From a bacterium (lineage in GTDB: Bacteria > SZUA-182 > DTGQ01), in assembly GCA_040755755.1 (NCBI GenBank), contig JBFLZW010000054.1:70204-134203 (forward strand): a stretch of 64,000 nt of DNA, given 5' to 3'. Both the position numbers and the translations under genes were made by a program. Under the pieces are notes generated by a model that was not told the origin of the DNA, searched no databases, and saw only the letters and a program-made list of their open reading frames with translations. How positions within the stretch are numbered: the first letter of the stretch is position 1; each line of letters starts with the position of its first letter. Positions 1 to 64,000 of the stretch are shown here, piece after piece.

Positions 1-222
1 CTTGTATGGCGGCCTCTACGGCCTGTATGGCCTGTATGGCGGCCTCTACGGCGGGCTCTACGGCCTGTATGGCGGTTTGTATGGTGGACTCTATGGCGGG
101 TACGGCCTGTATGGCGGCCTCTACGGCGGCCTCTACGGCCTGTATGGCGGTTTGTATGGTGGACTCTATGGCGGGTACGGCCTGTATGGCGGCCTCTACG
201 GCCTGTATGGCGGGCTCGGCCT
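1..222 (+). repeat. Tandem coding repeat for GLYG units
   Basis: Short units such as CTGTATGGCGG and CTCTACGG alternate in frame. A higher-order period of 75 bases (25 codons) is visible: the stretch from about 56 recurs nearly unchanged from about 131. Synonymous variants (TAT/TAC, GGC/GGT/GGG) are shared between the two 75-base copies, which points to recent unit duplication. The left end of the array lies outside the window. Confidence 0.85.
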
Positions 223-604
223 GAGATACGGTCTTGCTGAACAGGCCGGGACATGGGAAGGTACCTGGTCCACGACTACCACCAAAGGTGTAGTGTATGC
301 CACAGGGCCTATAACCTTGAACCTGGTTATAGATCCTCTCGTACCATCCGCTGTTTCCGGTTACGTTCAGCTCGTGGGTAACCCCGTTCTTTCAGTCCTT
401 GTGGATGTCACCGGAGAGATACTCAATAACCAGATTATTCTCTCTGGCGCCGGTCTTGGAATTGGCGCTCAGACGATCCAGATCGACCTGGTTTGTACAC
501 TGACCTCCGCCACTGAAATGACAGGTACCTATACCCAGATCAACAGCACTTCAATTATCGGGACAGGTTCCTTTGCAGCTACGTTAATAACACCCGTGAT
601 TTAG
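2..604 (+). CDS. Gly-Leu-Tyr repeat protein, 3' part (5' end outside window)
   Basis: The frame is open from the first base, so the true start and any signal peptide lie upstream. The first ~73 visible residues are almost only Gly, Leu and Tyr, as GGLYG and GLYG units. They are followed by a ~125-residue non-repetitive domain rich in Thr, Val, Ile and Leu with alternating hydrophobic residues, suggesting beta structure. There is no Cys in the repeat, no obvious catalytic motif, and no membrane anchor in the visible part. A secreted or surface structural protein is a reasonable inference from the composition, but I do not recognise the family. The stop is followed by a 340-base gap before nifU. 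Confidence 0.7.
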   Translation: MYGGLYGLYGLYGGLYGGLYGLYGGLYGGLYGGYGLYGGLYGGLYGLYGGLYGGLYGGYGLYGGLYGLYGGLGLRYGLAEQAGTWEGTWSTTTTKGVVYATGPITLNLVIDPLVPSAVSGYVQLVGNPVLSVLVDVTGEILNNQIILSGAGLGIGAQTIQIDLVCTLTSATEMTGTYTQINSTSIIGTGSFAATLITPVI

Positions 605-942
605 TTCTCTTCCTTGGAATGTTTTTGCTCCGGATTCCCCCCCTCCCCCAAACAAAATGAGGGAGGAGGGGGACATCTGTTTCCACCTCTTGGGAGGGAT
701 AATTTCATTGGAGTCGTAATAATTGTTGGGATACAGAGGAAATACTCTGACAGCAGGAATCAATAGCAGAGAAAAAATGATATAATATCTTCTGTTGGTC
801 TTCAGCAATTGTTGTCTTTTCACCGATTCTGTGCTAATCTACCGTTGTAAGTACTGCATCTATGTAATTGTTTTTTGTTTCTCATATCCCTGTTTCCCTG
901 TCTGCCTATCACGGATAGACGGACAGTTAGAGAGAGGTGGCC
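605..942. other. Intergenic gap with G/C hairpin
   Basis: No convincing gene. A C-rich stretch (about 636-649) faces a G-rich stretch (661-673) and could fold into an imperfect hairpin after the repeat-protein gene. It lacks a T-run, so it is only a weak terminator candidate. A TATAAT hexamer lies at 781-786 upstream of nifU, without a good -35 box. Nothing else was seen. Confidence 0.4.
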
Positions 943-1791
943 ATGTGGGATTATTCTGCAAAAGTTATGGATCACTTCCATCATCCCCGCAATGTGGGAG
1001 AGGTTGAAAACCCTGATGCCGTGGGAGAGATCGGCAACATTGTCTGCGGGGACGCGCTGAAACTGACCTTACGGATAGACCGGAAAACGGAGAGGATTCT
1101 GGATGCCCGGTTTCAGACCTTTGGCTGCGGCAGTGCCATTGCCTCATCCTCGGCCCTGACCGAGATGATCAAGGGCAAGACGCTGGATGAGGCATCAAAG
1201 GTCACCAATAAGGATATCGCCGACTACCTGGACGGGCTGCCGGAGGAGAAGATGCACTGCTCGGTCATGGGCATGGAAGCTCTGGAAGCGGCCATCAATA
1301 ACTACCGGGGGATCAGGCCCCGGAGCCAGGAGATACCGGCGGGAGAAAAGATCGTCTGCCGCTGCTTCGGCGTGACGGACAAAAAGATTGCTCAGGTTAT
1401 TGAGATGAATAACCTGACCACGGTCGAACAGGTAACTAACTACACCAAGGCGGGAGGAGGCTGCGGCCAGTGCAGGCCGCAGATCGAAGCGATCCTGGCC
1501 GAGGTATTGAAAAAAGAAAAAGAGAAAAAAGAATCGCTGCCGAAAAAAATGACCAACCTGGAAAAAATCCGGCTGATTCAGGAAACCCTCGAAAAGGAGA
1601 TCCGTCCCCACCTGCGCGCGGACGGAGGAGACCTTGAACTGGTCGATGTTGACGGCAATAAGGTTTACCTGCGATTGATCGGCACCTGTCAAAGCTGTCC
1701 CAGCATGGGATTTACCATCGAAACCTTCATTACCCAAAAATTGCGCCAGGCGGTAAATGAAGAGATCGAAGCCAAGAAGGTGGAAGAATGA
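943..1791 (+). CDS. nifU: NifU-type Fe-S cluster scaffold protein
   Basis: Three-domain NifU of 282 residues. An IscU-like domain (1-~125) carries the cluster Cys at 35 (VCGD), 62 (FGCGS) and 106 (MHCSVMG). A BFD-like [2Fe-2S] domain follows with CRCFGVT and GGGCGQC, and a C-terminal NifU/Nfu domain with GTCQSCPS. It assembles and transfers Fe-S clusters using sulfur from the partner desulfurase. ATG at 943 is preferred over the in-frame GTG at 937 because AGAGAGG lies 5 bases upstream of it. The stop overlaps nifS (ATGA). In many anaerobes this pair is the general Fe-S system, so nitrogen fixation is not implied; no nif structural genes are in view. Confidence 0.95.
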   Translation: MWDYSAKVMDHFHHPRNVGEVENPDAVGEIGNIVCGDALKLTLRIDRKTERILDARFQTFGCGSAIASSSALTEMIKGKTLDEASKVTNKDIADYLDGLPEEKMHCSVMGMEALEAAINNYRGIRPRSQEIPAGEKIVCRCFGVTDKKIAQVIEMNNLTTVEQVTNYTKAGGGCGQCRPQIEAILAEVLKKEKEKKESLPKKMTNLEKIRLIQETLEKEIRPHLRADGGDLELVDVDGNKVYLRLIGTCQSCPSMGFTIETFITQKLRQAVNEEIEAKKVEE

Positions 1792-2966
1792 GAACGATTT
1801 ATCTGGATAACAATGCCACTACCAGGGTGGCACCGGAAGTTATGGAGGAGATGCGGCCTTACTTCGATGAGCTCTACGGTAATCCCTCCAGCATGCACAG
1901 CTTTGGAGGACAGGTGGCCAAAAAGGTCGCCCAGGCCCGGATGAGGGTGGCAGACCTTCTGGGGGCACGGTCCCCTTCGGAAATCATCTTTACCAGTTGC
2001 GGCACGGAAAGCGATAATGCCGCTCTTTTCGGGGCCCTGCGCTCTCAGCCTGCAAAGCGGCACATCATCACCACCCGGGTGGAACATCCTGCCGTATTAA
2101 ACACCTGCCGGTATCTTCAAAAGGAAGGCTACCGGATCACCTTCCTGCCGGTGAACCAGGACGGTCAATTGGATCTTGAAGAGCTTCGGGCGGCTATTAC
2201 TCCCGATACGGCCATTGTCTCGATCATGTACGCCAATAATGAAACCGGAGTCATCTTTCCAATTGCCGAAATTGCCGAAATAGTCAGGGAAAAGGGAGCT
2301 GTATTTCATACCGACGCGGTCCAGGCAGTGGGAAAGATCCCCTTGAATTTAAAGGACAGTCCGATTGATATGCTCTCCCTTTCCGGCCACAAGCTCCATG
2401 CACCCAAAGGGATCGGCGCCCTGTACATTCGAGAGGGGATAAAATTCACGCCATTTCTCATCGGAGGCCATCAGGAGAGCGGCCGCCGGGGAGGAACGGA
2501 AAACGTGGCCTCCATTGTCGGTCTGGGCAAGGCCTGCGAGCTGGCTTCCCTGCACATACATGACGAGCAGACCAGGGTCAGGGCGCTGCGGGACAAACTT
2601 GAAAACAATATCCTTGCACAGGTGCAAAACACCAGGGTGAACGGAGACCGCCTCAACCGGCTGCCCAATACGACCAATATCAGCTTCGAGTTTATCGAAG
2701 GTGAGGCCATTCTGCTGCTGCTCAGCGACCGGGGAATTGCCGCCTCATCGGGTTCCGCCTGTACCTCCGGATCCCTTGAGCCATCGCATGTTCTGCGGGC
2801 TATGGATGTTCCTTTCACCCATGCCCACGGTTCCATCCGGTTCAGCCTGAGCCGCTACACGACCGAGGAAGAAATCGATACGCTCCTCTGCGAACTGCTG
2901 CCTATTATCGAGCGCCTGAGAGCCATCTCACCCTTCGGTCCAAAGATGAAAGCCTCCTCAAGATGA
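1788..2966 (+). CDS. nifS: Cysteine desulfurase NifS/IscS family
   Basis: Fold-type I PLP enzyme of 392 residues that removes sulfur from cysteine as an enzyme persulfide and passes it to NifU. N-terminal YLDNNATT motif; PLP lysine 202 in SGHKLHAPKG; His 100 in VEHPAV; catalytic Cys 325 in SSGSACTSGSLEPSHVL, the NifS/IscS-type loop. It overlaps nifU by 4 bases, so translation is probably coupled. A dispersed repeat begins about ten bases after its stop. Confidence 0.96.
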   Translation: MRTIYLDNNATTRVAPEVMEEMRPYFDELYGNPSSMHSFGGQVAKKVAQARMRVADLLGARSPSEIIFTSCGTESDNAALFGALRSQPAKRHIITTRVEHPAVLNTCRYLQKEGYRITFLPVNQDGQLDLEELRAAITPDTAIVSIMYANNETGVIFPIAEIAEIVREKGAVFHTDAVQAVGKIPLNLKDSPIDMLSLSGHKLHAPKGIGALYIREGIKFTPFLIGGHQESGRRGGTENVASIVGLGKACELASLHIHDEQTRVRALRDKLENNILAQVQNTRVNGDRLNRLPNTTNISFEFIEGEAILLLLSDRGIAASSGSACTSGSLEPSHVLRAMDVPFTHAHGSIRFSLSRYTTEEEIDTLLCELLPIIERLRAISPFGPKMKASSR

Positions 2967-2976
2967 TAGTTATCCT

Positions 2977-3044
2977 GGCCACTGATCACTTGCACTTACT
3001 GACCACTGATAACTGACCACTGATCACTTCCCACTGATAACTTC
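2977..3044. repeat. Dispersed CAGTGGTCAGT/ATCAGT repeat, copy 1
   Basis: Run of CACTGATCAC, TGACCACTGA and ACTGATAAC units just after nifS. The same vocabulary recurs near 10690, 26352, 37956 and 47148. Non-coding. Confidence 0.75.
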
Positions 3045-3131
3045 CCCTATCCCTGCCGATGAGATATACAAAGAAGTCCTCATCCCAAAACAACAGACGC
3101 AGTCAGACGAAACCACGACAGGATACCAAAA

Positions 3132-4772
3132 ATGCTCATGAAGATTGATGAACCGCCTGTATCTCAGAGGGACGCCAAGGAGCACGGGGATCGTTCCCCA
3201 TCCTCTTTTGCTCAGGGGGGAATGAAGGGGATTTTCAATGGGGGGAGAGGTGAATTTTCAGCAAAAAAAGCGCCTTGCCCGGTGATTCACCTGTTATTGG
3301 TGGATGGGGACCGGCAGCTTGACCAGGCAGTTTGGAACCTTATTGAAAAGGAAGGCTGTAAGGTGCACCTGGCTGCCCGTGCCGATGATGCCCTGAATCT
3401 CATAAAAAAAGAACCGTTCGATCTTCTTCTGGTGGATACTGGATCATCAAATCGGAGCGGGGTGGATTTTCTGGGCTCGCTTCAGGGTTTTGGGGATGGT
3501 CTGCCGCTGATTCTGATTGCCGGTGAACAACAGGCAAGCCCGGCCATCGAGAGCTGGAAGGCAAGGGCATGGGAATCTCTGGCCAAGCCCGTTCAGCCAT
3601 CGGAACTGGTTCAGGCAATCCGAAGGGTTATCGACAGAAAGGCTGTCGTCGATGAGAGAGACTGGCTGCGCAGGAAACTGGAGGAGATGGAGAGCCAGGT
3701 TGAGCAAAGAACGAGCCAGTTACTGGAAAATCAGCGGATACTTGAAATCATGTTTAATGGGCTGGAGGTAGGTATTACTCTGGTTGACAGAAATTTTAAA
3801 ATCATTAAAGCGAATCGCTATGTCGCCCAGCTTTTCAGGAAGCAGCCGGAAGAGCTGATCGGGAAAAAATGCTATGCGGTCTTCGGTGAAGATAAAGATT
3901 GGAAATGCCTTGCCTGCCCGGCGGAAAATTGCCTCAATACCGCTCTGCCGATCAGTATCGATCGAAAGATACGTACTCCCGGAGGAGATCTGCTCTATTT
4001 GCAGCATACTACCTTTCCCCTGCTGGATGAAGCTCAAGGAGTCACAGGGTTCATTCATTTTACCGAAGATATCACCCAACATGTCAAGCTCGAAAATCAG
4101 TTGATCCAGTCTGAAAAATTCACCGCTCTTGGCAGGCTGGCATCCTGCATTTCACATGACCTCCGAAACCCTCTGACCGTGATCAGAAATGCCAGCTACT
4201 ATCTCAAACGGAAGGTAGACCAAAAGGAGGATAAGGTTGTCCGGTATCTGGACATAATCGAGCGGGAAGCGGATCAGGCGGAGCGGATTGTTTCGGATTT
4301 ACTTACCTTTTGCCATCCTCAGCCGCTGGAACGAAGAGAAATCGGGATTCCCGAACTGGTGGAAAATCTGCTGGCTACCATGCCTGTTCCGCCGCACATT
4401 ACCGTCAGGAAGGAAATCAGTCAGGACATTTCCCCCATCTCGGCAGACCCGGATCAACTTCACCGGGTATTCGGCAACCTGGCCAAAAACGCTTTCGATG
4501 CCATGCTCTGCGAAGGCCAGCTTACCATTCGGGCCCGCGAGGAAAACGACCAGGTAGTGATCGAATTTCAGGATACGGGCATTGGGATTCCGGAAAAAAT
4601 CCTGCCCACACTCTTTGAGCCCTTTTTTACCACCAAAGCTAAAGGCATCGGCCTTGGATTGTACATCTGTAAATCCATTATCGAGCAACATCAGGGTACC
4701 ATCAAGGTGAAGAGCCAGCAGGGGCAGGGAACCTCCTTTTACCTTTTCCTGCCCAAAAAGCGGGGGATATAA
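3132..4772 (+). CDS. Hybrid sensor histidine kinase (receiver-PAS-HisKA-HATPase)
   Basis: 546 residues with no membrane segment, so probably cytoplasmic. A receiver-like domain (about 52-170) has acidic residues 58/60 (VDGD), phosphoacceptor-like D102 (LLVDTG) and a Lys in SLAKP. A short coiled-coil linker follows, then a PAS domain (about 200-315) with Cys pattern C-x11-C-x2-C-x4-C. The HisKA H-box is SHDLRNP with His342. The ATPase core has an N-box (NLAKNAFDAM), G1 (DTGIGIPE), F-box (FEPFFTT) and G2 (GIGLGLYICK). It should autophosphorylate and signal to a separate regulator, none of which is adjacent. ATG 3138 is an alternative start. The signal is unknown. Confidence 0.9.
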   Translation: MLMKIDEPPVSQRDAKEHGDRSPSSFAQGGMKGIFNGGRGEFSAKKAPCPVIHLLLVDGDRQLDQAVWNLIEKEGCKVHLAARADDALNLIKKEPFDLLLVDTGSSNRSGVDFLGSLQGFGDGLPLILIAGEQQASPAIESWKARAWESLAKPVQPSELVQAIRRVIDRKAVVDERDWLRRKLEEMESQVEQRTSQLLENQRILEIMFNGLEVGITLVDRNFKIIKANRYVAQLFRKQPEELIGKKCYAVFGEDKDWKCLACPAENCLNTALPISIDRKIRTPGGDLLYLQHTTFPLLDEAQGVTGFIHFTEDITQHVKLENQLIQSEKFTALGRLASCISHDLRNPLTVIRNASYYLKRKVDQKEDKVVRYLDIIEREADQAERIVSDLLTFCHPQPLERREIGIPELVENLLATMPVPPHITVRKEISQDISPISADPDQLHRVFGNLAKNAFDAMLCEGQLTIRAREENDQVVIEFQDTGIGIPEKILPTLFEPFFTTKAKGIGLGLYICKSIIEQHQGTIKVKSQQGQGTSFYLFLPKKRGI

Positions 4773-4781
4773 ACGCACTTC

Positions 4782-4840
4782 GTAACTACTATCTTCTTTG
4801 CCCCTTTGCGCCTCTGTGCCTGAGTAGCTGTTACAAAAAA
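4782..4840. repeat. Dispersed 'CTACTCAGGCACAAAGGGGC' repeat, copy 1
   Basis: Non-coding stretch with TTTGCCCCTTTGCGCCTCTGTGCCTGAGTAG. Related copies lie at 26473-26510, 43901-43965 and 44022-44063; the 17957-18025 inverted repeat is built from similar words. It sits between the convergent sensor kinase and phospholipase D genes. Confidence 0.65.
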
Positions 4841-4862
4841 ATTACATGCAAGCAATCGAGAG

Positions 4863-6419
4863 CTACCCTTGTCCCTTCTCCCTGTTGAGCAGCCAGTTGC
4901 TCAGGAAAGTAATCCCTCTGGCAAAGAGGCTGTTTTGTCCATACATGACCAGCTCATAGATATTCTCTTCGATGACCGGCTTTTCCGGATCGAAAAAGAT
5001 GCCTTCAAAATTGAGGGAAGACAGCCATTCAGTGTCAGGGGATGCCTTTTCCATCTTATGGTGGCGCAACCGGCTCGCGGGGTTGTCAGCCAGGCGGTTG
5101 AGGTTATCCACAAGTCCCGCCACTCTGCCCAGGGTGCGGCGGTGATCCGGATGAGTCATGCCGCTGTGCTCGGCCAGAAGATCAATGCGGGCCTGGTGAA
5201 TTGAACGGATGAGCTGGCACTGACTGCCGGAGGCAGCCTCCCATGATACATTGAGCTCAGAATCAAATCCCATGCTCCGGTTGGCGATATTGGCAGAGCC
5301 TATGGTCAGAAAGCGATCATCGACCAATAAGAGCTTGGCATGGACATAGGACGGAATCTCACGGCCATCCCGGCTGGTCGAAGCAGGATAGTAAACTCCG
5401 AAGGCATGGCCGTTCTGCAGGGCAATCTCCTTGAGTGAGTGAAGGACCTTAACCTGCATAATGCCTATGCCGATCTCTTCGAAAAAAGCGTGCATTCGAT
5501 CAGGCACGATGATGACAATCTGAAGCCGGGGACGGTCAGGAGCCCTCATCCGGTTAACGAGGGCCTTGTAAACTGCCTGGGAGCTGAAGTACTGGTTTTC
5601 GATATAAATCAGCCTTTCGGCAGATTCAATAGCCTCAAGATAAAGGCTGCGAATCTCCTGGATAGACTCCTGGATGGGAAAAACACCCCTGGCCTGTGTC
5701 CGGCTGATGGCCACATTTTCAGCAGCGATACTGATACTGGGCTCAATCTGAAAAGAATAATTTTCCGGCGGCGGCGGAAAATCAAGATAACCTCCGCCCG
5801 ACGACTGCCATCGGACCTTGAACAACTCCACCAGTTGCCCGGCTACTGCATGTCCTATATGGTACGATTGAATATCATGGACCGGTTCATAGGGCCTGCC
5901 ATCCGAGTTCTTCCGGTCGGGGTGCGTCGCCAGGTGCCGGCGGTCATCCCATCGGCTGGCGCAGATATCCATCCCGCCGACAAAGGCGATGCAGCCATCG
6001 ATCACGGCAAATTTCTGATGATGGCTGGCCCCGATGGGGTGATGGGAATCAAAATGGAACCTGATCTGCCTGCTTGCTCCCCAACTGAATCTCCATGCCT
6101 GAAACCATTCCCTGGTCAGAGCATAGACAATGCTGAAATCCCAGGCCAGCATGTAGATTTCAAGCTCCGGGTTTCGTTCGCAGAGGGATTTGAGAAAATG
6201 ATAAAATCGAACCTCCTGATCGGGATTTTTAACGTCATCCCCCCGAATCAACTGCACCTCGCTGTCAAATTGCCACCCGGCAATCAGAATATAGTGCCGG
6301 GCCTTCTCGGCCGCAGCATAAAAGGCACGATAATAGTCGCGGGCATCTACCAGGAGTCCGGTTTCCTGAACATCATAAACGCCCCAGCAGTTATGACCGG
6401 GTTTCAATATCGTTTTCAA
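4863..6419 (-). CDS. Phospholipase D / cardiolipin synthase-family protein
   Basis: 518 residues with two HKD active-site motifs: the first is HHQKFAVIDG followed by FVGGMD, the second is HAKLLLVDD followed by TIGSANIANRS. Such paired motifs form one phosphatidyltransferase/phosphodiesterase site acting on phospholipids. There is no N-terminal transmembrane hairpin, unlike classical ClsA, so it resembles soluble or peripheral PLD-type proteins (ClsB/C-like or true phospholipase D). It appears to be transcribed alone. The substrate cannot be read from the sequence. Confidence 0.85.
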   Translation of the reverse strand: MKTILKPGHNCWGVYDVQETGLLVDARDYYRAFYAAAEKARHYILIAGWQFDSEVQLIRGDDVKNPDQEVRFYHFLKSLCERNPELEIYMLAWDFSIVYALTREWFQAWRFSWGASRQIRFHFDSHHPIGASHHQKFAVIDGCIAFVGGMDICASRWDDRRHLATHPDRKNSDGRPYEPVHDIQSYHIGHAVAGQLVELFKVRWQSSGGGYLDFPPPPENYSFQIEPSISIAAENVAISRTQARGVFPIQESIQEIRSLYLEAIESAERLIYIENQYFSSQAVYKALVNRMRAPDRPRLQIVIIVPDRMHAFFEEIGIGIMQVKVLHSLKEIALQNGHAFGVYYPASTSRDGREIPSYVHAKLLLVDDRFLTIGSANIANRSMGFDSELNVSWEAASGSQCQLIRSIHQARIDLLAEHSGMTHPDHRRTLGRVAGLVDNLNRLADNPASRLRHHKMEKASPDTEWLSSLNFEGIFFDPEKPVIEENIYELVMYGQNSLFARGITFLSNWLLNREKGQG

Positions 6420-6602
6420 TCTTTCTTCTTACTCCTCACAACACTGGCTTCCCAGGGGAAAACTATTCAAATAACTCGGAATTTTATGCCAAAATGATGC
6501 AGGGAAGCGTGACTTTATGGTAAAAGGAAGCGTGACTCATGGGAATCAAGGATTCATCGCCATGTGTACAAAGTTACTGAATCCCGGAAAACGTTGACTA
6601 TC

Positions 6603-7451
6603 TCAGGGGCAATACTCCTCCAGGTCCAGGGTCACGGTTTCAAACCCAAGCTCTCGCAGGCCATGGATAATCTTTGGGCCAAGCCCATTATCCAGGATAA
6701 TTTTCCAGTCATGGCCAGAGGCATGGATTCTGGCCAATTGGCTGTGATGCTGGTCATTGTTCTGTGTTTGGTTCTGTCCATGATGCTGTCCATAATATTG
6801 CCCGTGGTAGCGAAGCCGGAAACAGGACAAGCCCAACTCCTGCAGAAACCTCTCTCCCTGCTCAATAAGGCTGAGTTTTCCCCTGGTCAAAAGCTCTCTA
6901 ACGGGGAACCGAGTAGCCAGGCAGGAATTTGAAGGCTTATTCCAATTCGGCAGGCCAAGTTCCTGAGCCAAAGCCCGGACCTCATCTTTTTGCAGCCCTG
7001 CCTCTCGCAACGGGCTTCGTATGGCCAGTTCCTCAGCCGCCCGAAGCCCTGGCCGGGGAAGCCGGGAATCCTGATCATTGGTGCCGTCAACCACCCAGGC
7101 CAATCCCTTTTGAGCGGCAATCCCCCTGGCAAAAGAGAATATCCTTTTCTTACATACATAGCACCGCTCAACAGGATTGGTGGCAAGCTCAGGGTCCTGC
7201 AGCGGATCAAACGACACTATAAGATGATGAACACCAATCACCTGAGCCATGATTTTAGCCTGCTCGATTTCCTGCCGGGGAATAAAAGGCGAATCCACCG
7301 TTACCGCCAGAACACTCTCCCCTAAAACCTCCCTGGCTATTTTCAAGACCAGCGAGCTGTCCACACCTCCGGAAAGGAGAACCACCGTGCTCTCGATCCC
7401 TTTGAGTATGCCCTGGATAGCATTGAATTTTGCTGATATATTCTCATCCAT
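6603..7451 (-). CDS. larE: LarE-type sulfur transferase (PP-loop)
   Basis: 282 residues. The PP-loop ATP pyrophosphatase motif is SGGVDSS (27-33). A CYVCKK pair lies near 97-102, and the LarE signature WNKPSNSCLATR places Cys177 where LarE supplies its sacrificial sulfur for the nickel-pincer cofactor of lactate racemase-like enzymes. Oddity: a ~24-residue His/Gln/Asn-rich insertion at about 215-238, rich in HGQ, where relatives run on directly. No larA, larB or larC is nearby, so the target is unknown. A role in another sulfur insertion reaction is possible. Confidence 0.85.
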   Translation of the reverse strand: MDENISAKFNAIQGILKGIESTVVLLSGGVDSSLVLKIAREVLGESVLAVTVDSPFIPRQEIEQAKIMAQVIGVHHLIVSFDPLQDPELATNPVERCYVCKKRIFSFARGIAAQKGLAWVVDGTNDQDSRLPRPGLRAAEELAIRSPLREAGLQKDEVRALAQELGLPNWNKPSNSCLATRFPVRELLTRGKLSLIEQGERFLQELGLSCFRLRYHGQYYGQHHGQNQTQNNDQHHSQLARIHASGHDWKIILDNGLGPKIIHGLRELGFETVTLDLEEYCP

Positions 7452-8118
7452 GATTCAATTTCCCTTATTGACGAGCTATCACCCTTTTGGGCGGACTTTG
7501 GAATGAATGTGGCGGCAGCCGCTTTGGATTGCGGTGGCACGACACCCTTTTCCTCGGCGTGCGTTATGCCAGGGTATCGGTGTGCCAGGAAGTCGGCCTT
7601 GTGCGCAGGGAGCCCCTGCGACATCGGATGTCATCAAGCACTTGCAGGGGATATTATACCCCCACGGGGGTGCTTTCCCTGCCAGTAGGAGCCATTAGTT
7701 CAGGTCCCCACCCAGCATAAAGGCAATTTGACTTTTCGGTTTTCAGCACACAGCGGTGAGCGATCGACACGTATTGGAGATGATCGCCATTTTATCGGCT
7801 ATCTTATCCAAATGTCAAGATGAAAATCAGATCGCTTATTAGCCATCGGGTTAATTTCCCTACCATAGGAGCCCCCCGGTTACATTTCCCCAAACTGTTC
7901 TCCGGCTCTGGATACCCCGGATAATCTCCCGTCGCTCCTCATTCAGACGAGCTTAAGCAGGAAAAAAAATCAGCCCGGTGAAAAAAGACCTATACAAAAA
8001 AAATCTGGCGTACTATACTGGGAGACAATACCGCTAGTTTAAAAATTTCAGTATGATTTATGCGACTTATCAAATGCTTAAAAATATAGCATGACCCGAA
8101 AAAGGAATAAAAACTCCC
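7452..8118. other. Intergenic region with nested hairpin
   Basis: 667 bases between divergent larE and recJ; no convincing gene. The part next to larE (about 7480-7700) is G/C-rich. It contains GCAGGG (7644-7649) that can pair with CCCTGC (7677-7682) around an inner CCCCC-ACG-GGGGG hairpin (7659-7670), and GACATC facing GATGTC just upstream. The part next to recJ is A/T-rich and probably carries its promoter. Short open frames here on both strands have atypical composition and I do not call them. Confidence 0.4.
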
Positions 8119-9834
8119 ATGTCTAAGATCTGGAAAATCAGGAAGACGGACATCTCCGCCAATCTGACGGGCAGCTTTAATCTTTCTCCCCTTGTTTTGC
8201 GGCTCCTGGTTATCCGGGGGATAGACACTGAGGAGAAAATTGAAAAATTCCTGCATGGTTCCAAGGCGGATTTACATCCGCCGACGCTCTTGCGGGATAT
8301 GGAGAAGGCAGTAGCGAGAATCTTTCAGGCCAGGGAGAGAAAAGAGCAGGTGCTGCTCTATGGAGATTATGATGTTGATGGCGTGACCTCGGTGGTTTTG
8401 CTGTCCAAACTTTTCGATGAGCTTGGCCTTCCTTTTTCCTATCATCACCCTCACCGTATGAATGAAGGCTACGGCTTTCATCTTTCCGGGATAGAAATGG
8501 CCAAGGCCAAAGGAGCCAGCCTGGTTATTACCGCTGACTGCGGAATCACCAATCATGAGACGGTCGAAGCTGCCCGTACCCTGGGCATTGACGTGATTGT
8601 CACCGATCACCACAAGGTGATCGGCAAAATTCCGGATGCCGTAGCGGTCATTAATCCGCAGCGCGAAGACTGCCCCTATCCCTACAAGTTCCTGGCCGGT
8701 GTTGGCGTTGTGCTGAAGCTGGTACAGGCGGTTTTCCAGCAGATGACGCCATCCCCCTCGCTGGAGGAATATCTTGAGATCGCCGCCCTGGGGACCGTGG
8801 TTGATGTAGTTCCGATCACCGGGGAAAACAGGATTATCACCAAGCTGGGATTAGCGGTCATGGATAATCAACTGAACCAGGGGATTGTAGCCATCCGCAG
8901 GCTGGCCGGGCTTTTGGGAAAGAATATGAACTGCGGGCATATCGGATTTCAGATCGGTCCACGGCTGAATGCAGCCGGGCGGCTTTCCATGGCCGGCCTG
9001 GCAACGGAGCTGCTTCTGGCCTCGGACGAGAAAAAAATCGCTGAAATTGCTGCCTTGCTGGAGGCAGAAAATACGAAGAGAAGGTCGTTGCAGGAAGAAA
9101 TGACTGAAACCGCAACCCAGGAGATCGAGAAGCATCCTGAAATTCACAACGGCAAGGTCCTGGTGATTTCCGGTGAGGGGTGGCATCCGGGGATTGTGGG
9201 CCTGGTTGCCTCTCAGTTGCAGGAGACCTATTATAAACCTGCCATTGTCATTACCACCGAGGACGGCATCGGCCACGGATCAGCCCGCAGCATTCCTGAA
9301 TTTCACATCTTCAACGCCCTTCAGCAACTGGCACCGATGCTGCTGAAATTCGGTGGCCACAGCCAGGCTGCGGGATTGACCATCGAAGGCTGCCACATCG
9401 GGCTGCTTCGCCAGAAGATCAACCAGATCGCCGATGAACTCCTGGCTGGAAGCGCCTTAATTCCAAAACTGGACATTGATATGCCTGTTGATCTCGCCGA
9501 GCTGACCCTCCGCAGTGTCGAGGAACTGGAGCTTTTACAGCCCTTTGGCTATGGAAACCCCGCCCCTGTTCTGGCTGCCTTTAACTGCCGCCTGAAGACC
9601 GCTCCCCGCTGTTTCGGCCATGGAGGAAGGCACTTGAAATTCCGCCTGTCGGATGACAAGGGCCGGACATTCGACTGCCTCGGCTGGAACATGGCCAACC
9701 GGATCGCCGAGTGCAAGGTTCCCTTCCTGGATATTGCCTTCAAGCCATACATCAACGAGTGGAATAGCCAAAGGAACATCCAACTGGAAATCAAAGACTT
9801 TCGCCCGGCAAGCGGCGAGCCGTTTATTTTCTGA
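8119..9834 (+). CDS. recJ: Single-stranded-DNA-specific exonuclease RecJ
   Basis: 571 residues of the DHH phosphoesterase superfamily, which degrades single-stranded DNA 5'-3' in recombination and base-excision repair. Motifs in order: DYDVDG (83-88), ITADCG (137-142), the TDHH signature (162-165), SGEGWHPGIVG, and the DHHA1 motif GGHSQAAG. The C-terminal OB-like part is present. ATG 8119 follows AAAGGAAT. Its 3' end overlaps the convergent nfo gene by 11 bases, putting two DNA repair genes tail to tail. Confidence 0.96.
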   Translation: MSKIWKIRKTDISANLTGSFNLSPLVLRLLVIRGIDTEEKIEKFLHGSKADLHPPTLLRDMEKAVARIFQARERKEQVLLYGDYDVDGVTSVVLLSKLFDELGLPFSYHHPHRMNEGYGFHLSGIEMAKAKGASLVITADCGITNHETVEAARTLGIDVIVTDHHKVIGKIPDAVAVINPQREDCPYPYKFLAGVGVVLKLVQAVFQQMTPSPSLEEYLEIAALGTVVDVVPITGENRIITKLGLAVMDNQLNQGIVAIRRLAGLLGKNMNCGHIGFQIGPRLNAAGRLSMAGLATELLLASDEKKIAEIAALLEAENTKRRSLQEEMTETATQEIEKHPEIHNGKVLVISGEGWHPGIVGLVASQLQETYYKPAIVITTEDGIGHGSARSIPEFHIFNALQQLAPMLLKFGGHSQAAGLTIEGCHIGLLRQKINQIADELLAGSALIPKLDIDMPVDLAELTLRSVEELELLQPFGYGNPAPVLAAFNCRLKTAPRCFGHGGRHLKFRLSDDKGRTFDCLGWNMANRIAECKVPFLDIAFKPYINEWNSQRNIQLEIKDFRPASGEPFIF

Positions 9835-10675
9835 TCAAAGACCGTAAGATTGAAAGATTCCTCTCATCCTCCTCCAGCCTCATTCCATCGCCCTTGGGTG
9901 TCTCGATGACCATCGGGATTTCAGCAAACCGCGCATCGTTGAGCAGCATCCGGAAGGCAGTGATCCCTAATACGCCCTGCCCGATATGCTCATGACGGTC
10001 CTTGCGGGAACCGGACTCATGCTTTGAGTCATTCAGATGAAAGGCCAGAATTCGGGAGGTCCCGATAAGGCGGTCAAACTCTTCAAAGGCTTTCCGATAC
10101 CCCTCTGGAGTGCGAAGATCGTACCCGGCAGCAAAGACATGACAGGTATCAAAACATATTCCGACCCGGTCAGGATAGTGAACGGCTGAGAGTACCTCTG
10201 CCAGATGCTCGAATCGATATCCCAGATTGCTCCCCTGACCAGCAGTGGTTTCAAGCAGTATCCGGCTCCGGGAGTTGCCCGTTTCAGCAAAGAGGTTATC
10301 CAGATGCCGGGCGATTCTCCGCAGGCCCGCTCTTTCTCCGCTGCCGCGATGCGAGCCGGGGTGAATAACCAGATAGGGAAGGTCCAACGATCCGGCCCGC
10401 TGCATCTCCTCCAGCATGGAGTTGTATGATGTGCGGGACAGTTCAGGATCGGGGGATGCCAGGTTGATCAGGTAGTTATTGTGGGCAAAGATAATCCCGA
10501 TCCGGGACTTTTGCCGCTGAAAATCCTCAATCTCCTCATCGGAGATGGCCTTCGAGTGCCAGCGGTTATTGAATCCGGTGAATATCTGAATGGCCGTGCA
10601 GCCGATGGATATTCCCCGCTTGATGCTTTTGGACACCCCACCGGCAATCGACATATGAGCGCCAAGTAATCTCAT
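9824..10675 (-). CDS. nfo: Endonuclease IV (AP endonuclease)
   Basis: 283 residues, the usual length. TIM-barrel zinc enzyme that cleaves 5' to abasic sites. The three-zinc ligand set is visible: FAHNNY, VIHPGSH, LLETTAGQG, CFDTCH, FHLNDSK, HEHIGQG and VIETPKGD. The N-terminus GAHMSIAGGV is typical. It converges on recJ with an 11-base overlap. Confidence 0.96.
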   Translation of the reverse strand: MRLLGAHMSIAGGVSKSIKRGISIGCTAIQIFTGFNNRWHSKAISDEEIEDFQRQKSRIGIIFAHNNYLINLASPDPELSRTSYNSMLEEMQRAGSLDLPYLVIHPGSHRGSGERAGLRRIARHLDNLFAETGNSRSRILLETTAGQGSNLGYRFEHLAEVLSAVHYPDRVGICFDTCHVFAAGYDLRTPEGYRKAFEEFDRLIGTSRILAFHLNDSKHESGSRKDRHEHIGQGVLGITAFRMLLNDARFAEIPMVIETPKGDGMRLEEDERNLSILRSLIRK

Positions 10676-10685
10676 CGGGAAAAGT

Positions 10686-10738
10686 TGTCAGTTATCAGTT
10701 TTTTTCTGACCACTGGCCACTGATCACTGACCACTCCC
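10686..10738. repeat. Dispersed CAGTGGTCAGT/ATCAGT repeat, copy 2
   Basis: GTCAGTTATCAGT followed by TGACCACTGGCCACTGATCAC. On the minus strand the last codons and the stop of the RND transporter gene lie inside this repeat, giving the C-terminal residues SGQ. Confidence 0.75.
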
Positions 10739-13700
10739 CTCTCCCCCCTTGAATCTGCGAATCATCTTCCCCGGCCAGGCGGCTACATCTTCCATGTAGG
10801 TGTAGACCACCGGAATAACGAACAGGGTCATCAGGGTGGAGGCGATCAGGCCGCCGATGAAAACCACGGCCATCGGGGCTCTGGTCTCCGCACCCCAGCC
10901 GATGCCCAGAGCAAGAGGCAGCATACCGAAGATGGTGGTCAGGGTAGTCATGAAAATAGGCCGCAGCCGCACCCGGCAGGCTTCGGTCAGGGCAGCGTTC
11001 CTGTCCATTCCCCGGCTCCGGAGAATGGTGGTGTAATCGAGGATCAGAATGGCCACATTGACCACATAGCCCACGAGCATGACAATGGCCATCAGGGAGA
11101 AGATGCTGAAGGTCATGCCGGTTAAAAGGAGCGCTCCCCAGACGCCGATCATGGCCAGGGGGAAGGTGAACATGATGGAAAAAGGCTGCAGGAAGGATTC
11201 GAGCAGGGCAGCCATGACCAGGTAGGTCAGGATGACGGCCAGGAACAGGGCCGAGAAAATCTCACCGAAGGATTCGGCCATGTGCTCGGCCTGCCCGGCG
11301 AAAAAGAGGCGGTATCCGCCATGAAAAAGATCAGCGGATTTATTCTTGATTTCCTCGATGATATTTCCCAGAGTCGCCCCGCCGGTCAGGTTAGCCGAAA
11401 CGATGATCACCCGGTGCTTGTCCTTGCGGATAATGGATGCCGGACCGGAGGTTTTCTCGATCCTGGTCACCTGGGATAGGAGTATATTGCCTCCCTTGGG
11501 CAAAAAGACCTGAAAATCCTTGACCTGGGAGATATCCTGCCGCTGCTGGCTGACCAGTTTCACCCGCATGTCGTATTCCTTATCTTCGACCCGGAATTTC
11601 GAGGCAATCCTTCCTTCCACTGAAGTTCTGATTACCGAGGCTATCTGGGCCACGGACAGGCCAAGGTCTTTGATCCTGATCCGGTCAGGGTAAATGGAGA
11701 GCTGGGGTTTTCCGGGCTTCCAACTGGTGCCGACATCGGTGGTTCCCTGTACCTTGCGGGCCAGGGCAACCATCTTGGTGGATAACTCCTCCAGTCTGGC
11801 AAAATCATCTCCGGAGATCTCGATCTGCAAGGGAGCCTCGCTTCCTCCTCCGATATCCGGAACGCCGATAGTTATGGTGGCGTCGGGGATGTCCTGCAGT
11901 TGAGCACGCAATTCATCCTGAATCTGGAACGATGTCCGGTCGCGGGCAGTCTTGTCGGAGAGCCTGATCAGCATCTGTCCGACATGCGGCCCCTGAATAT
12001 TGTTTCCCAATCCCCCGGTTAATATCCCCAGAGTTATAAAGCGCTTTTGCACCTCCGGATCTTTCCTGATGACCCGGTCGATACGATCCATAACCGATCG
12101 TGTCTTCTCCAGCGGTGTTCCGGGCGGAAGCTCAAGCGTGACCGAAAGCTCGGCCTTGTCCGCCTGGGTGATGAATTCCGAGCCGATAAAGGGAACCAGA
12201 CGGGTAGCGGCAAAAAACAGTGCCAGAGAAATCGCTATCACCAGCCAGCGTCTCCTCAAGGATTTATCCACCAGATTTCCATAAGCCCTGACCATGGCCT
12301 CATAACCCCGGTCCCAGAGCTGGTAGAAGGGAGTGAAAAGGCTCTTTTTCCCCTCTTCCTCCTCCTTTCTGGCAAGAACAGCATAGAGCATGGGAGTGAG
12401 CGTGAAGGAAATCACCAGAGAGACGACAGTGACAAAGATGGTGGTCATGCCAAACTGCCGGAAGAACTGCCCGATAATTCCACTCATGAAGGCGATGGGC
12501 AAAAAGACCACCAGGTTGGTCATGGTCGAGGCAGCTACAGCCAGGGCAATCTCACCGGTTCCCAGCTCCGCGGCCTCGGCTGCCGACATTTTTTTCTGGC
12601 GGTAGTTGAAAATATTTTCCAGAACCACTATGGCGTTATCCACCAGGACCCCGACGGCAAGGCCAAGGGCCATCAGGCTCATCATATTGAAGGTGAATCC
12701 GGCAAAGCGCAGCAGAATGAAGGTGGCGATAATCGAAATCGGCATGGTCAGGGCGGCGATGATCGTCAGCCAGACATTGTGCAGAAAGACAAACAGGACC
12801 AGCGTGGTCAGGATAATTCCGATAATGATGCTGTCCCGCACGTCATCGATGGAGGCCGTGATGAACGCAGAGTCGTCATTGATGATGTCCAGGCTGATCC
12901 CGGATGGCAGGGTTTCCTGGACCTCGGCAATCTTTTTGCGCAGAGCATTGACCACGGCCACAACGTTGGCATCTCCCCGCTTTTTCACCGACAGCCCTAT
13001 GCCCTCACGGCCATTGATGATAGTCATCATCCGCTGCTCGGCAGAGCTGTCGGAAATGGTGCACACATCGGTGATGGGAATCGTCTCACCATGGGGGCTG
13101 GTTAAAAAGAGCTGCCGCATCTGGGGCACGGTGTCGAATTCCCCCTCCAGCCGCAGGGTGTACTCCCTGCCCGCCTGGGTGATATGCCCGCCGGGAACAT
13201 CCAGGTTAGCGGCATTCAGCGCCTGGATCAGACCTTCCAGGCTTAAGTTGCGGGCTGAGAGTTTATCCTGGTCAACCGCGATGAGGATCTCTCTCTTCTG
13301 GCCGCCCAGAATGTCCACCGAGGCCACCCCTTCAGCCCTTGAGAGTTTCTCCGTGATGACCTCATCAGCCAGGGTGTACAGCTCGACCATATTCCGGTCA
13401 CCGGTCAATACCAGGTTCATGATCGGCTTGGCCTTAAGGTCGAGCTTCTGGATAATGGGTGCATCGGCATCATCCGGAAGCTCGTTTTGAATCAGATCAA
13501 TCTTCTCCCGCACATCCTGAGCTACGACATCGAGCTTCTTGCTCATCTCAAACTCGATAAAAACCTGAGACATATCCTCCATGGACATGGAGCTGATGTG
13601 CCTGATGCCGTCGATTTCACTGACTGCATCTTCAATTTTTTTCGAAATCAGGGTCTCGATATCCGCCGGGCTTGCTCCCCGGTAGACCGTGGTTATACTG

Positions 13701-13834
13701 ACAAAGGGAAATTCCACCGGAGGAAATAGATCGACCCCGATTTTGGCCAGGGAAAAGACACCGATAACCAGAACAGCCAGATAGAACACCGTGGTCGCTA
13801 CCGGACGCTTAACTGAAAAAGAAACCAGATTCAT
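10724..13834 (-). CDS. RND multidrug/metal efflux transporter (inner membrane)
   Basis: 1036 residues, typical of AcrB/MexB-type HAE1 transporters. The N-terminus VKRPVATTVFYLAVLVIGVFSL is the first membrane span. Periplasmic porter sequences follow, then the central block VLVDNAIVVLENIFNYRQ (TM4, with the proton-relay Asp) and a repeat of the same topology in the second half ending GGLIASTLMTLFVIPVVYTYM. It exports drugs or hydrophobic compounds by proton exchange together with the adaptor and TolC genes upstream in the same operon. It is the last gene of the tetR-led run. Its 3' end falls in a dispersed repeat. Confidence 0.93.
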   Translation of the reverse strand: MNLVSFSVKRPVATTVFYLAVLVIGVFSLAKIGVDLFPPVEFPFVSITTVYRGASPADIETLISKKIEDAVSEIDGIRHISSMSMEDMSQVFIEFEMSKKLDVVAQDVREKIDLIQNELPDDADAPIIQKLDLKAKPIMNLVLTGDRNMVELYTLADEVITEKLSRAEGVASVDILGGQKREILIAVDQDKLSARNLSLEGLIQALNAANLDVPGGHITQAGREYTLRLEGEFDTVPQMRQLFLTSPHGETIPITDVCTISDSSAEQRMMTIINGREGIGLSVKKRGDANVVAVVNALRKKIAEVQETLPSGISLDIINDDSAFITASIDDVRDSIIIGIILTTLVLFVFLHNVWLTIIAALTMPISIIATFILLRFAGFTFNMMSLMALGLAVGVLVDNAIVVLENIFNYRQKKMSAAEAAELGTGEIALAVAASTMTNLVVFLPIAFMSGIIGQFFRQFGMTTIFVTVVSLVISFTLTPMLYAVLARKEEEEGKKSLFTPFYQLWDRGYEAMVRAYGNLVDKSLRRRWLVIAISLALFFAATRLVPFIGSEFITQADKAELSVTLELPPGTPLEKTRSVMDRIDRVIRKDPEVQKRFITLGILTGGLGNNIQGPHVGQMLIRLSDKTARDRTSFQIQDELRAQLQDIPDATITIGVPDIGGGSEAPLQIEISGDDFARLEELSTKMVALARKVQGTTDVGTSWKPGKPQLSIYPDRIRIKDLGLSVAQIASVIRTSVEGRIASKFRVEDKEYDMRVKLVSQQRQDISQVKDFQVFLPKGGNILLSQVTRIEKTSGPASIIRKDKHRVIIVSANLTGGATLGNIIEEIKNKSADLFHGGYRLFFAGQAEHMAESFGEIFSALFLAVILTYLVMAALLESFLQPFSIMFTFPLAMIGVWGALLLTGMTFSIFSLMAIVMLVGYVVNVAILILDYTTILRSRGMDRNAALTEACRVRLRPIFMTTLTTIFGMLPLALGIGWGAETRAPMAVVFIGGLIASTLMTLFVIPVVYTYMEDVAAWPGKMIRRFKGGEGSGQ

Positions 13835-13843
13835 GGCGTTTTC

Positions 13844-15115
13844 CTAACTCCCTTTTTTAACCAGCAGAGGCTCATCGCCTGCCAGCTCATTTTGCCCTTC
13901 GATGATCAGCAACTCATTTCCGGCCAGCCCTTTGAGAATAATATTTTTCTCATCCACCTCATAGTCGGCTACTTCCACGGGCACCATTTTGGCCCGCTCC
14001 TGATCAGCGACAAAAACTACCCGCTGGTGGTTTCGCTCGACAATGGCAAAGCTTGGCACAACCACAGCCTGCTGGAAAACCTGGGCAGTGATTTCCAGTT
14101 TGGCAAACAGGCCGGGCTTTAAGGCCCCGGTCGGGTTGGGGACATTGCAGACCACTTCAACTGACCGGTCCACCGGGTCAACGGCCGGGTTGACCCGGTC
14201 GATGCTGGCCTGAATCGGAGCAGTGAAGCCATCGGGGGAGATGGTTACGGTCAATCCTGGTTTGACCTGCTGGAGGTACTCGGAAGAGACCTTGGCCCGA
14301 AATTCCAGAAGGTCGATCTTTTCCAGAACCAGAATGGTCTTGCCCGTATCGCCCATTTCACCCATGTTCATGATTTTTTTGCTGATCACTCCTGAAAAGG
14401 GTGCCGGGACCCTGGTGTCCGAAAGTCTTTCCCTGGCAATAGCCAGGAGCTTCTCTCCGCTGGCTAAAGAGGCCTGGGTAGTCTTCAGCCCGGCCTGGGC
14501 CGCTTTCAGCCCGGCCTGGGCACTTTCAAGCTCCGCCTGACTGGCCTGCAGGGATGCCTGGGCTATATCGAAGGCACTCTTGGCATAGTCATACTTTTGC
14601 CGGGGCAGGGACTGATTCTTGACCAGCCGCTCGATCCGCTCCTCTTCCAGCGCCTTGAGCTTCAGGTCAGCCTGACTTCGGGCAACCGCTGCCTGGGCCG
14701 CAGCCAGGCGCGCCCCGGCGTTTTCCACCTCGGTGTTGGCCGCCTCAAGCCGGGCCCGCAGCTCCTCGCACGTGGCCTCGGCCCGCTTGACGTCCAGGTG
14801 AAGCTGAGTATCATCCATGCGGACCAGAACCTGCCCCTTTTCCACCCGGTCCCCCTCGTCAACGGCAATTTCCATGATCTTGCCGGGTGCCCTGGGGCTG
14901 ATCATGGCCTTCTCATCAGCCTGAAAAGTCCCGTTGGTAACGATTTTCCAGGCCACGTCTTCCCGCTGGACAGACCGGACCACAACCGCAACCCGTTTCT
15001 GATCCAGCAGGGATTGAACCTTCGTCTGCCCTTCATTGGGTTTGCAGGAAGCGAGTAAAACAGCCAGGGAAGCGGCACATACGGCATACACGGCGGCAGC
15101 GGACATTTTTTTCAT
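13844..15115 (-). CDS. RND periplasmic adaptor (membrane fusion lipoprotein)
   Basis: HlyD/AcrA-type adaptor of 423 residues. The start at 15115 is chosen because GAGGGA precedes it and it directly opens a signal peptide ending in lipobox LLASC; a longer frame would add 11 residues. Beta-barrel and lipoyl parts (PRAPGKIMEIAVDEGDRVEKGQ) flank a long alpha-helical hairpin of Ala/Gln-rich heptads, with repeated AQAGLKAAQAGLKTTQASL. It bridges the RND pump to the TolC channel. The gene sits 9 bases upstream of the transporter. Confidence 0.92.
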   Translation of the reverse strand: MKKMSAAAVYAVCAASLAVLLASCKPNEGQTKVQSLLDQKRVAVVVRSVQREDVAWKIVTNGTFQADEKAMISPRAPGKIMEIAVDEGDRVEKGQVLVRMDDTQLHLDVKRAEATCEELRARLEAANTEVENAGARLAAAQAAVARSQADLKLKALEEERIERLVKNQSLPRQKYDYAKSAFDIAQASLQASQAELESAQAGLKAAQAGLKTTQASLASGEKLLAIARERLSDTRVPAPFSGVISKKIMNMGEMGDTGKTILVLEKIDLLEFRAKVSSEYLQQVKPGLTVTISPDGFTAPIQASIDRVNPAVDPVDRSVEVVCNVPNPTGALKPGLFAKLEITAQVFQQAVVVPSFAIVERNHQRVVFVADQERAKMVPVEVADYEVDEKNIILKGLAGNELLIIEGQNELAGDEPLLVKKGS

Positions 15116-15144
15116 GATAATTCCCTCATGTAACCCCTGATCCT

Positions 15145-16467
15145 TCAATCACCTGTAGCCAGAGACAAGCTGCGGACAGCCAGTACCTGATCATAGCGGG
15201 CATTATTCAGGTGATTTCTGGCCTGGGCCAGTAATGTCTGGGCATCCAGCACTTCCGTGTTGGTAGCCATGGATTCTTTATACAGCTCATTGGTGATCCG
15301 AAGATTTTCTTCGGCCTGAGCCACCTCTTTTTGCGCGGTTTCAATATCCTGCCGGGCTTTTTGGATATCCAGCCAGGCGGATTCCACATCCTCCCGGATT
15401 TGTGCTTCAAGCTTTCGGAATTGAATCTGATTCATGGTCAGTTGACTGCGGCCCTGAGCCACCTGGGCACTGATGCCAAATCCGGTGAAAAGCGGCCAGG
15501 TGATATGGATACCTCCAGTCACCGATTGCTCCTGGTATTCGCTTTCGCTTGTTGTATAGTCCCACCTGCCGGAGGCGGAGAGAACAGGATACCGCCTGGA
15601 CTGATACGCCTTGAGTATATTCTCCCAGTAAGCCCGGTCAGCCAGAAGTCTTTGCAGGTCCTTTCGCCTGCTCAGGGCTGCCTGCTGAAGCTCTGGAAGA
15701 GCCTTCTCCGGATATGGTGACAATTCCACGTCCTGCAATTGATAGAGTTGCTCAGGCTCTACTCCCAAAAGGATCTTAAAGGCGGTCCATGATTTCTGCT
15801 GCTGGTTCTCCGTTGCCAGAAGGTCTCTTTGCACCTGACTGAGTGCCAGTTCCGTCTTGAGAAGATCGGTTTTGGGCACCATGCCTTCAGCAAAAAAGTT
15901 CTGGGTATCCCGCAAATGATCCTGGGTGTTTTTTTCCAGTTCCTTCAGAACACCGATTTCTTTCTGGCATCGCAAAATTCCCAGATAGGCTTCGGTGATC
16001 AGAAAATCCAGGGTCTCCTCATACCGCCGTGCAGCCAGCTCTTCCACTTTCTGATACTGCCTGGCTGCCCGGATACCGGCCCAGATTCCAAGGTGAAACA
16101 GGGTCTGTTCCAGGGCGATATGAGCATCCGAATAACGCTGGTCCCCATCGGGCATCATCGGCCTGTCGTGAGCCGTATAATTGGCGGATGAAGTAAGCTG
16201 CGGCCATGCTTTGGATCGTGCTTCCCGGGTTTTCTCCTGCGCAATCCGAAGATTCAGGCGGAGGGTTTGCAGGTCCCGGTTGCGGGCTCTGGCTATCTGC
16301 CTGGCCTGCTCCAGAGTCAGGAGAGAGGGAGTGGCGGTTTGCGCCTGGGCATGAGGCCCTATCTGGGCAACAAGGATTAAAATCCCACCGAAGATGACAA
16401 TTATCAGCATACTTCGGCGCAGGCGACTATTCTTTTTTAGAGCGTTTTTTTTATGGCATTCTTTCAT
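15145..16467 (-). CDS. TolC-family outer-membrane efflux channel
   Basis: 440 residues with signal sequence IIVIFGGILILVAQIGPHA and a predicted cleavage near AQAQT. Two OEP domain repeats follow, long amphipathic helices with ARNRDLQTLRLN at the start of the first and LYKESMATNTEVLDAQTLL near the end of the second, a hallmark of TolC-family proteins. It forms the outer-membrane duct of the efflux system encoded just downstream. A shorter start at the internal Met before LIIVIF is possible. Confidence 0.92.
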   Translation of the reverse strand: MKECHKKNALKKNSRLRRSMLIIVIFGGILILVAQIGPHAQAQTATPSLLTLEQARQIARARNRDLQTLRLNLRIAQEKTREARSKAWPQLTSSANYTAHDRPMMPDGDQRYSDAHIALEQTLFHLGIWAGIRAARQYQKVEELAARRYEETLDFLITEAYLGILRCQKEIGVLKELEKNTQDHLRDTQNFFAEGMVPKTDLLKTELALSQVQRDLLATENQQQKSWTAFKILLGVEPEQLYQLQDVELSPYPEKALPELQQAALSRRKDLQRLLADRAYWENILKAYQSRRYPVLSASGRWDYTTSESEYQEQSVTGGIHITWPLFTGFGISAQVAQGRSQLTMNQIQFRKLEAQIREDVESAWLDIQKARQDIETAQKEVAQAEENLRITNELYKESMATNTEVLDAQTLLAQARNHLNNARYDQVLAVRSLSLATGD

Positions 16468-16550
16468 AGCATTTTAAGTTCTCTTGTGAACATTGACCGA
16501 AACGTTATTTGAGTCATAAAGGTTAATGGCGTTCAAGTGGCTATTGTTAC

Positions 16551-17111
16551 TTATTCGGATTTTCCGAGGAGCAACTCCAGGGAATCGTCCAGGAATTTTT
16601 CCCACGGGAAATCCTTGTCCACATCCAGACGAAAAATAATATTATTGGCCTGATCCAGCAATACCCGGGCCAGCCGGTTGCGGTCTTCAACCTGATTCCC
16701 CGCCTGAAACAGAGGGTCCAGCACGGTAGCCAGCAGGGTCAGACGCTGATCTCTGGTCGATTCCGCCATTTTAATCACCGATTGCATCAGAGGGGGCGGC
16801 AGAGTGGACAGAGATATTTCTTCCTTTTTCCTCTGAACTTCAGCGATGTTCGACTTCAACATGGTTGAAACCTTTTTTTCCAGCGGCCAGTTTTTATGAA
16901 CAATTTTGATCCACTCCCCGGTCACTTCCTGAAGGTGGCTCTGGATAAGGGTCAGCAGTATCTCCTCTTTGCTGGTAAAATGAAGGTAGACAGTTCCCTT
17001 GCCGATCTGCGCCTCACGGGCGATTTCCTCGATCGTGGTCTTTTTATAGCCGAACCGCTGAAAGAGCTTCAGGGCTGTCTCAAGAATCGTATTTTTAACC
17101 TGGTCATCCAT
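16551..17111 (-). CDS. TetR-family transcriptional regulator
   Basis: 186 residues. The N-terminal helix-turn-helix (about 10-55) has the classic TTIEEIAREAQIGKGTVYLHF recognition region; the C-terminal ligand-binding half is divergent. It is first in the efflux gene run and about 80 bases from tolC, so it probably represses its own operon, as AcrR/MexR-like regulators do. The ligand is unknown. Confidence 0.92.
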   Translation of the reverse strand: MDDQVKNTILETALKLFQRFGYKKTTIEEIAREAQIGKGTVYLHFTSKEEILLTLIQSHLQEVTGEWIKIVHKNWPLEKKVSTMLKSNIAEVQRKKEEISLSTLPPPLMQSVIKMAESTRDQRLTLLATVLDPLFQAGNQVEDRNRLARVLLDQANNIIFRLDVDKDFPWEKFLDDSLELLLGKSE

Positions 17112-17340
17112 CGTTGACTTGTGTCCATTTCCGTTTTCCAGTCATTATACCAGTTTTTCGACTCCTGTAAAGACCTTTTTCCCTATGGTTGAAAAATCAG
17201 ACGTACTGTTATATTATAATTTTCCCGATGAAAAACAGAGAGGAGGTGGGGAAAAAGATTTTCCAGGGAAATGGATTGTACACTTTTCTCAAGTGTCTGC
17301 TCAGGAACTTAAACTTGACTCATGATTGAGGAGAAGAAAG

Positions 17341-17859
17341 ATGAAGTCTTTCATGATAAAATTGATGATGATATTGTCGTGTTACGGACTGATTTTTTTT
17401 GCCTGCATCAATCCCTGCTCTGCTCAGGGAAGTGCCGGTACATTCGGTTTGGGCATTAAGGATACCATAGCTGCAGAAGAGGCATTCATAGTAGTTGGCC
17501 GTTTTTGGGTCTCGGACATGGTAACCATAGACGGGAACTTCGGTTTTAAATACATCGATGTTGAGAATGATAAAGATAATGATTATAAACGGTTTTTACT
17601 CGGGGTAGGCATCAATCAATATCTGCTTTCTCCGCAAAAGTTCAGACCGTTTGTCGGCCTCGATTTTCTCATACGAGTCGATGACCCCAGGAAGGGCGAA
17701 AGCGATACTACCGGAGAGTTGGACGGAAAGGTTGGGGGTGAATACTTCCTTGCGGACAGATTCAGCCTGAGCGGAGAGGTGCTCCTCAGGCTGCGTTTTG
17801 GTGATGAAGACGAGTTTGGCACAGGCGGAAGGCTTGGAGTGATCTATTATCTAAACTAA
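17341..17859 (+). CDS. Small outer-membrane beta-barrel-type protein
   Basis: 172 residues. A signal peptide (1-~27, ending CSAQG) is followed by alternating beta-strand-like segments and a C-terminal GGRLGVIYYLN, fitting an eight-stranded OmpA/OmpW-like barrel. ATG 17341 is preferred to TTG 17326 because GAGGAG lies 8 bases upstream. No defined family was recognised. The last 17 codons including the stop are exactly duplicated immediately downstream. Confidence 0.7.
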   Translation: MKSFMIKLMMILSCYGLIFFACINPCSAQGSAGTFGLGIKDTIAAEEAFIVVGRFWVSDMVTIDGNFGFKYIDVENDKDNDYKRFLLGVGINQYLLSPQKFRPFVGLDFLIRVDDPRKGESDTTGELDGKVGGEYFLADRFSLSGEVLLRLRFGDEDEFGTGGRLGVIYYLN

Positions 17860-17910
17860 GACGAGTTTGGCACAGGCGGAAGGCTTGGAGTGATCTATTA
17901 TCTAAACTAA
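17809..17910 (+). repeat. Exact 51-bp tandem duplication at a gene end
   Basis: Bases 17809-17859 (last 16 codons plus TAA of the barrel protein) are repeated without a difference at 17860-17910. The unit is a multiple of three, so the second copy stays in frame after the first stop. Perfect identity suggests a very recent event or an assembly artefact. Confidence 0.95.
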
Positions 17911-18237
17911 ATACTACTACCGCGAAAGCGGAGATCCATGTGCTATTTGGTATTTTCCCGCAGAGACGCACAGGCGCAGAGGATATCATTTTTGGTCATT
18001 CTCTGCGCCTGTGCGTCTCTGCGGGAGATCATTCTTCATATACTTTTAAGCCGCCCCGCCCATCCGGTCGAACCCGATAGCGCCCATTTTCTCCGGCAAG
18101 GCTAACTGTTTATTTACTACCAATAAGTTAGGCTCATTTTTTCTGATCTGGCATGATACTTGGAGAAGTATAGTTCATTCCTGATAACCACTCAGGTAGA
18201 GAGACTGTTGCCATGAAAACCAGTGGAGGATAGGAAG
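17911..18237. other. Intergenic gap with perfect 25-bp inverted repeat
   Basis: Arms 17957-17981 and 18001-18025 are perfect reverse complements (25 bp) around a 19-base loop; the words (GCACAGGCGCAGAG) resemble the dispersed CTCAGGCACAAAGGGGC family. There is no T-run after either arm. A 19-base motif at 18057-18075 (CGCCCATCCGGTCGAACCC) recurs with two changes at 20309-20327. A weak stem CTAACT...AGTTAG followed by CATTTTTT at about 18103-18142 could terminate transcription. Confidence 0.8.
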
Positions 18238-18888
18238 GTGCGAAGGTGGTATTTGCTTTTAAACGCGGTGTTTGCGATTTGGGTGCTTGCCGATGGATTT
18301 AAGCGCAAGGCAAATGCTGCCCTCTGGGCAGTCGGAACGCTGGTGTTCGGATCGTATATTTTCCCCGTATATCTTATTACCAGACAGCCATCAAAGACCG
18401 AGGCACTTCCCAAGGGCAGGCCAGTATGGCGGTTCCTGAAAAATTTCGCCTTTTTCTCCGGCATCGTTTGCTGGACCCTGCTGCTGATAATGGCTGGTGT
18501 CTGGAAAGATACGTCCACGGTAAATGCCAAAGAGGAAAGCCCTGAATACAAACTTGCTGTCCTCAATGCGGAAGGTTATGTCTGCCATGACGATGAAACC
18601 GTTTACCGCTTTAGCTCGTTACTCGACCAGTTATCCAGCAACTATGGAGAAAGCCGTCAGCACATTGCGAATATTTCGGTAATAGCTTATAAGAAAGTCA
18701 GAACGCGCGACCGGAAGGATGCCTCTTTGTTGAATATCATGGAAGGCTTAAATAAGCTCTGTTATTATGGAGATTTGAAAGATCAAAAATATGCCGCCCA
18801 TGCTTCCATCTATGTCAGGTTACGATGTATGGGGCAATCTCATAAACAGGCTATCAAAGGACTGCAAGCCCTGGTGAGAGGCTATTGA
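18238..18888 (+). CDS. Unknown membrane protein with two N-terminal helices
   Basis: 216 residues from GTG 18238, chosen because GGAGG is 8 bases upstream (GTG 18223 would add five residues). Two hydrophobic segments lie at about 5-50 (WYLLLNAVFAIWVLA and a second ending FPVYLI) and another at about 75-98 (FFSGIVCWTLLLIMAGV). A soluble C-terminal ~115 residues has Lys/Arg and Tyr and ends QAIKGLQALVRGY. I do not recognise a family. It is 37 bases from the porin gene, so may be co-transcribed. Confidence 0.65.
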   Translation: MRRWYLLLNAVFAIWVLADGFKRKANAALWAVGTLVFGSYIFPVYLITRQPSKTEALPKGRPVWRFLKNFAFFSGIVCWTLLLIMAGVWKDTSTVNAKEESPEYKLAVLNAEGYVCHDDETVYRFSSLLDQLSSNYGESRQHIANISVIAYKKVRTRDRKDASLLNIMEGLNKLCYYGDLKDQKYAAHASIYVRLRCMGQSHKQAIKGLQALVRGY

Positions 18889-18925
18889 AGGCCGTGTGCC
18901 TTATATCCATGACGGAAGTACAAAA

Positions 18926-20266
18926 ATGGTGAGCAGGAAATTCTTCGGTGCAGCACTGTCGGCCCTGATTCTTGCAGGATTTCTCTCATTTTCCTCTTCC
19001 GGGTTGGCGGAGAAGGTCAAAAATGGCACTCCTCAGCCAGAGGAGCGGTCCGGAAGACGAAGACCTTACTCCTCTTTTTCCGAGGCCGGTGAATCACTGA
19101 GTAAGTATGACACCAGGGACAACAAAGCCAAGCCTGAGCAGGAAGGAGATGCCAAAATTGAAGTGGGAGTTGTCCTGGCATGGGACTACAGCTCGTATAC
19201 CGGAGCCCATATTGAGGATAGCTCCCAGCACAAGGATAAGGGCCATCACTGGCGCGGCGAGTCGGAGCTGCGCCGTGCCTCTCTTGACGTGAAGAGTAAA
19301 CTCAACAAAGACTGGCAGGCAGAGATGAAAGTTAGCTTTAGCAATGACGAAGAGCCTGCCACCGAGATTGAAGATGCCTATATGGAATTCAGCGGCTGGG
19401 ATCATGGCGACCTGATCATCGGCCAGGCCAAGGAACCGTTCGGGCTGGAAGGGTTGGCCAGTTCCGAGGATACTATAACCATCGAGCGGTCTATGGCTAC
19501 CAGTGCCTTTGCTCCGGGACGAAATCCCGGGTTGAGATTATCCGGAGCTATCCGGAAATTCACCTGGGCTGCCGGTGTCTATGAAGCCCTTGACCGTGAA
19601 GATAAACGGGACACCTATGCCCTGACCGGCCGGTTGACCATCGCCCCCTGGCAGCATAAAACCCGTGTGCTGCATCTGGGCCTTGCAGGTTCCGTCAGGG
19701 ACTTTGGCGGCGAGAAGTATCAAATTCAAGAGCGTGCCGAAGTACATGCCGCAGAAAAAAGCGTTACCGGCATCGAGACCCTGGCGGATAAAGTCAATCT
19801 TATGGGACTCGAAGCAGCCTGGGTGTCCGGGCCCATCTCGCTGCAGGCAGAATATATGGCCGTATCGGTAGAAGCGGATATCGGTGATGATGCCGCCTAC
19901 AAGGGTTATTACCTGCTGGGAAGCTATTGCCTGACCGGAGAATCCCGGGCATACAAAAAAGGAACTTTCGATAGTATTAAACCCAGGGCCCGATACGGAG
20001 CTTTTGAACTGGTGGTCCGCTCCAGTGTTCTGGACGCTTCTATTCCTCTGTCTTCAAAAATTCCGCTTCCTGCCTCTGGCCGGGAAAATAACGACCATAG
20101 CCGTGCAGGGGTCAAGGCCGCCAGCCTTACCCTGGGCATGAACTACTACTTCAACCGGCAGGTGCGGCTGATGCTCAACTCCATCCACACCAATCTGTCC
20201 GGTAATGTATCGAAGGATGAAGATAATGCCAGTGCGGTTTCCTTCAGGGCTCAGTATAGTCATTAA
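18926..20266 (+). CDS. Phosphate-selective porin O/P-type outer-membrane protein
   Basis: 446 residues from ATG 18926 (GGAAGT upstream; the GTG at 18896 would precede the signal peptide by ten residues). Signal peptide to about GLAEK, a short charged linker, then an OprO/OprP-type barrel with EVGVVLAWDYSSY, LRRASLDVKSKL, DAYMEFSGWDHGDLIIGQAKEPFGLE and ASLTLGMNYYFNRQVRLMLN near the C-terminus. It is likely an outer-membrane channel for phosphate or polyphosphate-like anions, judged by family only. The VTC polyphosphate polymerase-like gene is two genes downstream. Confidence 0.8.
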   Translation: MVSRKFFGAALSALILAGFLSFSSSGLAEKVKNGTPQPEERSGRRRPYSSFSEAGESLSKYDTRDNKAKPEQEGDAKIEVGVVLAWDYSSYTGAHIEDSSQHKDKGHHWRGESELRRASLDVKSKLNKDWQAEMKVSFSNDEEPATEIEDAYMEFSGWDHGDLIIGQAKEPFGLEGLASSEDTITIERSMATSAFAPGRNPGLRLSGAIRKFTWAAGVYEALDREDKRDTYALTGRLTIAPWQHKTRVLHLGLAGSVRDFGGEKYQIQERAEVHAAEKSVTGIETLADKVNLMGLEAAWVSGPISLQAEYMAVSVEADIGDDAAYKGYYLLGSYCLTGESRAYKKGTFDSIKPRARYGAFELVVRSSVLDASIPLSSKIPLPASGRENNDHSRAGVKAASLTLGMNYYFNRQVRLMLNSIHTNLSGNVSKDEDNASAVSFRAQYSH

Positions 20267-20453
20267 TTCACTAATCCCTGCTCAATTCGCCCCCCTGGTC
20301 CTCCTGGTCGCCCATACGGTCGAACTCAATGCTCTGCCTGTCCGGAGGGTGAAGATAAGATAATACTTGATTTTCAATATCTTGTTCCGATCCAGAAAGT
20401 CTGGCATGGGAATTGGAAAAATAGTAATCAACAGACAGATTGGGAGGTATTCC

Positions 20454-21248
20454 ATGAAAGATACTACCAGAATAGCATTATTACATCAGCATCTGAGGGA
20501 ATTGAAATTGGACAATATTTTGGAACACTACCCTGAGCTTATGCAGCAGGCTGAGGACCGGGAATCGAGCTATGAGGAGTTCCTCTTATCACTGACCGAG
20601 CTGGAGCTTCGGGTAAGAGCGCAGAACAGCCTCAACCACCGGATCGAAGATGCCCGGTTTCCTCTCTTGAAGACCCTGGAGTCTTTTGATCTGAATGAAA
20701 TCCCCGGCCCTGCTGGCCGCCTGATTCAGGAATTGATGAATGGAGAATACATCGTGCAGCACCGGAATGTAATAATCCTGGGGGAAGCCAGGACAGGGAA
20801 AACCCACCTGGCCATAGCCCTGGGAGTCGAAGCCTGCCGCCAGGGAGTGAGGACCCGCTTCGTGACCTCCGGCAGTCTGGCTCATGAGTTGATTGAAGCC
20901 CGCAGGGAGCGGGCCTTAAGCCGACTGGTCGGGAAATATGATCGCTATGGGCTTTTGATTCTCGATGAGCTTGGGGCTGAGCCCTTTTCACCCGAAGGAG
21001 CCGAGCTTGTGTTCGAAGTTCTGGCCGAGCGCCACAAAAAGGCATCGGTAATTATTGCCTCTCGCCTTGAATTCGCGGAATGGACTCAAATTTTCGGGGA
21101 GACTACTCTTACCAACGCGCTCGTAGACCGGCTGACCCATAATGCCGCAATTATCACCCTCCCGGAGAGGGTTGCCGTCTCGAAAAGACTATCTATAAGG
21201 AAGGATGACAGAGGTGATTCAGCGGGAAGGACTGCAACTGCGACATGA
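20454..21248 (+). CDS. IstB-like ATPase without an IstA partner
   Basis: 264 residues from ATG 20454, chosen because GGGAGGT lies 5 bases upstream. The N-terminal helical region (LRELKLDNILEHYPEL) is IstB-like. Walker A is GEARTGKTH, Walker B LLILDELGAEPFS, then SNQEF-like region SRLEFAEW, and sensor residues LVDRLTHNA. IstB proteins are the AAA+ helpers of IS21 transposases, and some act as DnaA/DnaC-like ATPases. No istA or IS ends are found here. It overlaps the VTC gene by 44 bases out of frame, so it is now embedded in that operon. Confidence 0.85.
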   Translation: MKDTTRIALLHQHLRELKLDNILEHYPELMQQAEDRESSYEEFLLSLTELELRVRAQNSLNHRIEDARFPLLKTLESFDLNEIPGPAGRLIQELMNGEYIVQHRNVIILGEARTGKTHLAIALGVEACRQGVRTRFVTSGSLAHELIEARRERALSRLVGKYDRYGLLILDELGAEPFSPEGAELVFEVLAERHKKASVIIASRLEFAEWTQIFGETTLTNALVDRLTHNAAIITLPERVAVSKRLSIRKDDRGDSAGRTATAT

Positions 21249-21933
21249 ATTAAAATTTTACATCGATCCTCCACAGTATCGGATTCTTCGAAGCAGGCTC
21301 TCGGCACTCCTGGCAATGGACCCGTATACCGGTCCTGACGGACGCTATCATATCAGGAGCCTCTACTTCGATGACTTCAGGAACACCGCCCTGTTCGATA
21401 AGCAGGCAGGGGTTGCCCGTCGAAAGAAATACCGGATGCGCATCTATGATTACAGCGATGCGGTTATTAAGCTCGAACGAAAAATCAAGCTGAATGAGTA
21501 TATCGGCAAGGAGAGTGTCCGGATCACCCGGGAGGAGGCTGACCGCATTTTGGCCGGAGATGTCGCTTTTCTGGCCAGATCGCAGAGCCGCCTTCTCAGG
21601 TCATTCTACCTGGAGAGCCGTATCAACCTCCTGCGGCCCAACGTGATTGTGGACTACTATCGTGAGGCGTATGTTCATCCGATGGGCAATGTCCGGATCA
21701 CCTTTGATATCGGCGTGCATACAGGGTTTGGCTCGGTGGCGATTTTTGACCGCCATCTCTTCACTACGGGAGCTATCGAGGAGCCTGGTACGATTCTGGA
21801 AATCAAGTTTGATAATTTCCTGCCCCAGGCCATTCAGGGGTTGTTCCCCAGTACGATTCGACCGCGATTAACTATCGGAAAATTCGTCATCTGCAAGAAG
21901 CATACGAAATATAACGATTGGGAGGATAATTAA
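21205..21933 (+). CDS. VTC-domain protein (polyphosphate polymerase-like)
   Basis: 242 residues forming a single VTC domain, a triphosphate-tunnel fold. Conserved residues are visible: RHELKFYI at the start, SLYFDD, the basic YRMRIY and KLERKIK strands, VDYYREAYV and LEIKFDNFLP with acidic metal ligands. Yeast VTC4 uses this domain to make polyphosphate from ATP; bacterial stand-alone versions are less well characterised. The start overlaps istB by 44 bases; a GTG at 21213 is also possible. It is followed after 2 bases by the DUF4956 gene, a frequent partner. Confidence 0.88.
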   Translation: MTEVIQREGLQLRHELKFYIDPPQYRILRSRLSALLAMDPYTGPDGRYHIRSLYFDDFRNTALFDKQAGVARRKKYRMRIYDYSDAVIKLERKIKLNEYIGKESVRITREEADRILAGDVAFLARSQSRLLRSFYLESRINLLRPNVIVDYYREAYVHPMGNVRITFDIGVHTGFGSVAIFDRHLFTTGAIEEPGTILEIKFDNFLPQAIQGLFPSTIRPRLTIGKFVICKKHTKYNDWEDN

Positions 21934-21935
21934 CA

Positions 21936-22604
21936 ATGATTACTCTTGAAGAATTAATGAATATGTTAAATGGCCTGTCTCAAGTCAACCAGCCGATCAC
22001 CGCCATGCGGGTGGTGTTGACCCTGCTGATCACCTGCATTATTGGCCAGTTTATATTCTTTGTCTACCGGAAAACCTTCAAAGGAGTTCTCTACACCCGC
22101 AACTTCAACGTGGGGCTGGTAATGATCGCTATGGTGACAGCACTCGTCATCCTGCCCATCAGTTCCAACATTCTCCTTTCTCTGGGGATGGTGGGCGCTC
22201 TCAGCATCGTACGCTTTCGCACTGCTATCAAGGATCCCATCGATACCGTGTTCATGTTCTGGGCTATCGGGGTGGGTATCTGCTGCGGTGCGGGCTTCTA
22301 TATGGTGGGTATTATCGGCAGCCTCATGATCGGGCTTTTCATGTTCCTGATGAACCAGGTGAGCCTGAGCGGGGAAGAGCCCTATCTCCTGGTGGTCCAC
22401 TTTGAAAACGGGGCCGAGACCGCAGTCCGTGAGGCACTTCCGGCACACAAGCTCAAATCTCAAACCGTGACTGCTGCCGGCGTGGAACTGATGCTTGAGG
22501 TCCGTGCCAAGGCCAATGCCGCCTCCAGGATGGATAAGCTCCTTCAAATTGCAGGTGTCAAGGATGCCGCACTCATCAGCTATAATGGTGATTATGTGTC
22601 GTGA
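21936..22604 (+). CDS. DUF4956 membrane protein
   Basis: 222 residues with about four transmembrane segments (about 22-45, 60-80, 85-105 with SLGMVGALSIVRFRTAIKDP, 110-140) and a soluble C-terminal ACT-like half. The SIVRFRTAIKDP stretch after a helix is the hallmark of DUF4956, whose genes commonly sit beside VTC-domain genes. It may be the membrane partner or transporter for the polymer made by VTC; this is inferred from gene neighbourhood. Confidence 0.85.
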   Translation: MITLEELMNMLNGLSQVNQPITAMRVVLTLLITCIIGQFIFFVYRKTFKGVLYTRNFNVGLVMIAMVTALVILPISSNILLSLGMVGALSIVRFRTAIKDPIDTVFMFWAIGVGICCGAGFYMVGIIGSLMIGLFMFLMNQVSLSGEEPYLLVVHFENGAETAVREALPAHKLKSQTVTAAGVELMLEVRAKANAASRMDKLLQIAGVKDAALISYNGDYVS

Positions 22605-22622
22605 ACATGATATGCTAGAGGG

Positions 22623-23513
22623 ATGCGCATGAAAGTATTCCTGGTTGTATTGTCATGTGCGGTTATAACTATGGCTGGAGGGCTTCTTTTCGAGACTGGC
22701 CGTATCAGTGACGGCCTTAAGTCTGTCCAGGTTGAAGCATCAACCTTTCCCTATGACCTGGACAATCCGGCAGATAAATTTAAGCTGCCTCATGTTTTGG
22801 ATGAAATCTCCGGCATCTCATATTTGCCGGAAAATAAACTGGCCTGTGTCCAGGATGAGGATGGGATAATCTATGTATTTGATCTTGAACGAAAGAAGAT
22901 AACCGCTACCTGCGAATTCGGCAGGGAAAGGGATTATGAGGACATTGCCCTCGTGAACAATACTGCGTATGTCTTGCAAAGTAATGGCCAGATACTGGAA
23001 ATAACCGACTTCTGGAGAAAAGACCCCACGATTAGCAGGCTAAAAACCCCACTCCTGTCGAAAAAAAATGATACTGAAGGACTGGCTTTCGACGCTGAAT
23101 CGAATTCATTGCTGATTACCTGCAAGGGATCGCAGAACACGAAAAAAAAACGCGGTGGTTTACCTGGTTTAAATGGTTTACAGGGTGAAAATACAGTTTA
23201 CCAGTTTGATCTCGGTACCCGGAAGCTTTCGGTAAAATTGGGGTATACGGTTGGAGCGGATGATGCATCCTTTCACCCATCCGGAATTGCAGTTCATCCG
23301 ATAACCCGGGATATTTATATCCTGAGCTCGGTCAATAAAACATTAATCGTTGTACATCCGGAAGGGGAAATTATCGCAGCCAGGAGATTGGATAACAAAA
23401 CCTTCAAACAGCCGGAAGGAATCTGTTTTAATCCCGATGGAGATTTATTTATTTCAAATGAAAGGCACCAGGAGGGCAAGGCCAATATCCTGCGATTTAA
23501 CTATCAACCGTAA
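22623..23513 (+). CDS. SdiA-regulated-family beta-propeller-like protein
   Basis: 296 residues with an N-terminal signal peptide or anchor (VFLVVLSCAVITMAGGLL). The rest matches the SdiA-regulated family: LDEISGISYLPE, YDVFDLE-type strands, RDYEDIAL, NDTEGLAFDAESNSLLITCK, HPSGIAVHP and QPEGICFNPDGDLFISNE. These proteins are periplasmic and of unknown function, with propeller-like repeats. ATG 22629 is an equally good start. It lies 18 bases after DUF4956, so is likely last in the istB-VTC operon. Confidence 0.8.
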   Translation: MRMKVFLVVLSCAVITMAGGLLFETGRISDGLKSVQVEASTFPYDLDNPADKFKLPHVLDEISGISYLPENKLACVQDEDGIIYVFDLERKKITATCEFGRERDYEDIALVNNTAYVLQSNGQILEITDFWRKDPTISRLKTPLLSKKNDTEGLAFDAESNSLLITCKGSQNTKKKRGGLPGLNGLQGENTVYQFDLGTRKLSVKLGYTVGADDASFHPSGIAVHPITRDIYILSSVNKTLIVVHPEGEIIAARRLDNKTFKQPEGICFNPDGDLFISNERHQEGKANILRFNYQP

Positions 23514-23693
23514 TATGCAAGTCAAATGAAGAGCCTGACCGTTGTTAGCAGTCTGACATTTATCTGTCTGATGGCTGCCTTGCCTGGCCTGGCTAGAGGG
23601 GGAAACAGGAGGGCTATCAGCTTTACCAGGATCCGGGAGTGCATGAGCAGAACTCTCCCTAAAACTATTTGAATTTGCTTGTTGCACTCCTCC

Positions 23694-25019
23694 CTACCCC
23701 GTCTCCTCGGCAGCCATCTGAATGCCTGCGGCCACATCGGGAATGATGCCCAGCTTGATATAGATCGGATTAATCATTTCGCTGAGGGCCGAAAGCCTGC
23801 TGGCAAATGCCAGTGATCCGAGAATACAGCAGGCCCCTCCGATCATGAGCGTATTCGGCGCGCCAATGGCACTGGCCAGACTGCCGGCCAGCAGGCTGCC
23901 GCAGGGTTCCATACCGACAAAGGCCATGGTGAAAAAACTCATTATCCGGCCACGCTTATCTTCCTCCACAATGGTCTGCAGGAGCGTATTGCTTGAAGCC
24001 ATCTGCACCATGATCCCAAATCCGGTCAACAGCAGGGGGAACAGCGAGAGTATCAGAACACGGGAAAGGGAAAAAGCGACCAGCCCGATGCCAAAGATGC
24101 CCGAAGCAATGGCGATCATTTTCCCAAGCCCCAGAACGCTTCTCTGCGAGGCAAGGTAAAGAGAGCCCAGGAAAGCTCCTGCGCCCGAAGCTGCGACCAG
24201 GAAACCCAGGGTCCTGGAGCCGCCGTGAAGAATGGTTTTGGCGAAAATAGGCATCAGTACCATATAGGGCATACCCATGAAACTGACCAGAGCGAGGAGC
24301 AGCAAAACCGATCTGATGGGTGCAAACCCGAAAGCGTACGAGAATCCTTCCCGGAGCTCCTGCATGACATAGGGCCTTTGGCCACTTTTTTCTTTCGGTG
24401 CAATCTTCATGGCCAGCAGGGCTACGATAACCGCCAGAAATGTCAGGCCATTCAGGAGAAAGCACACCCCCTCCCCGACGAAAGAAATGAGTATGCCCGC
24501 TATGGATGGCCCAACCAGCCGGGCCCCGTTAAACATCGTGGAGTTGAGGGCGATTGCATTGCCCAGGTCATCCTTTCCGTCAATCATATCCACCAGAAAT
24601 GCCTGGCGGCCAGGGATGTCAAAGCCGTTGACCAGACCGATGAATATGCTTAACAGTATGATATGCCAGGCCGCAACATGACCGGATAAAGCGAGAGCGG
24701 CCAGAATGAAGGCTTGAATCATGGACAGAGTCTGAGTGGCGATCACAAGACGCCGGCGGTTCCATCTGTCGATCAGCACCCCGGCCAGCGGAGCAAAAAG
24801 GAAGGCGGGAATTTGACTGGCAAATCCGACCACACCGAGCAGAAACACCGAATGGGTCAGGTTATACACCAGCCAGCTCATGGCCACCATCTGCATCCAG
24901 GTGCCAATCAGGGAAATGCTCTGGCCAAAGAAGAAGAGACGAAAATTCCTGTAACGAAGAGAGCGAAGGATCAGCTTCAGTCCTTTTACTTCGCGAGAGC
25001 TAGTTTGCGCAGGTTCCAT
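23694..25019 (-). CDS. MFS exporter (EntS/MFS_3-like)
   Basis: 441 residues with about twelve hydrophobic segments. The N-terminus FRLFFFGQSISLIGTWMQ and the loop GVLIDRWNRRRLVIATQTL are typical of the MFS_3 branch (DHA3, EntS- and macrolide efflux-like). It exports small molecules by proton antiport; the substrate is unknown. It is convergent with the SdiA-like gene and apparently monocistronic. Confidence 0.88.
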   Translation of the reverse strand: MEPAQTSSREVKGLKLILRSLRYRNFRLFFFGQSISLIGTWMQMVAMSWLVYNLTHSVFLLGVVGFASQIPAFLFAPLAGVLIDRWNRRRLVIATQTLSMIQAFILAALALSGHVAAWHIILLSIFIGLVNGFDIPGRQAFLVDMIDGKDDLGNAIALNSTMFNGARLVGPSIAGILISFVGEGVCFLLNGLTFLAVIVALLAMKIAPKEKSGQRPYVMQELREGFSYAFGFAPIRSVLLLLALVSFMGMPYMVLMPIFAKTILHGGSRTLGFLVAASGAGAFLGSLYLASQRSVLGLGKMIAIASGIFGIGLVAFSLSRVLILSLFPLLLTGFGIMVQMASSNTLLQTIVEEDKRGRIMSFFTMAFVGMEPCGSLLAGSLASAIGAPNTLMIGGACCILGSLAFASRLSALSEMINPIYIKLGIIPDVAAGIQMAAEETG

Positions 25020-25321
25020 ATTCTTTTTTCGGTTTTTCCCTTATCTCAACAATGGCTTTCTCCTGTAGGCCTTCTGATTATGCATACGACATGTTTCTCC
25101 TCGGTCCTTTAATTCCACTCATTATACAGCCTCTCTCCTGAAATGACAATTGAAAGATGCTGATTGAAAATCATAGCCCCGAAAATTCCCCGAAAATCCG
25201 ATTAATTACGTAAACAAATATATTATTCGTCAAAATATCTGATAAAGACGAAGTTTAAGTTATCGAAACGATTAACTATCAGCTTAACAGAAGCTTAAGC
25301 TTAAGAAAGGATTGACGGGAA
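25020..25321. other. Intergenic gap between divergent genes
   Basis: Divergent promoters for the MFS gene and the phospholipase-like gene are expected here. The half next to the latter is A/T-rich and holds a self-complementary AAGCTTAAGCTTAAG stretch near 25291-25306. No gene or known RNA element was seen. Confidence 0.4.
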
Positions 25322-26281
25322 ATGAAAAAATGTATCTTCATGACTCTGGCTACACTCCTGGTATTAAGTTTCACCTGCGATCATGGTTTTGCCTGGGGGC
25401 CTGCCACGCACACGTATATTATGCGAAAGCTGGATAGGGGGTTTGGAATAGCAAATTCACAAAAGCTGTATGGAGCCATAGCTCCTGACATCTTCAGCTA
25501 TATTTACCGGGTACCAAACAGGAGGTATTTAGAAGAGCAGATGCATTATGAATTCATGGGCGTCTGGGACGAGGCCGAGGGGAAAAATGAAAAAGCGTTT
25601 GCCCTCGGATTTATAAGCCATAATGATGTTTGGGGAGCGGATTACGTTGCCCGCCATGTGCCTGACTATGAGAGCATGAAAGCCCAACAGCTCATCGACA
25701 GGATACTGAAAGAAAATCCATCCCACTATTCTGCGGACGTAAAGGGCGTCCTGAATGCGCTGCTGGCTCTTGGCTATGGGCACGCCGAAGAACTCTGCCG
25801 CATTGCTGTAGAATATAGTGTGGATCTCTTGATAAAACGGTATAATGATCCGGAAATCGGGGCCAGAATTGCCCTTTCGTCCACACTGCGGGACTCAAGC
25901 ATCCCATCTCTCCTGGCCGGGGTCTATGGCCGGGATGAAGACGAGAAAAAGGTCATTATTCAGGGTGAAGCGGCATTTCAGAAGATCATGGCATCTTACG
26001 GAAAAGACCTGCTCCAGGATGAAAAATCCGCGATTAAGGCAGTTGCCGGGCATATCGCTGCAATTGCTCCCCAGGCACTGTGTATCGAGCTTCCCGAGAA
26101 GGAGAAATTAGTCAAAATTGGTGTTGAGCTTATCAACGGTGGAATGGCTGTCTGCAAGTCCGACTATCATCAACTTGTCTTGGCATCGGTCAAAGCCATA
26201 AAGGAAAAAATCAGTCTGGGAAATTTCGAGAGTAATCTGGATGATCCCGGTAACTTGGAGAGTATGGAACCTGCGGAATAG
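25322..26281 (+). CDS. Zinc-dependent phospholipase C-family protein
   Basis: 319 residues. A signal peptide ends near DHGFA, after which the mature N-terminus begins W-GPATHTYI, the Trp1/His zinc-binding start typical of the phospholipase C/P1 nuclease-like family. More His and Asp ligands occur in AIAPDIF, MHYEFM and FISHNDVWGADY. It is likely exported and membrane- or periplasm-active. The substrate is not shown. A 10-bp stem (26293-26302 with 26339-26348) follows the stop. Confidence 0.75.
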   Translation: MKKCIFMTLATLLVLSFTCDHGFAWGPATHTYIMRKLDRGFGIANSQKLYGAIAPDIFSYIYRVPNRRYLEEQMHYEFMGVWDEAEGKNEKAFALGFISHNDVWGADYVARHVPDYESMKAQQLIDRILKENPSHYSADVKGVLNALLALGYGHAEELCRIAVEYSVDLLIKRYNDPEIGARIALSSTLRDSSIPSLLAGVYGRDEDEKKVIIQGEAAFQKIMASYGKDLLQDEKSAIKAVAGHIAAIAPQALCIELPEKEKLVKIGVELINGGMAVCKSDYHQLVLASVKAIKEKISLGNFESNLDDPGNLESMEPAE

Positions 26282-26607
26282 GAGCTCCGGATATCCCCTC
26301 CCCCGGCATCATCCTGTCATTCTGTCAAGGTTGATCAAGGGAGGGGATGCGTTATCAGTGGTCAGTGGTCAGTAAAAACTGATCCCTCGTATATATCAGC
26401 CAGCACACCGCATGTCATTCCCGCGCAGGCGGGGATGTCGGGCAGTTGAGCATCGAATAGCCAAAGGTAACGTTGTGCCTGTGTGCCCCTTTGTGCCTGA
26501 GTAGTTACCATGTCGGAAATAAAGATTGATTCTTACCTCTTGTTTTTCTCTCCTTCAAACCATCTCTCGATTAAAAGGTAATCTATCAAAAAGGCTTTGC
26601 CCGCAGC
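26282..26607. repeat. Repeat-rich intergenic region
   Basis: Holds, in order: a stem ATCCCCTCCC/GGGAGGGGAT (26293-26302 and 26339-26348), a CAGTGGTCAGT repeat (26351-26383), a short palindrome-like CCCGCGCAGGCGGG (26416-26436), and a TGTGCCTGAGTAGTTACC repeat (26473-26510). No gene. Confidence 0.7.
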
Positions 26608-27993
26608 ATGCTTCAACTCATTGCCTTATCAGCCAAAATATGGTTTAATAATCCCAAGAGGGTTTATTTATCGGTAAACTATGATGACAGGCTATTTTTG
26701 AAAGGAAACCTGCTTTTGAGTCAACTATTATACTCCTGGCCGCTTTTATCAGCCATGCTTATCGCCTTGTTGGCGCTTTCCGCTTTTTTCTCCGGGTCTG
26801 AGGCTGCCATGATGTCCCTCAACCGGCTGCGAATCCTCTATCTGGCCAAGCGTCGCCAGTCAAAAAAGGCTCAACTGATCAATCAACTGCTGGAACACAG
26901 GAAAAATATGCTCAGCACTATTCTGGTGGGCAATAATTTCGCAAATGTAGCCGCGTCCTCCGTGGCCACTGCCCTGGCTATCGCCCTGTGGGGAAGCAGC
27001 GGCATTTTGTATGCCACGATCGCGATCACGCTGATCTTGCTGATTTTCTGTGAAATTTCACCCAAAATCTACGCCAGCAGGTTTCCGGAAAAGATTGCCT
27101 TTATGGTGGTCCGTCCTGTGTTATGGTGTATGAGTCTTCTGCAGCCGGTTGTCAGTGCCGTCAACCTGCTGGGTGACCTCCTGTTGAAATTTATCACCCC
27201 CCATGAAAGCAGAAAAGTGCCGCTTATCTCGGAGGAGGAAATTCTGGCTGCCATTTCAGCGGGAGAAGAAGAGGGCGTTGTTGAAAAAGAGGAGAGTAAG
27301 ATGCTGATGAGCATTTTTGACCTGGCCAGCATCTCGGTGAGAGAAATCATGATTCCCAGGACAGAAATGATTTGTATTGAAGAAAAAGCCTCATATGCCG
27401 AGGTAGTCCGTCTCATCAGTCGGTCAGGCCGCTCCCGTATTCCTGTTTATAAGGATTACATTGATAACATTATCGGTGCCATTCACAGCCGCGACCTGAT
27501 CGACTTTCAGGAGAGCCCGCAAGCCTTCTCTCTGCCTAAAATCATGCATCCCCCCTTCTTTATCCCGGAGTCCAAAAAGGCACTCTCTCTGCTGGCAGAC
27601 TTTAAGGAGGGGAAAATGTATCTGGCCCTGGTCGTCGATGAATATGGAGGAATTGAAGGGTTAGTCACCCTGGAAGATGTGCTGGAGGAGATCGTCGGTG
27701 ATATTCTCGATGAATACGACCGCAAGAGGGAGTGGATTAAATATCTCCCTGATGGAAGAATCATCGTTGATGGTCATGCTTCCATCAGGGAGATTAACAG
27801 GTCTCTGAATACTTTCATTCCCCATGAGGAGTTTCAAACCCTGTCAGGCCTGATCCTGGATCAGCTCGGCCATATTCCGGTCCGGGGTGAATCCGTTTCC
27901 TACGAGGGGTATCTTCTTACTGTCAGTTCCATGCGCAGGCAAAGGATTTCCAAGGTTGAAATCCAGATCCTGGAGCAGCCAAAATCAGAATAA
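26608..27993 (+). CDS. CNNM/CorC-type membrane protein (DUF21-CBS-CorC_HlyC)
   Basis: 461 residues. A DUF21/CNNM membrane domain (about 45-230) begins [19 protein letters not shown]. It is followed by a CBS pair (about 245-365, [12 protein letters not shown] and [19 protein letters not shown]) and a C-terminal CorC_HlyC domain. Members are linked to Mg2+/Co2+ efflux or resistance and were once called haemolysins. The N-terminal ~45 residues before the first family motif look loosely conserved, so the real start may be further in. The last 9 bases overlap convergent hppA. Confidence 0.88.
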
Positions 27994-30045
27994 GCTGAGC
28001 AGCATGGTGTGCAAACGGACAATAACCGGTCCGAAAACCAGGGAAGAAACTGCCATCAGCTTTAACAGGATATTCAGGGACGGACCGGCAGTATCCTTGA
28101 AGGGATCACCAACCGTATCGCCTGATACCGCTGCTTTATGGACATCCGAACCTTTGCCTCCAAGGTTGCCTGCTTCGATAAATTTTTTAGCATTATCCCA
28201 GGCGCCACCGGCATTGGCCAGCATGATAGCCAGGGGGACTCCGGAAACCAGTGAGCCCACCAGAAAGCCGCCAAGGGCTTCAGGGCCAAGGATGATGCCG
28301 ATAATCAGGGGGACGGTGACAGACATGATGCCGGGAACAATCATTTCCCGTATGGCTCCTTTGGTGGTAATATCCACGCACCTGGCCGAATCCGGCATGG
28401 TCTTTCCTTCCATCAGCCCTTTAATCTCCCGGAATTGCCTTCTTACTTCCTCCACAATGGAGAAGGCCGCTCTTCCAACCGCCTGCATGGTCATGGCGCA
28501 GACAATGAAAGGAATGATGCCGCCGATAAAGAACCCGGCCACAACATATGGGTCTATGACGTTCAATATTCCCAGCTTGACCGTTTCCCCATAGGCAACG
28601 AAAAGTGCCAGAGCGGTCAGGGCTGCGGAGCCGATGGCAAATCCTTTACCGATAGCCGCAGTCGTATTTCCGATGGCGTCGAGTTTTTCCGCCCGCTCCC
28701 GGACCTCCCGGCCCATACCGGCCATTTCGGCAATACCGGCTGCATTGTCAGCGATAGGGCCATACGCATCCACGGCCACTGTCATTCCAGTGATGGCCAG
28801 CATCCCGATGGCGGACAGGGCAACACCGAATATCCCCGCAGCCCGGTAGGCAATGATGGTCGCTATGGCAATACCCACCAGGGGCAGGGCTGTTGATTTC
28901 ATACCTACAGCCAATCCCTGGATGATGCAGGTAGCTGCACCGGTCTTGGCTGCATTGGCTACGGTTTCAACCTGCGTGCCTGAAGTATAGTATTGGGCGA
29001 CATACCCGACGACCATACCGGCAATCAGCCCTGAGAGGACTGCCCAGAAAAGGTTCATACTGCCATACCACTTGGCACACAAAACAAACGATCCGATGGC
29101 CAGGAGAACTGCCGATGCAGTCATGCCCCGGTTCAATGCCTTCTGCGGGTCGGACTTTTCATCAGCCCTGACGAAAAATATCCCGATTGTTGAAGAGATG
29201 ATGCCCCATGCCGAGAGCAAAAGGCATAATAAAACTCCTTTTACGTCTATGTTGGGATTTGGAGCGGCGGCTATGACCATGCCGGAAACAATGGCTCCGA
29301 TGTATGACTCAAACAGATCAGCACCCATACCAGCCACATCACCGACGTTATCTCCGACATTATCGGCAATAACTGCCGGGTTTCTGGGATCATCTTCAGG
29401 AATACCGGCCTCGACCTTGCCGACAAGGTCCGCACCGACGTCGGCGGCTTTGGTATAAATTCCGCCGCCGACCCTGGCAAAGAGAGCCACGGAGGATGCC
29501 CCCATCGAGAAACCGGCAATCATCTGAACCGCGTCAATGATCGCTGTATCTAAATCCGGACGGCTTCCTTTCAGGATATAGATGATACCCACGAAAACGG
29601 CAGAGAGTCCCAGAAGGCCCAGGGAGACAACACTGGTCCCCATAACCGCTCCTCCCGGAAAAGCAACACCGATAGCCTCATTATAGCTTTTGGCTGCGGC
29701 CTGGGCGGTTCTGCAATTTGCTCTGGTGGCGATACTCATGCCGATATAGCCAGCCGTGATAGAGCACAGAGCACCGATAACAAAAGCCACGGCTGTCTCT
29801 ATGGTAACGAACAGAGCCAAAACAGCAAACACCACGACTACAAAGACTGCAATTGCTCTATACTCTCTGAACAGGAAGGCCATTGCACCTTCGTGGATGG
29901 CATCAGAGATCCTGACCATTTTCTCTGTGCCCGGGTCTTTCGACAGGATCCGCTTAGCCAGAATCCAGACAAAGAACATTCCAAGAATTCCCACCGCAAT
30001 TGAAACAAAAATAGGCCCCAAGGAACCACCGATTAAGGCATCCAT
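27985..30045 (-). CDS. hppA: Membrane ion-translocating pyrophosphatase
   Basis: 686 residues, about 16 membrane helices. Hydrolyses PPi to pump H+ or Na+ across the membrane. The catalytic block [38 protein letters not shown] is complete. The sequence [15 protein letters not shown] has Ala where K+-independent enzymes have Lys, so it should be of the K+-dependent class, and the Glu in DLFESY fits that class. H+ versus Na+ transport cannot be decided. It is monocistronic with its own upstream gap (30046-30257). Anaerobes use it to recover energy from biosynthetic PPi. Confidence 0.95.
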
Positions 30046-30257
30046 ACTATCATCGTCCTCCTGTATAATCCCACCAAAATAAAAGAGAAAACAAGGAATA
30101 ATGAGTATAATCCGAAAAGACTACTGCGGCATAAACTTCTTTGAAGAATGCTGTGATTTATGTGCCCATCTGACAGATCCCTCCCCCTTTAGCCCGTTTT
30201 ATCATTCTTCAATTTCTCACAGCGCCAGGTGATCGATAGGTACTATTTATTTTTACT

Positions 30258-30839
30258 TTAACCCACAGCATCCAGGCGATTAAATCTATTCATGGCTGTC
30301 AGGATTCCCTCATCGAGGATGACCTCCACGCACTGGACTGTAGTTTCAATAACCTTGGCTACTATAGTCTGTTCTTCTTCGGAAAATTCTTTTAAAACAT
30401 ATTCTTTTGGTTCCTGCTGGCCGCAGGGCCTGCCGATGCCGATCCGAAGGCGGGGGAACTGGGAAGTTCCCAGACACTGGATGATTGACTCTATGCCCCG
30501 GTGCCCGCCGCTCCTTCCCTGCCCGCGGATCCGTATGCGGCCCAGTGGTAAATCCATATCGTCATGAATGACAAGAAGATCTTGATAGGTAAGATGGTAA
30601 TAAGAGAGAAAAGTAAGGACTGCTTTTCCGCTGAGATTCATGTAAGTCTGAGGCTTGACTAAAAGTACCTCCTTTCCCCTGATTGTCCCCCTTCCCCATT
30701 GAGATACCGAATCAGTGTGAGAAAGCTGAATCTGATATGCTGATGCCAGTGCATCAACGGACTGGAAACCAATATTATGGCGGGTTCGTCGATAACGGGA
30801 GCCGGGATTTCCCAGTCCGACAATGAGTTGCAAATCCAA
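30258..30839 (-). CDS. pth: Peptidyl-tRNA hydrolase
   Basis: 193 residues, the normal length. Catalytic His21 in RTRHNIGF, Asn11 in GLGNPG, the KPQTYMNLSG loop and Asp93/94 in IHDDMDLP, then GGHRGIESI. It frees tRNA from dropped-off peptidyl-tRNA. Last of the minus-strand housekeeping run, 14 bases after rplY. Confidence 0.97.
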   Translation of the reverse strand: MDLQLIVGLGNPGSRYRRTRHNIGFQSVDALASAYQIQLSHTDSVSQWGRGTIRGKEVLLVKPQTYMNLSGKAVLTFLSYYHLTYQDLLVIHDDMDLPLGRIRIRGQGRSGGHRGIESIIQCLGTSQFPRLRIGIGRPCGQQEPKEYVLKEFSEEEQTIVAKVIETTVQCVEVILDEGILTAMNRFNRLDAVG

Positions 30840-30853
30840 GCCCCGGCCCCGGC

Positions 30854-31483
30854 CTATTTTGCTTCAGGTTCGGGTGCTGGTGCAGGTTCCGCAGCAGCGG
30901 CAATCTTCGATCCCTGAGTAATCGTCAGCAAAACCGTTCCCGGATCTTCCAGAATGGTGACGCCTTCAGGAGCCTTCAAATCCCGTACATGGATAGCTTC
31001 TCCTGCATCCAGGTTGGTAATATCAACCTTTATAGAGTCGGGGATAAACTTGGGAAGACATTCAACCAGAATCTCCCGCTTTACGTGATCCAGGATTCCG
31101 CCACCGAGCTTGACACCCCTGGCCTCGCCGACGGTCTCCACCGGCACTTCCATTGAAATCGCCTTGTCTGCTACCATCTCATAGAAGTCTACATGGACCA
31201 GGGTATCTTTTTTGGGCTCAAATTGCAGCTCTTTGATAATTGCCCTGACCGTCTCCTCCTTATGATTGGCATCAGCTTCGATTTTCATATTAAAAATAAC
31301 ATTTTCATGTAACTCACCATGAGTTTGTTTTAAAAATTCATTGGTATCAAACCATAAGGGCAAAGCTTTTTCGCGGTTCCCATACAGAATAGCCGGCGTG
31401 AATCCCTTCCTGCGCAGACTTTTGTTGGCTTCCTTGCCGAACTGGTCCCTGACTTTTGCCTTTATGTTAATTTGAACAGCCAT
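30854..31483 (-). CDS. rplY: 50S ribosomal protein L25, Ctc/TL5 type
   Basis: 209 residues: an N-terminal L25 5S-rRNA-binding domain (about 1-95) plus the C-terminal TL5 domain (KFIPDSIKVDITNLDAGEAIHVRDL), and an Ala/Pro/Glu-rich tail. It binds 5S rRNA in the large subunit and is stress-related in some bacteria. The two-domain form is normal outside gammaproteobacteria. It lies between prs and pth. Confidence 0.96.
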   Translation of the reverse strand: MAVQINIKAKVRDQFGKEANKSLRRKGFTPAILYGNREKALPLWFDTNEFLKQTHGELHENVIFNMKIEADANHKEETVRAIIKELQFEPKKDTLVHVDFYEMVADKAISMEVPVETVGEARGVKLGGGILDHVKREILVECLPKFIPDSIKVDITNLDAGEAIHVRDLKAPEGVTILEDPGTVLLTITQGSKIAAAAEPAPAPEPEAK

Positions 31484-31538
31484 TTACGCCTCCATGCGAA
31501 TAAAAGCATACCGCTATATGCCATCAAGATGTTAAGAA

Positions 31539-32480
31539 CTATACAAAAAGGGAACTTACCGATTTATCGACGTTGATCCGATAGATGGTTTCACCGATCA
31601 GGTCTGCCACTGACAGTATCTCGACTTTAGCGGAATTCTGGACCTTTTCCTTGAGTGGAATCGTATCGGTAACCACTAATTTTTTGAGATCCGAAGAATT
31701 GATCCGGTCCATGGCGCTTCCGGATAGCACGGCATGAGTGCAGCAGGCATACACACTCCTGGCTCCGTTCTGAATCAGGGCCGTGACCGCCTTGACCAGG
31801 GTGCCGCCGGTATCGATCATGTCATCGATAATAAAGGCATCTTTCCCCTTGATATCTCCAATGATGTTCATGACCTCGGATTCATTGGGTCTTTCTCTTC
31901 GTTTGTCGATAATGGCAATCGATACATTCAGCCGCTTGGCATAGTTCCGCGTGCGCTCCACTCCGCCGGCATCCGGGGAAACGAGAATCACATTGGACAG
32001 CTTGAGGCTTTTGATATAATCAATCAGCACCGGTGCGGCTAAAAGATTATCCACCGGTACATTAAAAAAGCCCTGAATCTGGCCGGCGTGCAAGTCCATA
32101 GTCAAAACTCGGTTAGCCCCGGCAGTGGTCAGCAGGTCAGCCACCAGCTTGGCGCTGATGGGAACCCTCGGCTGCACCTTCCGGTCCTGCCGGGCATACC
32201 CGTAATAGGGGATCACGGCGGTAATTCTCCGGGCGGAAGCCCGCCGGAGTGCATCAATGATAATCAAAAGCTCCATCAGATTGTCATTGACCGGAGGACA
32301 GGTTGACTGGATGACGAACATATCTGCGCCGCGGACATTTTCATTGATTTGAACGACAATCTCACCGTCGGCGAATTTTCCGACCGTCGCCTCCACCAGG
32401 GGAACTCCCAGGTAGTTACTGATCCCCTTGGCCAGAGGCACATTTGAATTTCCTGCTATTAATTTTAATTCAAAACCCAT
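31539..32480 (-). CDS. prs: Ribose-phosphate pyrophosphokinase
   Basis: 313 residues. Makes PRPP from ribose-5-phosphate and ATP for nucleotide, His and Trp synthesis. Motifs: flexible-loop YARQDRK, the PRPP-binding [13 protein letters not shown] and HAVLSG. The prs-rplY-pth order is common in Desulfobacterota and some other groups. The tRNA-Gln gene is 23 bases upstream. Confidence 0.97.
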
Positions 32481-32503
32481 TTCTCTTCTCTCTCAAAAAC
32501 TGA

Positions 32504-32575
32504 CTGGGGCGGGAGGATTCGAACCTCCGAATGCAGGAACCAAAATCCTGTGACTTACCGCTTGTCGACGCCCCA
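32504..32575 (-). tRNA. tRNA-Gln (anticodon TTG)
   Basis: 72-base cloverleaf on the minus strand. The acceptor stem is TGGGGCG/CGCCCCA; the D arm is GAC/GTC; the anticodon arm is CAGGA-TTTTGGT-TCCTG with anticodon TTG; the T arm contains GGTTCGAATCC. The 3' bases after discriminator G are TCA, so CCA is not genome-encoded and must be added. It lies between spoVG and prs. Confidence 0.95.
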
Positions 32576-32626
32576 TCAAAAGTTAATCATTACCTCATGT
32601 TGAGTTATATTGGTTGAGGCACCAGA

Positions 32627-32884
32627 TCACATTTCAACTTGCGTCTTGTAGTGGTTGAGAACACTCTCCTCAATCAATTTTCGCATTTCCTTATTCAGGG
32701 GATGGGCGACATCCCGAAAAGTCCCATCCTTGGTTTTCTTATTTGGCATAGCGACAAACAGTCCATTGTTGCCATGGATGATTTTCATATCCCGAACAAC
32801 AAAGGCATCATCAAAAATAACCGTTGCGTAAGCCTTTAGCTTTTCACCATTTACTAAATAGATGTTCACGTCTGTTATTTCCAC
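32627..32884 (-). CDS. spoVG: SpoVG-family regulatory protein
   Basis: 85 residues matching SpoVG: MEITDVNIY, VFDDAFVVRDMKII, GLFVAMPNKK and FRDVAHPLN. In Firmicutes SpoVG affects septation and binds nucleic acid; it also occurs in Spirochaetes and many deltaproteobacterial-type genomes where the role is unclear. It lies 28 bases after ispE in the same run. Confidence 0.93.
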   Translation of the reverse strand: MEITDVNIYLVNGEKLKAYATVIFDDAFVVRDMKIIHGNNGLFVAMPNKKTKDGTFRDVAHPLNKEMRKLIEESVLNHYKTQVEM

Positions 32885-32912
32885 CTGCCTTCACCGTCCT
32901 CCCGGTAAAAAG

Positions 32913-33797
32913 TTAGTTGATCTTTGTGTTACCCACTGGTTGAGCTAAAAAAACCTTCCACCCACTACTTTCTTTCCTCATAAGATTAAAAGCCTGGTCG
33001 GCTAATGGATGATCAGCGAATATTCCAAAGACACTCGCACCGCTTCCACTCATGACAGCACCCACGGCTCCCGCGGAAAACAGACGATTGGTTAATTCGG
33101 CAATTACAGGGTATCTCTTGACTACAACCGCTTCCAGGTCATTGTGAAGATAATAACCTATCCGAGACAGGTCATTCTCTCTCAAAAAAAGTTGCACCAT
33201 GTTAATATGATTCGACTTATTTGTCAATAACAAACTGGTATGCGCATAAACCCATTGGGTTGCAATGGGAAAGCCGGGATTGACAATAACTATCCATGAC
33301 TTAGGCAAGGGTGTCACAGGAGTGAGGTCTGCTCCGATCCCCTCACCCAGGGCACAGGCATGTCCCGAAAGGAAAAAGGGTACATCCGCCCCAAGTTGCC
33401 TGCCCATCATAAGCTGCTCCTCATATGGAAGAGTAAGTTGAAACAGCTCGCTCAAGCCTTTCAGGGTAGCTGCCGCATCACTGCTGCCGCCCCCCAACCC
33501 TGCGGCTACCGGGATAGTTTTGCGGATACGGATGCGGACCCCGGATGGAACGCTGAACCGGGACAGAAACAGCCTGGCTGCTTTCCAGACGATGTTGTCC
33601 TGACCGGACGGGATATCCTCATCCCCTTCACAGACAAGCTCAATTCCCTCTCTGACGGGCCAAAACTCCAGTTCGTCATGCAGGCTCACTGCCTGAAACA
33701 GGGTCCGGATGTCATGATATCCATCCTCTCTCTTTCCGAGAACCGCCAGCCCCAGATTAATCTTTGCCGGAGCGATGACCTTTATCCCCTGCTCCAT
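32913..33797 (-). CDS. ispE: 4-diphosphocytidyl-2-C-methyl-D-erythritol kinase
   Basis: 294 residues of the GHMP kinase family; phosphorylates CDP-ME in the MEP isoprenoid pathway. The substrate motif APAKINLGL is at the N-terminus, the ATP loop is PVAAGLGGGSSDAAATL, and GAVMSGSGASVFG is near the C-terminus. It lies between the outer-membrane lipoprotein gene and spoVG. Confidence 0.95.
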   Translation of the reverse strand: MEQGIKVIAPAKINLGLAVLGKREDGYHDIRTLFQAVSLHDELEFWPVREGIELVCEGDEDIPSGQDNIVWKAARLFLSRFSVPSGVRIRIRKTIPVAAGLGGGSSDAAATLKGLSELFQLTLPYEEQLMMGRQLGADVPFFLSGHACALGEGIGADLTPVTPLPKSWIVIVNPGFPIATQWVYAHTSLLLTNKSNHINMVQLFLRENDLSRIGYYLHNDLEAVVVKRYPVIAELTNRLFSAGAVGAVMSGSGASVFGIFADHPLADQAFNLMRKESSGWKVFLAQPVGNTKIN

Positions 33798-33806
33798 TTT
33801 CTCCTG

Positions 33807-34628
33807 CTACCTTTCAGGCTGCCATCTGCCGATATTTTCGATCACAGTCCCGGAAGGATACGGCAGACGATAGGCGCTGTCAGTGATTCCTGAGTTCAGG
33901 GAGAACTGCTTGTATCGGATTTTCAGGTGCACCTTCGAGGGGATAAACGAACACTCAATCCGCCGGGGCCAGGTGTAGCCTTCAACTGTCTGGTAGTCGT
34001 CAAACAGGACAGTAAAAAGAGGCTCTCTGTCTGCATCCAGGGTTTCCATCCTGACCATCACTCCTCTTTCCCGGTCTACCTGGATGCGGTACCAGGCCTG
34101 ATTCTGACGGGAGAAAAATTCAATATTCTCTCCCTCGCCGCTCAGGGATCCACGTTTCAGCGTCTTTAATGATACATCGGCTGGAAGGTTTCCGGAAAAA
34201 AGCTCCACCAGAGACTCAGGCTGCAGGCAGATGCCGGTTAACCGGTATAAGTTCCGGCCCGATGATTCCCCGCACAAGACCCTTTGCTGATCCGGAGCGT
34301 AAAAGCAGATCCGGTTACTGTCCGCAACCAGAAAAAAGTAGGGGGTATCGGCAAACCCCAGCCCCTCGATCCGGGTTCGATGAGAAGCATCAAAAACAAG
34401 ATTTGCAGAAAAGCTTTGCTTTTTCCCCTCCCGGGTTATGCTGACCGATGCCCGCCCCCGAAAATCCTGAAATGCACTCCGGCGCTCCAGCAATTGATGG
34501 AGCGATTTTTCAACAGGCAGCAGGGTGCCACCAGGCTGACGATACTTTCCGGCGCATCCCCAGACGATGCACAGATAAGCGCAGCACAGGATTAAAACTG
34601 CCGTCCGCCTGGTGAGGGGGAACATCAT
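33807..34628 (-). CDS. LolB/DUF4292-like outer-membrane lipoprotein
   Basis: 273 residues. Signal peptide with a lipobox-like VWGCAG (Cys at about 25). The body begins with FQDFRGRASVSI, then a beta-strand-rich fold (RIEGLGF, YFFLVADSNRICFYAPDQQRVL, FDDYQTVEGYTWPRRIE) like the half-barrel of LolB or DUF4292 proteins that carry lipids or lipoproteins. Its ATG overlaps the stop of the TPR gene (ATGA). The role is inferred from fold resemblance only. Confidence 0.7.
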   Translation of the reverse strand: MMFPLTRRTAVLILCCAYLCIVWGCAGKYRQPGGTLLPVEKSLHQLLERRSAFQDFRGRASVSITREGKKQSFSANLVFDASHRTRIEGLGFADTPYFFLVADSNRICFYAPDQQRVLCGESSGRNLYRLTGICLQPESLVELFSGNLPADVSLKTLKRGSLSGEGENIEFFSRQNQAWYRIQVDRERGVMVRMETLDADREPLFTVLFDDYQTVEGYTWPRRIECSFIPSKVHLKIRYKQFSLNSGITDSAYRLPYPSGTVIENIGRWQPER

Positions 34629-36343
34629 TTGGCTTTCTCAATCTGCTGTTGCAGATCTTCCAGGCATCGTTTGACATTCACATTGTTTGGATCATATTCC
34701 AGGGATTTTTTTAAGTAGTCACGAGCCAGAGGAAGGTCGCCTTTGCGGAAATAAACCTGGCCGAGATGTTCATAGATCACCGGATCATCGGTAATAAGCT
34801 TGACCGCTTTGTTGAGCTCTACTGCCGACTCTTCCAGCAGCCCTTTTTTAAAATAAGCCCACCCGAGGCTGTCCAGGTATGCTCCATTTTCGGGCTCGAA
34901 TTCAAGGGCTTTTTTGATCTTCGAAACCGCATCTTCCAGCTTGATCCCTCGCTCGGCATACATATAACCGATGTAATTGTAAGCTTCCGCCCGCTGCGGG
35001 TTCAGTTCGATGGTCTTTTCGAACTCACGGATGGAGTCTTCGAACCGGCCGGCCTTTTCGTAGATAGCTCCAAGGTAAAAATGCAGGCTGTCATTGTGAG
35101 GCTCGATGCCCAGGGCTTTTGAAAGGCAATCAATAGCCTCTGTGTACTGCCTGGTCTGATTATAGGTCAGGGCCAGAGTTATGTACAGATCCACGGTTTT
35201 GGGCTGGAGCCGGATCGCCTCTTTCAGGATCTGAATCGCTTCAGGCCATCGGTTCTGCTTCTGATAGAGATAATTGAGATGGACCCTGGCCTTGATCGAT
35301 TCGGGGTGAAAGGTCAGGATCTTTTTAAACTGCGCAAGGCCGGCTTCATAATCCTGCATCTCTTCATAGGAGATACCAAGATACAGCCGGACATCCTCGT
35401 CGGCGGGGTTGGATTCCAGAAACTTTTTAAATGCCTCTATCGCTTTGGGATAGTGCTTCTGCTCGTAATAGATGAGCCCGATCTTGACATACGTTTCCGG
35501 GTTGTCGGGATCTTTTTGCTGGATGGTCTGAAACTGCTTCAATGCTTCATCCAGGTTGTCCTGAAGAATGAACAGTCTGCCGAGCTGGTACCGGAATTCC
35601 AGGGCTTCGGGGTCCTGATCGATGAGCTGGTTGTAAATCCTGACCGCCTGATCATAATGCTTCTGGTTCTCGTAGACGATCGCCAGTTTGATGAGGGCGG
35701 ATTTAAACTCAGGATTGATCTGAATGGCTTTTTTGAGATAATCGATCGCCGTCTCCACCATATTGAGCTCAAGATACACCTTGGCCAGATAGTAATAGGC
35801 GACATAATAGTCAGGTACAATCCCGATAAGCTGCTTATAGGTTTCGATACTTTTTTCATATTCTCCGCCCGTCGAATACACCTGCCCCAGAAACAGGTAG
35901 GCCATGGGGTTTTCCTTATCGATGCTGATTGCCTTCCGGTAAAGGGCAATGGCTTTTTCGACCGTACCCTGCTGAGAATAAATCCTGGCCATCCGGAAAA
36001 CAGCCGCAACATTGTTAGGGTCGATAGCCAGTATTTTTTCACAGTGTGACAGGGCTTCCTCCACCATGCCCTGCTGGTGCAAAAGATTGGCCAGCTCACT
36101 GTGGAGAAAGAGGGATCGGGGGTCGGCCTTGGAGGCTTTGGTGTACTCTTCGATCGATTGGTCTATTTTCCCCTCATTACCGAATAACTCAGCCAGCAGA
36201 AAGTGATAATAGGCACTGCTCAAACCATTCGGTGCATCGGAAGGCCCATCTTCGGCCAGACAGGATACCGGTCCCAGAAGGCATAATATCATCAGTATGA
36301 TTAACCAGCCGATTCCCCGGGGGGAAGGGGTTCTTTTGTCCAT
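34625..36343 (-). CDS. Exported tetratricopeptide-repeat protein
   Basis: 572 residues from ATG 36343 (GGTGGAAAG upstream); a longer frame to 36472 would add 43 residues before the signal peptide. N-terminal hydrophobic segment (WLIILMILCLLG) ends near PVSC, so it may be a secreted protein or an atypical lipoprotein. About fourteen consecutive 34-residue TPR units follow, typical of periplasmic scaffold proteins. It overlaps the LolB-like gene and heads the minus-strand run. Confidence 0.88.
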   Translation of the reverse strand: MDKRTPSPRGIGWLIILMILCLLGPVSCLAEDGPSDAPNGLSSAYYHFLLAELFGNEGKIDQSIEEYTKASKADPRSLFLHSELANLLHQQGMVEEALSHCEKILAIDPNNVAAVFRMARIYSQQGTVEKAIALYRKAISIDKENPMAYLFLGQVYSTGGEYEKSIETYKQLIGIVPDYYVAYYYLAKVYLELNMVETAIDYLKKAIQINPEFKSALIKLAIVYENQKHYDQAVRIYNQLIDQDPEALEFRYQLGRLFILQDNLDEALKQFQTIQQKDPDNPETYVKIGLIYYEQKHYPKAIEAFKKFLESNPADEDVRLYLGISYEEMQDYEAGLAQFKKILTFHPESIKARVHLNYLYQKQNRWPEAIQILKEAIRLQPKTVDLYITLALTYNQTRQYTEAIDCLSKALGIEPHNDSLHFYLGAIYEKAGRFEDSIREFEKTIELNPQRAEAYNYIGYMYAERGIKLEDAVSKIKKALEFEPENGAYLDSLGWAYFKKGLLEESAVELNKAVKLITDDPVIYEHLGQVYFRKGDLPLARDYLKKSLEYDPNNVNVKRCLEDLQQQIEKAK

Positions 36344-36539
36344 GATCTTTCCACCTTTCAGTACTGGATAGTGAGCTGATAGTTTGAACTCCCAAGGCAT
36401 AGAGGCAGAGAACTTTAAGCTTACCACAAGTAGTATAACACAATTTTTTATAAAGTCAATTGGAACTCTCAAAGCATCTTAACAAAAATCAAAGCCTTAT
36501 ACCCAAACCAAATTCATTTTCCCGAATTCATACCCCTCT

Positions 36540-36800
36540 TTGAATTTATCGGAAGCTCTTTCCGATTTACCCTCCCTCTGCAAATTGTGCACTACATTAG
36601 AGCAACAGAATGATCTTCAGAAGCTTCGCTCGTTGCGCCGCGTCACCGGGAAAGCAGTATCCAAGCCACTCCGACAGGTAGCGATTATTATGGCACCGAT
36701 TTTGCTTGCTTACGGGGTGATCAAGTTATCTCCGTTTTTTAACAATCAGCCGCAAGCCTACTATACAAGCCGTACGTCCAGAATCACTAATGCAGGATAA
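36540..36800 (+). CDS. Possible small membrane protein, uncertain
   Basis: 86 residues from TTG, with no clear ribosome-binding site. A single hydrophobic stretch (VAIIMAPILLAYGVI) lies near the middle, and the rest is rich in Ser, Leu and Arg. It precedes the HEAT-repeat gene by 15 bases. Could be chance; kept only because the gap is otherwise empty. Confidence 0.25.
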   Translation: MNLSEALSDLPSLCKLCTTLEQQNDLQKLRSLRRVTGKAVSKPLRQVAIIMAPILLAYGVIKLSPFFNNQPQAYYTSRTSRITNAG

Positions 36801-36815
36801 AAAAAGGAAATTGGC

Positions 36816-37892
36816 ATGTCAAAGCAGATTGACCTTTGCAGTACTCGGAATTTAAGCTTCGCAGCTAAAAAACAAATCATACAGAGCCTGGGAAAACAAG
36901 GGAATGGAGATGCCTGCCGGTTACTCGTCGAATTTTTATCCGACAGCGACACAACGATTCAGGAGTTGGCCGCATCCACCCTGATCAGGATCAATACTTC
37001 TGAAGTGACCGTCAGCCTTTTGCCCCTGCTGCATAAAAGTGATGCACAAATCCAGAATATGGTCATGGAGATCATCGCTGAGATTGCCTACGATCATATC
37101 TCTCTGCTCATTCCCTTACTGCAGGATTCTCACGAGCCGATCAGGGCCCGCATCGCCGACCTGCTCGGATTAATCGGCAACCCCGAGGCCGGAGAGGCAT
37201 TAATAGCTTCTCTCCGGGACCCTTCTCCCCGAGTGAGGAGCGGAGCTCTGGCCAGCCTGGGAAAGCTGAAAAGCGAGGACGGGATCGGGGCAATCGAAAG
37301 ACTGCTGCAGACCGAAGAGGAATCCTGGGTGATTTTCTCCGGTATCAAAAGCCTGGAACAAATCGGGGGCAAGAAGGCTATCCAGATTCTCCTGGAGCTT
37401 CTCAAGCAGGATGATGAATTTATCCTGGCGGCTTGCGTTGAATCTCTTGGCGAAATCGGCAGCACGCAGATCATCAGCTCCATGCTCAGAAATATCGCTC
37501 ATCCGAGCGACAGCATTATCGAGCGAATGAGCACGGCCTTCATATCCATACTCCATCGACATGGGTTCTTCAGCCCGTCGAAACCGGCTGCACACTTATC
37601 CAAGCAAGCCAGGGCGGATCTCATTTCCTTCTTCAGCCTGTGTGTCAGGATCGCCATCAATCAGGGGACCCGCCTGCGGGCCATTGAACTGCTCGGAAAG
37701 CTCAAGGCCAGGGAAAGTCTGGATATCCTGTCCAGAATCGCCCAAAACGGCCCCTCCATCTTTCAGGCCGCTGCGATCCAGTCTCTTCAGCATATTGGCG
37801 GAAATACAGCCAGGGTGCTCCTTCTGCAATTATCCCCTCCCTGGGTTCAGATGGCGGCAGGTCAGCAGTTCAGCAGTCACTCGGAAAATTAA
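36816..37892 (+). CDS. HEAT-repeat protein
   Basis: 358 residues of helical HEAT/PBS-lyase-like repeats: GDACRLLVEFLSD, SLRDPSPRVRSGALASLGKL and VESLGEIGSTQIISSML are visible units spaced about 31-38 residues. No signal peptide or enzyme motif. Likely a protein-protein interaction scaffold or an assembly factor; the family does not tell more. AAAAAAGG precedes the ATG by about 7 bases. Confidence 0.85.
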   Translation: MSKQIDLCSTRNLSFAAKKQIIQSLGKQGNGDACRLLVEFLSDSDTTIQELAASTLIRINTSEVTVSLLPLLHKSDAQIQNMVMEIIAEIAYDHISLLIPLLQDSHEPIRARIADLLGLIGNPEAGEALIASLRDPSPRVRSGALASLGKLKSEDGIGAIERLLQTEEESWVIFSGIKSLEQIGGKKAIQILLELLKQDDEFILAACVESLGEIGSTQIISSMLRNIAHPSDSIIERMSTAFISILHRHGFFSPSKPAAHLSKQARADLISFFSLCVRIAINQGTRLRAIELLGKLKARESLDILSRIAQNGPSIFQAAAIQSLQHIGGNTARVLLLQLSPPWVQMAAGQQFSSHSEN

Positions 37893-37930
37893 GGGCGGCA
37901 GGAACTCGGTTTACCCCTCCGGTGTTTCGG

Positions 37931-40090
37931 CTACTTGGAGAGAATTACGTCTTGCGTCACTGACCACTGACCACTCGCTGAGCCGTTGAGCATTGGCCGT
38001 AAAGCATTCAGGGAGGCGACGACCGCTGATCCGTTGCTGATGACGGTAGTGCCGACAGGACCGAGGACCCCGAGTAAAGCCAGGGTAATTGCTCCCGTGT
38101 TGGGGTACAGGTTAATCTTCCAGTTTTGCTGGATAAGTCGGGTTGACTCCCGGGCGATATCGATGGCTTGAGGGATCTTCCACAGGTTTCCTTCCAGGAA
38201 GGACACCTGAGCGGTTTCCCTGGCCACATCCGCCCCTCCCTTGACTGCAATGCCTACATCGGCCTGAACAAAGGCCGGGGTGTCGTTTATTCCATCTCCC
38301 ACTACGGCCACGATATGCCCTCCATTCTGCAGCGACTTCACGACCTCTGCTTTCTCTTCAGGGAAGGTATCGGCCACATACTTGCCGATACCCAGAGTGT
38401 GGGCCACTTTCTGGGCAATGGCCGGATGATCGCCGGTCAGCATGACGATATCTTTGATCCCCCTGCGGCCAAGGGCCTGGATGACACTCGATGCTTCCGG
38501 CCGGATCGGGTCCGTATAGATCAAAAGGCCGATCAGACGGCCGTCCAGAGCGACAAACAGGGGAGTGGCTGCCCGCCCGTTCATCTTCAGGATATCCCGG
38601 TCAGCCTTGCCGATCCTGATTTCTTTCAGGGCCATGAAGCGGTGACACCCTACCAGCACCGAAGAGCCTCCGACCGTGGCCTCAACACCCAGACCGATCG
38701 TATAGTCAGAAGATTCCCTTTCGAGGATGGCTATTCCCCGCTGCCGGGCCGCCCTGACAATGGCCTCGGCCACCGGATGGGTCAGGCGGGCTTCGGCTGC
38801 GGCAGCCAGGGCCAGAACCTGTTCGCAGCTCATATTTCTCCCGTAGGGAATGGTCTCGACCACCTCGGGCTCTCCAAGGGTCAGGGTTCCGGTTTTATCA
38901 AAGACAATGGTATCGACCTCGGACAGAAGCTCCAGATAGCGGCCTCCCTTGATCAGGATGCCATGATGGGCAGCCTTGGCCATAGAGCTTAAAACCGTGG
39001 TCGGGGCAGCCACCCGGATGCCTGTCCCGTAATCGACAATGAGCAGGGAGGCTGTGGTGCCGGTGTTGCCGCTCAACGCCAGGGATGCCCCGGCAGCCAG
39101 GAAACTCCAGGGTACGAAGCGGTTGGCAAAGTGCTCGGCATAATTCTGAATCCTGGTTTCGCGGACAGGAGCGTTATTTACCAGGTGGACAATCCTGGCC
39201 CTGGTCGTCTCAGTTCCAACCTTCTCAGCTCTGATGTAGAGTTTTCCCTCCCGGACCACGGTCCCCGCATAGACCAAAGCCCCCTCTTCCTTCTCAACCG
39301 GCATCGATTCACCGGTGAGGATTTTCTGGTCAACGGTAGCCCTGCCCACAAGAACAATCCCATCGACCGGAATAAGCTCTCCAGGATAGACTACGACTTC
39401 ATCCCCTGCCCTGATCTCTTCGACCCTCACCCGGACCTTCTTCCCGTTGCGGACGATCCAGGCGAACTGGTCCAGGCCATCGAAGAGCCTCTCGATTGCC
39501 CGGTGAGACCGCTGCACGGTTGCATCACGGATAAAATCCCCCAGGGAAACGAGCCAGACCATGGCCGCAGCCGTACTGAACTGGCCGCGAAGGGCAAGAA
39601 CTGCCGTAGCCGAGGCATCAAGGACATCCACATTCGGCCTGCCCCTGTTTGCGACAAGGGCATTGAAGGCACGGGTGAAGATCGGAATGCTGGCCCCGGC
39701 CAGAAGCCAGGGAACAAACAGGGATTCAGACAGCATGCCAAGCGCCGCCGCTGTACTGGATAAAGCCAGGGGCAGCCATGAGAGCCGTTGGCGATCGCCG
39801 CAATCGCCGGGACCGTTGCCCTGAGAGGGCTTGGGCTGGTAAGCTTTCAGTGCCTCGAAGGAAAGTCCCTCAAAGATGCCGATCAGTTCATCTTCGGTGA
39901 GGATGTTCGGCCGGTAGGTCAGGATGAGGCTCTTGCATCTTCGATTCAGCCTGACCTCCTGAATTCCATGCCGGTCCCGGAAAAAGGCTTCCAAAGCCCC
40001 GTCCAGTTCCTGGTCAAACGGCTGGATTAATTCCAAGTGAAGGCGCAGACGGCCTCGGATTGAATGAATAATTCGGTATCGAAAAGGCAT
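37931..40090 (-). CDS. P1B-like P-type ATPase lacking the CPx motif
   Basis: 719 residues. An N-terminal HMA_2-like domain (about 1-90, RGRLRLHLE), then membrane helices, an actuator with TGES, the phosphorylation site DKTGTLT, ATP-binding and hinge motif MLTGDHP and GDGINDTPAF, and two C-terminal helices (NWKINLYPNTGAI). At the helix-6 position, where P1B pumps have CPC or SPC, the sequence is VDYGTGIRVAAPTTV, so the metal-coordinating Cys are missing. The ion is unknown. The last codons (SGQWSV) come from a dispersed repeat. Convergent with the HEAT gene. Confidence 0.85.
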   Translation of the reverse strand: MPFRYRIIHSIRGRLRLHLELIQPFDQELDGALEAFFRDRHGIQEVRLNRRCKSLILTYRPNILTEDELIGIFEGLSFEALKAYQPKPSQGNGPGDCGDRQRLSWLPLALSSTAAALGMLSESLFVPWLLAGASIPIFTRAFNALVANRGRPNVDVLDASATAVLALRGQFSTAAAMVWLVSLGDFIRDATVQRSHRAIERLFDGLDQFAWIVRNGKKVRVRVEEIRAGDEVVVYPGELIPVDGIVLVGRATVDQKILTGESMPVEKEEGALVYAGTVVREGKLYIRAEKVGTETTRARIVHLVNNAPVRETRIQNYAEHFANRFVPWSFLAAGASLALSGNTGTTASLLIVDYGTGIRVAAPTTVLSSMAKAAHHGILIKGGRYLELLSEVDTIVFDKTGTLTLGEPEVVETIPYGRNMSCEQVLALAAAAEARLTHPVAEAIVRAARQRGIAILERESSDYTIGLGVEATVGGSSVLVGCHRFMALKEIRIGKADRDILKMNGRAATPLFVALDGRLIGLLIYTDPIRPEASSVIQALGRRGIKDIVMLTGDHPAIAQKVAHTLGIGKYVADTFPEEKAEVVKSLQNGGHIVAVVGDGINDTPAFVQADVGIAVKGGADVARETAQVSFLEGNLWKIPQAIDIARESTRLIQQNWKINLYPNTGAITLALLGVLGPVGTTVISNGSAVVASLNALRPMLNGSASGQWSVTQDVILSK
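37956..37977. repeat. Dispersed CAGTGGTCAGT repeat inside a gene 3' end
   Basis: TGACCACTGACCACTCGC lies within the last codons of the P-type ATPase gene and is read on the minus strand as S-G-Q-W-S-V, the same frame (SGQ) as in the RND gene end. Confidence 0.7.
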
Positions 40091-40527
40091 GTTCTCTTCC
40101 TCATCTTCCTTATGCTTCGTAACTGCTCAGATTATTGAGGCTGAAGGCTGTTAGTTTAAAATCCTTTCCATTTCCACTCCCATCTCCTATGACCGGGAAT
40201 TTTTTATTATGCTTTTTTATGGTTGTACACTGACAATGGATTACTCTAAGGTTGGCTGCTGGCAGGAGTTTTTCTCCTTGAGCTGGCAAGAAAACTTTTC
40301 CATGCCCTTACGCAGCTTTGAATCTTACGAATGGGGCGCATGTGTTAGCGGATTTGGATACGGTATCAGTAATTTGTAACCAAGACTTATCGGCAATATT
40401 CTGGGTTTGTGACTACCGAAAAAACGAGCATTGCGGAGATTAAAAAACGAGCATTGCGGAGATTATGGAGAAGACTCTGGAAAAGATCGGCTACTGCCAA
40501 AGCACTCTTGCCCTGTCGGAACAAATC
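40091..40527. other. Intergenic gap with 23-bp tandem repeat
   Basis: Two copies of a 23-base unit ending CGAGCATTGCGGAGATT lie head to tail at 40419-40441 and 40442-40464. Upstream of the ATPase start a CAGGAG/CTCC hairpin with T-run lies at about 40265-40280. It also has GAAGGCTGTTAG resembling the repeat at 42400-42500. No gene. Confidence 0.7.
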
Positions 40528-41118
40528 CTAGTGCAATATCTTGGCAAAACGGTTCCATCGGACCCATTTTCGATCTGAATCCCATGACCAGTAAATGATA
40601 AAAGCTTTCCCCTTGATCAAATCTTCCTGTAAAAGCCCCCAGAATCGACTGTCAAGGCTGCAATCGCGATTATCGCCCATCACAAAGAAATATCCCTCCG
40701 GGATAGTGATGGGGCCGAAGTTATCCCGGTTGGGAGGAACATACATGGATGCTTCGCCACTTTCATGGATCGTATAGGGTTCATCCAGGGCCTTGCCATT
40801 CAGGTAAACATGCTTATTCTGAATCTCCAGAGTGTCGCCGGGGCGTCCGATCAGGCGTTTGATAAAGTCCCGCGACGGGTCCTTGGGATATTTAAAGACA
40901 ATTATATCCCCCCGCTGCGGTTTTTCGAATCGGTAAATGAACTTGTTGACAAGGATATGATCTCCTATCTGCAGGGTTGGGATCATGGACCCTGAGGGAA
41001 TTTTAAAAGCCTGGACAATAAACGTGCGGATGACAAGGGCGAGAGCTACGGCGATGATAATTGCTTCCAGATATTCCCGATAGATTGACTTTCTTTTGAT
41101 CTCTTTATCCTGATTCAT
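40528..41118 (-). CDS. lepB: Signal peptidase I
   Basis: 196 residues. One N-terminal membrane helix (EAIIIAVALALVIRTFI), catalytic Ser44 in IPSGSMIPTL, catalytic Lys88 in RDFIKRLIG, and the family box GDNRDCSLDSRFWG. It removes signal peptides on the outer face of the inner membrane. It is divergent from iclR. Confidence 0.96.
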   Translation of the reverse strand: MNQDKEIKRKSIYREYLEAIIIAVALALVIRTFIVQAFKIPSGSMIPTLQIGDHILVNKFIYRFEKPQRGDIIVFKYPKDPSRDFIKRLIGRPGDTLEIQNKHVYLNGKALDEPYTIHESGEASMYVPPNRDNFGPITIPEGYFFVMGDNRDCSLDSRFWGLLQEDLIKGKAFIIYWSWDSDRKWVRWNRFAKILH

Positions 41119-41582
41119 AAAAATATTGAATTCCTCGAAAAGTTAATATATAAGTGCAAAAGATGCAGACAAAAACATAATTTTAATCATGGTTCAAAGA
41201 TTTGTCAAGTATCAGGCCGTACTCAAACGGGATACCGCTGAATCGGTTAGCGGGACAAATTCCAGGTATCCGGCGATTATGCTTTAAAATAAAACGGCTT
41301 TCTAATCCATCTGCCGAAAATATGGCCCAAGTCATGGATATTAATCCATATATTATTTCCCCTCGATACCTTGAATTGCCAAGGGTATTTTTCTTGACAA
41401 GAATAAAACAGTGTGTTAAGTTTATCTATCACTGGCAACAGGCACTGGAATGAAGAGCGGTCTTCTTTTCAGCCTGAGGGATCCTTCCTTGAGCGAATTG
41501 CTCCGGTTGGAAGGAGCTCACTTTCCGGATGAGGAGAATGCCTTTCTGCGGGCTTGCAGCAGAATTTAAGGTTAATGAGTGG
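41119..41582. other. Divergent intergenic region lepB/iclR
   Basis: Contains a good iclR-side promoter candidate (41394-41422) and A/T-rich DNA near lepB. A short open frame (about 41202-41453) has no ribosome-binding site and no recognisable product and is not called. Confidence 0.4.
41394..41422 (+). promoter_or_regulatory. Putative sigma-70 promoter for iclR
   Basis: Perfect -35 TTGACA (41394-41399), a 17-base spacer and TAAGTT as a poor -10 (41417-41422). About 160 bases upstream of the iclR start. Position and spacing fit, but the -10 is weak. Confidence 0.4.
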
Positions 41583-42377
41583 ATGCCAAAAAAACAGACC
41601 TGTGAATATACAATCCAATCCGTACTTCATGCTCTTGATGTCTTGAACGTTTTTATCCTGAGTAATGAGAAAGAGCTGGGAGTCACAACTTTAAGTAATC
41701 GACTGAAGTTGCCGAAAAATAATATCTTTCGGTTACTGGCCACACTTTCCTGTCAAGGGTATATCGAGCAAAATCCCGTTACCGGCAATTACCGGCTCGG
41801 ATTGAGATGTTTTGAATTGGGCCAATCCTGTCTGCGAAGAATGGGGCTGGTCAGCCAGGCCCATGATGTCCTTGATGCCCTGGCGAGTAAGACTATGGAA
41901 ACCGCTTACCTGTCCGTTTGTGACCGTGGAGAGGTCGTCTACATCGACATGATAGAAACCTGCCGTCCGGTTCGGATTATTCCCATGCTTGGGCGCAGGG
42001 CCCCGATATTCTGCACCTCAGCCGGAAAGATTCAGGTAGCCTATAAGTCATCCGAAGAAATCCGCAACCTTCTCAAGAGCATAGGACTGAAAGGATATAC
42101 CAGGAACACCATTGTTTCGGAAAGCGAGATGCTCCGGCATCTTGAACTGGTGCGTAAGCAGGGCTATGCTATTGATAATGAAGAATATGAAGAAGATGTA
42201 AAATGTGTCGGCGCTCCCATACGGGATTACACCGAAAACGTAGTGGCAGGTCTGTGCATTTCCGGTCCCATAAACCGCATGGCACACGAGAGAGTCGAGA
42301 AGGAACTGGCCCCGCTCATCAAAAATGCTGCCCTGGAGATTTCCCGCCGCCTTGGGTATGGCGCAGAGTCTATCTGA
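41583..42377 (+). CDS. IclR-family transcriptional regulator
   Basis: 264 residues from ATG 41583 (an upstream in-frame ATG at 41529 would add 18 residues). The N-terminal winged helix has LSNRLKLPKNNIFRLLATL, and the C-terminal IclR effector domain has YLSVCDRGEVVYIDM, RAPIFCTSAGK and CVGAPIRDYTENVVAGLCISGP. It may control the C1/CO-related genes downstream on the same strand, but the gap to cooC is repeat-rich and co-transcription is unproven. Confidence 0.88.
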   Translation: MPKKQTCEYTIQSVLHALDVLNVFILSNEKELGVTTLSNRLKLPKNNIFRLLATLSCQGYIEQNPVTGNYRLGLRCFELGQSCLRRMGLVSQAHDVLDALASKTMETAYLSVCDRGEVVYIDMIETCRPVRIIPMLGRRAPIFCTSAGKIQVAYKSSEEIRNLLKSIGLKGYTRNTIVSESEMLRHLELVRKQGYAIDNEEYEEDVKCVGAPIRDYTENVVAGLCISGPINRMAHERVEKELAPLIKNAALEISRRLGYGAESI

Positions 42378-42384
42378 CATAATT

Positions 42385-42505
42385 GCAACTACTCAGGTAG
42401 ATAGGCTGTAGGCATTTAGGCTGTAGGAGAGGACAATGCAGCCTGACTGTAAGAAAGGCTTTTCAACTAACAGCCTTCAGACTAACAGCCTGAGTATTCA
42501 TTTAA
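42385..42505. repeat. Repeat-rich gap upstream of cooC
   Basis: AACTACTCAGGTAGATAGGCTGTAGG at the left faces AACAGCCTGAGTATTC at the right, with extra copies of AGGCTGTAGG and CTAACAGCC between. It can form several alternative stems. Non-coding. Confidence 0.6.
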
Positions 42506-42520
42506 GGAGTAAATATCATC

Positions 42521-43327
42521 GTGAAGATTGCTGTCACTGGTAAAGGAGGAGTGGGGAAGACCACTCTGTCTGCTATTCTGGCCAGACTTTATTCACAGCA
42601 GGGGCACAGGGTGCTGGCTATCGATGCCGACCCGGACGCCAATCTTGCTTCAGCCATCGGTTTTCCGGAATCGGAAATCGAAAAAATTCAACCGCTCAGT
42701 ACTCTCTCTTCCCTGATCGAAGAGCGGACGGGAGCCAGGCCGGGAGCAGGGGGAGGTTTTTTTAAAATCAATCCTACCGTAGATGATATTGCCGACCGCT
42801 TCGGCGTGCGGTTTGAGAATATCCTGCTGCTGGCGCTCGGACAGCCCAAACCCGGCGGCAGCGGCTGTTATTGTCCTGAAAGCACCTTTATCAGGAGCCT
42901 GGTGACCCACCTTCTGCTGAAGCAGGACGAAACCCTGATTCTGGACATGGAAGCAGGCATCGAGCATCTTGGCAGAGGAACGGCACGGGCGGTCGATGCG
43001 TTCCTGATCGTCGTCGAACCGGGCCACCGAAGCATTCAGACAGCCAGGGATATCCGTCAATTGGCTTTGGACCTCGGTGTTCAAGAGGTTTTCTTAGTGG
43101 CCAATAAGGTGCGGCATCTCCAGGACAGGGATTTCATTCACAGCCGCCTGGACGGTTTTGAAATCATTGGCTCCCTCCCCTTTGAATGGGCTCTGGTTGA
43201 AGCCGATGCTGAAGGAATATCACCTTTTCCCGCCTGCCGCGAGGTGATTGCGGAGATCGAAAAAATTAAACAATTCCTGGACGCCAGGCGGACCGCACCG
43301 GCAGCAAATACGGTCAGTCAGCGTTGA
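42521..43327 (+). CDS. cooC: CooC/AcsF-family nickel-insertion ATPase
   Basis: 268 residues. Deviant Walker A with signature Lys, KGGVGKTT (8-15), DADPDANLAS and a Mrp/MinD-type Walker B (LDMEAGIEHLGRG). The GCYCPE Cys pair near 111-117 fits the metal-binding CxC of CooC dimers. CooC-type proteins load nickel into CO dehydrogenase, AcsF into acetyl-CoA synthase; no CODH is in the window. GTG 42521 follows AAGGAG. The stop lies 8 bases before folE. Confidence 0.88.
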   Translation: MKIAVTGKGGVGKTTLSAILARLYSQQGHRVLAIDADPDANLASAIGFPESEIEKIQPLSTLSSLIEERTGARPGAGGGFFKINPTVDDIADRFGVRFENILLLALGQPKPGGSGCYCPESTFIRSLVTHLLLKQDETLILDMEAGIEHLGRGTARAVDAFLIVVEPGHRSIQTARDIRQLALDLGVQEVFLVANKVRHLQDRDFIHSRLDGFEIIGSLPFEWALVEADAEGISPFPACREVIAEIEKIKQFLDARRTAPAANTVSQR

Positions 43328-43335
43328 GGGAGAGA

Positions 43336-43893
43336 ATGGACAGGGAAAAGATAGAAGCGGGAATCAGGCTGGTTCTCCAGGGCATCGGCATAGCTGACTG
43401 GCAGGGAGTTCAGGATACCCCGGCCCGCATAGCCGAAATGTACGGGGAAATTTTTGCCGGTCTGGATCAGGATCCGCGAAAAATCATGACTCCGATCAAG
43501 GGAGAGGAGTATGATGAGATGGTGCTGGTCAAGGGGCTTCCGTTTTATTCGATCTGTGAGCATCATCTTCTCCCGTTTTTTGGTGATGCGCATATCGCTT
43601 ATTTGCCCAGAAAGGGAGAGATTATCGGGATCAGCAAACTGGCTTTGACCCTCGACGTTTTGGCCAGGAGGCCCCAGCTTCAGGAGAGGCTGACCAAGGA
43701 ACTGGTGGATATTATTATGGATGGCCTCAAACCGATCGGCGCTATGGTCGTGATCCAGGCAGAGCACTTGTGCATGTCCATGCGGGGTGTGAAAAAACCT
43801 CACGCCAGGGTGGTAACATCTGCTGTGCGCGGGGCTTTTCGGGACAACCCGAAAACGAGGTCCGAAATGCTGGAGCTTATCCAGAAACCTTAG
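43336..43893 (+). CDS. folE: GTP cyclohydrolase I
   Basis: 185 residues from ATG 43336 (GAGGGAGA upstream; TTG 43324 would overlap cooC). First step of tetrahydrofolate synthesis. Zinc and catalytic residues are seen in SICEHHLLPFFG and EHLCMSMRGVKKP. It sits next to cooC and upstream of folD, fitting a folate/C1 context. Confidence 0.95.
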   Translation: MDREKIEAGIRLVLQGIGIADWQGVQDTPARIAEMYGEIFAGLDQDPRKIMTPIKGEEYDEMVLVKGLPFYSICEHHLLPFFGDAHIAYLPRKGEIIGISKLALTLDVLARRPQLQERLTKELVDIIMDGLKPIGAMVVIQAEHLCMSMRGVKKPHARVVTSAVRGAFRDNPKTRSEMLELIQKP

Positions 43894-44314
43894 ATTTTTA
43901 GTAACTACTCAGGCACAAAGGGGCAAAGGGGCAAAGGCACAAAGGGGCAAAGAAGATAGATAAATACTGGGCAATTTAGCTGGGAAGTTAAGCAGCAAAT
44001 AGGCACAAACAGGCAAAGGAAACCTTGTGCCTCTGTGCCTTTGCCCCTCTGAACCTAAGTACACTGCGCATTAAATACGCGGCCAGTTAGGACGAACCAT
44101 GAGATCGCGTGCGGTATTTGGTGGGGCAAAAAAGCAGCCCCACCCTACATGTGGTCGATGCCTTTCTCATGGGGGGATAGCCTCTCCTCCACTCCCTCGC
44201 CCCCTTTGGGGGGAGAGGGCTGGGGTGAGGGGGGCTATTATTTAATCCGGCCGCGCAATTCCCGCGCAGTGTACTAAGTAGTTACCAGAAGATAACAATA
44301 CAAGGAGATGCAAA
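43894..44314. repeat. Repeat-rich intergenic region before folD
   Basis: A 420-base stretch with no gene. It holds GTAACTACTCAGGCACAAAGGGGC with several GGGGCAAA iterations (43901-43965), its near-complement TTGTGCCTCTGTGCCTTTGCCCC (44026-44048), a hairpin GTGGGGC/GCCCCAC (44121-44127 and 44137-44143), and a C/G-rich block (CCCTCGCCCCC and GGGGGAGAGGGCTGGGGTGAGG, 44190-44235) of the kind found between many bacterial genes. Confidence 0.75.
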
Positions 44315-45163
44315 ATGAGTGGCATGATTATCGATGGGACAAAAATCGGCAATGAACTGCGGGAGAAACTCAAAAGCAGGATCGAAACGCTCAAAACTCA
44401 GGGCAAGGTCCCCGGCCTGGCGGTGATTCTGGTGGGCGAGAATCCCGCCTCAAAGGTTTATGTCCGCATGAAGGAAAAGGCATGTGAAAGCCTGGGCATT
44501 CACTCCGAGAAATATGCCCTTCCTGCGGAAACCCCGCAGGAAGAGGTTCTGGCCCTGATCAAGCGGTTGAACCAGGATGAGAAAATCCACGGGATATTGG
44601 TCCAGCTCCCGTTGCCCGATCACTTTAACGAGGAACTGATCATCGAATCGATTATTCCCACCAAGGATGTGGATGGCTTTCATCCGGTTAATATCGGAAA
44701 CCTCATGCTGGGAAAAGCTCTCTTCCCGCCCTGCACTCCGGCAGGAGTCATGGAGCTTTTACATTACAGCAATATCGATATCAAAGGGAAAAACGCTGTC
44801 GTGGTAGGCCGAAGCAACATTGTCGGAAAACCGGTAGCAACCCTGCTGCTCCAGGAGCATGCCACGGTAACTATCTGTCATTCCAGAACCAGATCTCTGG
44901 CCGATGAGATCAGGAGAGCCGATATCCTCATCGCGGCCATCGGCAGGCCCAAGATGATCACTGCGGACATGGTTAAAGAGGGAGCGGTGGTCATTGATGT
45001 CGGAGTCAACCGCCTGCCCGATGGAACCCTGGTCGGAGACGTGGACTTTGAGGGAATGAAAGACAAAGTGGCAGCCATTACCCCTGTCCCCGGCGGGGTA
45101 GGACCAATGACCATTACCATGCTTATGGCCAACACGGTCAAATCTGCAGAGATGTTCTCTTGA
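44315..45163 (+). CDS. folD: Methylenetetrahydrofolate dehydrogenase/cyclohydrolase
   Basis: 282 residues. Interconverts methylene-THF and formyl-THF via methenyl-THF using NAD(P). The active-site Lys motif YVRMKEKACE, DVDGFHP, PCTPAGVMELL, the Rossmann box VVGRSNIVGKPVA and PGGVGPMTITML are all present. ACAAGGAGATGC precedes the ATG. First of the folD-gcvH-metV-metF run. Confidence 0.96.
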   Translation: MSGMIIDGTKIGNELREKLKSRIETLKTQGKVPGLAVILVGENPASKVYVRMKEKACESLGIHSEKYALPAETPQEEVLALIKRLNQDEKIHGILVQLPLPDHFNEELIIESIIPTKDVDGFHPVNIGNLMLGKALFPPCTPAGVMELLHYSNIDIKGKNAVVVGRSNIVGKPVATLLLQEHATVTICHSRTRSLADEIRRADILIAAIGRPKMITADMVKEGAVVIDVGVNRLPDGTLVGDVDFEGMKDKVAAITPVPGGVGPMTITMLMANTVKSAEMFS

Positions 45164-45205
45164 TACTTTTGCCTTCTCAGAGGGTCAAGGAGGATAATAA
45201 TCATC

Positions 45206-45589
45206 ATGGCTGGAAAATTGTACTTCAATAAAGAGCACCTGTGGGTTAAAGTGGAGGGAAATAAAGGCACTATCGGCATCTCTGCCCATGCTCAGGAAGA
45301 GTTGGGGGATGTTTTACTGGTTGAAACCTCCGGGGTGCGCCATAAAGTACAGCAATCGGAATCCTTTGGCCAGATCGAGTCTGCCAAGGCCGTATCCGAT
45401 CTGATTTCGCCGGTCACCGGGACCATTATCGAGATCAACGAGATCCTGGAGGATGAACCGGAATTGATCAATGAGGACCCCTACGGGAAGGGGTGGCTGG
45501 TCAAAGTGATCATGGACGATACCGGGGAACTGGATAATCTGCTCAGTGAGGATGACTACAACCAGTACCTCCAGGAAGAGTATAGCTGA
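45206..45589 (+). CDS. gcvH: Glycine cleavage H-like lipoyl protein
   Basis: 127 residues. The lipoyl site is in FGQIESAKAVSDL with the Lys of SAKAV; the biotinyl-lipoyl-like fold is complete (TIGISAHAQEELGDVLLVE at the start of it). It carries the aminomethyl arm of the glycine cleavage/synthase system, but gcvP, gcvT and lpd are not in the window. H-like lipoate carriers also occur with some hdr-type gene clusters, so another role is possible. Preceded by folD and 2 bases before metV. Confidence 0.9.
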   Translation: MAGKLYFNKEHLWVKVEGNKGTIGISAHAQEELGDVLLVETSGVRHKVQQSESFGQIESAKAVSDLISPVTGTIIEINEILEDEPELINEDPYGKGWLVKVIMDDTGELDNLLSEDDYNQYLQEEYS

Positions 45590-45591
45590 TT

Positions 45592-46239
45592 ATGATTATT
45601 ACCAGGCCAAAACCCTTTGGTGAAGTTTGCAGTGCCCTTCAGGGAAAAAAGAAGGTCTTTCTGGTCGGCTGCGGCCTGTGTGCAGCCCTCTGCCAGAGCG
45701 GAGGAGAAGAGCAGGTGCTGAAGATGAGAGAGCGCCTTACGGATGAAGGCCATGCGGTTTCGGGGTATGCCGTACTTGAGGCTGTCTGTCACCTGCTGAA
45801 GAGTAAAAAAGAGCTGCGGGCCAGGAGGGCCGAACTGGAGGACATCGAGGCTATCCTGGTCATGGCCTGCGGGGCCGGTGTCCAGGCCGTGGCACAACTG
45901 GCGCAGATACCGGCTGTAGCTGCTCTTGACACGCTGTTTCTCGGCAATGTGCAGCGGTTTGGCCAGTTCGAAGAGCGCTGCTCCCTGTGCGGTGAGTGCA
46001 TTCTGAATACAACGGGCGGTATCTGTCCGGTGACCACCTGCTCCAAGGGGCTCCTGAACGGCCCGTGCGGAGGGATGCAAGAGGGTAAATGTGAGCTGGA
46101 CCCTGAGCGGGATTGTGCCTGGGTCCTGATTTACGATCGGCTGAAAGCGGCAGGGCAGGGGGAGAAGCCTCAGCAAATTCGTGCTCCGCGGGACTATTCC
46201 CCATGCACTAGGCCCCGCAAGCTGGCAGTTGAGAAATAG
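45592..46239 (+). CDS. metV: MetV, zinc/Fe-S subunit of methylene-THF reductase (copy 1)
   Basis: 215 residues. N-terminal ~120 residues carry GCGLCAALC; the C-terminal MTHFR_C region has CSLCGECILNTTGGICPVTTC and GPCGG...GKCELD, many Cys that bind zinc/Fe-S. In acetogens MetV is the essential small partner of MetF. Gene order gcvH-metV-metF, with 2- and 3-base spacings, indicates one transcript. Confidence 0.9.
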   Translation: MIITRPKPFGEVCSALQGKKKVFLVGCGLCAALCQSGGEEQVLKMRERLTDEGHAVSGYAVLEAVCHLLKSKKELRARRAELEDIEAILVMACGAGVQAVAQLAQIPAVAALDTLFLGNVQRFGQFEERCSLCGECILNTTGGICPVTTCSKGLLNGPCGGMQEGKCELDPERDCAWVLIYDRLKAAGQGEKPQQIRAPRDYSPCTRPRKLAVEK

Positions 46240-46242
46240 CTG

Positions 46243-47148
46243 ATGGAGGAATTAAGTTTTCGGCAGGTCCTGGAAAAGAACCAATTTGCCATCACCGCTG
46301 AACTTGGCCCCCCGAAGGGCACCGATGTATCCCGGATGCTGGCCCATGCCGACAGGCTCAGGGGCAGAGTGCACGGGATCAATGTGACGGATAACCAGAG
46401 CTCGGTCATGAGACTGGGATCTCTGGCTGCCTGTCACCTGCTGAAAGAGCGGGGCTTTGATCCTGTTTTTCAGATAACCTGTCGTGATCGAAACCGTCTT
46501 GCCCTGCAATCCGATCTTCTCAGCGCCAGCGTTTTGGGCATCCGGAACGTCCTGGTTCTGACCGGAGATCATCCCGGAGCGGGCGATCACCCCCAGGCCA
46601 AGGCGGTTTATGATCTTGATTCCACCCAGCTCTTGCAGGTTATTGACCGGCTCAATCACGGAAGGGATATCTCCACCCGATTTATGGGAAAGGCTCTGCC
46701 CAATAGCACAGCACTGACAGGCGGGACGGATCTTTTCCCCGGTGCAGTGGTCAATCCGGAGGCAAACCCGCTGGAGCCCCAAGTCTGGCGGTTTTCCCAA
46801 AAGGTTGCAGCCGGAGCCAGGTTTTTCCAGACCCAGGCTGTCTATGACCTGAAAAGATTCGAAGAGTTCATGAGCTATGCCAGAGAGCTTGGGGCGAAAA
46901 TCCTGGCCGGTATTCTTGTGGTGCGATCTGCGGCTGCGGTCCGGTACATCAATAAAAATGTTCCTGGTGTTACCGTGCCGGATTGGGTGATCAAAGAGCT
47001 TGAGTCTTCGCCCGACCCCCTGGAAGCAGGGATCAGGATTGCCGGTCGCCAGATTCGGGAATTCAAGGGCTTGTGTGCGGGCGTGCATATTATGGCCATC
47101 GGGCTGGAGGATAAAATTCCTGCTGTCTTGGATGAAGCGGGGATTTGA
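46243..47148 (+). CDS. metF: Methylenetetrahydrofolate reductase (copy 1)
   Basis: 301 residues, FAD TIM barrel that reduces methylene-THF to methyl-THF. TAELGPPKGTD, NVTDNQSS, QITCRDRNRLAL, LVLTGDHP and YDLDSTQL are family motifs. It lies 3 bases downstream of metV. This copy has a shorter central part than copy 2 and clearly differs from it. Confidence 0.92.
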   Translation: MEELSFRQVLEKNQFAITAELGPPKGTDVSRMLAHADRLRGRVHGINVTDNQSSVMRLGSLAACHLLKERGFDPVFQITCRDRNRLALQSDLLSASVLGIRNVLVLTGDHPGAGDHPQAKAVYDLDSTQLLQVIDRLNHGRDISTRFMGKALPNSTALTGGTDLFPGAVVNPEANPLEPQVWRFSQKVAAGARFFQTQAVYDLKRFEEFMSYARELGAKILAGILVVRSAAAVRYINKNVPGVTVPDWVIKELESSPDPLEAGIRIAGRQIREFKGLCAGVHIMAIGLEDKIPAVLDEAGI

Positions 47149-47285
47149 GTGATCAGTGGTCAGTGGCCAGTGGTCAGTGATCAATGGCCACTGATCAGTG
47201 GTCAGTTAAATAAAGTTATCGGTTCGAAGTTATCAGTTTTCAGTTTTTTACTGGTAACTGAAAACTGATAACTGATAACTTCTTT
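47148..47285. repeat. Dispersed CAGTGGTCAGT/ATCAGT repeat with 18-bp stem
   Basis: Starts right after the metF stop with GTGATCAGTGGTCAGTGGCC units. It then has a perfect 18-bp inverted repeat, 47228-47245 with 47256-47273 around ten bases, built of AGTTATCAGTTTTCAGTT. It separates metF from the Hdr-like genes and could form a strong hairpin in RNA. Confidence 0.8.
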
Positions 47286-47304
47286 TTAAAGGAGGTTTCA
47301 GACC

Positions 47305-48582
47305 TTGAACGATCAGGATCAAGCCATTGTTATCGGCGGCGGGATTGCCGGGGTCAGCTCTGCCCTTTCCCTGGCTGATAGTGGCTGCCAGGTATATGTT
47401 ATTGAAAAAAAATCAAGTATCGGCGGACATGCTCTTCGCTTCGGCTGCAAGGCTACCGATCAGTGTAACACCTGCGGTGTCTGCCTGGCAAAGGACAGGA
47501 TTATGAAAGCCGCCTCCCAGCCCAATATTCACCTCCTGCCTCAGTCCGAGGTGGTAGGGGTGCGGGAGAATGGAGCAGGCTTTACCGTTACGGTCCGAAA
47601 GCAGCCGCGGTTTATCGATCAGGAAAAATGTGTTGCCTGCTCCGTGTGCTACCAGAGTTGCCCAAAGCCGGGAGCGGCAATCAGCCGTCCCTATCTTTCT
47701 TCCATCCCGAACGTATTTTCCATCAACCGGGATCAATGCCTGCACTTTCAGCAGGGAGCGGCAGGCTGCACCCTCTGTCAGGAGAGTTGTCCGGCTGGAG
47801 CCATTTCCTTCGATCGGCAGGAAGAGATGACAACCCTGCGGGCTTCTGCCGTGGTTGTGGCTACCGGCTTTTCAGCCTACGATGCCAGGCAAAAAGGGCA
47901 CCTTGGCTATGGCCGCATCCCGCAGGTAATCTCGGGGCTGGACCTTGAGCAGCGTCTGCTTGACGGAGATGCCACGGCCCTCGTTGAGAAGGCGCAGGGG
48001 AAGCCCCGGATAGCCTTTATCCAGTGTGTCGGCTCCCGCGATCCGCACATCAATCAGGATTACTGCTCACGGGTGTGTTGCAAATATGCTGTCCGGATGG
48101 CTGCCAAGCTCAAATCCCAATTGCCGGAGGCTGACGTAACCATTTTTTACATTGACCTTCAGCGGACGGAGCGGGAATTCCTTTCCCTGATCGAGCGGGT
48201 GAAGGAAAAAATCCGCCTGGTGAAAGGGCTTCCGGTGGAAATCGAGCCGGCGGCAGGAGGCGGGGTATCGATGCGGTATGAGGATATCGACCAGGGACGC
48301 ATGGGGAAGGCCGAATTCGATCTGGTCGTCTTATCGGTGGGAATCAGCCCCTGCGGTGAAAATCAATCTCTGGCTCAAAGCCTGGGCCTGAAGGTTGGGG
48401 CGGATGGATTTTTTGCAGCGGTCAACCTTACGGATTCCACGGTAACATCCCGCAAGGGTATTTTCCTGGCCGGTACCTGCCAGGGGCCAAAGAGCCTCGT
48501 GGAATCCATTTCGCATGGCCAGGAAGCGGCCTTGCGGGCACTTGCCTTCATGAAGAGGCGGGAGGAGGTATATCATGGATAG
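47305..48582 (+). CDS. HdrA/QmoA-like FAD and Fe-S protein (copy 1)
   Basis: 425 residues. FAD loop VIGGGIAGVSSALSLADSG; CNTCGVCLAK; two [4Fe-4S] motifs CVACSVCYQSCPKPG and CTLCQESCPAGA; then IQCVGSRD and CSRVCCKYA, typical of HdrA-type proteins, and a closing FAD box GIFLAGTCQGPKSLVESISHG. Length is close to QmoA rather than full HdrA. It would pass electrons between partner subunits. An AAAGGAGG site precedes it; its end overlaps the next gene by 8 bases. Confidence 0.88.
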   Translation: MNDQDQAIVIGGGIAGVSSALSLADSGCQVYVIEKKSSIGGHALRFGCKATDQCNTCGVCLAKDRIMKAASQPNIHLLPQSEVVGVRENGAGFTVTVRKQPRFIDQEKCVACSVCYQSCPKPGAAISRPYLSSIPNVFSINRDQCLHFQQGAAGCTLCQESCPAGAISFDRQEEMTTLRASAVVVATGFSAYDARQKGHLGYGRIPQVISGLDLEQRLLDGDATALVEKAQGKPRIAFIQCVGSRDPHINQDYCSRVCCKYAVRMAAKLKSQLPEADVTIFYIDLQRTEREFLSLIERVKEKIRLVKGLPVEIEPAAGGGVSMRYEDIDQGRMGKAEFDLVVLSVGISPCGENQSLAQSLGLKVGADGFFAAVNLTDSTVTSRKGIFLAGTCQGPKSLVESISHGQEAALRALAFMKRREEVYHG

Positions 48583-50347
48583 TCCGCTCAAGATCGGGGT
48601 GTTCCTGTGCACCTGCGGCCATATGATGAATGATTATTTCGATACCAGGCTTTTGCTGGATTCCGCGGCCAGGGTCCCCGGTGTGACCTGTGTGGATGAG
48701 AACCGCTTTCTATGTACCAGAAGCGGCCTCGAGTGGCTGAAGATCAAGATTGCCCAATCCGGCTGCAACCGCATAGTCATTGCCGGATGCTCACCGCATC
48801 AGCATGAATTCAAGTTCATGCAGGCGCTTGAAGAGGCGGGTTTGAATCGCTCCTTGCTGGCCATTGCCAATATCCGGGAAGGCTGCGCCTGGGTGTGTTC
48901 GGAAAAGAGCGAATGCCAGCCGAAAGCTCAGCGGATGATCGCGGCTGCAATCCGCCGGGTGGCTCAGGCCAGACCTGTGGAAAAGGTGCAAACCAGGATG
49001 AATCCTTCGGCCCTGGTCATCGGCGCGGGATCGACCGGCGTTCGGATGGCGCTGGAGCTGCACCGGCTGGGTATTCAGCCTGTCCTGATCGACCGGAATT
49101 CCCAGGCAGGCCAGGTGGATACTTCCCTGCTCAGCCCCTGCACCGGGGGTGCCTGCACGGAGACCCTGGACCAGCGGCAGCAACTGGCGTCCGGGCTGAA
49201 AGAGCTTGGTGACAAGAAGATCGGGATTTTAACCTCCACCGAGGTCAGGGATGTGGCCGGCGGCCCCGGAGCTTTCCAGGTTACCCTCGATATGCAAGGC
49301 CAGGACAAGGTCCTTGAGGTCGGAAGCATTGTGGTCAGTACCGGCTTGCAGAGCCGGGACGGGCAGGGGCTGGCTGGTGTGGGCTCCTCCAACCGGATCG
49401 TTGGTCTCACCCGGCTGCGGGATATGGCCGCTGGCGAACGAAAGACCCTTGAGCGGATCATGATGAGCCCGGATAAGCGGACCAAGTATGTCTGCTTCAT
49501 CCTTGGTGCATCGCAGGGGGGAGGATCACGCGGGGCTTTTGCCAAGAGGGCAACCGTCATGGCCCTGAACGAAGCCATTGCCCTGAAAAAGCAATTTAAG
49601 GCGGAGGTTATGGTTGCCGCCGGTGATATCATGGTCTGCGGCACGGAACTGGAATCCCTGTACCGGCTGGCCCGTGAATCCGGGGTCCTGTTCTTCCGGT
49701 TCACGGAAAGCACCCGGCCTGAAGTCAGCCTTGAAAAGGGAATCATCACCGTAAAGCTGTATGATCCTGCCCTTGCCGGAACGGGAAACGGAAACGGGAA
49801 CGGAGAAGGGGGAGGTGGTCGCCCCATCTCGGTCCTGGCCGACCTTCTCATCCTTGAGGATGAAGTCCTCCCCGCTGAGGGGACTCAAAATCTGCAAAGC
49901 GTTCTCAGGATCAATCTGAACGACAGAGGATTTTACCGGGAAGGCTTTTTCCAGGGAGGAAACATTCACCTTGCGCCAAACCTCTCGAACCGGAAGGGGA
50001 TCTTTGTAGCCGGGGCCTGCCACGGAAAAGAGGAAACTTCCGAGATCCTCAGCGATATCCGGTCGGTGGCTATGGCTGTCTGCTCCCTGGTATCCCAGGC
50101 AAATGCCGGGGTGGAGCGCAAGGTGGTCATCAACACCGAAAAGTGCGCCCTGTGCCTGACCTGCATCCGTACCTGCCCGCACCGGGCCATCGAGGTCGGA
50201 GAGGTCGAGGCCGGGCAGAAATGGGGGGCCAAGGTCATGCCCGAAGCCTGCCAGGGGTGTGGAATCTGTGCCGGTGAATGTCCGGCCAAGGCAATTGAAA
50301 TGGTGCAGTATTCTGATGCCCAGATTTTCTCTGAACTAATCTTTTGA
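48575..50347 (+). CDS. HdrA-like FAD and Fe-S protein (copy 2)
   Basis: 590 residues. N-terminal HdrA domain KIGVFLCTCGHMM; FAD loop VIGAGSTGVRMALELHRLG; C-terminal pair of [4Fe-4S] motifs CALCLTCIRTCP and CQGCGICAGECP. Compared with QmoB or HdrA the closing Mvh-D-like domain is separate (next gene). An odd linker of Gly/Asn/Glu (about residues 404-416) is encoded by a GGAAAC/GGGAAC microsatellite at about 49780-49818. It overlaps its neighbour upstream, and mvhD follows after 11 bases. Confidence 0.88.
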   Translation: MDSPLKIGVFLCTCGHMMNDYFDTRLLLDSAARVPGVTCVDENRFLCTRSGLEWLKIKIAQSGCNRIVIAGCSPHQHEFKFMQALEEAGLNRSLLAIANIREGCAWVCSEKSECQPKAQRMIAAAIRRVAQARPVEKVQTRMNPSALVIGAGSTGVRMALELHRLGIQPVLIDRNSQAGQVDTSLLSPCTGGACTETLDQRQQLASGLKELGDKKIGILTSTEVRDVAGGPGAFQVTLDMQGQDKVLEVGSIVVSTGLQSRDGQGLAGVGSSNRIVGLTRLRDMAAGERKTLERIMMSPDKRTKYVCFILGASQGGGSRGAFAKRATVMALNEAIALKKQFKAEVMVAAGDIMVCGTELESLYRLARESGVLFFRFTESTRPEVSLEKGIITVKLYDPALAGTGNGNGNGEGGGGRPISVLADLLILEDEVLPAEGTQNLQSVLRINLNDRGFYREGFFQGGNIHLAPNLSNRKGIFVAGACHGKEETSEILSDIRSVAMAVCSLVSQANAGVERKVVINTEKCALCLTCIRTCPHRAIEVGEVEAGQKWGAKVMPEACQGCGICAGECPAKAIEMVQYSDAQIFSELIF

Positions 50348-50358
50348 GGGGTAAACCA

Positions 50359-50772
50359 ATGGATTTTACACCGGCCATTGTGGCTTTTTGTTGTGAAAAT
50401 TCTGCCTATCGGGCGGCGGATACAGCAGGGGCGCGGCAGGAAGGATACCCTTCCAACATCAAAATCTGCCGGCTTCCCTGTTCGGGAAAGCTCGAAGTTA
50501 TTCATATCCTGAAGGCTTTTGAAGAGGGTGCTGATGGGGTTTTTGTCTTTGGCTGTCACCCGGATAGCTGCAAGTTTCTGTCAGGGAACGTGCGGGCAGG
50601 AAAGAGGGTCGATCATACGGCTGCCATGCTGGAGAAGCTGGGAATCGAAAAAGAGCGGCTGCGATTCTTCTATCTGTCCGAACTGGAATGGACTCAATTC
50701 GTGGATCTGGTTCGACAGGGCAATGAAAGTATCAGGAGCCTGGGGCCCAGTCCGGTAAAGGTGAAACCATGA
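50359..50772 (+). CDS. mvhD: MvhD-type iron-sulfur subunit
   Basis: 137 residues from ATG 50359 (GAGGGG upstream; TTG 50344 would overlap the prior stop). FCCENSAY, RLPCSGKLEV, the FGCHPDSCKFLSGN pair and the C-terminal helices are standard for MvhD/FlpD, a [2Fe-2S] carrier that links an Hdr module to hydrogenase, formate dehydrogenase or MetF. It overlaps metV copy 2 by 4 bases (ATGA). Confidence 0.92.
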   Translation: MDFTPAIVAFCCENSAYRAADTAGARQEGYPSNIKICRLPCSGKLEVIHILKAFEEGADGVFVFGCHPDSCKFLSGNVRAGKRVDHTAAMLEKLGIEKERLRFFYLSELEWTQFVDLVRQGNESIRSLGPSPVKVKP

Positions 50773-51437
50773 TTGTTGCAGATCAGAAAGATATAACCGA
50801 AATTATCGCCATGACCGAAGGTTACCGCAATATTCTGGTAATCGGCTGTGATACCTGTGTGACGGTTTGCCTGGCCGGTGGAGCCAAGGAAGTGGCCATT
50901 CTGGCTTCCGGGCTGCGGCTGGCAGCCAAGGCCAGCGGCAGGCAGGTGGAAGTGCACGAGACCAGCATCGAGCGCCAGTGCGAGAAAGAGTTTGTTGACG
51001 CTCTGCACAGTGCGGTCAAGGGGCAAGACCTCCTGATCTCCACAGGCTGCGGCATCGGTGTCCAGACCATAGCCGAGCAGTTCCCGCAGATTCCGGTGGT
51101 ACCTGCCCTCAATACCAAAATGCTGGGCCTGCCGGAGCGGCAGGGTGTGTGGGTCGAGCGCTGCCAGGCCTGCGGCCAGTGCATTCTCGATAAAACCGGC
51201 GGTATCTGCCCGATTTCCCGCTGCTCGAAGAGCCTGCTGAATGGCCCCTGCGGGGGATCGCAAAACGGCAAATGTGAAATCAACAAGGATATCGACTGTG
51301 GCTGGCATTTGATTTATGAGCGCCTGAAAGCTCTGGGCAGACTCGCATGCCTCGAAGAGATCATGCCCGCTAAAAACTGGTCCACAAGCCGGGATGGAGG
51401 ACCGCGAAAGGTGATCAGGGAGGATATGTGTCTATGA
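50769..51437 (+). CDS. metV: MetV-like zinc/Fe-S protein (copy 2)
   Basis: 222 residues, same layout as copy 1: GCDTCVTVCLAGGAKEV in the N-terminal part, CQACGQCILDKTGGICPISRC and GPCGGSQNGKCEI in the MTHFR_C part. Divergent from copy 1, not a recent duplicate. Start and stop overlap mvhD and metF copy 2 by ATGA, so it is translated with them. Confidence 0.9.
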   Translation: MIVADQKDITEIIAMTEGYRNILVIGCDTCVTVCLAGGAKEVAILASGLRLAAKASGRQVEVHETSIERQCEKEFVDALHSAVKGQDLLISTGCGIGVQTIAEQFPQIPVVPALNTKMLGLPERQGVWVERCQACGQCILDKTGGICPISRCSKSLLNGPCGGSQNGKCEINKDIDCGWHLIYERLKALGRLACLEEIMPAKNWSTSRDGGPRKVIREDMCL

Positions 51438-52375
51438 AGGCAGGCAGCCGTCTGGAACAATTGTTGACTCGAGGGGAATTTGTGGCTACCGCGGAGCTGG
51501 GGCCACCAAAGAGTGCGGATATTCAATTGATTAAACGTAAGGCCGAGATACTGCGCGGATTTGCGGATGCCGTCAATATCACCGATAATCAGACCGCCAT
51601 CGTCCGGGTGTCCAGCGTTGCCGCCGGGAAAATCGCCCTGGACGAGGGTCTTGAGCCCATCATTCAGATGACCTGCCGGGACCGGAACCGCCTGGCCATG
51701 CAGGCCGATATCCTGGGAGCGTATGTGCTTGGCCTGCGAAATCTTCTATGCCTGAGCGGGGACCATCAGAGCTTCGGCAACCATCCCCAGTCCAAGAACG
51801 TATACGACCTGGATTCCATCCAACTGGTGCAGATGTTCAAGAACATGCGGGATGAAAAGGTCTTTCAGTGCGGCGAGGAGATCCGGAATACCAAGAAGTC
51901 AGAAATCATGGAGCCGCGAATGTTTTTGGGCGTGGCCGCCAACCCCTTCGGTGATCCCTTCGAATTCCGCGTGGTCCGGCTGGCCAAGAAAATCAAGGCC
52001 GGAGCCGATTTTGTTCAGACCCAGTGCATCTTCGATCTGCCCAAATTCAAGCGCTGGATGCAGATGGTGGTCGATCAGGGCCTGCACGAGAAAGTATACA
52101 TCCTGGCCGGAATCATGCCCATCAAGTCCCCCAAGGTGCTTCAGTACATGAAGAACAACGTGGCCGGAATGAGCATCCCGGATGAACTCATCCGCCGGAT
52201 GGAAGGGGCAAAAGACGCCAAGGCCGAAGGGGTCAGGATTTGCGTGGAGCTGATTCAGCAGGCGCGGGAAATCCCCGGCGTGCGCGGAGTGCACATCATG
52301 GCCGTGGAGTGGGAGGAGATCGTGCCGACTATTGTCAAGGATGCGGGCCTGTGGCCGAGGCCACAGGTGGGGTAG
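51434..52375 (+). CDS. metF: Methylenetetrahydrofolate reductase (copy 2)
   Basis: 313 residues from ATG 51434, which overlaps the metV stop as ATGA; GTG 51428 is the alternative. FAD-binding and folate motifs TAELGPPKSAD, NITDNQTA, QMTCRDRNRLAM and LLCLSGDH. It has a longer central loop (NPFGDPFEFRVVRLAKKI) than copy 1. Last gene of the tight hdrA-hdrA-mvhD-metV-metF run, just before the accessory island. Confidence 0.92.
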   Translation: MKAGSRLEQLLTRGEFVATAELGPPKSADIQLIKRKAEILRGFADAVNITDNQTAIVRVSSVAAGKIALDEGLEPIIQMTCRDRNRLAMQADILGAYVLGLRNLLCLSGDHQSFGNHPQSKNVYDLDSIQLVQMFKNMRDEKVFQCGEEIRNTKKSEIMEPRMFLGVAANPFGDPFEFRVVRLAKKIKAGADFVQTQCIFDLPKFKRWMQMVVDQGLHEKVYILAGIMPIKSPKVLQYMKNNVAGMSIPDELIRRMEGAKDAKAEGVRICVELIQQAREIPGVRGVHIMAVEWEEIVPTIVKDAGLWPRPQVG

Positions 52376-52618
52376 TGAGGTTTTTAGTTAATATCTTGAA
52401 TTTGCTGGATCTCATATCCCTCCCCCTTGAGCAGGGAGCCCCTGTGGCAGGGGGAGGTTAGGTGGGGGTGATTGCTCAGCACAGGCAAAACGCTATGCTT
52501 ATGTCCTTCCCTCAATTCCTTCCACCATGTTAGGATTTTTGGGTAAGGGTGAGAGAATCCATAAACCCTTCCCTTATAGTGAGGCAGGGGAGGGGGAGAT
52601 AAGGACAGATGATAGCTC
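52376..52618. other. Gap at island left edge, G/C-rich repeats
   Basis: CCCTCCCCCTTGAGCAGGGAG with facing GGCAGGGGGAGG, then a second block CCCTTCCCTTATAG...GGCAGGGGAGGGGGAG. These resemble common dispersed hairpin elements. No gene. Confidence 0.5.
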
Positions 52619-52822
52619 ATGGAGATTGACGAGGGCCGGATCGAGGAGCTGCTCAAGGAAGCTCTGGTGGAGGTGCTTGAGGAACGAAGGGATACGCTCT
52701 TCTGTGGGCTGGTTGTCGAGGTGTTGGAGGATGTTGCCTTGGCTCATGCAATACGGGAGGGAGAAAGCACAGAGCCGGTAAGCAGGGAGGATGTTTTCAA
52801 GCTGCTGGAAGACAAAGCATGA
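52619..52822 (+). CDS. Small antitoxin-like protein (orphan)
   Basis: 67 residues, acidic, helical: RIEELLKEALVEVLEERRDTLF, EVLEDVALAHAI and SREDVFKLLED. It resembles the small antitoxins that sit before RelE/ParE toxins. No toxin follows: the next gene is a large unrelated protein. Function not shown. Confidence 0.55.
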   Translation: MEIDEGRIEELLKEALVEVLEERRDTLFCGLVVEVLEDVALAHAIREGESTEPVSREDVFKLLEDKA

Positions 52823-52881
52823 AATGATGATTCATGTCCACCAGAGATCTCGAAACCGCTATTGCTCCAAGGAGAATTGAG

Positions 52882-53799
52882 ATGAAACAGGAGAAGAAAA
52901 CGATCTTTGACCAAATGTTGTCCCACATAGGCGATCAAAGTAAAAATCTTCCGAGCATTGAATTGACAGGCTTTGTTGGAATGCATGGTCAGCGAGCCAA
53001 TGGTGAGTTGATGGTAATTGGCCGCTCTGCTAATGAGTGGATAGGAAATCTGTCGCCTGCTGCTTTTTTAAATAAGGAAGAGAGACAACAATTCATTGAT
53101 CAAATCTTCTCGAGAAGTGATAATGAGACAAATTGCCCCTTGCAGTGGGTTAGTGATTGCTGGGGTGCCATACCTATGCATAGGCCACGAGAATTACCCG
53201 ACCAGTGTAGTGGGTCGTCCATGGCAACAGGGGAGGATTGCCTATTGTGGCAAGCGTGGCAATCTAATCTTGAGACATGCACTTGCAAGACAAGGCCCGT
53301 ATTTAATGTGCAATGTACTAAGTGCGTGTATAATAAAAATAGGTACAATACCAAGAAGTCAGCTTTCTGGCGTACTATCCAGCGAGTTATTTTGAACCTT
53401 CAAATTGCAACTGACAGCGCAACTGATTGGCCAAGCCGTATAACCTGGACTAATCTTTACAAGGTTTCTCCTGCCAAGGGAGGGAATCCATACAGTACAT
53501 TGATGGAATTACAGCGCCCCTTTTGCGGAAAACTGCTAAGGCAGGAAATAATTGAGTCCGCTCCCAAGCGGTTGCTCTTTCTGACTGGAATTAATTGGTT
53601 TGAGCCTTTTATACCACTGATTGGCGAGTTCATTGATGTTGTTCGTAGCACTGGTCTAGTTCAACTACGAGGGTATCTTCATATACCTGAAGCAGACTAC
53701 AAGTCGAGTATAGTTGTAGCCCAGCATCCTCAAGGGAAACCAGGGGATCGTTTTGTTCTAGAAGTAACAAACGCTTTCAGGGATATACCTGTGACCTAA
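52882..53799 (+). CDS. Hypothetical protein, possible uracil-DNA glycosylase-like fold
   Basis: 305 residues from ATG 52882 (AAGGAG 6 bases upstream; ATG 52834 is in frame but lacks a site). LMVIGRSANEW near the start, TWTNLYKVSPAKGGNPYS in the middle, LLFLTGINWFEPF and AQHPQGKPGD near the end resemble the motif order of the uracil-DNA glycosylase superfamily, but no exact catalytic motif can be confirmed by eye. A Cys-rich stretch (CTCKTRPVFNVQCTKC) lies in the middle. Function unknown. Confidence 0.55.
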   Translation: MKQEKKTIFDQMLSHIGDQSKNLPSIELTGFVGMHGQRANGELMVIGRSANEWIGNLSPAAFLNKEERQQFIDQIFSRSDNETNCPLQWVSDCWGAIPMHRPRELPDQCSGSSMATGEDCLLWQAWQSNLETCTCKTRPVFNVQCTKCVYNKNRYNTKKSAFWRTIQRVILNLQIATDSATDWPSRITWTNLYKVSPAKGGNPYSTLMELQRPFCGKLLRQEIIESAPKRLLFLTGINWFEPFIPLIGEFIDVVRSTGLVQLRGYLHIPEADYKSSIVVAQHPQGKPGDRFVLEVTNAFRDIPVT

Positions 53800-53840
53800 C
53801 CGGTGGACATCTCTATTCATCATTTTAAGAAGGTAACTAT

Positions 53841-54655
53841 ATGAAATCTTTATCTCCTGATTACAAAAAAGACCTTCTCAGGGAAATAGAGGGGTTGCCG
53901 CCTGAGAAGATAAAGGAGGTTCTGGATTTTATCAAGGCAAAAGATGTCAGATATATTTCTGGACAACTAAATGGCAAGAGATGGAGAGGGAAGCCGCCAA
54001 AGACAAAAGAGGCAGGCAATATCATAAAAGAAAAATATAAAATCATAGAGAAAGACATTCTTAAAATAGTTCAGGAAATTAAGAAGAAAGACTCTACCCA
54101 TGTGTCTGATTATGATTGGCTATTTGATAGGCTCCACCAAACAGACGTCTCTACGGACATGGAATATCAAAAAACTTATAAGAATTATTGGAGAATGAAT
54201 AGAAGGGCTTTACCTGATGAATGGTTTAAAAAATACTTTGAAATCTTAGAAGAAGCTAAATACTGCGAAAAAGCTAAATACTGCGAAGTCGATATATCTA
54301 AAATATGCCTTGATTTATATAATATTAAAAACACAAGAGGAGAAAAAAGTCTGCAGTTCTCGTTTGCAACTAAACTAGCTCATATGATCGATAATAATAG
54401 CCCTATTTATGATAACTTTATCCGAAGCTTCTATCAATTATCTTTCCCTTCAAGGAATAAAAAAAAATAGAAGATCGACTAGATCAGGTTATGCATATTC
54501 TCATTTCTTTAAGGAAAGAATATACAATGGTTCTTACTGAGGGATTCTTAAAAAATAGTATACAAATATGGAGAGAATCATTTCAGCCTAAACATTTTTC
54601 AGAAATAAAAATAATTGATTCCTTAGTCTGGAGCTTTAGTAAGATATACGCATAA
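53841..54655 (+). pseudogene. Hypothetical protein split by a -1 frameshift at an A9 run
   Basis: The first frame (53841-54470) gives 209 residues and stops at TAG after AAA-AAA-AAA (54459-54467). A shift of -1 at that A run opens a further 62 residues to TAA at 54655, with helical, basic composition (LDQVMHILISLRKEYTMVL) continuous with the first part. The N-terminus YKKDLLREIEGLPPEKIKEVLDFIK resembles DUF2281-type antitoxin helices; the rest (FDRLHQ, RALPDEWF, SLQFSFATKLAHMI) is of unknown family. It may be decayed, misassembled, or read by slippage. Confidence 0.6.
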
Positions 54656-54764
54656 TATTTTTCAGTTTTCTGCCAATGGCTTAAAGGAAGTATTTGAAAG
54701 CATTAAGAAAGTAATACGGCATCAAACCAGGGGATGAAACAAAAAATAGAAAGGCACATTTGCA

Positions 54765-54989
54765 ATGCACCAAGTTGATATAACACAAGCCAAACAGCAT
54801 CTATCCGAACTTATTGAGCAAACTATCAGCGGAGAGGATGTTGTTATTACTAAAGGTGGCCAACCGGTTGTCAAGCTTGTCGCTATCAGTAAGGGTAAGA
54901 AGCAGCGACAGTTTGGAAGTGCAAGGGGCCTTATCAAGATACCTGATGACTTCAATGAGCCACTTGAAGATTTTGAGGAGTATATGTAA
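54765..54989 (+). CDS. Phd/YefM-type antitoxin
   Basis: 74 residues. N-terminal Phd fold HQVDITQAKQHLSELIEQTISGEDVVITKGGQPVVKLV, then a short acidic tail that would bind the toxin. Represses its own operon in known members. It overlaps the PIN gene by one base (TAATG). Confidence 0.88.
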   Translation: MHQVDITQAKQHLSELIEQTISGEDVVITKGGQPVVKLVAISKGKKQRQFGSARGLIKIPDDFNEPLEDFEEYM

Positions 54990-55375
54990 TGCGTGCGCTC
55001 CTTGATACAAGTTGTTTCCTGTGGTTTATTGCTGGTAGTGATAATCTGAGCATCAATGCCCGGAACTTCATTGTCGACATAAACAATGAACTTGTTCTGA
55101 GTATTTCGAGTCTATGGGAAATAGTAATCAAGGTGAGTATTGGTAGACTTGAGTTATTAAGGCCATTTGAGCAGCTCATCCCGGAGCAACTAAACGAGAA
55201 TGAAATAGATATATTGCCAATAGAATTGAGCCATCTTTCAACGGTTATGGAATTGCCGTTTCATCATCGAGATCCGTTTGATCGGTTGATAATTGCGCAG
55301 GGCATTACGGAGAGGCTTCCGGTGATTAGCAATGACAATGTTTTTCATGAGTATCCTATTGAAATAATATGGTGA
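54989..55375 (+). CDS. PIN-domain toxin (VapC-like)
   Basis: 128 residues. Acidic PIN residues in LLDTSCFLWFI, WEIVIK and HHRDPFDRLIIAQ, and ISNDN near the end. Such toxins are Mg2+-dependent ribonucleases that cut tRNA, rRNA or mRNA. Paired with the Phd gene just upstream. Confidence 0.9.
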   Translation: MRALLDTSCFLWFIAGSDNLSINARNFIVDINNELVLSISSLWEIVIKVSIGRLELLRPFEQLIPEQLNENEIDILPIELSHLSTVMELPFHHRDPFDRLIIAQGITERLPVISNDNVFHEYPIEIIW

Positions 55376-55426
55376 GCAATGAGCAGTCGTCCCCTGTTGA
55401 AATAGCCAGAATAGTCAGTATCGCGT

Positions 55427-55477
55427 TAGGTTCACAACACGAAAAATACGTATACAAATCATAGGCTCAGCCTATGA
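55427..55477 (+). promoter_or_regulatory. 51-base element with palindrome, copy 1
   Basis: Starts TAGGTTCACAACAC, then an A-rich part and TATACAA, and ends in CATAGGCTCAGCCTATG, a 7-bp hairpin with loop TCA. A second copy of the same length is at 58970-59020, whose hairpin has lost one pair on both sides. It lies 12 bases upstream of the TumA-like start. Confidence 0.65.
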
Positions 55478-55488
55478 GGCCAAGAGAC

Positions 55489-55839
55489 ATGACTATACTT
55501 GATAAAGTCAAAGAGCTTGAAAAATATATTGCTTCTGGCAAGTCGGCGGTTGATCCGGTAATGGACATTGCTCTTGATAAATTACTGGAGCGTGAAATCG
55601 GTCGAATGCTTGAGTTAAGAATACGATTGGCCAATCAACTTAAGGAATTCGAAGAGAAATATGCTTTAGTTTCATCCGATTTTTACAGATGCTATGAAAA
55701 TGGCGAAATGGGTGATGCAACGGACTTTGTTGAGTGGGCAGCTACTGTGGAAATGCTGGTGAATACCGAAAGGTGGCTGGCATTATTGAGGCAAGATGCT
55801 GACTCATGTATCCAGTTGTTAGGCAATACTTTGATTTAA
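55489..55839 (+). CDS. TumA-like antitoxin (partner of cut toxin)
   Basis: 116 residues from ATG 55489 (ATG 55474 adds five). Helical: DKVKELEKYIASGKSAVDPVMDIALDKLL, FEEKYALVSSDFYRCYENGEMGDATDFVEWAATVEML. It resembles the proteins that precede TumE/DUF6516 toxins. The downstream toxin frame is truncated after 30 residues. Confidence 0.6.
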   Translation: MTILDKVKELEKYIASGKSAVDPVMDIALDKLLEREIGRMLELRIRLANQLKEFEEKYALVSSDFYRCYENGEMGDATDFVEWAATVEMLVNTERWLALLRQDADSCIQLLGNTLI

Positions 55840-55898
55840 TTGATGCCCGCTTGATTGAAAGTTCAGTCATTATGGGTAGTACTCGCAATTATACTTAG
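55806..55898 (+). pseudogene. Truncated TumE-type toxin remnant
   Basis: Overlaps the end of the antitoxin. From ATG 55806 the frame encodes VRQYFDLIDARLIESSVI and stops after 30 residues, matching only the N-terminus of a TumE/DUF6516-type toxin. The full toxin of another TumE unit is present at 60019-60414. Confidence 0.6.
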
Positions 55899-56018
55899 CT
55901 CATTACAAGGGAAAGCGGCCTCGCCCGTTCGCTCCAAAGCGGCTACCCTATAATATGGGTACCGCCGCTCAAGGCAAATAAATACGTAGTGGGATTTTTA
56001 CCCGTAGGAGCAATAATC

Positions 56019-56324
56019 GTGAAATTACAAGCTAATGGAAAGATCTCTCAAACAAGTCGAAAAGATAGCCCTAGGATATCGGCTGAAATTAGAATTGATA
56101 AAAGCAAGCATCCAAATTTTCCTCATAAAAAAGATGATGAGTTGCCTGTTTGTTTGTTCATAGGTCAAGTTAGACATCAAACTGTTATACGGGAACGTAA
56201 TGGAGTTAAAAGACATTATTGGATATCTCAAAAAGAGGGATTGTGGGAATTATTAGAAAAACATGGATACTCTCTCAATGAGAGCGTCTTACTAGACATA
56301 GATACAAATGAAAATCCGATTTGA
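56019..56324 (+). CDS. Hypothetical basic protein before an HNH gene
   Basis: 101 residues from GTG 56019 (TAGGAG upstream; an earlier start at 55989 adds ten). Basic and strand-rich (HPNFPHKKDDELPVCLFIG, GVKRHYWISQKEGLWELLEK). Not recognised. It overlaps the HNH gene by 17 bases, so the two may act together. Confidence 0.55.
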   Translation: MKLQANGKISQTSRKDSPRISAEIRIDKSKHPNFPHKKDDELPVCLFIGQVRHQTVIRERNGVKRHYWISQKEGLWELLEKHGYSLNESVLLDIDTNENPI

Positions 56325-56559
56325 AAGAATATATGGGGAAGCAGGGAAACATTTTATACATGTTCATCATCTTATCCCACTTTCTGAAATTCGAGCAGAG
56401 TACGTAGTAGATGGAAAGAAAGATTTACTTCCTGTTTGCCCTAACTGTCACGCGATTATCCACAGATTTAATCCCTGCTTATCAATAGAGGAACTGAGGG
56501 CTATTATCCAAGAGCAGCGTGAGCGTTTTAACCGGAAAAAGGCTCAATCTCTTCCCTGA
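56308..56559 (+). CDS. HNH nuclease domain protein (short)
   Basis: 83 residues carrying the core of an HNH/McrA-like endonuclease: HVHHLIPLSEI, DLLPVCPNCHAIIHR. The usual upstream zinc-binding CxxC region is absent, so it is either N-terminally truncated or completed by the overlapping upstream protein. HNH proteins cleave DNA; target unknown. Confidence 0.75.
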   Translation: MKIRFERIYGEAGKHFIHVHHLIPLSEIRAEYVVDGKKDLLPVCPNCHAIIHRFNPCLSIEELRAIIQEQRERFNRKKAQSLP

Positions 56560-56599
56560 TGCCGGGTAAGTTGAATAGCCCAAAAGGGGAATACCGGGA

Positions 56600-57547
56600 G
56601 TGAAAGAAATAATGAGTAGTACCCATACACGGGGCACAGATGATGCTTTTTACAACCTGATGTTTATTGGTGCAGAAGCGGTTCTTAAGCTCCTGGGAGT
56701 AAAAGATCCAACCGGGTATGAGGCTAAAGCCGTTGTGCTGAAAGGGAAGGAGGTTCGCCCGGACATTATGGCTCTGCCAAGAGGCACTGGCCGGGAATCT
56801 AAAGAGCGGGTCTATATCGAGTTTCAGGGCTACAGGAGTGATATGATCCGTTATTCCCTAGCTTCCAAGGTGGCCCTGTCTTGTGCTCAGGAGCGATATA
56901 CCGGGCCGGTCCTGGCCGGGATTATCTTCACCGATTCAGAGTATCAGGAAGACGCCCTGCCTTTCAATCTTGCGAGCCTGGATGGGGTATTCTCGATTCA
57001 GGGGAGGTTCAAGGAGATCGTTTTGACCAGCTATTCGGAAGGTCAGTTAATGGCCATTGATTCCCGGCTGGTGGTCCTGGCTCCGTTTACGGTTTCCCGG
57101 CAGTTGACAAAAGATGACCTCATGGATCGAAGCCGAATATGGGTAGATACAGCCTATAAGGCCTATCCGAAGAATCTTCACCAGAATGTCTTCAACGTTC
57201 TGGCTCTGTTTCTTCTGAATCGGTTTCGGGACCTGTCACGAGAGGAGGTAATACAAATGTTAGACTTTGATCTGGCCCAGACCAGGGCAGGACAGGATAT
57301 CTTTCAGGAAGGCAGAGAGAAAGGAAGGCTGGAAGGAATAGAAGAGGGAATAGAGAAAGGAAGGCTGGAGGGGTTGATCGAAGCTATCAAATTAGGTATG
57401 GAATTGAAATTTGGATTAGAGGGATTGACGCTGTTACCGAGGATAGAAAAAGAAAAGGACATAACCAGGCTCGATATCATTAAAGAGGCAATAAAAATAG
57501 CCACGAGCGTAAAAGAGATAGAGAAATTACTGGGGAGCGAACCCTGA
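56600..57547 (+). CDS. DUF2887 PD-(D/E)XK-like nuclease
   Basis: 315 residues from GTG 56600 (AAAGGGGA upstream); ATG 56612 is possible. N-terminal TDDAFYNLMF, RPDIMALPRG, YIEFQGYRSDMI with Glu/Gln of a PD-(D/E)XK-type core, and a charged, helical tail with GREKGRLEGIEEGIEKGRLEG typical of Rpn/DUF2887-type proteins. Related to RpnA-like putative transposases/nucleases. A broken copy of its 3' half lies just downstream. Confidence 0.8.
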   Translation: MKEIMSSTHTRGTDDAFYNLMFIGAEAVLKLLGVKDPTGYEAKAVVLKGKEVRPDIMALPRGTGRESKERVYIEFQGYRSDMIRYSLASKVALSCAQERYTGPVLAGIIFTDSEYQEDALPFNLASLDGVFSIQGRFKEIVLTSYSEGQLMAIDSRLVVLAPFTVSRQLTKDDLMDRSRIWVDTAYKAYPKNLHQNVFNVLALFLLNRFRDLSREEVIQMLDFDLAQTRAGQDIFQEGREKGRLEGIEEGIEKGRLEGLIEAIKLGMELKFGLEGLTLLPRIEKEKDITRLDIIKEAIKIATSVKEIEKLLGSEP

Positions 57548-57554
57548 CCAGCTC

Positions 57555-58040
57555 GTATAGACGGTATAGGTAGATACAGATTATAAGGTCTATCCTGAGC
57601 ATCTGCACCAGGACGTCCTCAACGTTCTGGCTTTGTTTCTGCTGAACCGGTTCCGGGATCTATCAGGAGAGGAGGTAATGCGAATGAGTCGGATTTTTGA
57701 TCCATCACGAGAGGCTATAAAAGAAATATTAGGCTTTGATCTGGCTGAAACCAGGGCAGGACAGGATATCTTTCAGGAAGTCATAAAGAAAGTAAGGCAG
57801 GATGGAATAGAAGAGGGCATAAAGATAGGAAGGTTGGAGGGGCTTTTCGAAGCTATCAAATTGGGTATGGGATTGAAATTCGGGTTAGAGGGGATAAAGC
57901 TGTTACCGAGGATAGCAAAAGAAAAGGACATAACCAAACTCGATACCATTAAAACGGCGATAAGATTAGCCACGAGCGTAAAGGATATATTAGCCACGAG
58001 CGTAAAGGATATAGAAGAATTGCTGGAGATCGAGTCTTGA
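57555..58040 (+). pseudogene. Broken copy of the DUF2887 3' half
   Basis: Starts about 57555 with VDTDYKVYPEHLHQDVLNVLALFLLNRF, which mirrors VDTAYKAYPKNLHQNVFNVLALFLLNRF of the full gene, and runs to a stop at 58040 with the same helical tail (RAGQDIFQE, GLFEAIKLGMGLKFGLEGIKLLPRIAKEKD). No start or N-terminal nuclease part. A 13-residue insertion (RMSRIFDPSREAI) sits after RDLSGEEV. It is a partial tandem duplicate, already diverged. Confidence 0.8.
57966..58013 (+). repeat. 24-bp exact tandem repeat
   Basis: Two identical 24-base units (57966-57989 and 57990-58013) each coding LATSVKDI inside the broken DUF2887 copy. The full gene has a single similar unit (IATSVKEI). Confidence 0.9.
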
Positions 58041-58222
58041 ATGATCAGTAAGTGCCTAGGCAGGAGGGCGTTGCTTGCATCATCGGCGGTTCCTTACAGA
58101 TATAATGATGATTAGCTATATTGCAGCTATCTTTCTGGAAATCTCTGGAAATCTATTGAATTAAGACCTTCTCCAACATACCCTGCTTAAATACTTAAAT
58201 ACATAAGGGGAAAATTAGGATA

Positions 58223-58453
58223 ATGATTCACGAACTAGATACCGTTATCCTTTCTCATGACATTGATGAATATAGTTTGAAAGCGGGCGATGTAGGAGCA
58301 GTTGTGCATTGCCATGAGAATGGCGCTGCATGTGAGGTTGAATTTGTAACCTCCGAGGGTGAGACAGTTGCCCTTTTAACACTTACGCAGGAAGACATTC
58401 GTCCAATGCAGGGCAGGGAAATTTTGCATGTTCGGGAGCTTGCATCAAGGTGA
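58223..58453 (+). CDS. DUF4926-family protein
   Basis: 76 residues: HELDTVILSHDIDEYSLKAGDVGAVVHCHENGAACEVEFV and VALLTLTQEDIRPM, a short beta-barrel-like sequence shared by DUF4926. Such proteins often sit in small TA-like gene pairs; function not known. It follows 180 bases of gene-free sequence. Confidence 0.75.
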   Translation: MIHELDTVILSHDIDEYSLKAGDVGAVVHCHENGAACEVEFVTSEGETVALLTLTQEDIRPMQGREILHVRELASR

Positions 58454-58492
58454 AAGGCCAGCAATATTCAATACAGGTCGCCAAATGTATTA

Positions 58493-58717
58493 ATGAGAGC
58501 GAAGGGATTGGTAATCAGAGAGCTTACAAGAAAGAAAAACAAGTATATATTTATGGTTAAAACTTTTGAGAAGAAATACCACATGGAATTTAAGGATCTT
58601 GAGAAAGCACATAAAGGCCAGAAAGTGGATTATGAACTTGAAAAAGATTACTTCGACTGGGATATGGCTGTAACTGTTCTGGAGGATATTGAAGAAGAAA
58701 TGAAGGAAATGGAATGA
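58493..58717 (+). CDS. Hypothetical small protein, unknown family
   Basis: 74 residues, strongly charged (28 acidic/basic residues in the last 40), ending VLEDIEEEMKEME. Not recognised. It sits directly before the broken hicB and could be a degenerate or unusual antitoxin partner, but no evidence supports this beyond position. Confidence 0.5.
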   Translation: MRAKGLVIRELTRKKNKYIFMVKTFEKKYHMEFKDLEKAHKGQKVDYELEKDYFDWDMAVTVLEDIEEEMKEME

Positions 58718-58743
58718 AAGAAGGTATTGAAAAGATATTCCAT

Positions 58744-58958
58744 ATGTACAAGTATGAAATTATCCTTTCCTGGAGCAATGGGATCAGGTCTTTGTTGCCG
58801 AAGTGCCAGAGTTGCCCGGCTGCATGGCGCATGGTGATACGCAGGAATCAGCATTGGTGAATGCAAAGGAAGCAATTCAATTGTGGATCGATACGGCGAA
58901 AGAGTTTGGTGATCCGATACCGGCGGAGCCAAGATGCAGGCGGCTTCTGTTGGCATAG
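58744..58958 (+). pseudogene. hicB: HicB-like antitoxin broken by a frameshift
   Basis: The start MYKYEIILSWS and the continuation QVFVAEVPELPGCMAHGDTQESALVNAKEAIQLWIDTAKEFGDPIP are in different frames; the switch (-1) falls at about 58771-58779. Together they match HicB antitoxins such as the intact one at 61355-61564. No HicA toxin lies upstream. Confidence 0.8.
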
Positions 58959-58969
58959 CCAATATGGAG

Positions 58970-59020
58970 TAGGTTCACAACACAAAAAAAAATCTATACA
59001 ATATCATAGCTCAGCTATGA
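58970..59020 (+). promoter_or_regulatory. 51-base element with palindrome, copy 2
   Basis: Same TAGGTTCACAACAC start and same length as 55427-55477; it ends in CATAGCTCAGCTATG, a 6-bp hairpin with the loop TCA. The A-rich middle differs. It starts 11 bases after the broken hicB and lies about 80 bases upstream of the RelE-type pair. Confidence 0.65.
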
Positions 59021-59101
59021 ATGGTATTTTTTTAAAATGCCTAAGTTGTGGCCAATTGATACAAAATGGCGGATTACGCCTCGCCTCAAGGAGAATAGAT
59101 A

Positions 59102-59332
59102 ATGGCATCAGCAATAAGTACAACAATGATGAAAATGATCGAGACACTTCCAGAAGAACTTCAAGAGAGAGTTCTCGATCATATGAGAGATTACATTGAG
59201 GACATTAGGGAAGAGATGAAATGGAGAGAATCTTTCTCCAAGTCACAAGGCAAGTTGGTCGCTGCCGCTCGGCAGGCTCGAAAAGAGATCGCTGAAGGCA
59301 GGGCGGCACCTCTCGACCTGGAGAAGTTATGA
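59102..59332 (+). CDS. RelE-partner antitoxin
   Basis: 76 residues: METLPEELQERVLDHMRDYIEDIREEMKWRESFSKSQGKLV, with a helical, acidic-basic composition typical of small antitoxins. Overlaps the toxin gene by 4 bases (ATGA). AAGGAGAAT precedes the ATG. Confidence 0.75.
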   Translation: MASAISTTMMKMIETLPEELQERVLDHMRDYIEDIREEMKWRESFSKSQGKLVAAARQARKEIAEGRAAPLDLEKL

Positions 59333-59592
59333 ATTCAGCGACGCTGCCGTCATTTTGGGAGAGATACCATAAACTTGATCAAAGCATCAAGGGTATCGTG
59401 AAAAAAGCATATCGCCTATGGGCAGAGGACCCGTTTCACCCCTCGTTACGTTTTAAGTGCATCAACCAAGCTGAAAGTATCTGGGCAGTCCGCGTAACAC
59501 TGGGATACAGAGCCTTGGGGGTTCTTGATGGAGACACGGTGACGTGGTTCTGGGTGGGGAGTCACGATGATTACGAGCGATTTTTTGGATGA
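59329..59592 (+). CDS. RelE/ParE-superfamily toxin
   Basis: 87 residues. FWERYHKLDQSIKGIVKKAYRLWAEDPFHPSLRFK at the start and WAVRVTLGYRALGVLDGDTVTWFWVGSHDDYERFF at the end are the RelE-fold segments. RelE-type toxins cleave mRNA at the ribosome or inhibit gyrase; which is not visible. Pairs with the preceding antitoxin. Confidence 0.82.
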   Translation: MNSATLPSFWERYHKLDQSIKGIVKKAYRLWAEDPFHPSLRFKCINQAESIWAVRVTLGYRALGVLDGDTVTWFWVGSHDDYERFFG

Positions 59593-59750
59593 GAGATTAG
59601 CCATAAGAGTAGAACTCTGTCCTAATTACTTTGATTTACAGTAAGTTATCGACCGTAAGAAATTATAACAAACTTTATTATTAGGAAAATTGCGGAAGCA
59701 TTAACTGCGACTTACAAGATAGCCCAAAAGTTCGAGAAAGCGGATTGCTT

Positions 59751-60047
59751 ATGACTAGTATAGAAGCTATTGAAAAACTTTCAAAAAAATACTCGAGTTC
59801 ACCTGATGAATTTATCCGGCATGGCTCCACCCTGGCCATACAAGAGAGAAAAAGAGATCTCCAGATTGAGAGGCTTGAAATACTTGCGCGATATGATGAG
59901 GTCACAACTGTTGAAGAATTAGAAGAAAAAATCAGAGAAGGTACAGTATCAGAACATCCTGCGTGGGAAGATCTGATTGAGATAAAAAACATTGAGGCTG
60001 AAATTAGAGAAATAGATAATGATCTTAGAATGTTACAACAAGCTTAG
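59751..60047 (+). CDS. TumA-type antitoxin
   Basis: 98 residues (ATG 59751; a start at 59745 adds two): SIEAIEKLSKKYSSSPDEFI, RDLQIERLEILARYDE and LRMLQQA, all helical. It precedes and overlaps a DUF6516 toxin, so is the probable antitoxin; recognised mainly by this position. Confidence 0.6.
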   Translation: MTSIEAIEKLSKKYSSSPDEFIRHGSTLAIQERKRDLQIERLEILARYDEVTTVEELEEKIREGTVSEHPAWEDLIEIKNIEAEIREIDNDLRMLQQA

Positions 60048-60414
60048 AGCGATAGCCAATAGCGAATACGATGATATTATAAAAGAAAGCTATATCATAT
60101 TCAGTTATACTGGTAGAGCAAGAAAATTGCGGTTGCAGCTTGTTGATAATACTTTCATAGATATCTGGTACTCTCTTGAAGGAGAGTATTCATTTCATTG
60201 GGAGCAAAGGTATCTAAGAGATACGCTCTACAGGCATGATAATGCACCTCATAAGAGATGGGAGTATGTTAAAACTTTTCCCAAACACTGCCACGATGGC
60301 TCCCAGGAGAATGTTACAGAAAGCACCCTTTCTGATACACCTGAACAGGCAATAAGAGAGTTTCTGACTATTGTGAGGCAAAGGATAGTAGTAAGGATGA
60401 GAAGAGAAAAGTGA
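60019..60414 (+). CDS. TumE/DUF6516-family toxin
   Basis: 131 residues: KLRLQLVDNTFIDIWYSLEGEYSFHWEQRY, YRHDNAPHKRWEYVKTFPKHCHDGSQENV and PEQAIREFLTIVRQRI are the family core. Intact, unlike the remnant at 55806. TumE-type proteins are toxins of a small TA group whose target is not established in general. Confidence 0.78.
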   Translation: MILECYNKLRAIANSEYDDIIKESYIIFSYTGRARKLRLQLVDNTFIDIWYSLEGEYSFHWEQRYLRDTLYRHDNAPHKRWEYVKTFPKHCHDGSQENVTESTLSDTPEQAIREFLTIVRQRIVVRMRREK

Positions 60415-60482
60415 TTCCAGCAATGCTGTTCGATTCAATGATTTTGGTCACAAAGACGACCTCAAAACCAAAAAGCTCATCC

Positions 60483-60763
60483 ATGATCTCTGAAGAAACA
60501 ATCAGAAAGGCGGTTGATCGTTAGTAGAGACTGCGGATCCGCAGAAAATATACCTTTTTGGATCTTATGCCCGTGGTGAGGCTCGCGAACAGTCTGACTT
60601 AGACTTTCTCGTTGTTGAAAAGTCACTCAAAAGCCGCCGAACGGAGATGGTTCGTCTCCATGATGCGATACGACCAATGCGTATTCCAGTAGATATTTTA
60701 GTTGTAAGTGAGGCGGCTTTTACCGAATGGGCTGATGTTAAAGGAACTGTTATTTATTTATAA
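60483..60763 (+). pseudogene. MNT-type nucleotidyltransferase broken by a frameshift
   Basis: The end IYLFGSYARGEAREQSDLDFLVVEKSLKSRRTEMV and PVDILVVSEAAFTEWADVKGTVIYL is an intact MNT/nucleotidyltransferase core with GS and DxD; the start MISEETIRKAVDR is in another frame. Adding one T at about 60519-60522 restores the expected RLVETADPQKIYLFGS. MNT antitoxins usually pair with HEPN toxins; none is here. Confidence 0.72.
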
Positions 60764-60829
60764 GGCAAAAACTGAAGGGCGATTGTGTTATGAGAAGCCT
60801 TGAACTCGGGCATGGGAAGAGAACAGGTT

Positions 60830-61009
60830 ATGATTACCAAAGATCAGTTAAAGAAAGAAATCGATGAGCTTCCGGAAAATTTGTTGGATCGGGTTTACCA
60901 GGCAATCAATTTGATAAAAAGGGATCAACAGGCAAAGGACAAAGTTCGCTCCTTTAGATTAAAGGGGCAGTTTGATAATGTAAACATCCGCGAAAAGGCA
61001 TATAAATAA
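60830..61009 (+). CDS. DUF2281-type antitoxin-like protein (orphan)
   Basis: 59 residues from ATG 60830: MITKDQLKKEIDELPENLLDRVYQAINLIKRDQ, typical of VapB/DUF2281-type antitoxins. The usual PIN toxin does not follow; hicA comes next after 90 bases. Confidence 0.6.
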   Translation: MITKDQLKKEIDELPENLLDRVYQAINLIKRDQQAKDKVRSFRLKGQFDNVNIREKAYK

Positions 61010-61101
61010 TATACCATCTGATATAAGTCTTCGGTTTGTTCTATTATGTTCTTTTGAGAAAACCTTGTGATTAAGGATCATAAAAGGAGATGCCGCAGAG
61101 G

Positions 61102-61362
61102 ATGAGCAAATATAAAAAACTTTTGCAGCAAATACTACTTGGAAGATCCTATGATAACATCCTATTTTCTGATCTCTGCCAGTTACTGATTCATCTGGGC
61201 TTTGATGAGCGTATCCGTGGTGATCACCATATTTTTACTAAAAATGGTGTCGAGGAAATACTGAACTTGCAGCCCAAAGGAGGAAAGGCAAAGAATTATC
61301 AGGTTAAGCAAGTTCGTAATATCATTTTCCGGTATAAATTAGGAGATGGTTATTATGAATAA
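61102..61362 (+). CDS. hicA: HicA-type toxin (long form)
   Basis: 86 residues (ATG 61102; the ATG 61090 fused to its SD is less likely). LLQQILLGRSYDNILFSDLCQLLIHLGF, then RGDHHIFTKNGVEEILNLQPKG and the C-terminal tail YQVKQVRNI. HicA with this longer N-terminus is a ribonuclease-type toxin with double-stranded RNA-binding fold and catalytic His. Overlaps hicB by 8 bases. Confidence 0.88.
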   Translation: MSKYKKLLQQILLGRSYDNILFSDLCQLLIHLGFDERIRGDHHIFTKNGVEEILNLQPKGGKAKNYQVKQVRNIIFRYKLGDGYYE

Positions 61363-61564
61363 ATATGAAGTTATCATATATTGGAGCGATGAAGACGAGG
61401 CATTTATTGCCGAGGTGCCAGAATTGCCCGGGTGCATGGCTGATGGAAAGACACATCAGGAAGCGCTTTCCAATATCGAGGTCATTGTTCAGGAATGGAT
61501 TGAAACTGCAAAAGAGTTAGGGCGTTCGATTCCACAACCAAAGGGACGTTTAATATTTGCCTGA
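61355..61564 (+). CDS. hicB: HicB antitoxin
   Basis: 69 residues from ATG 61355 (AGGAG 9 bases upstream). NKYEVIIYWSDEDEAFIAEVPELPGCMADGKTHQEALSNIEVIVQEWIETAKE is a standard HicB fold. It would bind and neutralise HicA and regulate the operon. The intact pair lies at the right edge of the island. Confidence 0.9.
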   Translation: MNKYEVIIYWSDEDEAFIAEVPELPGCMADGKTHQEALSNIEVIVQEWIETAKELGRSIPQPKGRLIFA

Positions 61565-61735
61565 TAGCGATGTACTGAGTACACGGCCTCATAAAAATAA
61601 TCTCGGCAGGTTAGGAACAGCAATCAGAGCAGGTAATTAATTATGGTGCAGTGCACTTATTACGTCAATGGTATACATAAGGATATGCATACGTCAATCC
61701 CTTGCCATTTTCACAAAGGAGGGTAGGTAATACCG

Positions 61736-62269
61736 GTGTCGGAAGAAAAAGAAAATTCTGCAATCAAAGTAAATTCTGCAGGCGATGGAAATGCTCCAAT
61801 CAACGTCTTGGAGCTGGATCCGAAGTTCAAGTATGAGGTTTCCGAGCAACCAGGGGGCGAGAATCTGAAGCTGTGTTTCTCGTGCGGCATCTGTACTGCC
61901 GGATGTCCGGCCACGGAGGTAGAGAACGAGTACAACCCCCGCAAGTTGATCCGGATGGTTTTACTGGGCATGAAGGAGGAGGTTTTGTCTTCCAATCTGA
62001 TCTGGTTATGTTCGCTCTGCTACACCTGCTATGCTCGCTGCCCGCAAAACGTGAAATTCACTGACATCATGGGGGTTTTGCGTGACATGGCGGTGCGGGA
62101 AAAGTATGTTCATCCCTCCTTTGTCAAGCATATTGACGAGATTGACCGTCTGTCGCAGCAGGCGCGCCATCATATGGTGCGGGCCATTTTTTCACAGAAG
62201 AAAGAAGACCGACCCATCGACCGGATAGGTTTATTGAAGACGGCTGTTGAGAAACTACAAAAGGAGTAA
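61736..62269 (+). CDS. hdrC: HdrC-like iron-sulfur subunit
   Basis: 177 residues starting GTG. Two [4Fe-4S] motifs CFSCGICTAGCPAT and CSLCYTCYARCPQ, VLRDMAVREKYVHPSFVKHID between and after, and a basic helical tail. It resembles HdrC/QmoC N-terminal modules that pass electrons to the heterodisulfide-type active subunit HdrB; no HdrB is visible. It starts 170 bases after the TA island and 7 bases before the next flavoprotein. Confidence 0.88.
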   Translation: MSEEKENSAIKVNSAGDGNAPINVLELDPKFKYEVSEQPGGENLKLCFSCGICTAGCPATEVENEYNPRKLIRMVLLGMKEEVLSSNLIWLCSLCYTCYARCPQNVKFTDIMGVLRDMAVREKYVHPSFVKHIDEIDRLSQQARHHMVRAIFSQKKEDRPIDRIGLLKTAVEKLQKE

Positions 62270-62276
62270 AGGGATC

Positions 62277-64000
62277 ATGGGGCTTAACTTTGATCAAAAG
62301 AAGGTCGGAGCGGTCATGGTTGTCGGCGGCGGTGTGGCCGGGGTCCAGTCGGCTCTCGATCTGGCGGATTCCGGATACAAGGTCTACCTCGTCGAGCGGG
62401 GATTGAGCATTGGCGGCGTAATGGCCCAGCTCGACAAGACCTTTCCGACAAATGACTGTTCTATGTGTATTTTGGCACCCAAGCTGGTGGATACCGGAAG
62501 GCACCAGAATATCAATATCATCACCAATGCCGAAATTCAGCAGCTTGAGGGTGAGGCGGGAAATTTTCGGGTCAGGGTGCTGAAGCACTCCCGGTACGTC
62601 GATGAGAGCAAATGCACGGGCTGCGGCGACTGCGAAAAGCAGTGTCCGGTAGAAGTGCCCAATGAATTCGAGCAGGAGCTGACCAACAGAAAGGCGATTT
62701 ATAAGCCGTTTGCCCAGGCCATACCGAACCGCTACTCCATCGACAAGCGCGGAAAATCCCCCTGCAAGCTCGTCTGCCCGCTGGGACAGAATGCTCAAGG
62801 CTACATTGCACTCATTAAAGATAAAAAATACGCCCAGGCATATAATCTCATCACCAGGGACAATCCGCTGCCTGCCATCTGCGGACGGGTGTGCGCTCAC
62901 CCCTGCGAGGAGTCCTGCAAGCGCGGCGAGATCGATCAGCCGCTGTCCATTGCCGCCTTGAAGCGCTTTGTGGCAGATTACGTCTGTGCCCACAACCTTC
63001 AGACCGCTCCCGAAATACCGGAAAAGCGTTCCGAGAAAGTGGCCATTATCGGCGCAGGGCCTGCCGGGCTGGTGGCTGCTCATGATCTTGCCCTGAAAGG
63101 CTATCCGGTCACGATCTTCGAGGCCCTGCCGGTTGCCGGAGGCATGCTGGCGGTGGGAATTCCGGAATACCGTCTGCCGCGCGATGTCTTGCAGGCGCAG
63201 GTGGACTCGATCAAATCGTTAGGCGTGGAAATCCGGCTGAGCTCACCCCTTGGCCCCAATCTTACCTGTGATGACCTGAAGGCCCAGGGGTATAAGGCCA
63301 TTCTATTGGCTACGGGTGCGCACAAGAGCCTGAAGCTGGGTGTTCCCGGAGAGGAGAAGTTTGCCGGAGTCATTCACTGCACCGACTTTTTGCGCGAGGT
63401 CAACCTGGGACGGAAAGTTGAGATCGGCCAGCGGGTGGCGGTCATCGGCGGCGGAAATACGGCCATCGATGCGGCCAGAACTGCCTGGCGGCTTGGGGCT
63501 TCCGAGGTTACTATCGTCTACCGCAGGACGCGGCTTGAGATGCCAGCCCTGCCGGACGAAATCGAGGCTGCCGAGTTCGAAGGGATCAAGCTGGTTTATC
63601 TGACCGCGCCGGTTGAGATTCTCGGCGAAAATGGACGGGTCATTGGCCTCAAGTGCGTGCGCATGGAGCTGGGTGAGCCGGATAATCAGGGCCGCAGAAG
63701 GCCGGTCCCCATTGCGGGTTCCGAGTTTGTCATGCCGATGGATACAGTGATTCCGGCTTTGAGCCAGTCGCCAGACCTTTCCTTCCTGCCTGAGGGATCG
63801 GGATTCAAAACCACGCGCTCCGGCGGCCTGGAGGTGGATGCGGTCACCAAGGCCACCAATATCGCGGGAATCTTCGCTGCCGGTGAGTCAGTGACCGGGC
63901 CTGGCATCGCTGTCGAGGCAATGGCTCATGGCCGCGAGGCGGCTGTCTCCATCGACCGCTTCCTCAAGGGTGAGGACATGCGCGCCGGGAGAGAGAAAGA
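62277..64000 (+). CDS. HdrA-like N-terminus fused to GltD-type oxidoreductase (3' end outside window)
   Basis: At least 574 residues, open to the window end. HdrA-like FAD loop VVGGGVAGVQSALDLADSG, LAPKLVD and CTGCGDCEKQCPVEVP; then a GltD-type module with CKLVCPLGQNAQGYI, CGRVCAHPCEESCKRG, FAD-binding AIIGAGPAGLVAAHDLAL, NAD(P)H-binding VAVIGGGNTAIDAA and YRRTRLEMPA. It likely oxidises NAD(P)H for an Hdr-type electron transfer complex with HdrC upstream. The ATG at 62277 follows AAAGGAGTAAAGGG. Confidence 0.9.
   Translation, partial: MGLNFDQKKVGAVMVVGGGVAGVQSALDLADSGYKVYLVERGLSIGGVMAQLDKTFPTNDCSMCILAPKLVDTGRHQNINIITNAEIQQLEGEAGNFRVRVLKHSRYVDESKCTGCGDCEKQCPVEVPNEFEQELTNRKAIYKPFAQAIPNRYSIDKRGKSPCKLVCPLGQNAQGYIALIKDKKYAQAYNLITRDNPLPAICGRVCAHPCEESCKRGEIDQPLSIAALKRFVADYVCAHNLQTAPEIPEKRSEKVAIIGAGPAGLVAAHDLALKGYPVTIFEALPVAGGMLAVGIPEYRLPRDVLQAQVDSIKSLGVEIRLSSPLGPNLTCDDLKAQGYKAILLATGAHKSLKLGVPGEEKFAGVIHCTDFLREVNLGRKVEIGQRVAVIGGGNTAIDAARTAWRLGASEVTIVYRRTRLEMPALPDEIEAAEFEGIKLVYLTAPVEILGENGRVIGLKCVRMELGEPDNQGRRRPVPIAGSEFVMPMDTVIPALSQSPDLSFLPEGSGFKTTRSGGLEVDAVTKATNIAGIFAAGESVTGPGIAVEAMAHGREAAVSIDRFLKGEDMRAGREK

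Follow-up and report, generated by a model that had tools for sequence, protein, structure and literature searches.

A putative VTC–DUF4956–propeller polyphosphate operon beside an OprP-family porin gene pair and a probable IstB remnant

The window, a 64,000-nt stretch of contig JBFLZW010000054.1 whose positions serve as coordinates throughout, comes from a bacterium of a little-known class and carries five neighboring genes that do not constitute a single cassette. From their arrangement, the genes for a VTC protein, a DUF4956 protein and an SdiA-like propeller are predicted to form a tight three-gene operon (21214–23513). The porin gene and a small gene preceding it (18223–20266) seem to be a separate unit that is inherited with the VTC operon, and the IstB gene that separates them is probably what is left of a decaying IS21 element. 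In our best explanation, to which we assign a probability of roughly 0.55, the operon would make polyphosphate and hand it over, with the porin pair as a separate unit and IstB as a remnant; the activity, the transport and the joint function are putative.

All five genes are located on the + strand in the order porin, IstB, VTC, DUF4956 and SdiA-regulated type, as the earlier note had described, and each was recognized by profile matches above the cut-offs. The OprO/OprP-family porin gene (18926–20266; PF07396, 192.3 bits, cut-off 20.9) is assigned a start at ATG 18926, with GTG 18896 as a possible alternative, and the start of the gene for the IstB-like IS21 helper ATPase (20454–21248; PF01695, E 4.5e-61; NF038214, 237 bits, cut-off 200) is best placed at ATG 20454. 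They are followed by the genes for the VTC-domain triphosphate-tunnel enzyme (21214–21933, 239 aa; PF09359, 116.2 bits, cut-off 23), the DUF4956 protein (21936–22604, 222 aa; PF16316, 41.1 bits, cut-off 30.6) and the SdiA-regulated/NHL-type β-propeller protein (22623–23513, 296 aa; PF06977, 34.5 bits, cut-off 21). The tight spacing that had been claimed for these genes is observed for VTC, DUF4956 and the SdiA-like gene, with gaps of 2 and 18 nt, respectively, and the IstB and VTC frames overlap by 35 nt with the VTC start at 21214. The claim fails for the whole span because the porin and IstB genes are 187 nt apart (20267–20453).

The VTC gene probably starts at GTG 21214. This start is supported by the Shine–Dalgarno-like sequence AAGGAAGG on the + strand (21197–21204), which was read from the sequence and sits within the IstB frame, and by the aligned Met residue of an 80% identical protein from a same-order genome (G004). 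ATG 21205 may be an alternative start, and the VTC frame of G004 contains an additional ATG further upstream. Promoter and terminator scans of 17800–23800 gave counts at about shuffle level (6 versus a shuffle mean of 6.4, and 9 versus a shuffle mean of 6.3 with a standard deviation of 3.1, respectively). A comparison of the window with 34 kb of one contig of a same-genus genome (G001) generated a match only at 23730–33797, in two rearranged pieces. The start of this match (23730) marks the right edge of the block and tells neither gain from loss nor the position of the left edge.

VTC and DUF4956 form a widespread pair, and their usual partner is CotH. Of 80 VTC loci of relatives, 79 have DUF4956 no more than 1 kb from VTC, all 80 have it within 5 kb, and 60 have CotH within 5 kb. 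The pair with CotH alongside is already published: according to PMC7112168, Gram-positive pel operons have cotH, a poly-phosphate polymerase and DUF4956 as neighbors. As in the CotH–poly-phosphate polymerase–DUF4956(–DUF4832) set of those Pel clusters, the VTC and DUF4956 genes of the window are adjacent and on one strand. In contrast to that set, the window pair has no adjoining CotH or DUF4832 and is instead followed by the SdiA-regulated-type propeller, and its host has outer-membrane proteins. The propeller in CotH's stead sets the core VTC–DUF4956 pair apart from its customary partner.

These neighborhoods also bear on the tentative possibility that the VTC–DUF4956 pair serves exopolysaccharide or surface-protein modification, with polyphosphate storage secondary or absent, which would be compatible with our best explanation. 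In addition to the frequency of CotH and the pel association in PMC7112168, LTD and PelG are located within 5 kb of VTC in 12 and 17 of the 80 loci, respectively, and in G004, LTD follows both the SdiA-like gene and, on another contig (C141), the porin gene. However, the ten scanned window genes (16551–26281) contain no match to CotH or LTD, and the CotH matches of the host are confined to its contigs C27 and C61.

The SdiA-like gene is found within 5 kb of VTC in 1 of the 80 loci, that of G004, which is the sole VTC carrier among the 8 other genomes of the class. The VTC operon of G004 (contig C230) contains the SdiA-like gene after DUF4956, as in the window. The earlier note had expected this gene to be linked to VTC in relatives; the linkage is observed in the only same-order relative with VTC but is missing from all of the other loci.

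The VTC domain is the sole Pfam match in the 239–242-residue VTC protein. In a fold search with its AlphaFold model (pLDDT 93), the 12 best PDB matches were all VTC-protein chains, the first of which was Vtc4 (3g3r; E 3.7e-13), and these chains ranked ahead of known hydrolases. At the sequence level, a 20-row VTC profile recovered Vtc4 from the PDB chains, unlike the single VTC protein sequence, which had no match among them. Profile alignment matched 11 of 11 Vtc4 residues (K200, R264, R266, E279, K281, K294, R361, R373, E426, K428 and K458) in the window VTC, and the window residues at these positions are invariant across 20 aligned VTC proteins. We take K200, E279, K281, K294, R361, R373 and K428 to be active-site positions of Vtc4. 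The importance of the Vtc4 R264, R266, E426 and K458 residues is described in PMC9911596 and PMC4641920. The window VTC has the tunnel fold and the mapped residues in common with the yeast Vtc4 catalytic domain (PDB 3g3q/3g3r and 8i6v), but its chain contains no SPX or membrane segment, its membrane partner would be DUF4956, and a Glu residue replaces T198. Because the active-site residues are kept, VTC-complex chains lead the fold search and PPK1 was not found, the VTC protein is plausibly a polyphosphate polymerase by analogy with Vtc4. The polyphosphate system that had been proposed for VTC and DUF4956 is plausible to the same degree, its activity being extrapolated. The part of the literature covered by our search contained no biochemical test of any prokaryotic VTC.

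The position of Vtc4 T198 is occupied by Glu (E12 in the window VTC) in 20 of 20 aligned VTC proteins. By the register used, E12 falls on one of the Glu residues in the acidic patch that PMC4641920 ties to two-metal tunnel hydrolysis. This keeps in view an alternative in which VTC is not a polymerase but a triphosphatase, or has some other tunnel-enzyme activity, and in this way feeds DUF4956 or sends it a signal. This alternative is unlikely: the R10 and K198 residues of the window VTC retain the basic character of their Vtc4 equivalents, R196 and K428, K458 is also conserved, and the order of the fold-search matches favors VTC chains over hydrolases.

PPK1 was found in 0 of the 9 class genomes (the control registered in 7 of 14). 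The host genome is a draft of 97.6% completeness, and an assembly gap could hide a PPK1 gene. One PPK2 match in the host genome (24 bits, curated cut-off 22.3) was rejected despite passing the cut-off because it spans 50 residues only and the protein reads like a thymidylate kinase, a presumptive name based on a motif rather than a profile. Given that PPK1 was found in none of the 9 class genomes and no credible PPK2 was found in the host, the host has no candidate other than VTC for a polyphosphate polymerase. A Ppx/GppA match is present in the host genome, and no such match was found in G004. Prokaryotic polyphosphate synthesis is described as the work of PPK enzymes in PMC7332688 and PMC13318637. 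VTC–DUF4956 in a host in which neither PPK1 nor a credible PPK2 was found provides a clean case for asking whether a prokaryotic VTC makes polyphosphate, and the same operon is also a case for asking whether DUF4956 moves polyphosphate across the membrane.

The DUF4956 protein contains hydrophobic helices, which are taken as membrane helices, a conserved basic RFRxxxKxxxD motif and a C-terminal domain that is ferredoxin/ACT-like in fold searches, as in MgtC. The C-terminal domain matches the 7qa5 and 2lqj structures at an E value of about 0.01, no better than unrelated ferredoxin-like domains, and the fold searches, which barely probed the membrane part, listed no solved structure related to it. 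DUF4956 shares the ACT-like domain and weak profile matches with the MgtC family (PF02308, E 8e-4; PRK09977, E 5e-8) but scores under the MgtC cut-offs (20.1 versus 31.4 and 32.9 versus 214, respectively), and the RFRxxxKxxxD motif is its own. The SdiA-like propeller has an N-terminal hydrophobic segment by eye and is taken as secreted or anchored.

In the mechanism that we propose, the cytosolic VTC tunnel enzyme would bind ATP and Mn/Mg with a Glu residue and an Arg/Lys ring, all conserved, and would add the γ-phosphate onto a growing polyphosphate chain, as modeled on Vtc4. The chain would be handed to the MgtC-like membrane protein DUF4956, whose invariant basic loop (R93, R95 and K99) may line the entry to the periplasm. 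The secreted propeller, in the usual place of the CotH kinase, may act on or sense the product or a surface partner, and the OprP-like porin could supply phosphate with its small upstream partner. A more far-reaching version, which we consider rather doubtful, would make VTC and DUF4956 the sole polymerase of an outer-membraned host without PPK1 or PPK2, with the chain pushed through the inner membrane as it is made, the secreted propeller replacing CotH in the periplasm and the OprP-type porin feeding phosphate; bacteria would then have their own version of the VTC machine that makes and exports polyphosphate in yeast, and would share it with archaea by gene transfer.

The window IstB belongs to the same family as the IS21-family IS5376 IstB (8q3w; E 2.5e-39), its frame is open over 264 codons, and GGGAGG precedes its ATG. 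This open frame, an overlap with VTC like that of translationally coupled genes and the co-occurrence of porin and VTC in the host and G004 would fit a single envelope phosphate/polyphosphate cassette spanning the whole stretch, in which IstB is a domesticated ATPase coupled to VTC via the overlapping frame. Such a cassette is highly improbable in view of the IstB gene itself, which is found near VTC in 0 of the 80 loci and is absent from the ∼550 bases before VTC in G004. Unlike IS21-family IstB, it has no adjoining IstA, with the porin gene before it and VTC after it. Its P-loop Gly and sensor-I Asn are both changed to Arg (GEAR versus GxxG, and ASR versus a triplet ending in Asn), although each is kept in 12 of 12 comparable IstBs, and family homology is lost near base 21161, and the C-terminal tail runs into VTC. 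Partial IstB copies also occur on two other contigs of the host, at the edge of C61 and, with an internal stop, on C69, as well as at a contig edge in the same-family genome G003. IstB is read as an IS21 remnant because of the missing linkage, its absence in G004, the lack of IstA, the two lost ATPase residues and the tail into VTC, and it is probably not a member of the proposed system. Alignments of 20267–20453 and 21130–21213 to the sequence that precedes VTC in G004 did no better than shuffled controls (9% and 37.5% of 200 shuffles scored as high, respectively) and did not place the insertion points.

The porin has a signal-peptide-like start by eye and is of the same family as the Pseudomonas OprP/OprO porins (2o4v and 4rjw), with an E value of 1.7e-20 against OprP (2o4v). 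At what we take to be the basic-ladder and constriction positions of OprP, R59, R60, R133, K313 and K323 are identical, and K378 and D94 are replaced by Arg and Glu. In contrast, Q and G occupy the positions of K74 and K121, and phosphate selectivity is putative. The porin had likewise been proposed to be linked to VTC; it is near VTC in 0 of the 80 loci, most of whose hosts lack an outer membrane, but an ortholog is present in G004 on a short contig (C141) that may or may not adjoin that of the VTC operon. The co-occurrence of porin and VTC rests on this one relative. Porin matches in genomes without VTC were observed in the class (G005; 26–33%) and outside it (G022; 39%, E 2.7e-27). The small gene (18223–18888, + strand) encodes 221 residues with hydrophobic stretches near the N-terminus by eye and 0 Pfam families. 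It is outside the span of the earlier note, yet it is conserved with the porin: on contig C141 of G004, which carries the small gene, the porin gene and LTD, it directly precedes the porin gene with 44% identity (1 of 8 class genomes).

The small unnamed gene (18223-18888) and the genes encoding the OprO/OprP-family porin (18926-20266), the IstB-like ATPase (20454-21248), the VTC-domain protein (21214-21933), the DUF4956 protein (21936-22604) and the SdiA-regulated-type propeller (22623-23513) all lie on the + strand, and the five named genes follow the order proposed in the earlier note. The tight spacing also proposed there applies to VTC, DUF4956 and the propeller, which are separated by 2 and 18 nt, but not to the porin, which lies 187 nt upstream of IstB. 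IstB and VTC overlap by 35 nt. The VTC start is placed at GTG 21214, which is preceded by AAGGAAGG, because a methionine of the 80% identical protein from the same-order relative G004 aligns there. A further-upstream ATG is also present in the G004 frame, and ATG 21205 is a conceivable alternative start. Signal peptides and membrane helices were assigned by eye. Ahead of the block, a perfect 23-bp inverted repeat (17959-18023; CGCAGAGACGCACAGGCGCAGAG) could form a long hairpin; it has no second copy in the window at up to 3 mismatches, and the only one of 168 loci to contain it is L131, which covers this very place. A perfect 51-bp tandem duplication (17807-17910) covers the 3' end and stop codon of a small gene whose product weakly matches outer-membrane barrels.

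The VTC protein retains the Vtc4 residues K200, R264, R266, E279, K281, K294, R361, R373, E426, K428 and K458 in its profile (8i6v numbering), and the window residues at these positions are invariant in 20 aligned proteins. Besides R264, R266, E426 and K458, the other positions likewise count as active-site residues of Vtc4. Mutation of R264, R266 and E426 is described in the consulted part of PMC9911596 as inactivating VTC, and K458 is called catalytic in that of PMC4641920. The Vtc4 T198 position is occupied by glutamate in all 20 aligned proteins; with the strand register as we read it, this residue would correspond to Glu-4 in the acidic patch of AtTTM3, which the PMC4641920 excerpt reports as not found in Vtc4p. 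As in Vtc4, the R196 and K428 positions remain basic. The 12 best PDB matches of the AlphaFold model (pLDDT 93) are VTC-protein chains, headed by 3g3r (E 3.7e-13), and ygiF and AtTTM3 rank behind them.

In DUF4956, residues R93, R95, K99 and D103, and the preceding G84, G87, A88 and S90, are invariant in 47 proteins. The model (pLDDT 85) contains helices 23-47, 55-92, 101-118 and 122-141, which are taken as membrane helices judging by their composition, and a C-terminal ACT-like domain. Foldseek with this model returned nothing below E 0.001, with MgtC C-terminal domains at ∼0.01. VIA-align gave Z values of 9-10 over ∼70 residues with ACT domains among the rows, but translation and splicing factors with unrelated domains of ferredoxin-like fold fall equally within this range, and the comparison therefore establishes no more than the fold class. 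DUF4956 would provide the membrane exit for the polyphosphate chain.

The proposal that DUF4956 is the usual partner of VTC is borne out. A VTC-alignment scan of genome contigs confirmed 579 stretches, and neighbors of VTC in the best 80 were counted by blastp (E up to 1e-4); 5 kb of flank was available upstream in 67 of the 80 and downstream in 67. All of these best 80 have DUF4956 no more than 5 kb from VTC, and in 79 the distance is at most 1 kb. Also within 5 kb are CotH (60/80), purple acid phosphatase (21/80), PelG (17/80), LTD (12/80) and Cthe_2159 (2/80). Counts from called genes only were lower (VTC 73, DUF4956 70 and CotH 51 of the 80). In the excerpt of PMC7112168, CotH, poly-phosphate polymerase, DUF4956 and DUF4832 adjoin Gram-positive pel clusters; the core pair is therefore not new. 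The consulted part of PMC2879425 describes a Clostridium perfringens locus with two VTC genes near CotH, each beside a predicted membrane protein of 222-226 aa labelled tubulin/FtsZ. Searches of the open-licence literature found no paper joining the VTC domain with DUF4956 or SdiA-regulated, none on bacterial VTC with polyphosphate or CotH with polyphosphate polymerase, and none combining VTC domain, CotH, bacteria and polyphosphate. Our best explanation, a polyphosphate operon, overlaps with the rival in which VTC-DUF4956 serves exopolysaccharide or surface-protein modification, and the two share part of their odds. An archaeal contig (L036, 10004-14771) carries VTC, DUF4956 and a Cthe_2159 gene, with a gene of DUF202, which we take to be the family of yeast Vtc1, further along.

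The linkage of the outer genes to VTC in relatives holds in part. The SdiA-like gene lies within 5 kb of VTC in one of the best 80 loci, the G004 contig itself. At this distance no locus has the small gene, the porin or IstB; for the porin this says little, because the loci are mostly from Bacillota, which have no outer membrane. IstB was also not found in 21 other VTC loci (flank at most 1.5 kb). VTC occurs in 20 of 193 genomes of the relatives search, including that of the window, and only in G004 among the eight other class genomes. The G004 order is VTC, DUF4956, SdiA-like propeller and LTD protein, with no IstB in the ∼550 bases upstream of VTC. A separate short G004 contig carries the porin (50% identity) and small gene (44%) side by side, followed by an LTD gene broken off by the contig end. 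The window's genome and G004 thus share VTC, the SdiA-like gene, the small gene and a well-matching porin; in these searches the other seven class genomes, the same-genus G001 included, yielded none of the four. Weak porin matches (26-33%) occur in G005, and a 39% match in G022, which is outside the class and lacks VTC. This distribution, seen in one relative only, favours shared inheritance of the porin/small-gene unit and the VTC operon. Across 34 kb, one G001 contig aligns to the window only at 23730-33797, in two rearranged pieces. On the VTC contig of G004, PhoU and an ABC transporter ATPase, presumably PstB-like, lie ∼5-6 kb past the SdiA-like gene, beyond unrelated genes (L030, 8085-9558). 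In a 54-row tree, the window and G004 VTC proteins cluster with those of Methanocellaceae and Bathyarchaeota contigs (4-row set, support 100/99), which suggests inter-domain transfer, the archaeal assignment being taken from binning.

The best solved relative of the porin is OprP (E 1.7e-20). Of the OprP positions compared, which we take to be the functionally relevant ones, R59, R60, R133, K313 and K323 are unchanged, arginine stands in place of K378, and K74 and K121 are lost. It is likely an anion porin, and may be selective for phosphate.

IstB belongs to its family by profile. It is 41-45% identical to IS21-type helpers of three other lineages and 50-56% identical to partial copies in the same-family G003 and its own genome, one with an internal stop; DNA identity to the G003 and own-genome (C61) pieces is 68-70%. 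No IstA adjoins it. Of the 16 loci used to compare motifs, one is the window copy, two are places that entered twice and 13 are distinct others, 12 of which cover each motif; matches without a locus were left out. The P-loop is GEARTGKT, with GxxG in 12/12 comparable proteins, and the sensor-I triplet is ASR, ending in Asn in 12/12; the IS5376 IstB matches the 12 in both. Similarity to the family is lost at about base 21161, and the final 28 codons cross the ribosome site of VTC and continue into that gene. We read IstB as a decaying IS21 remnant, although it could be a domesticated, inactive ATPase.

PPK1 was found in 0/9 class genomes (7/14 in the control rings). The single PPK2 match in the window's genome passes the cut-off, yet spans 50 residues of a thymidylate-kinase-like protein. 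In this 97.6% complete draft, where neither PPK1 nor a sound PPK2 was found, VTC is left as the sole candidate for a polyphosphate polymerase. One Ppx/GppA is present there, and none was found in G004. The known VTC-DUF4956 pair thus stands in new surroundings: its host has outer-membrane proteins and yielded no PPK1, a propeller stands where CotH usually does, and there are a stray IstB and a porin apparently co-inherited with the operon. The case is of moderate interest because prokaryotic VTC could be tested directly here.

Gly/Tyr-rich repeat proteins with secreted-looking starts (by eye) are encoded at window 2-604, L160 11-796 and L030 3-245, two in the window's genome and one in G004, adjoining VTC on the opposite strand. 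The low-GC, G-skewed region at 54000-61700, perhaps a genomic island, contains many short genes, some resembling toxin-antitoxin pairs by eye, and a DUF2887 protein followed by an apparent shortened copy.
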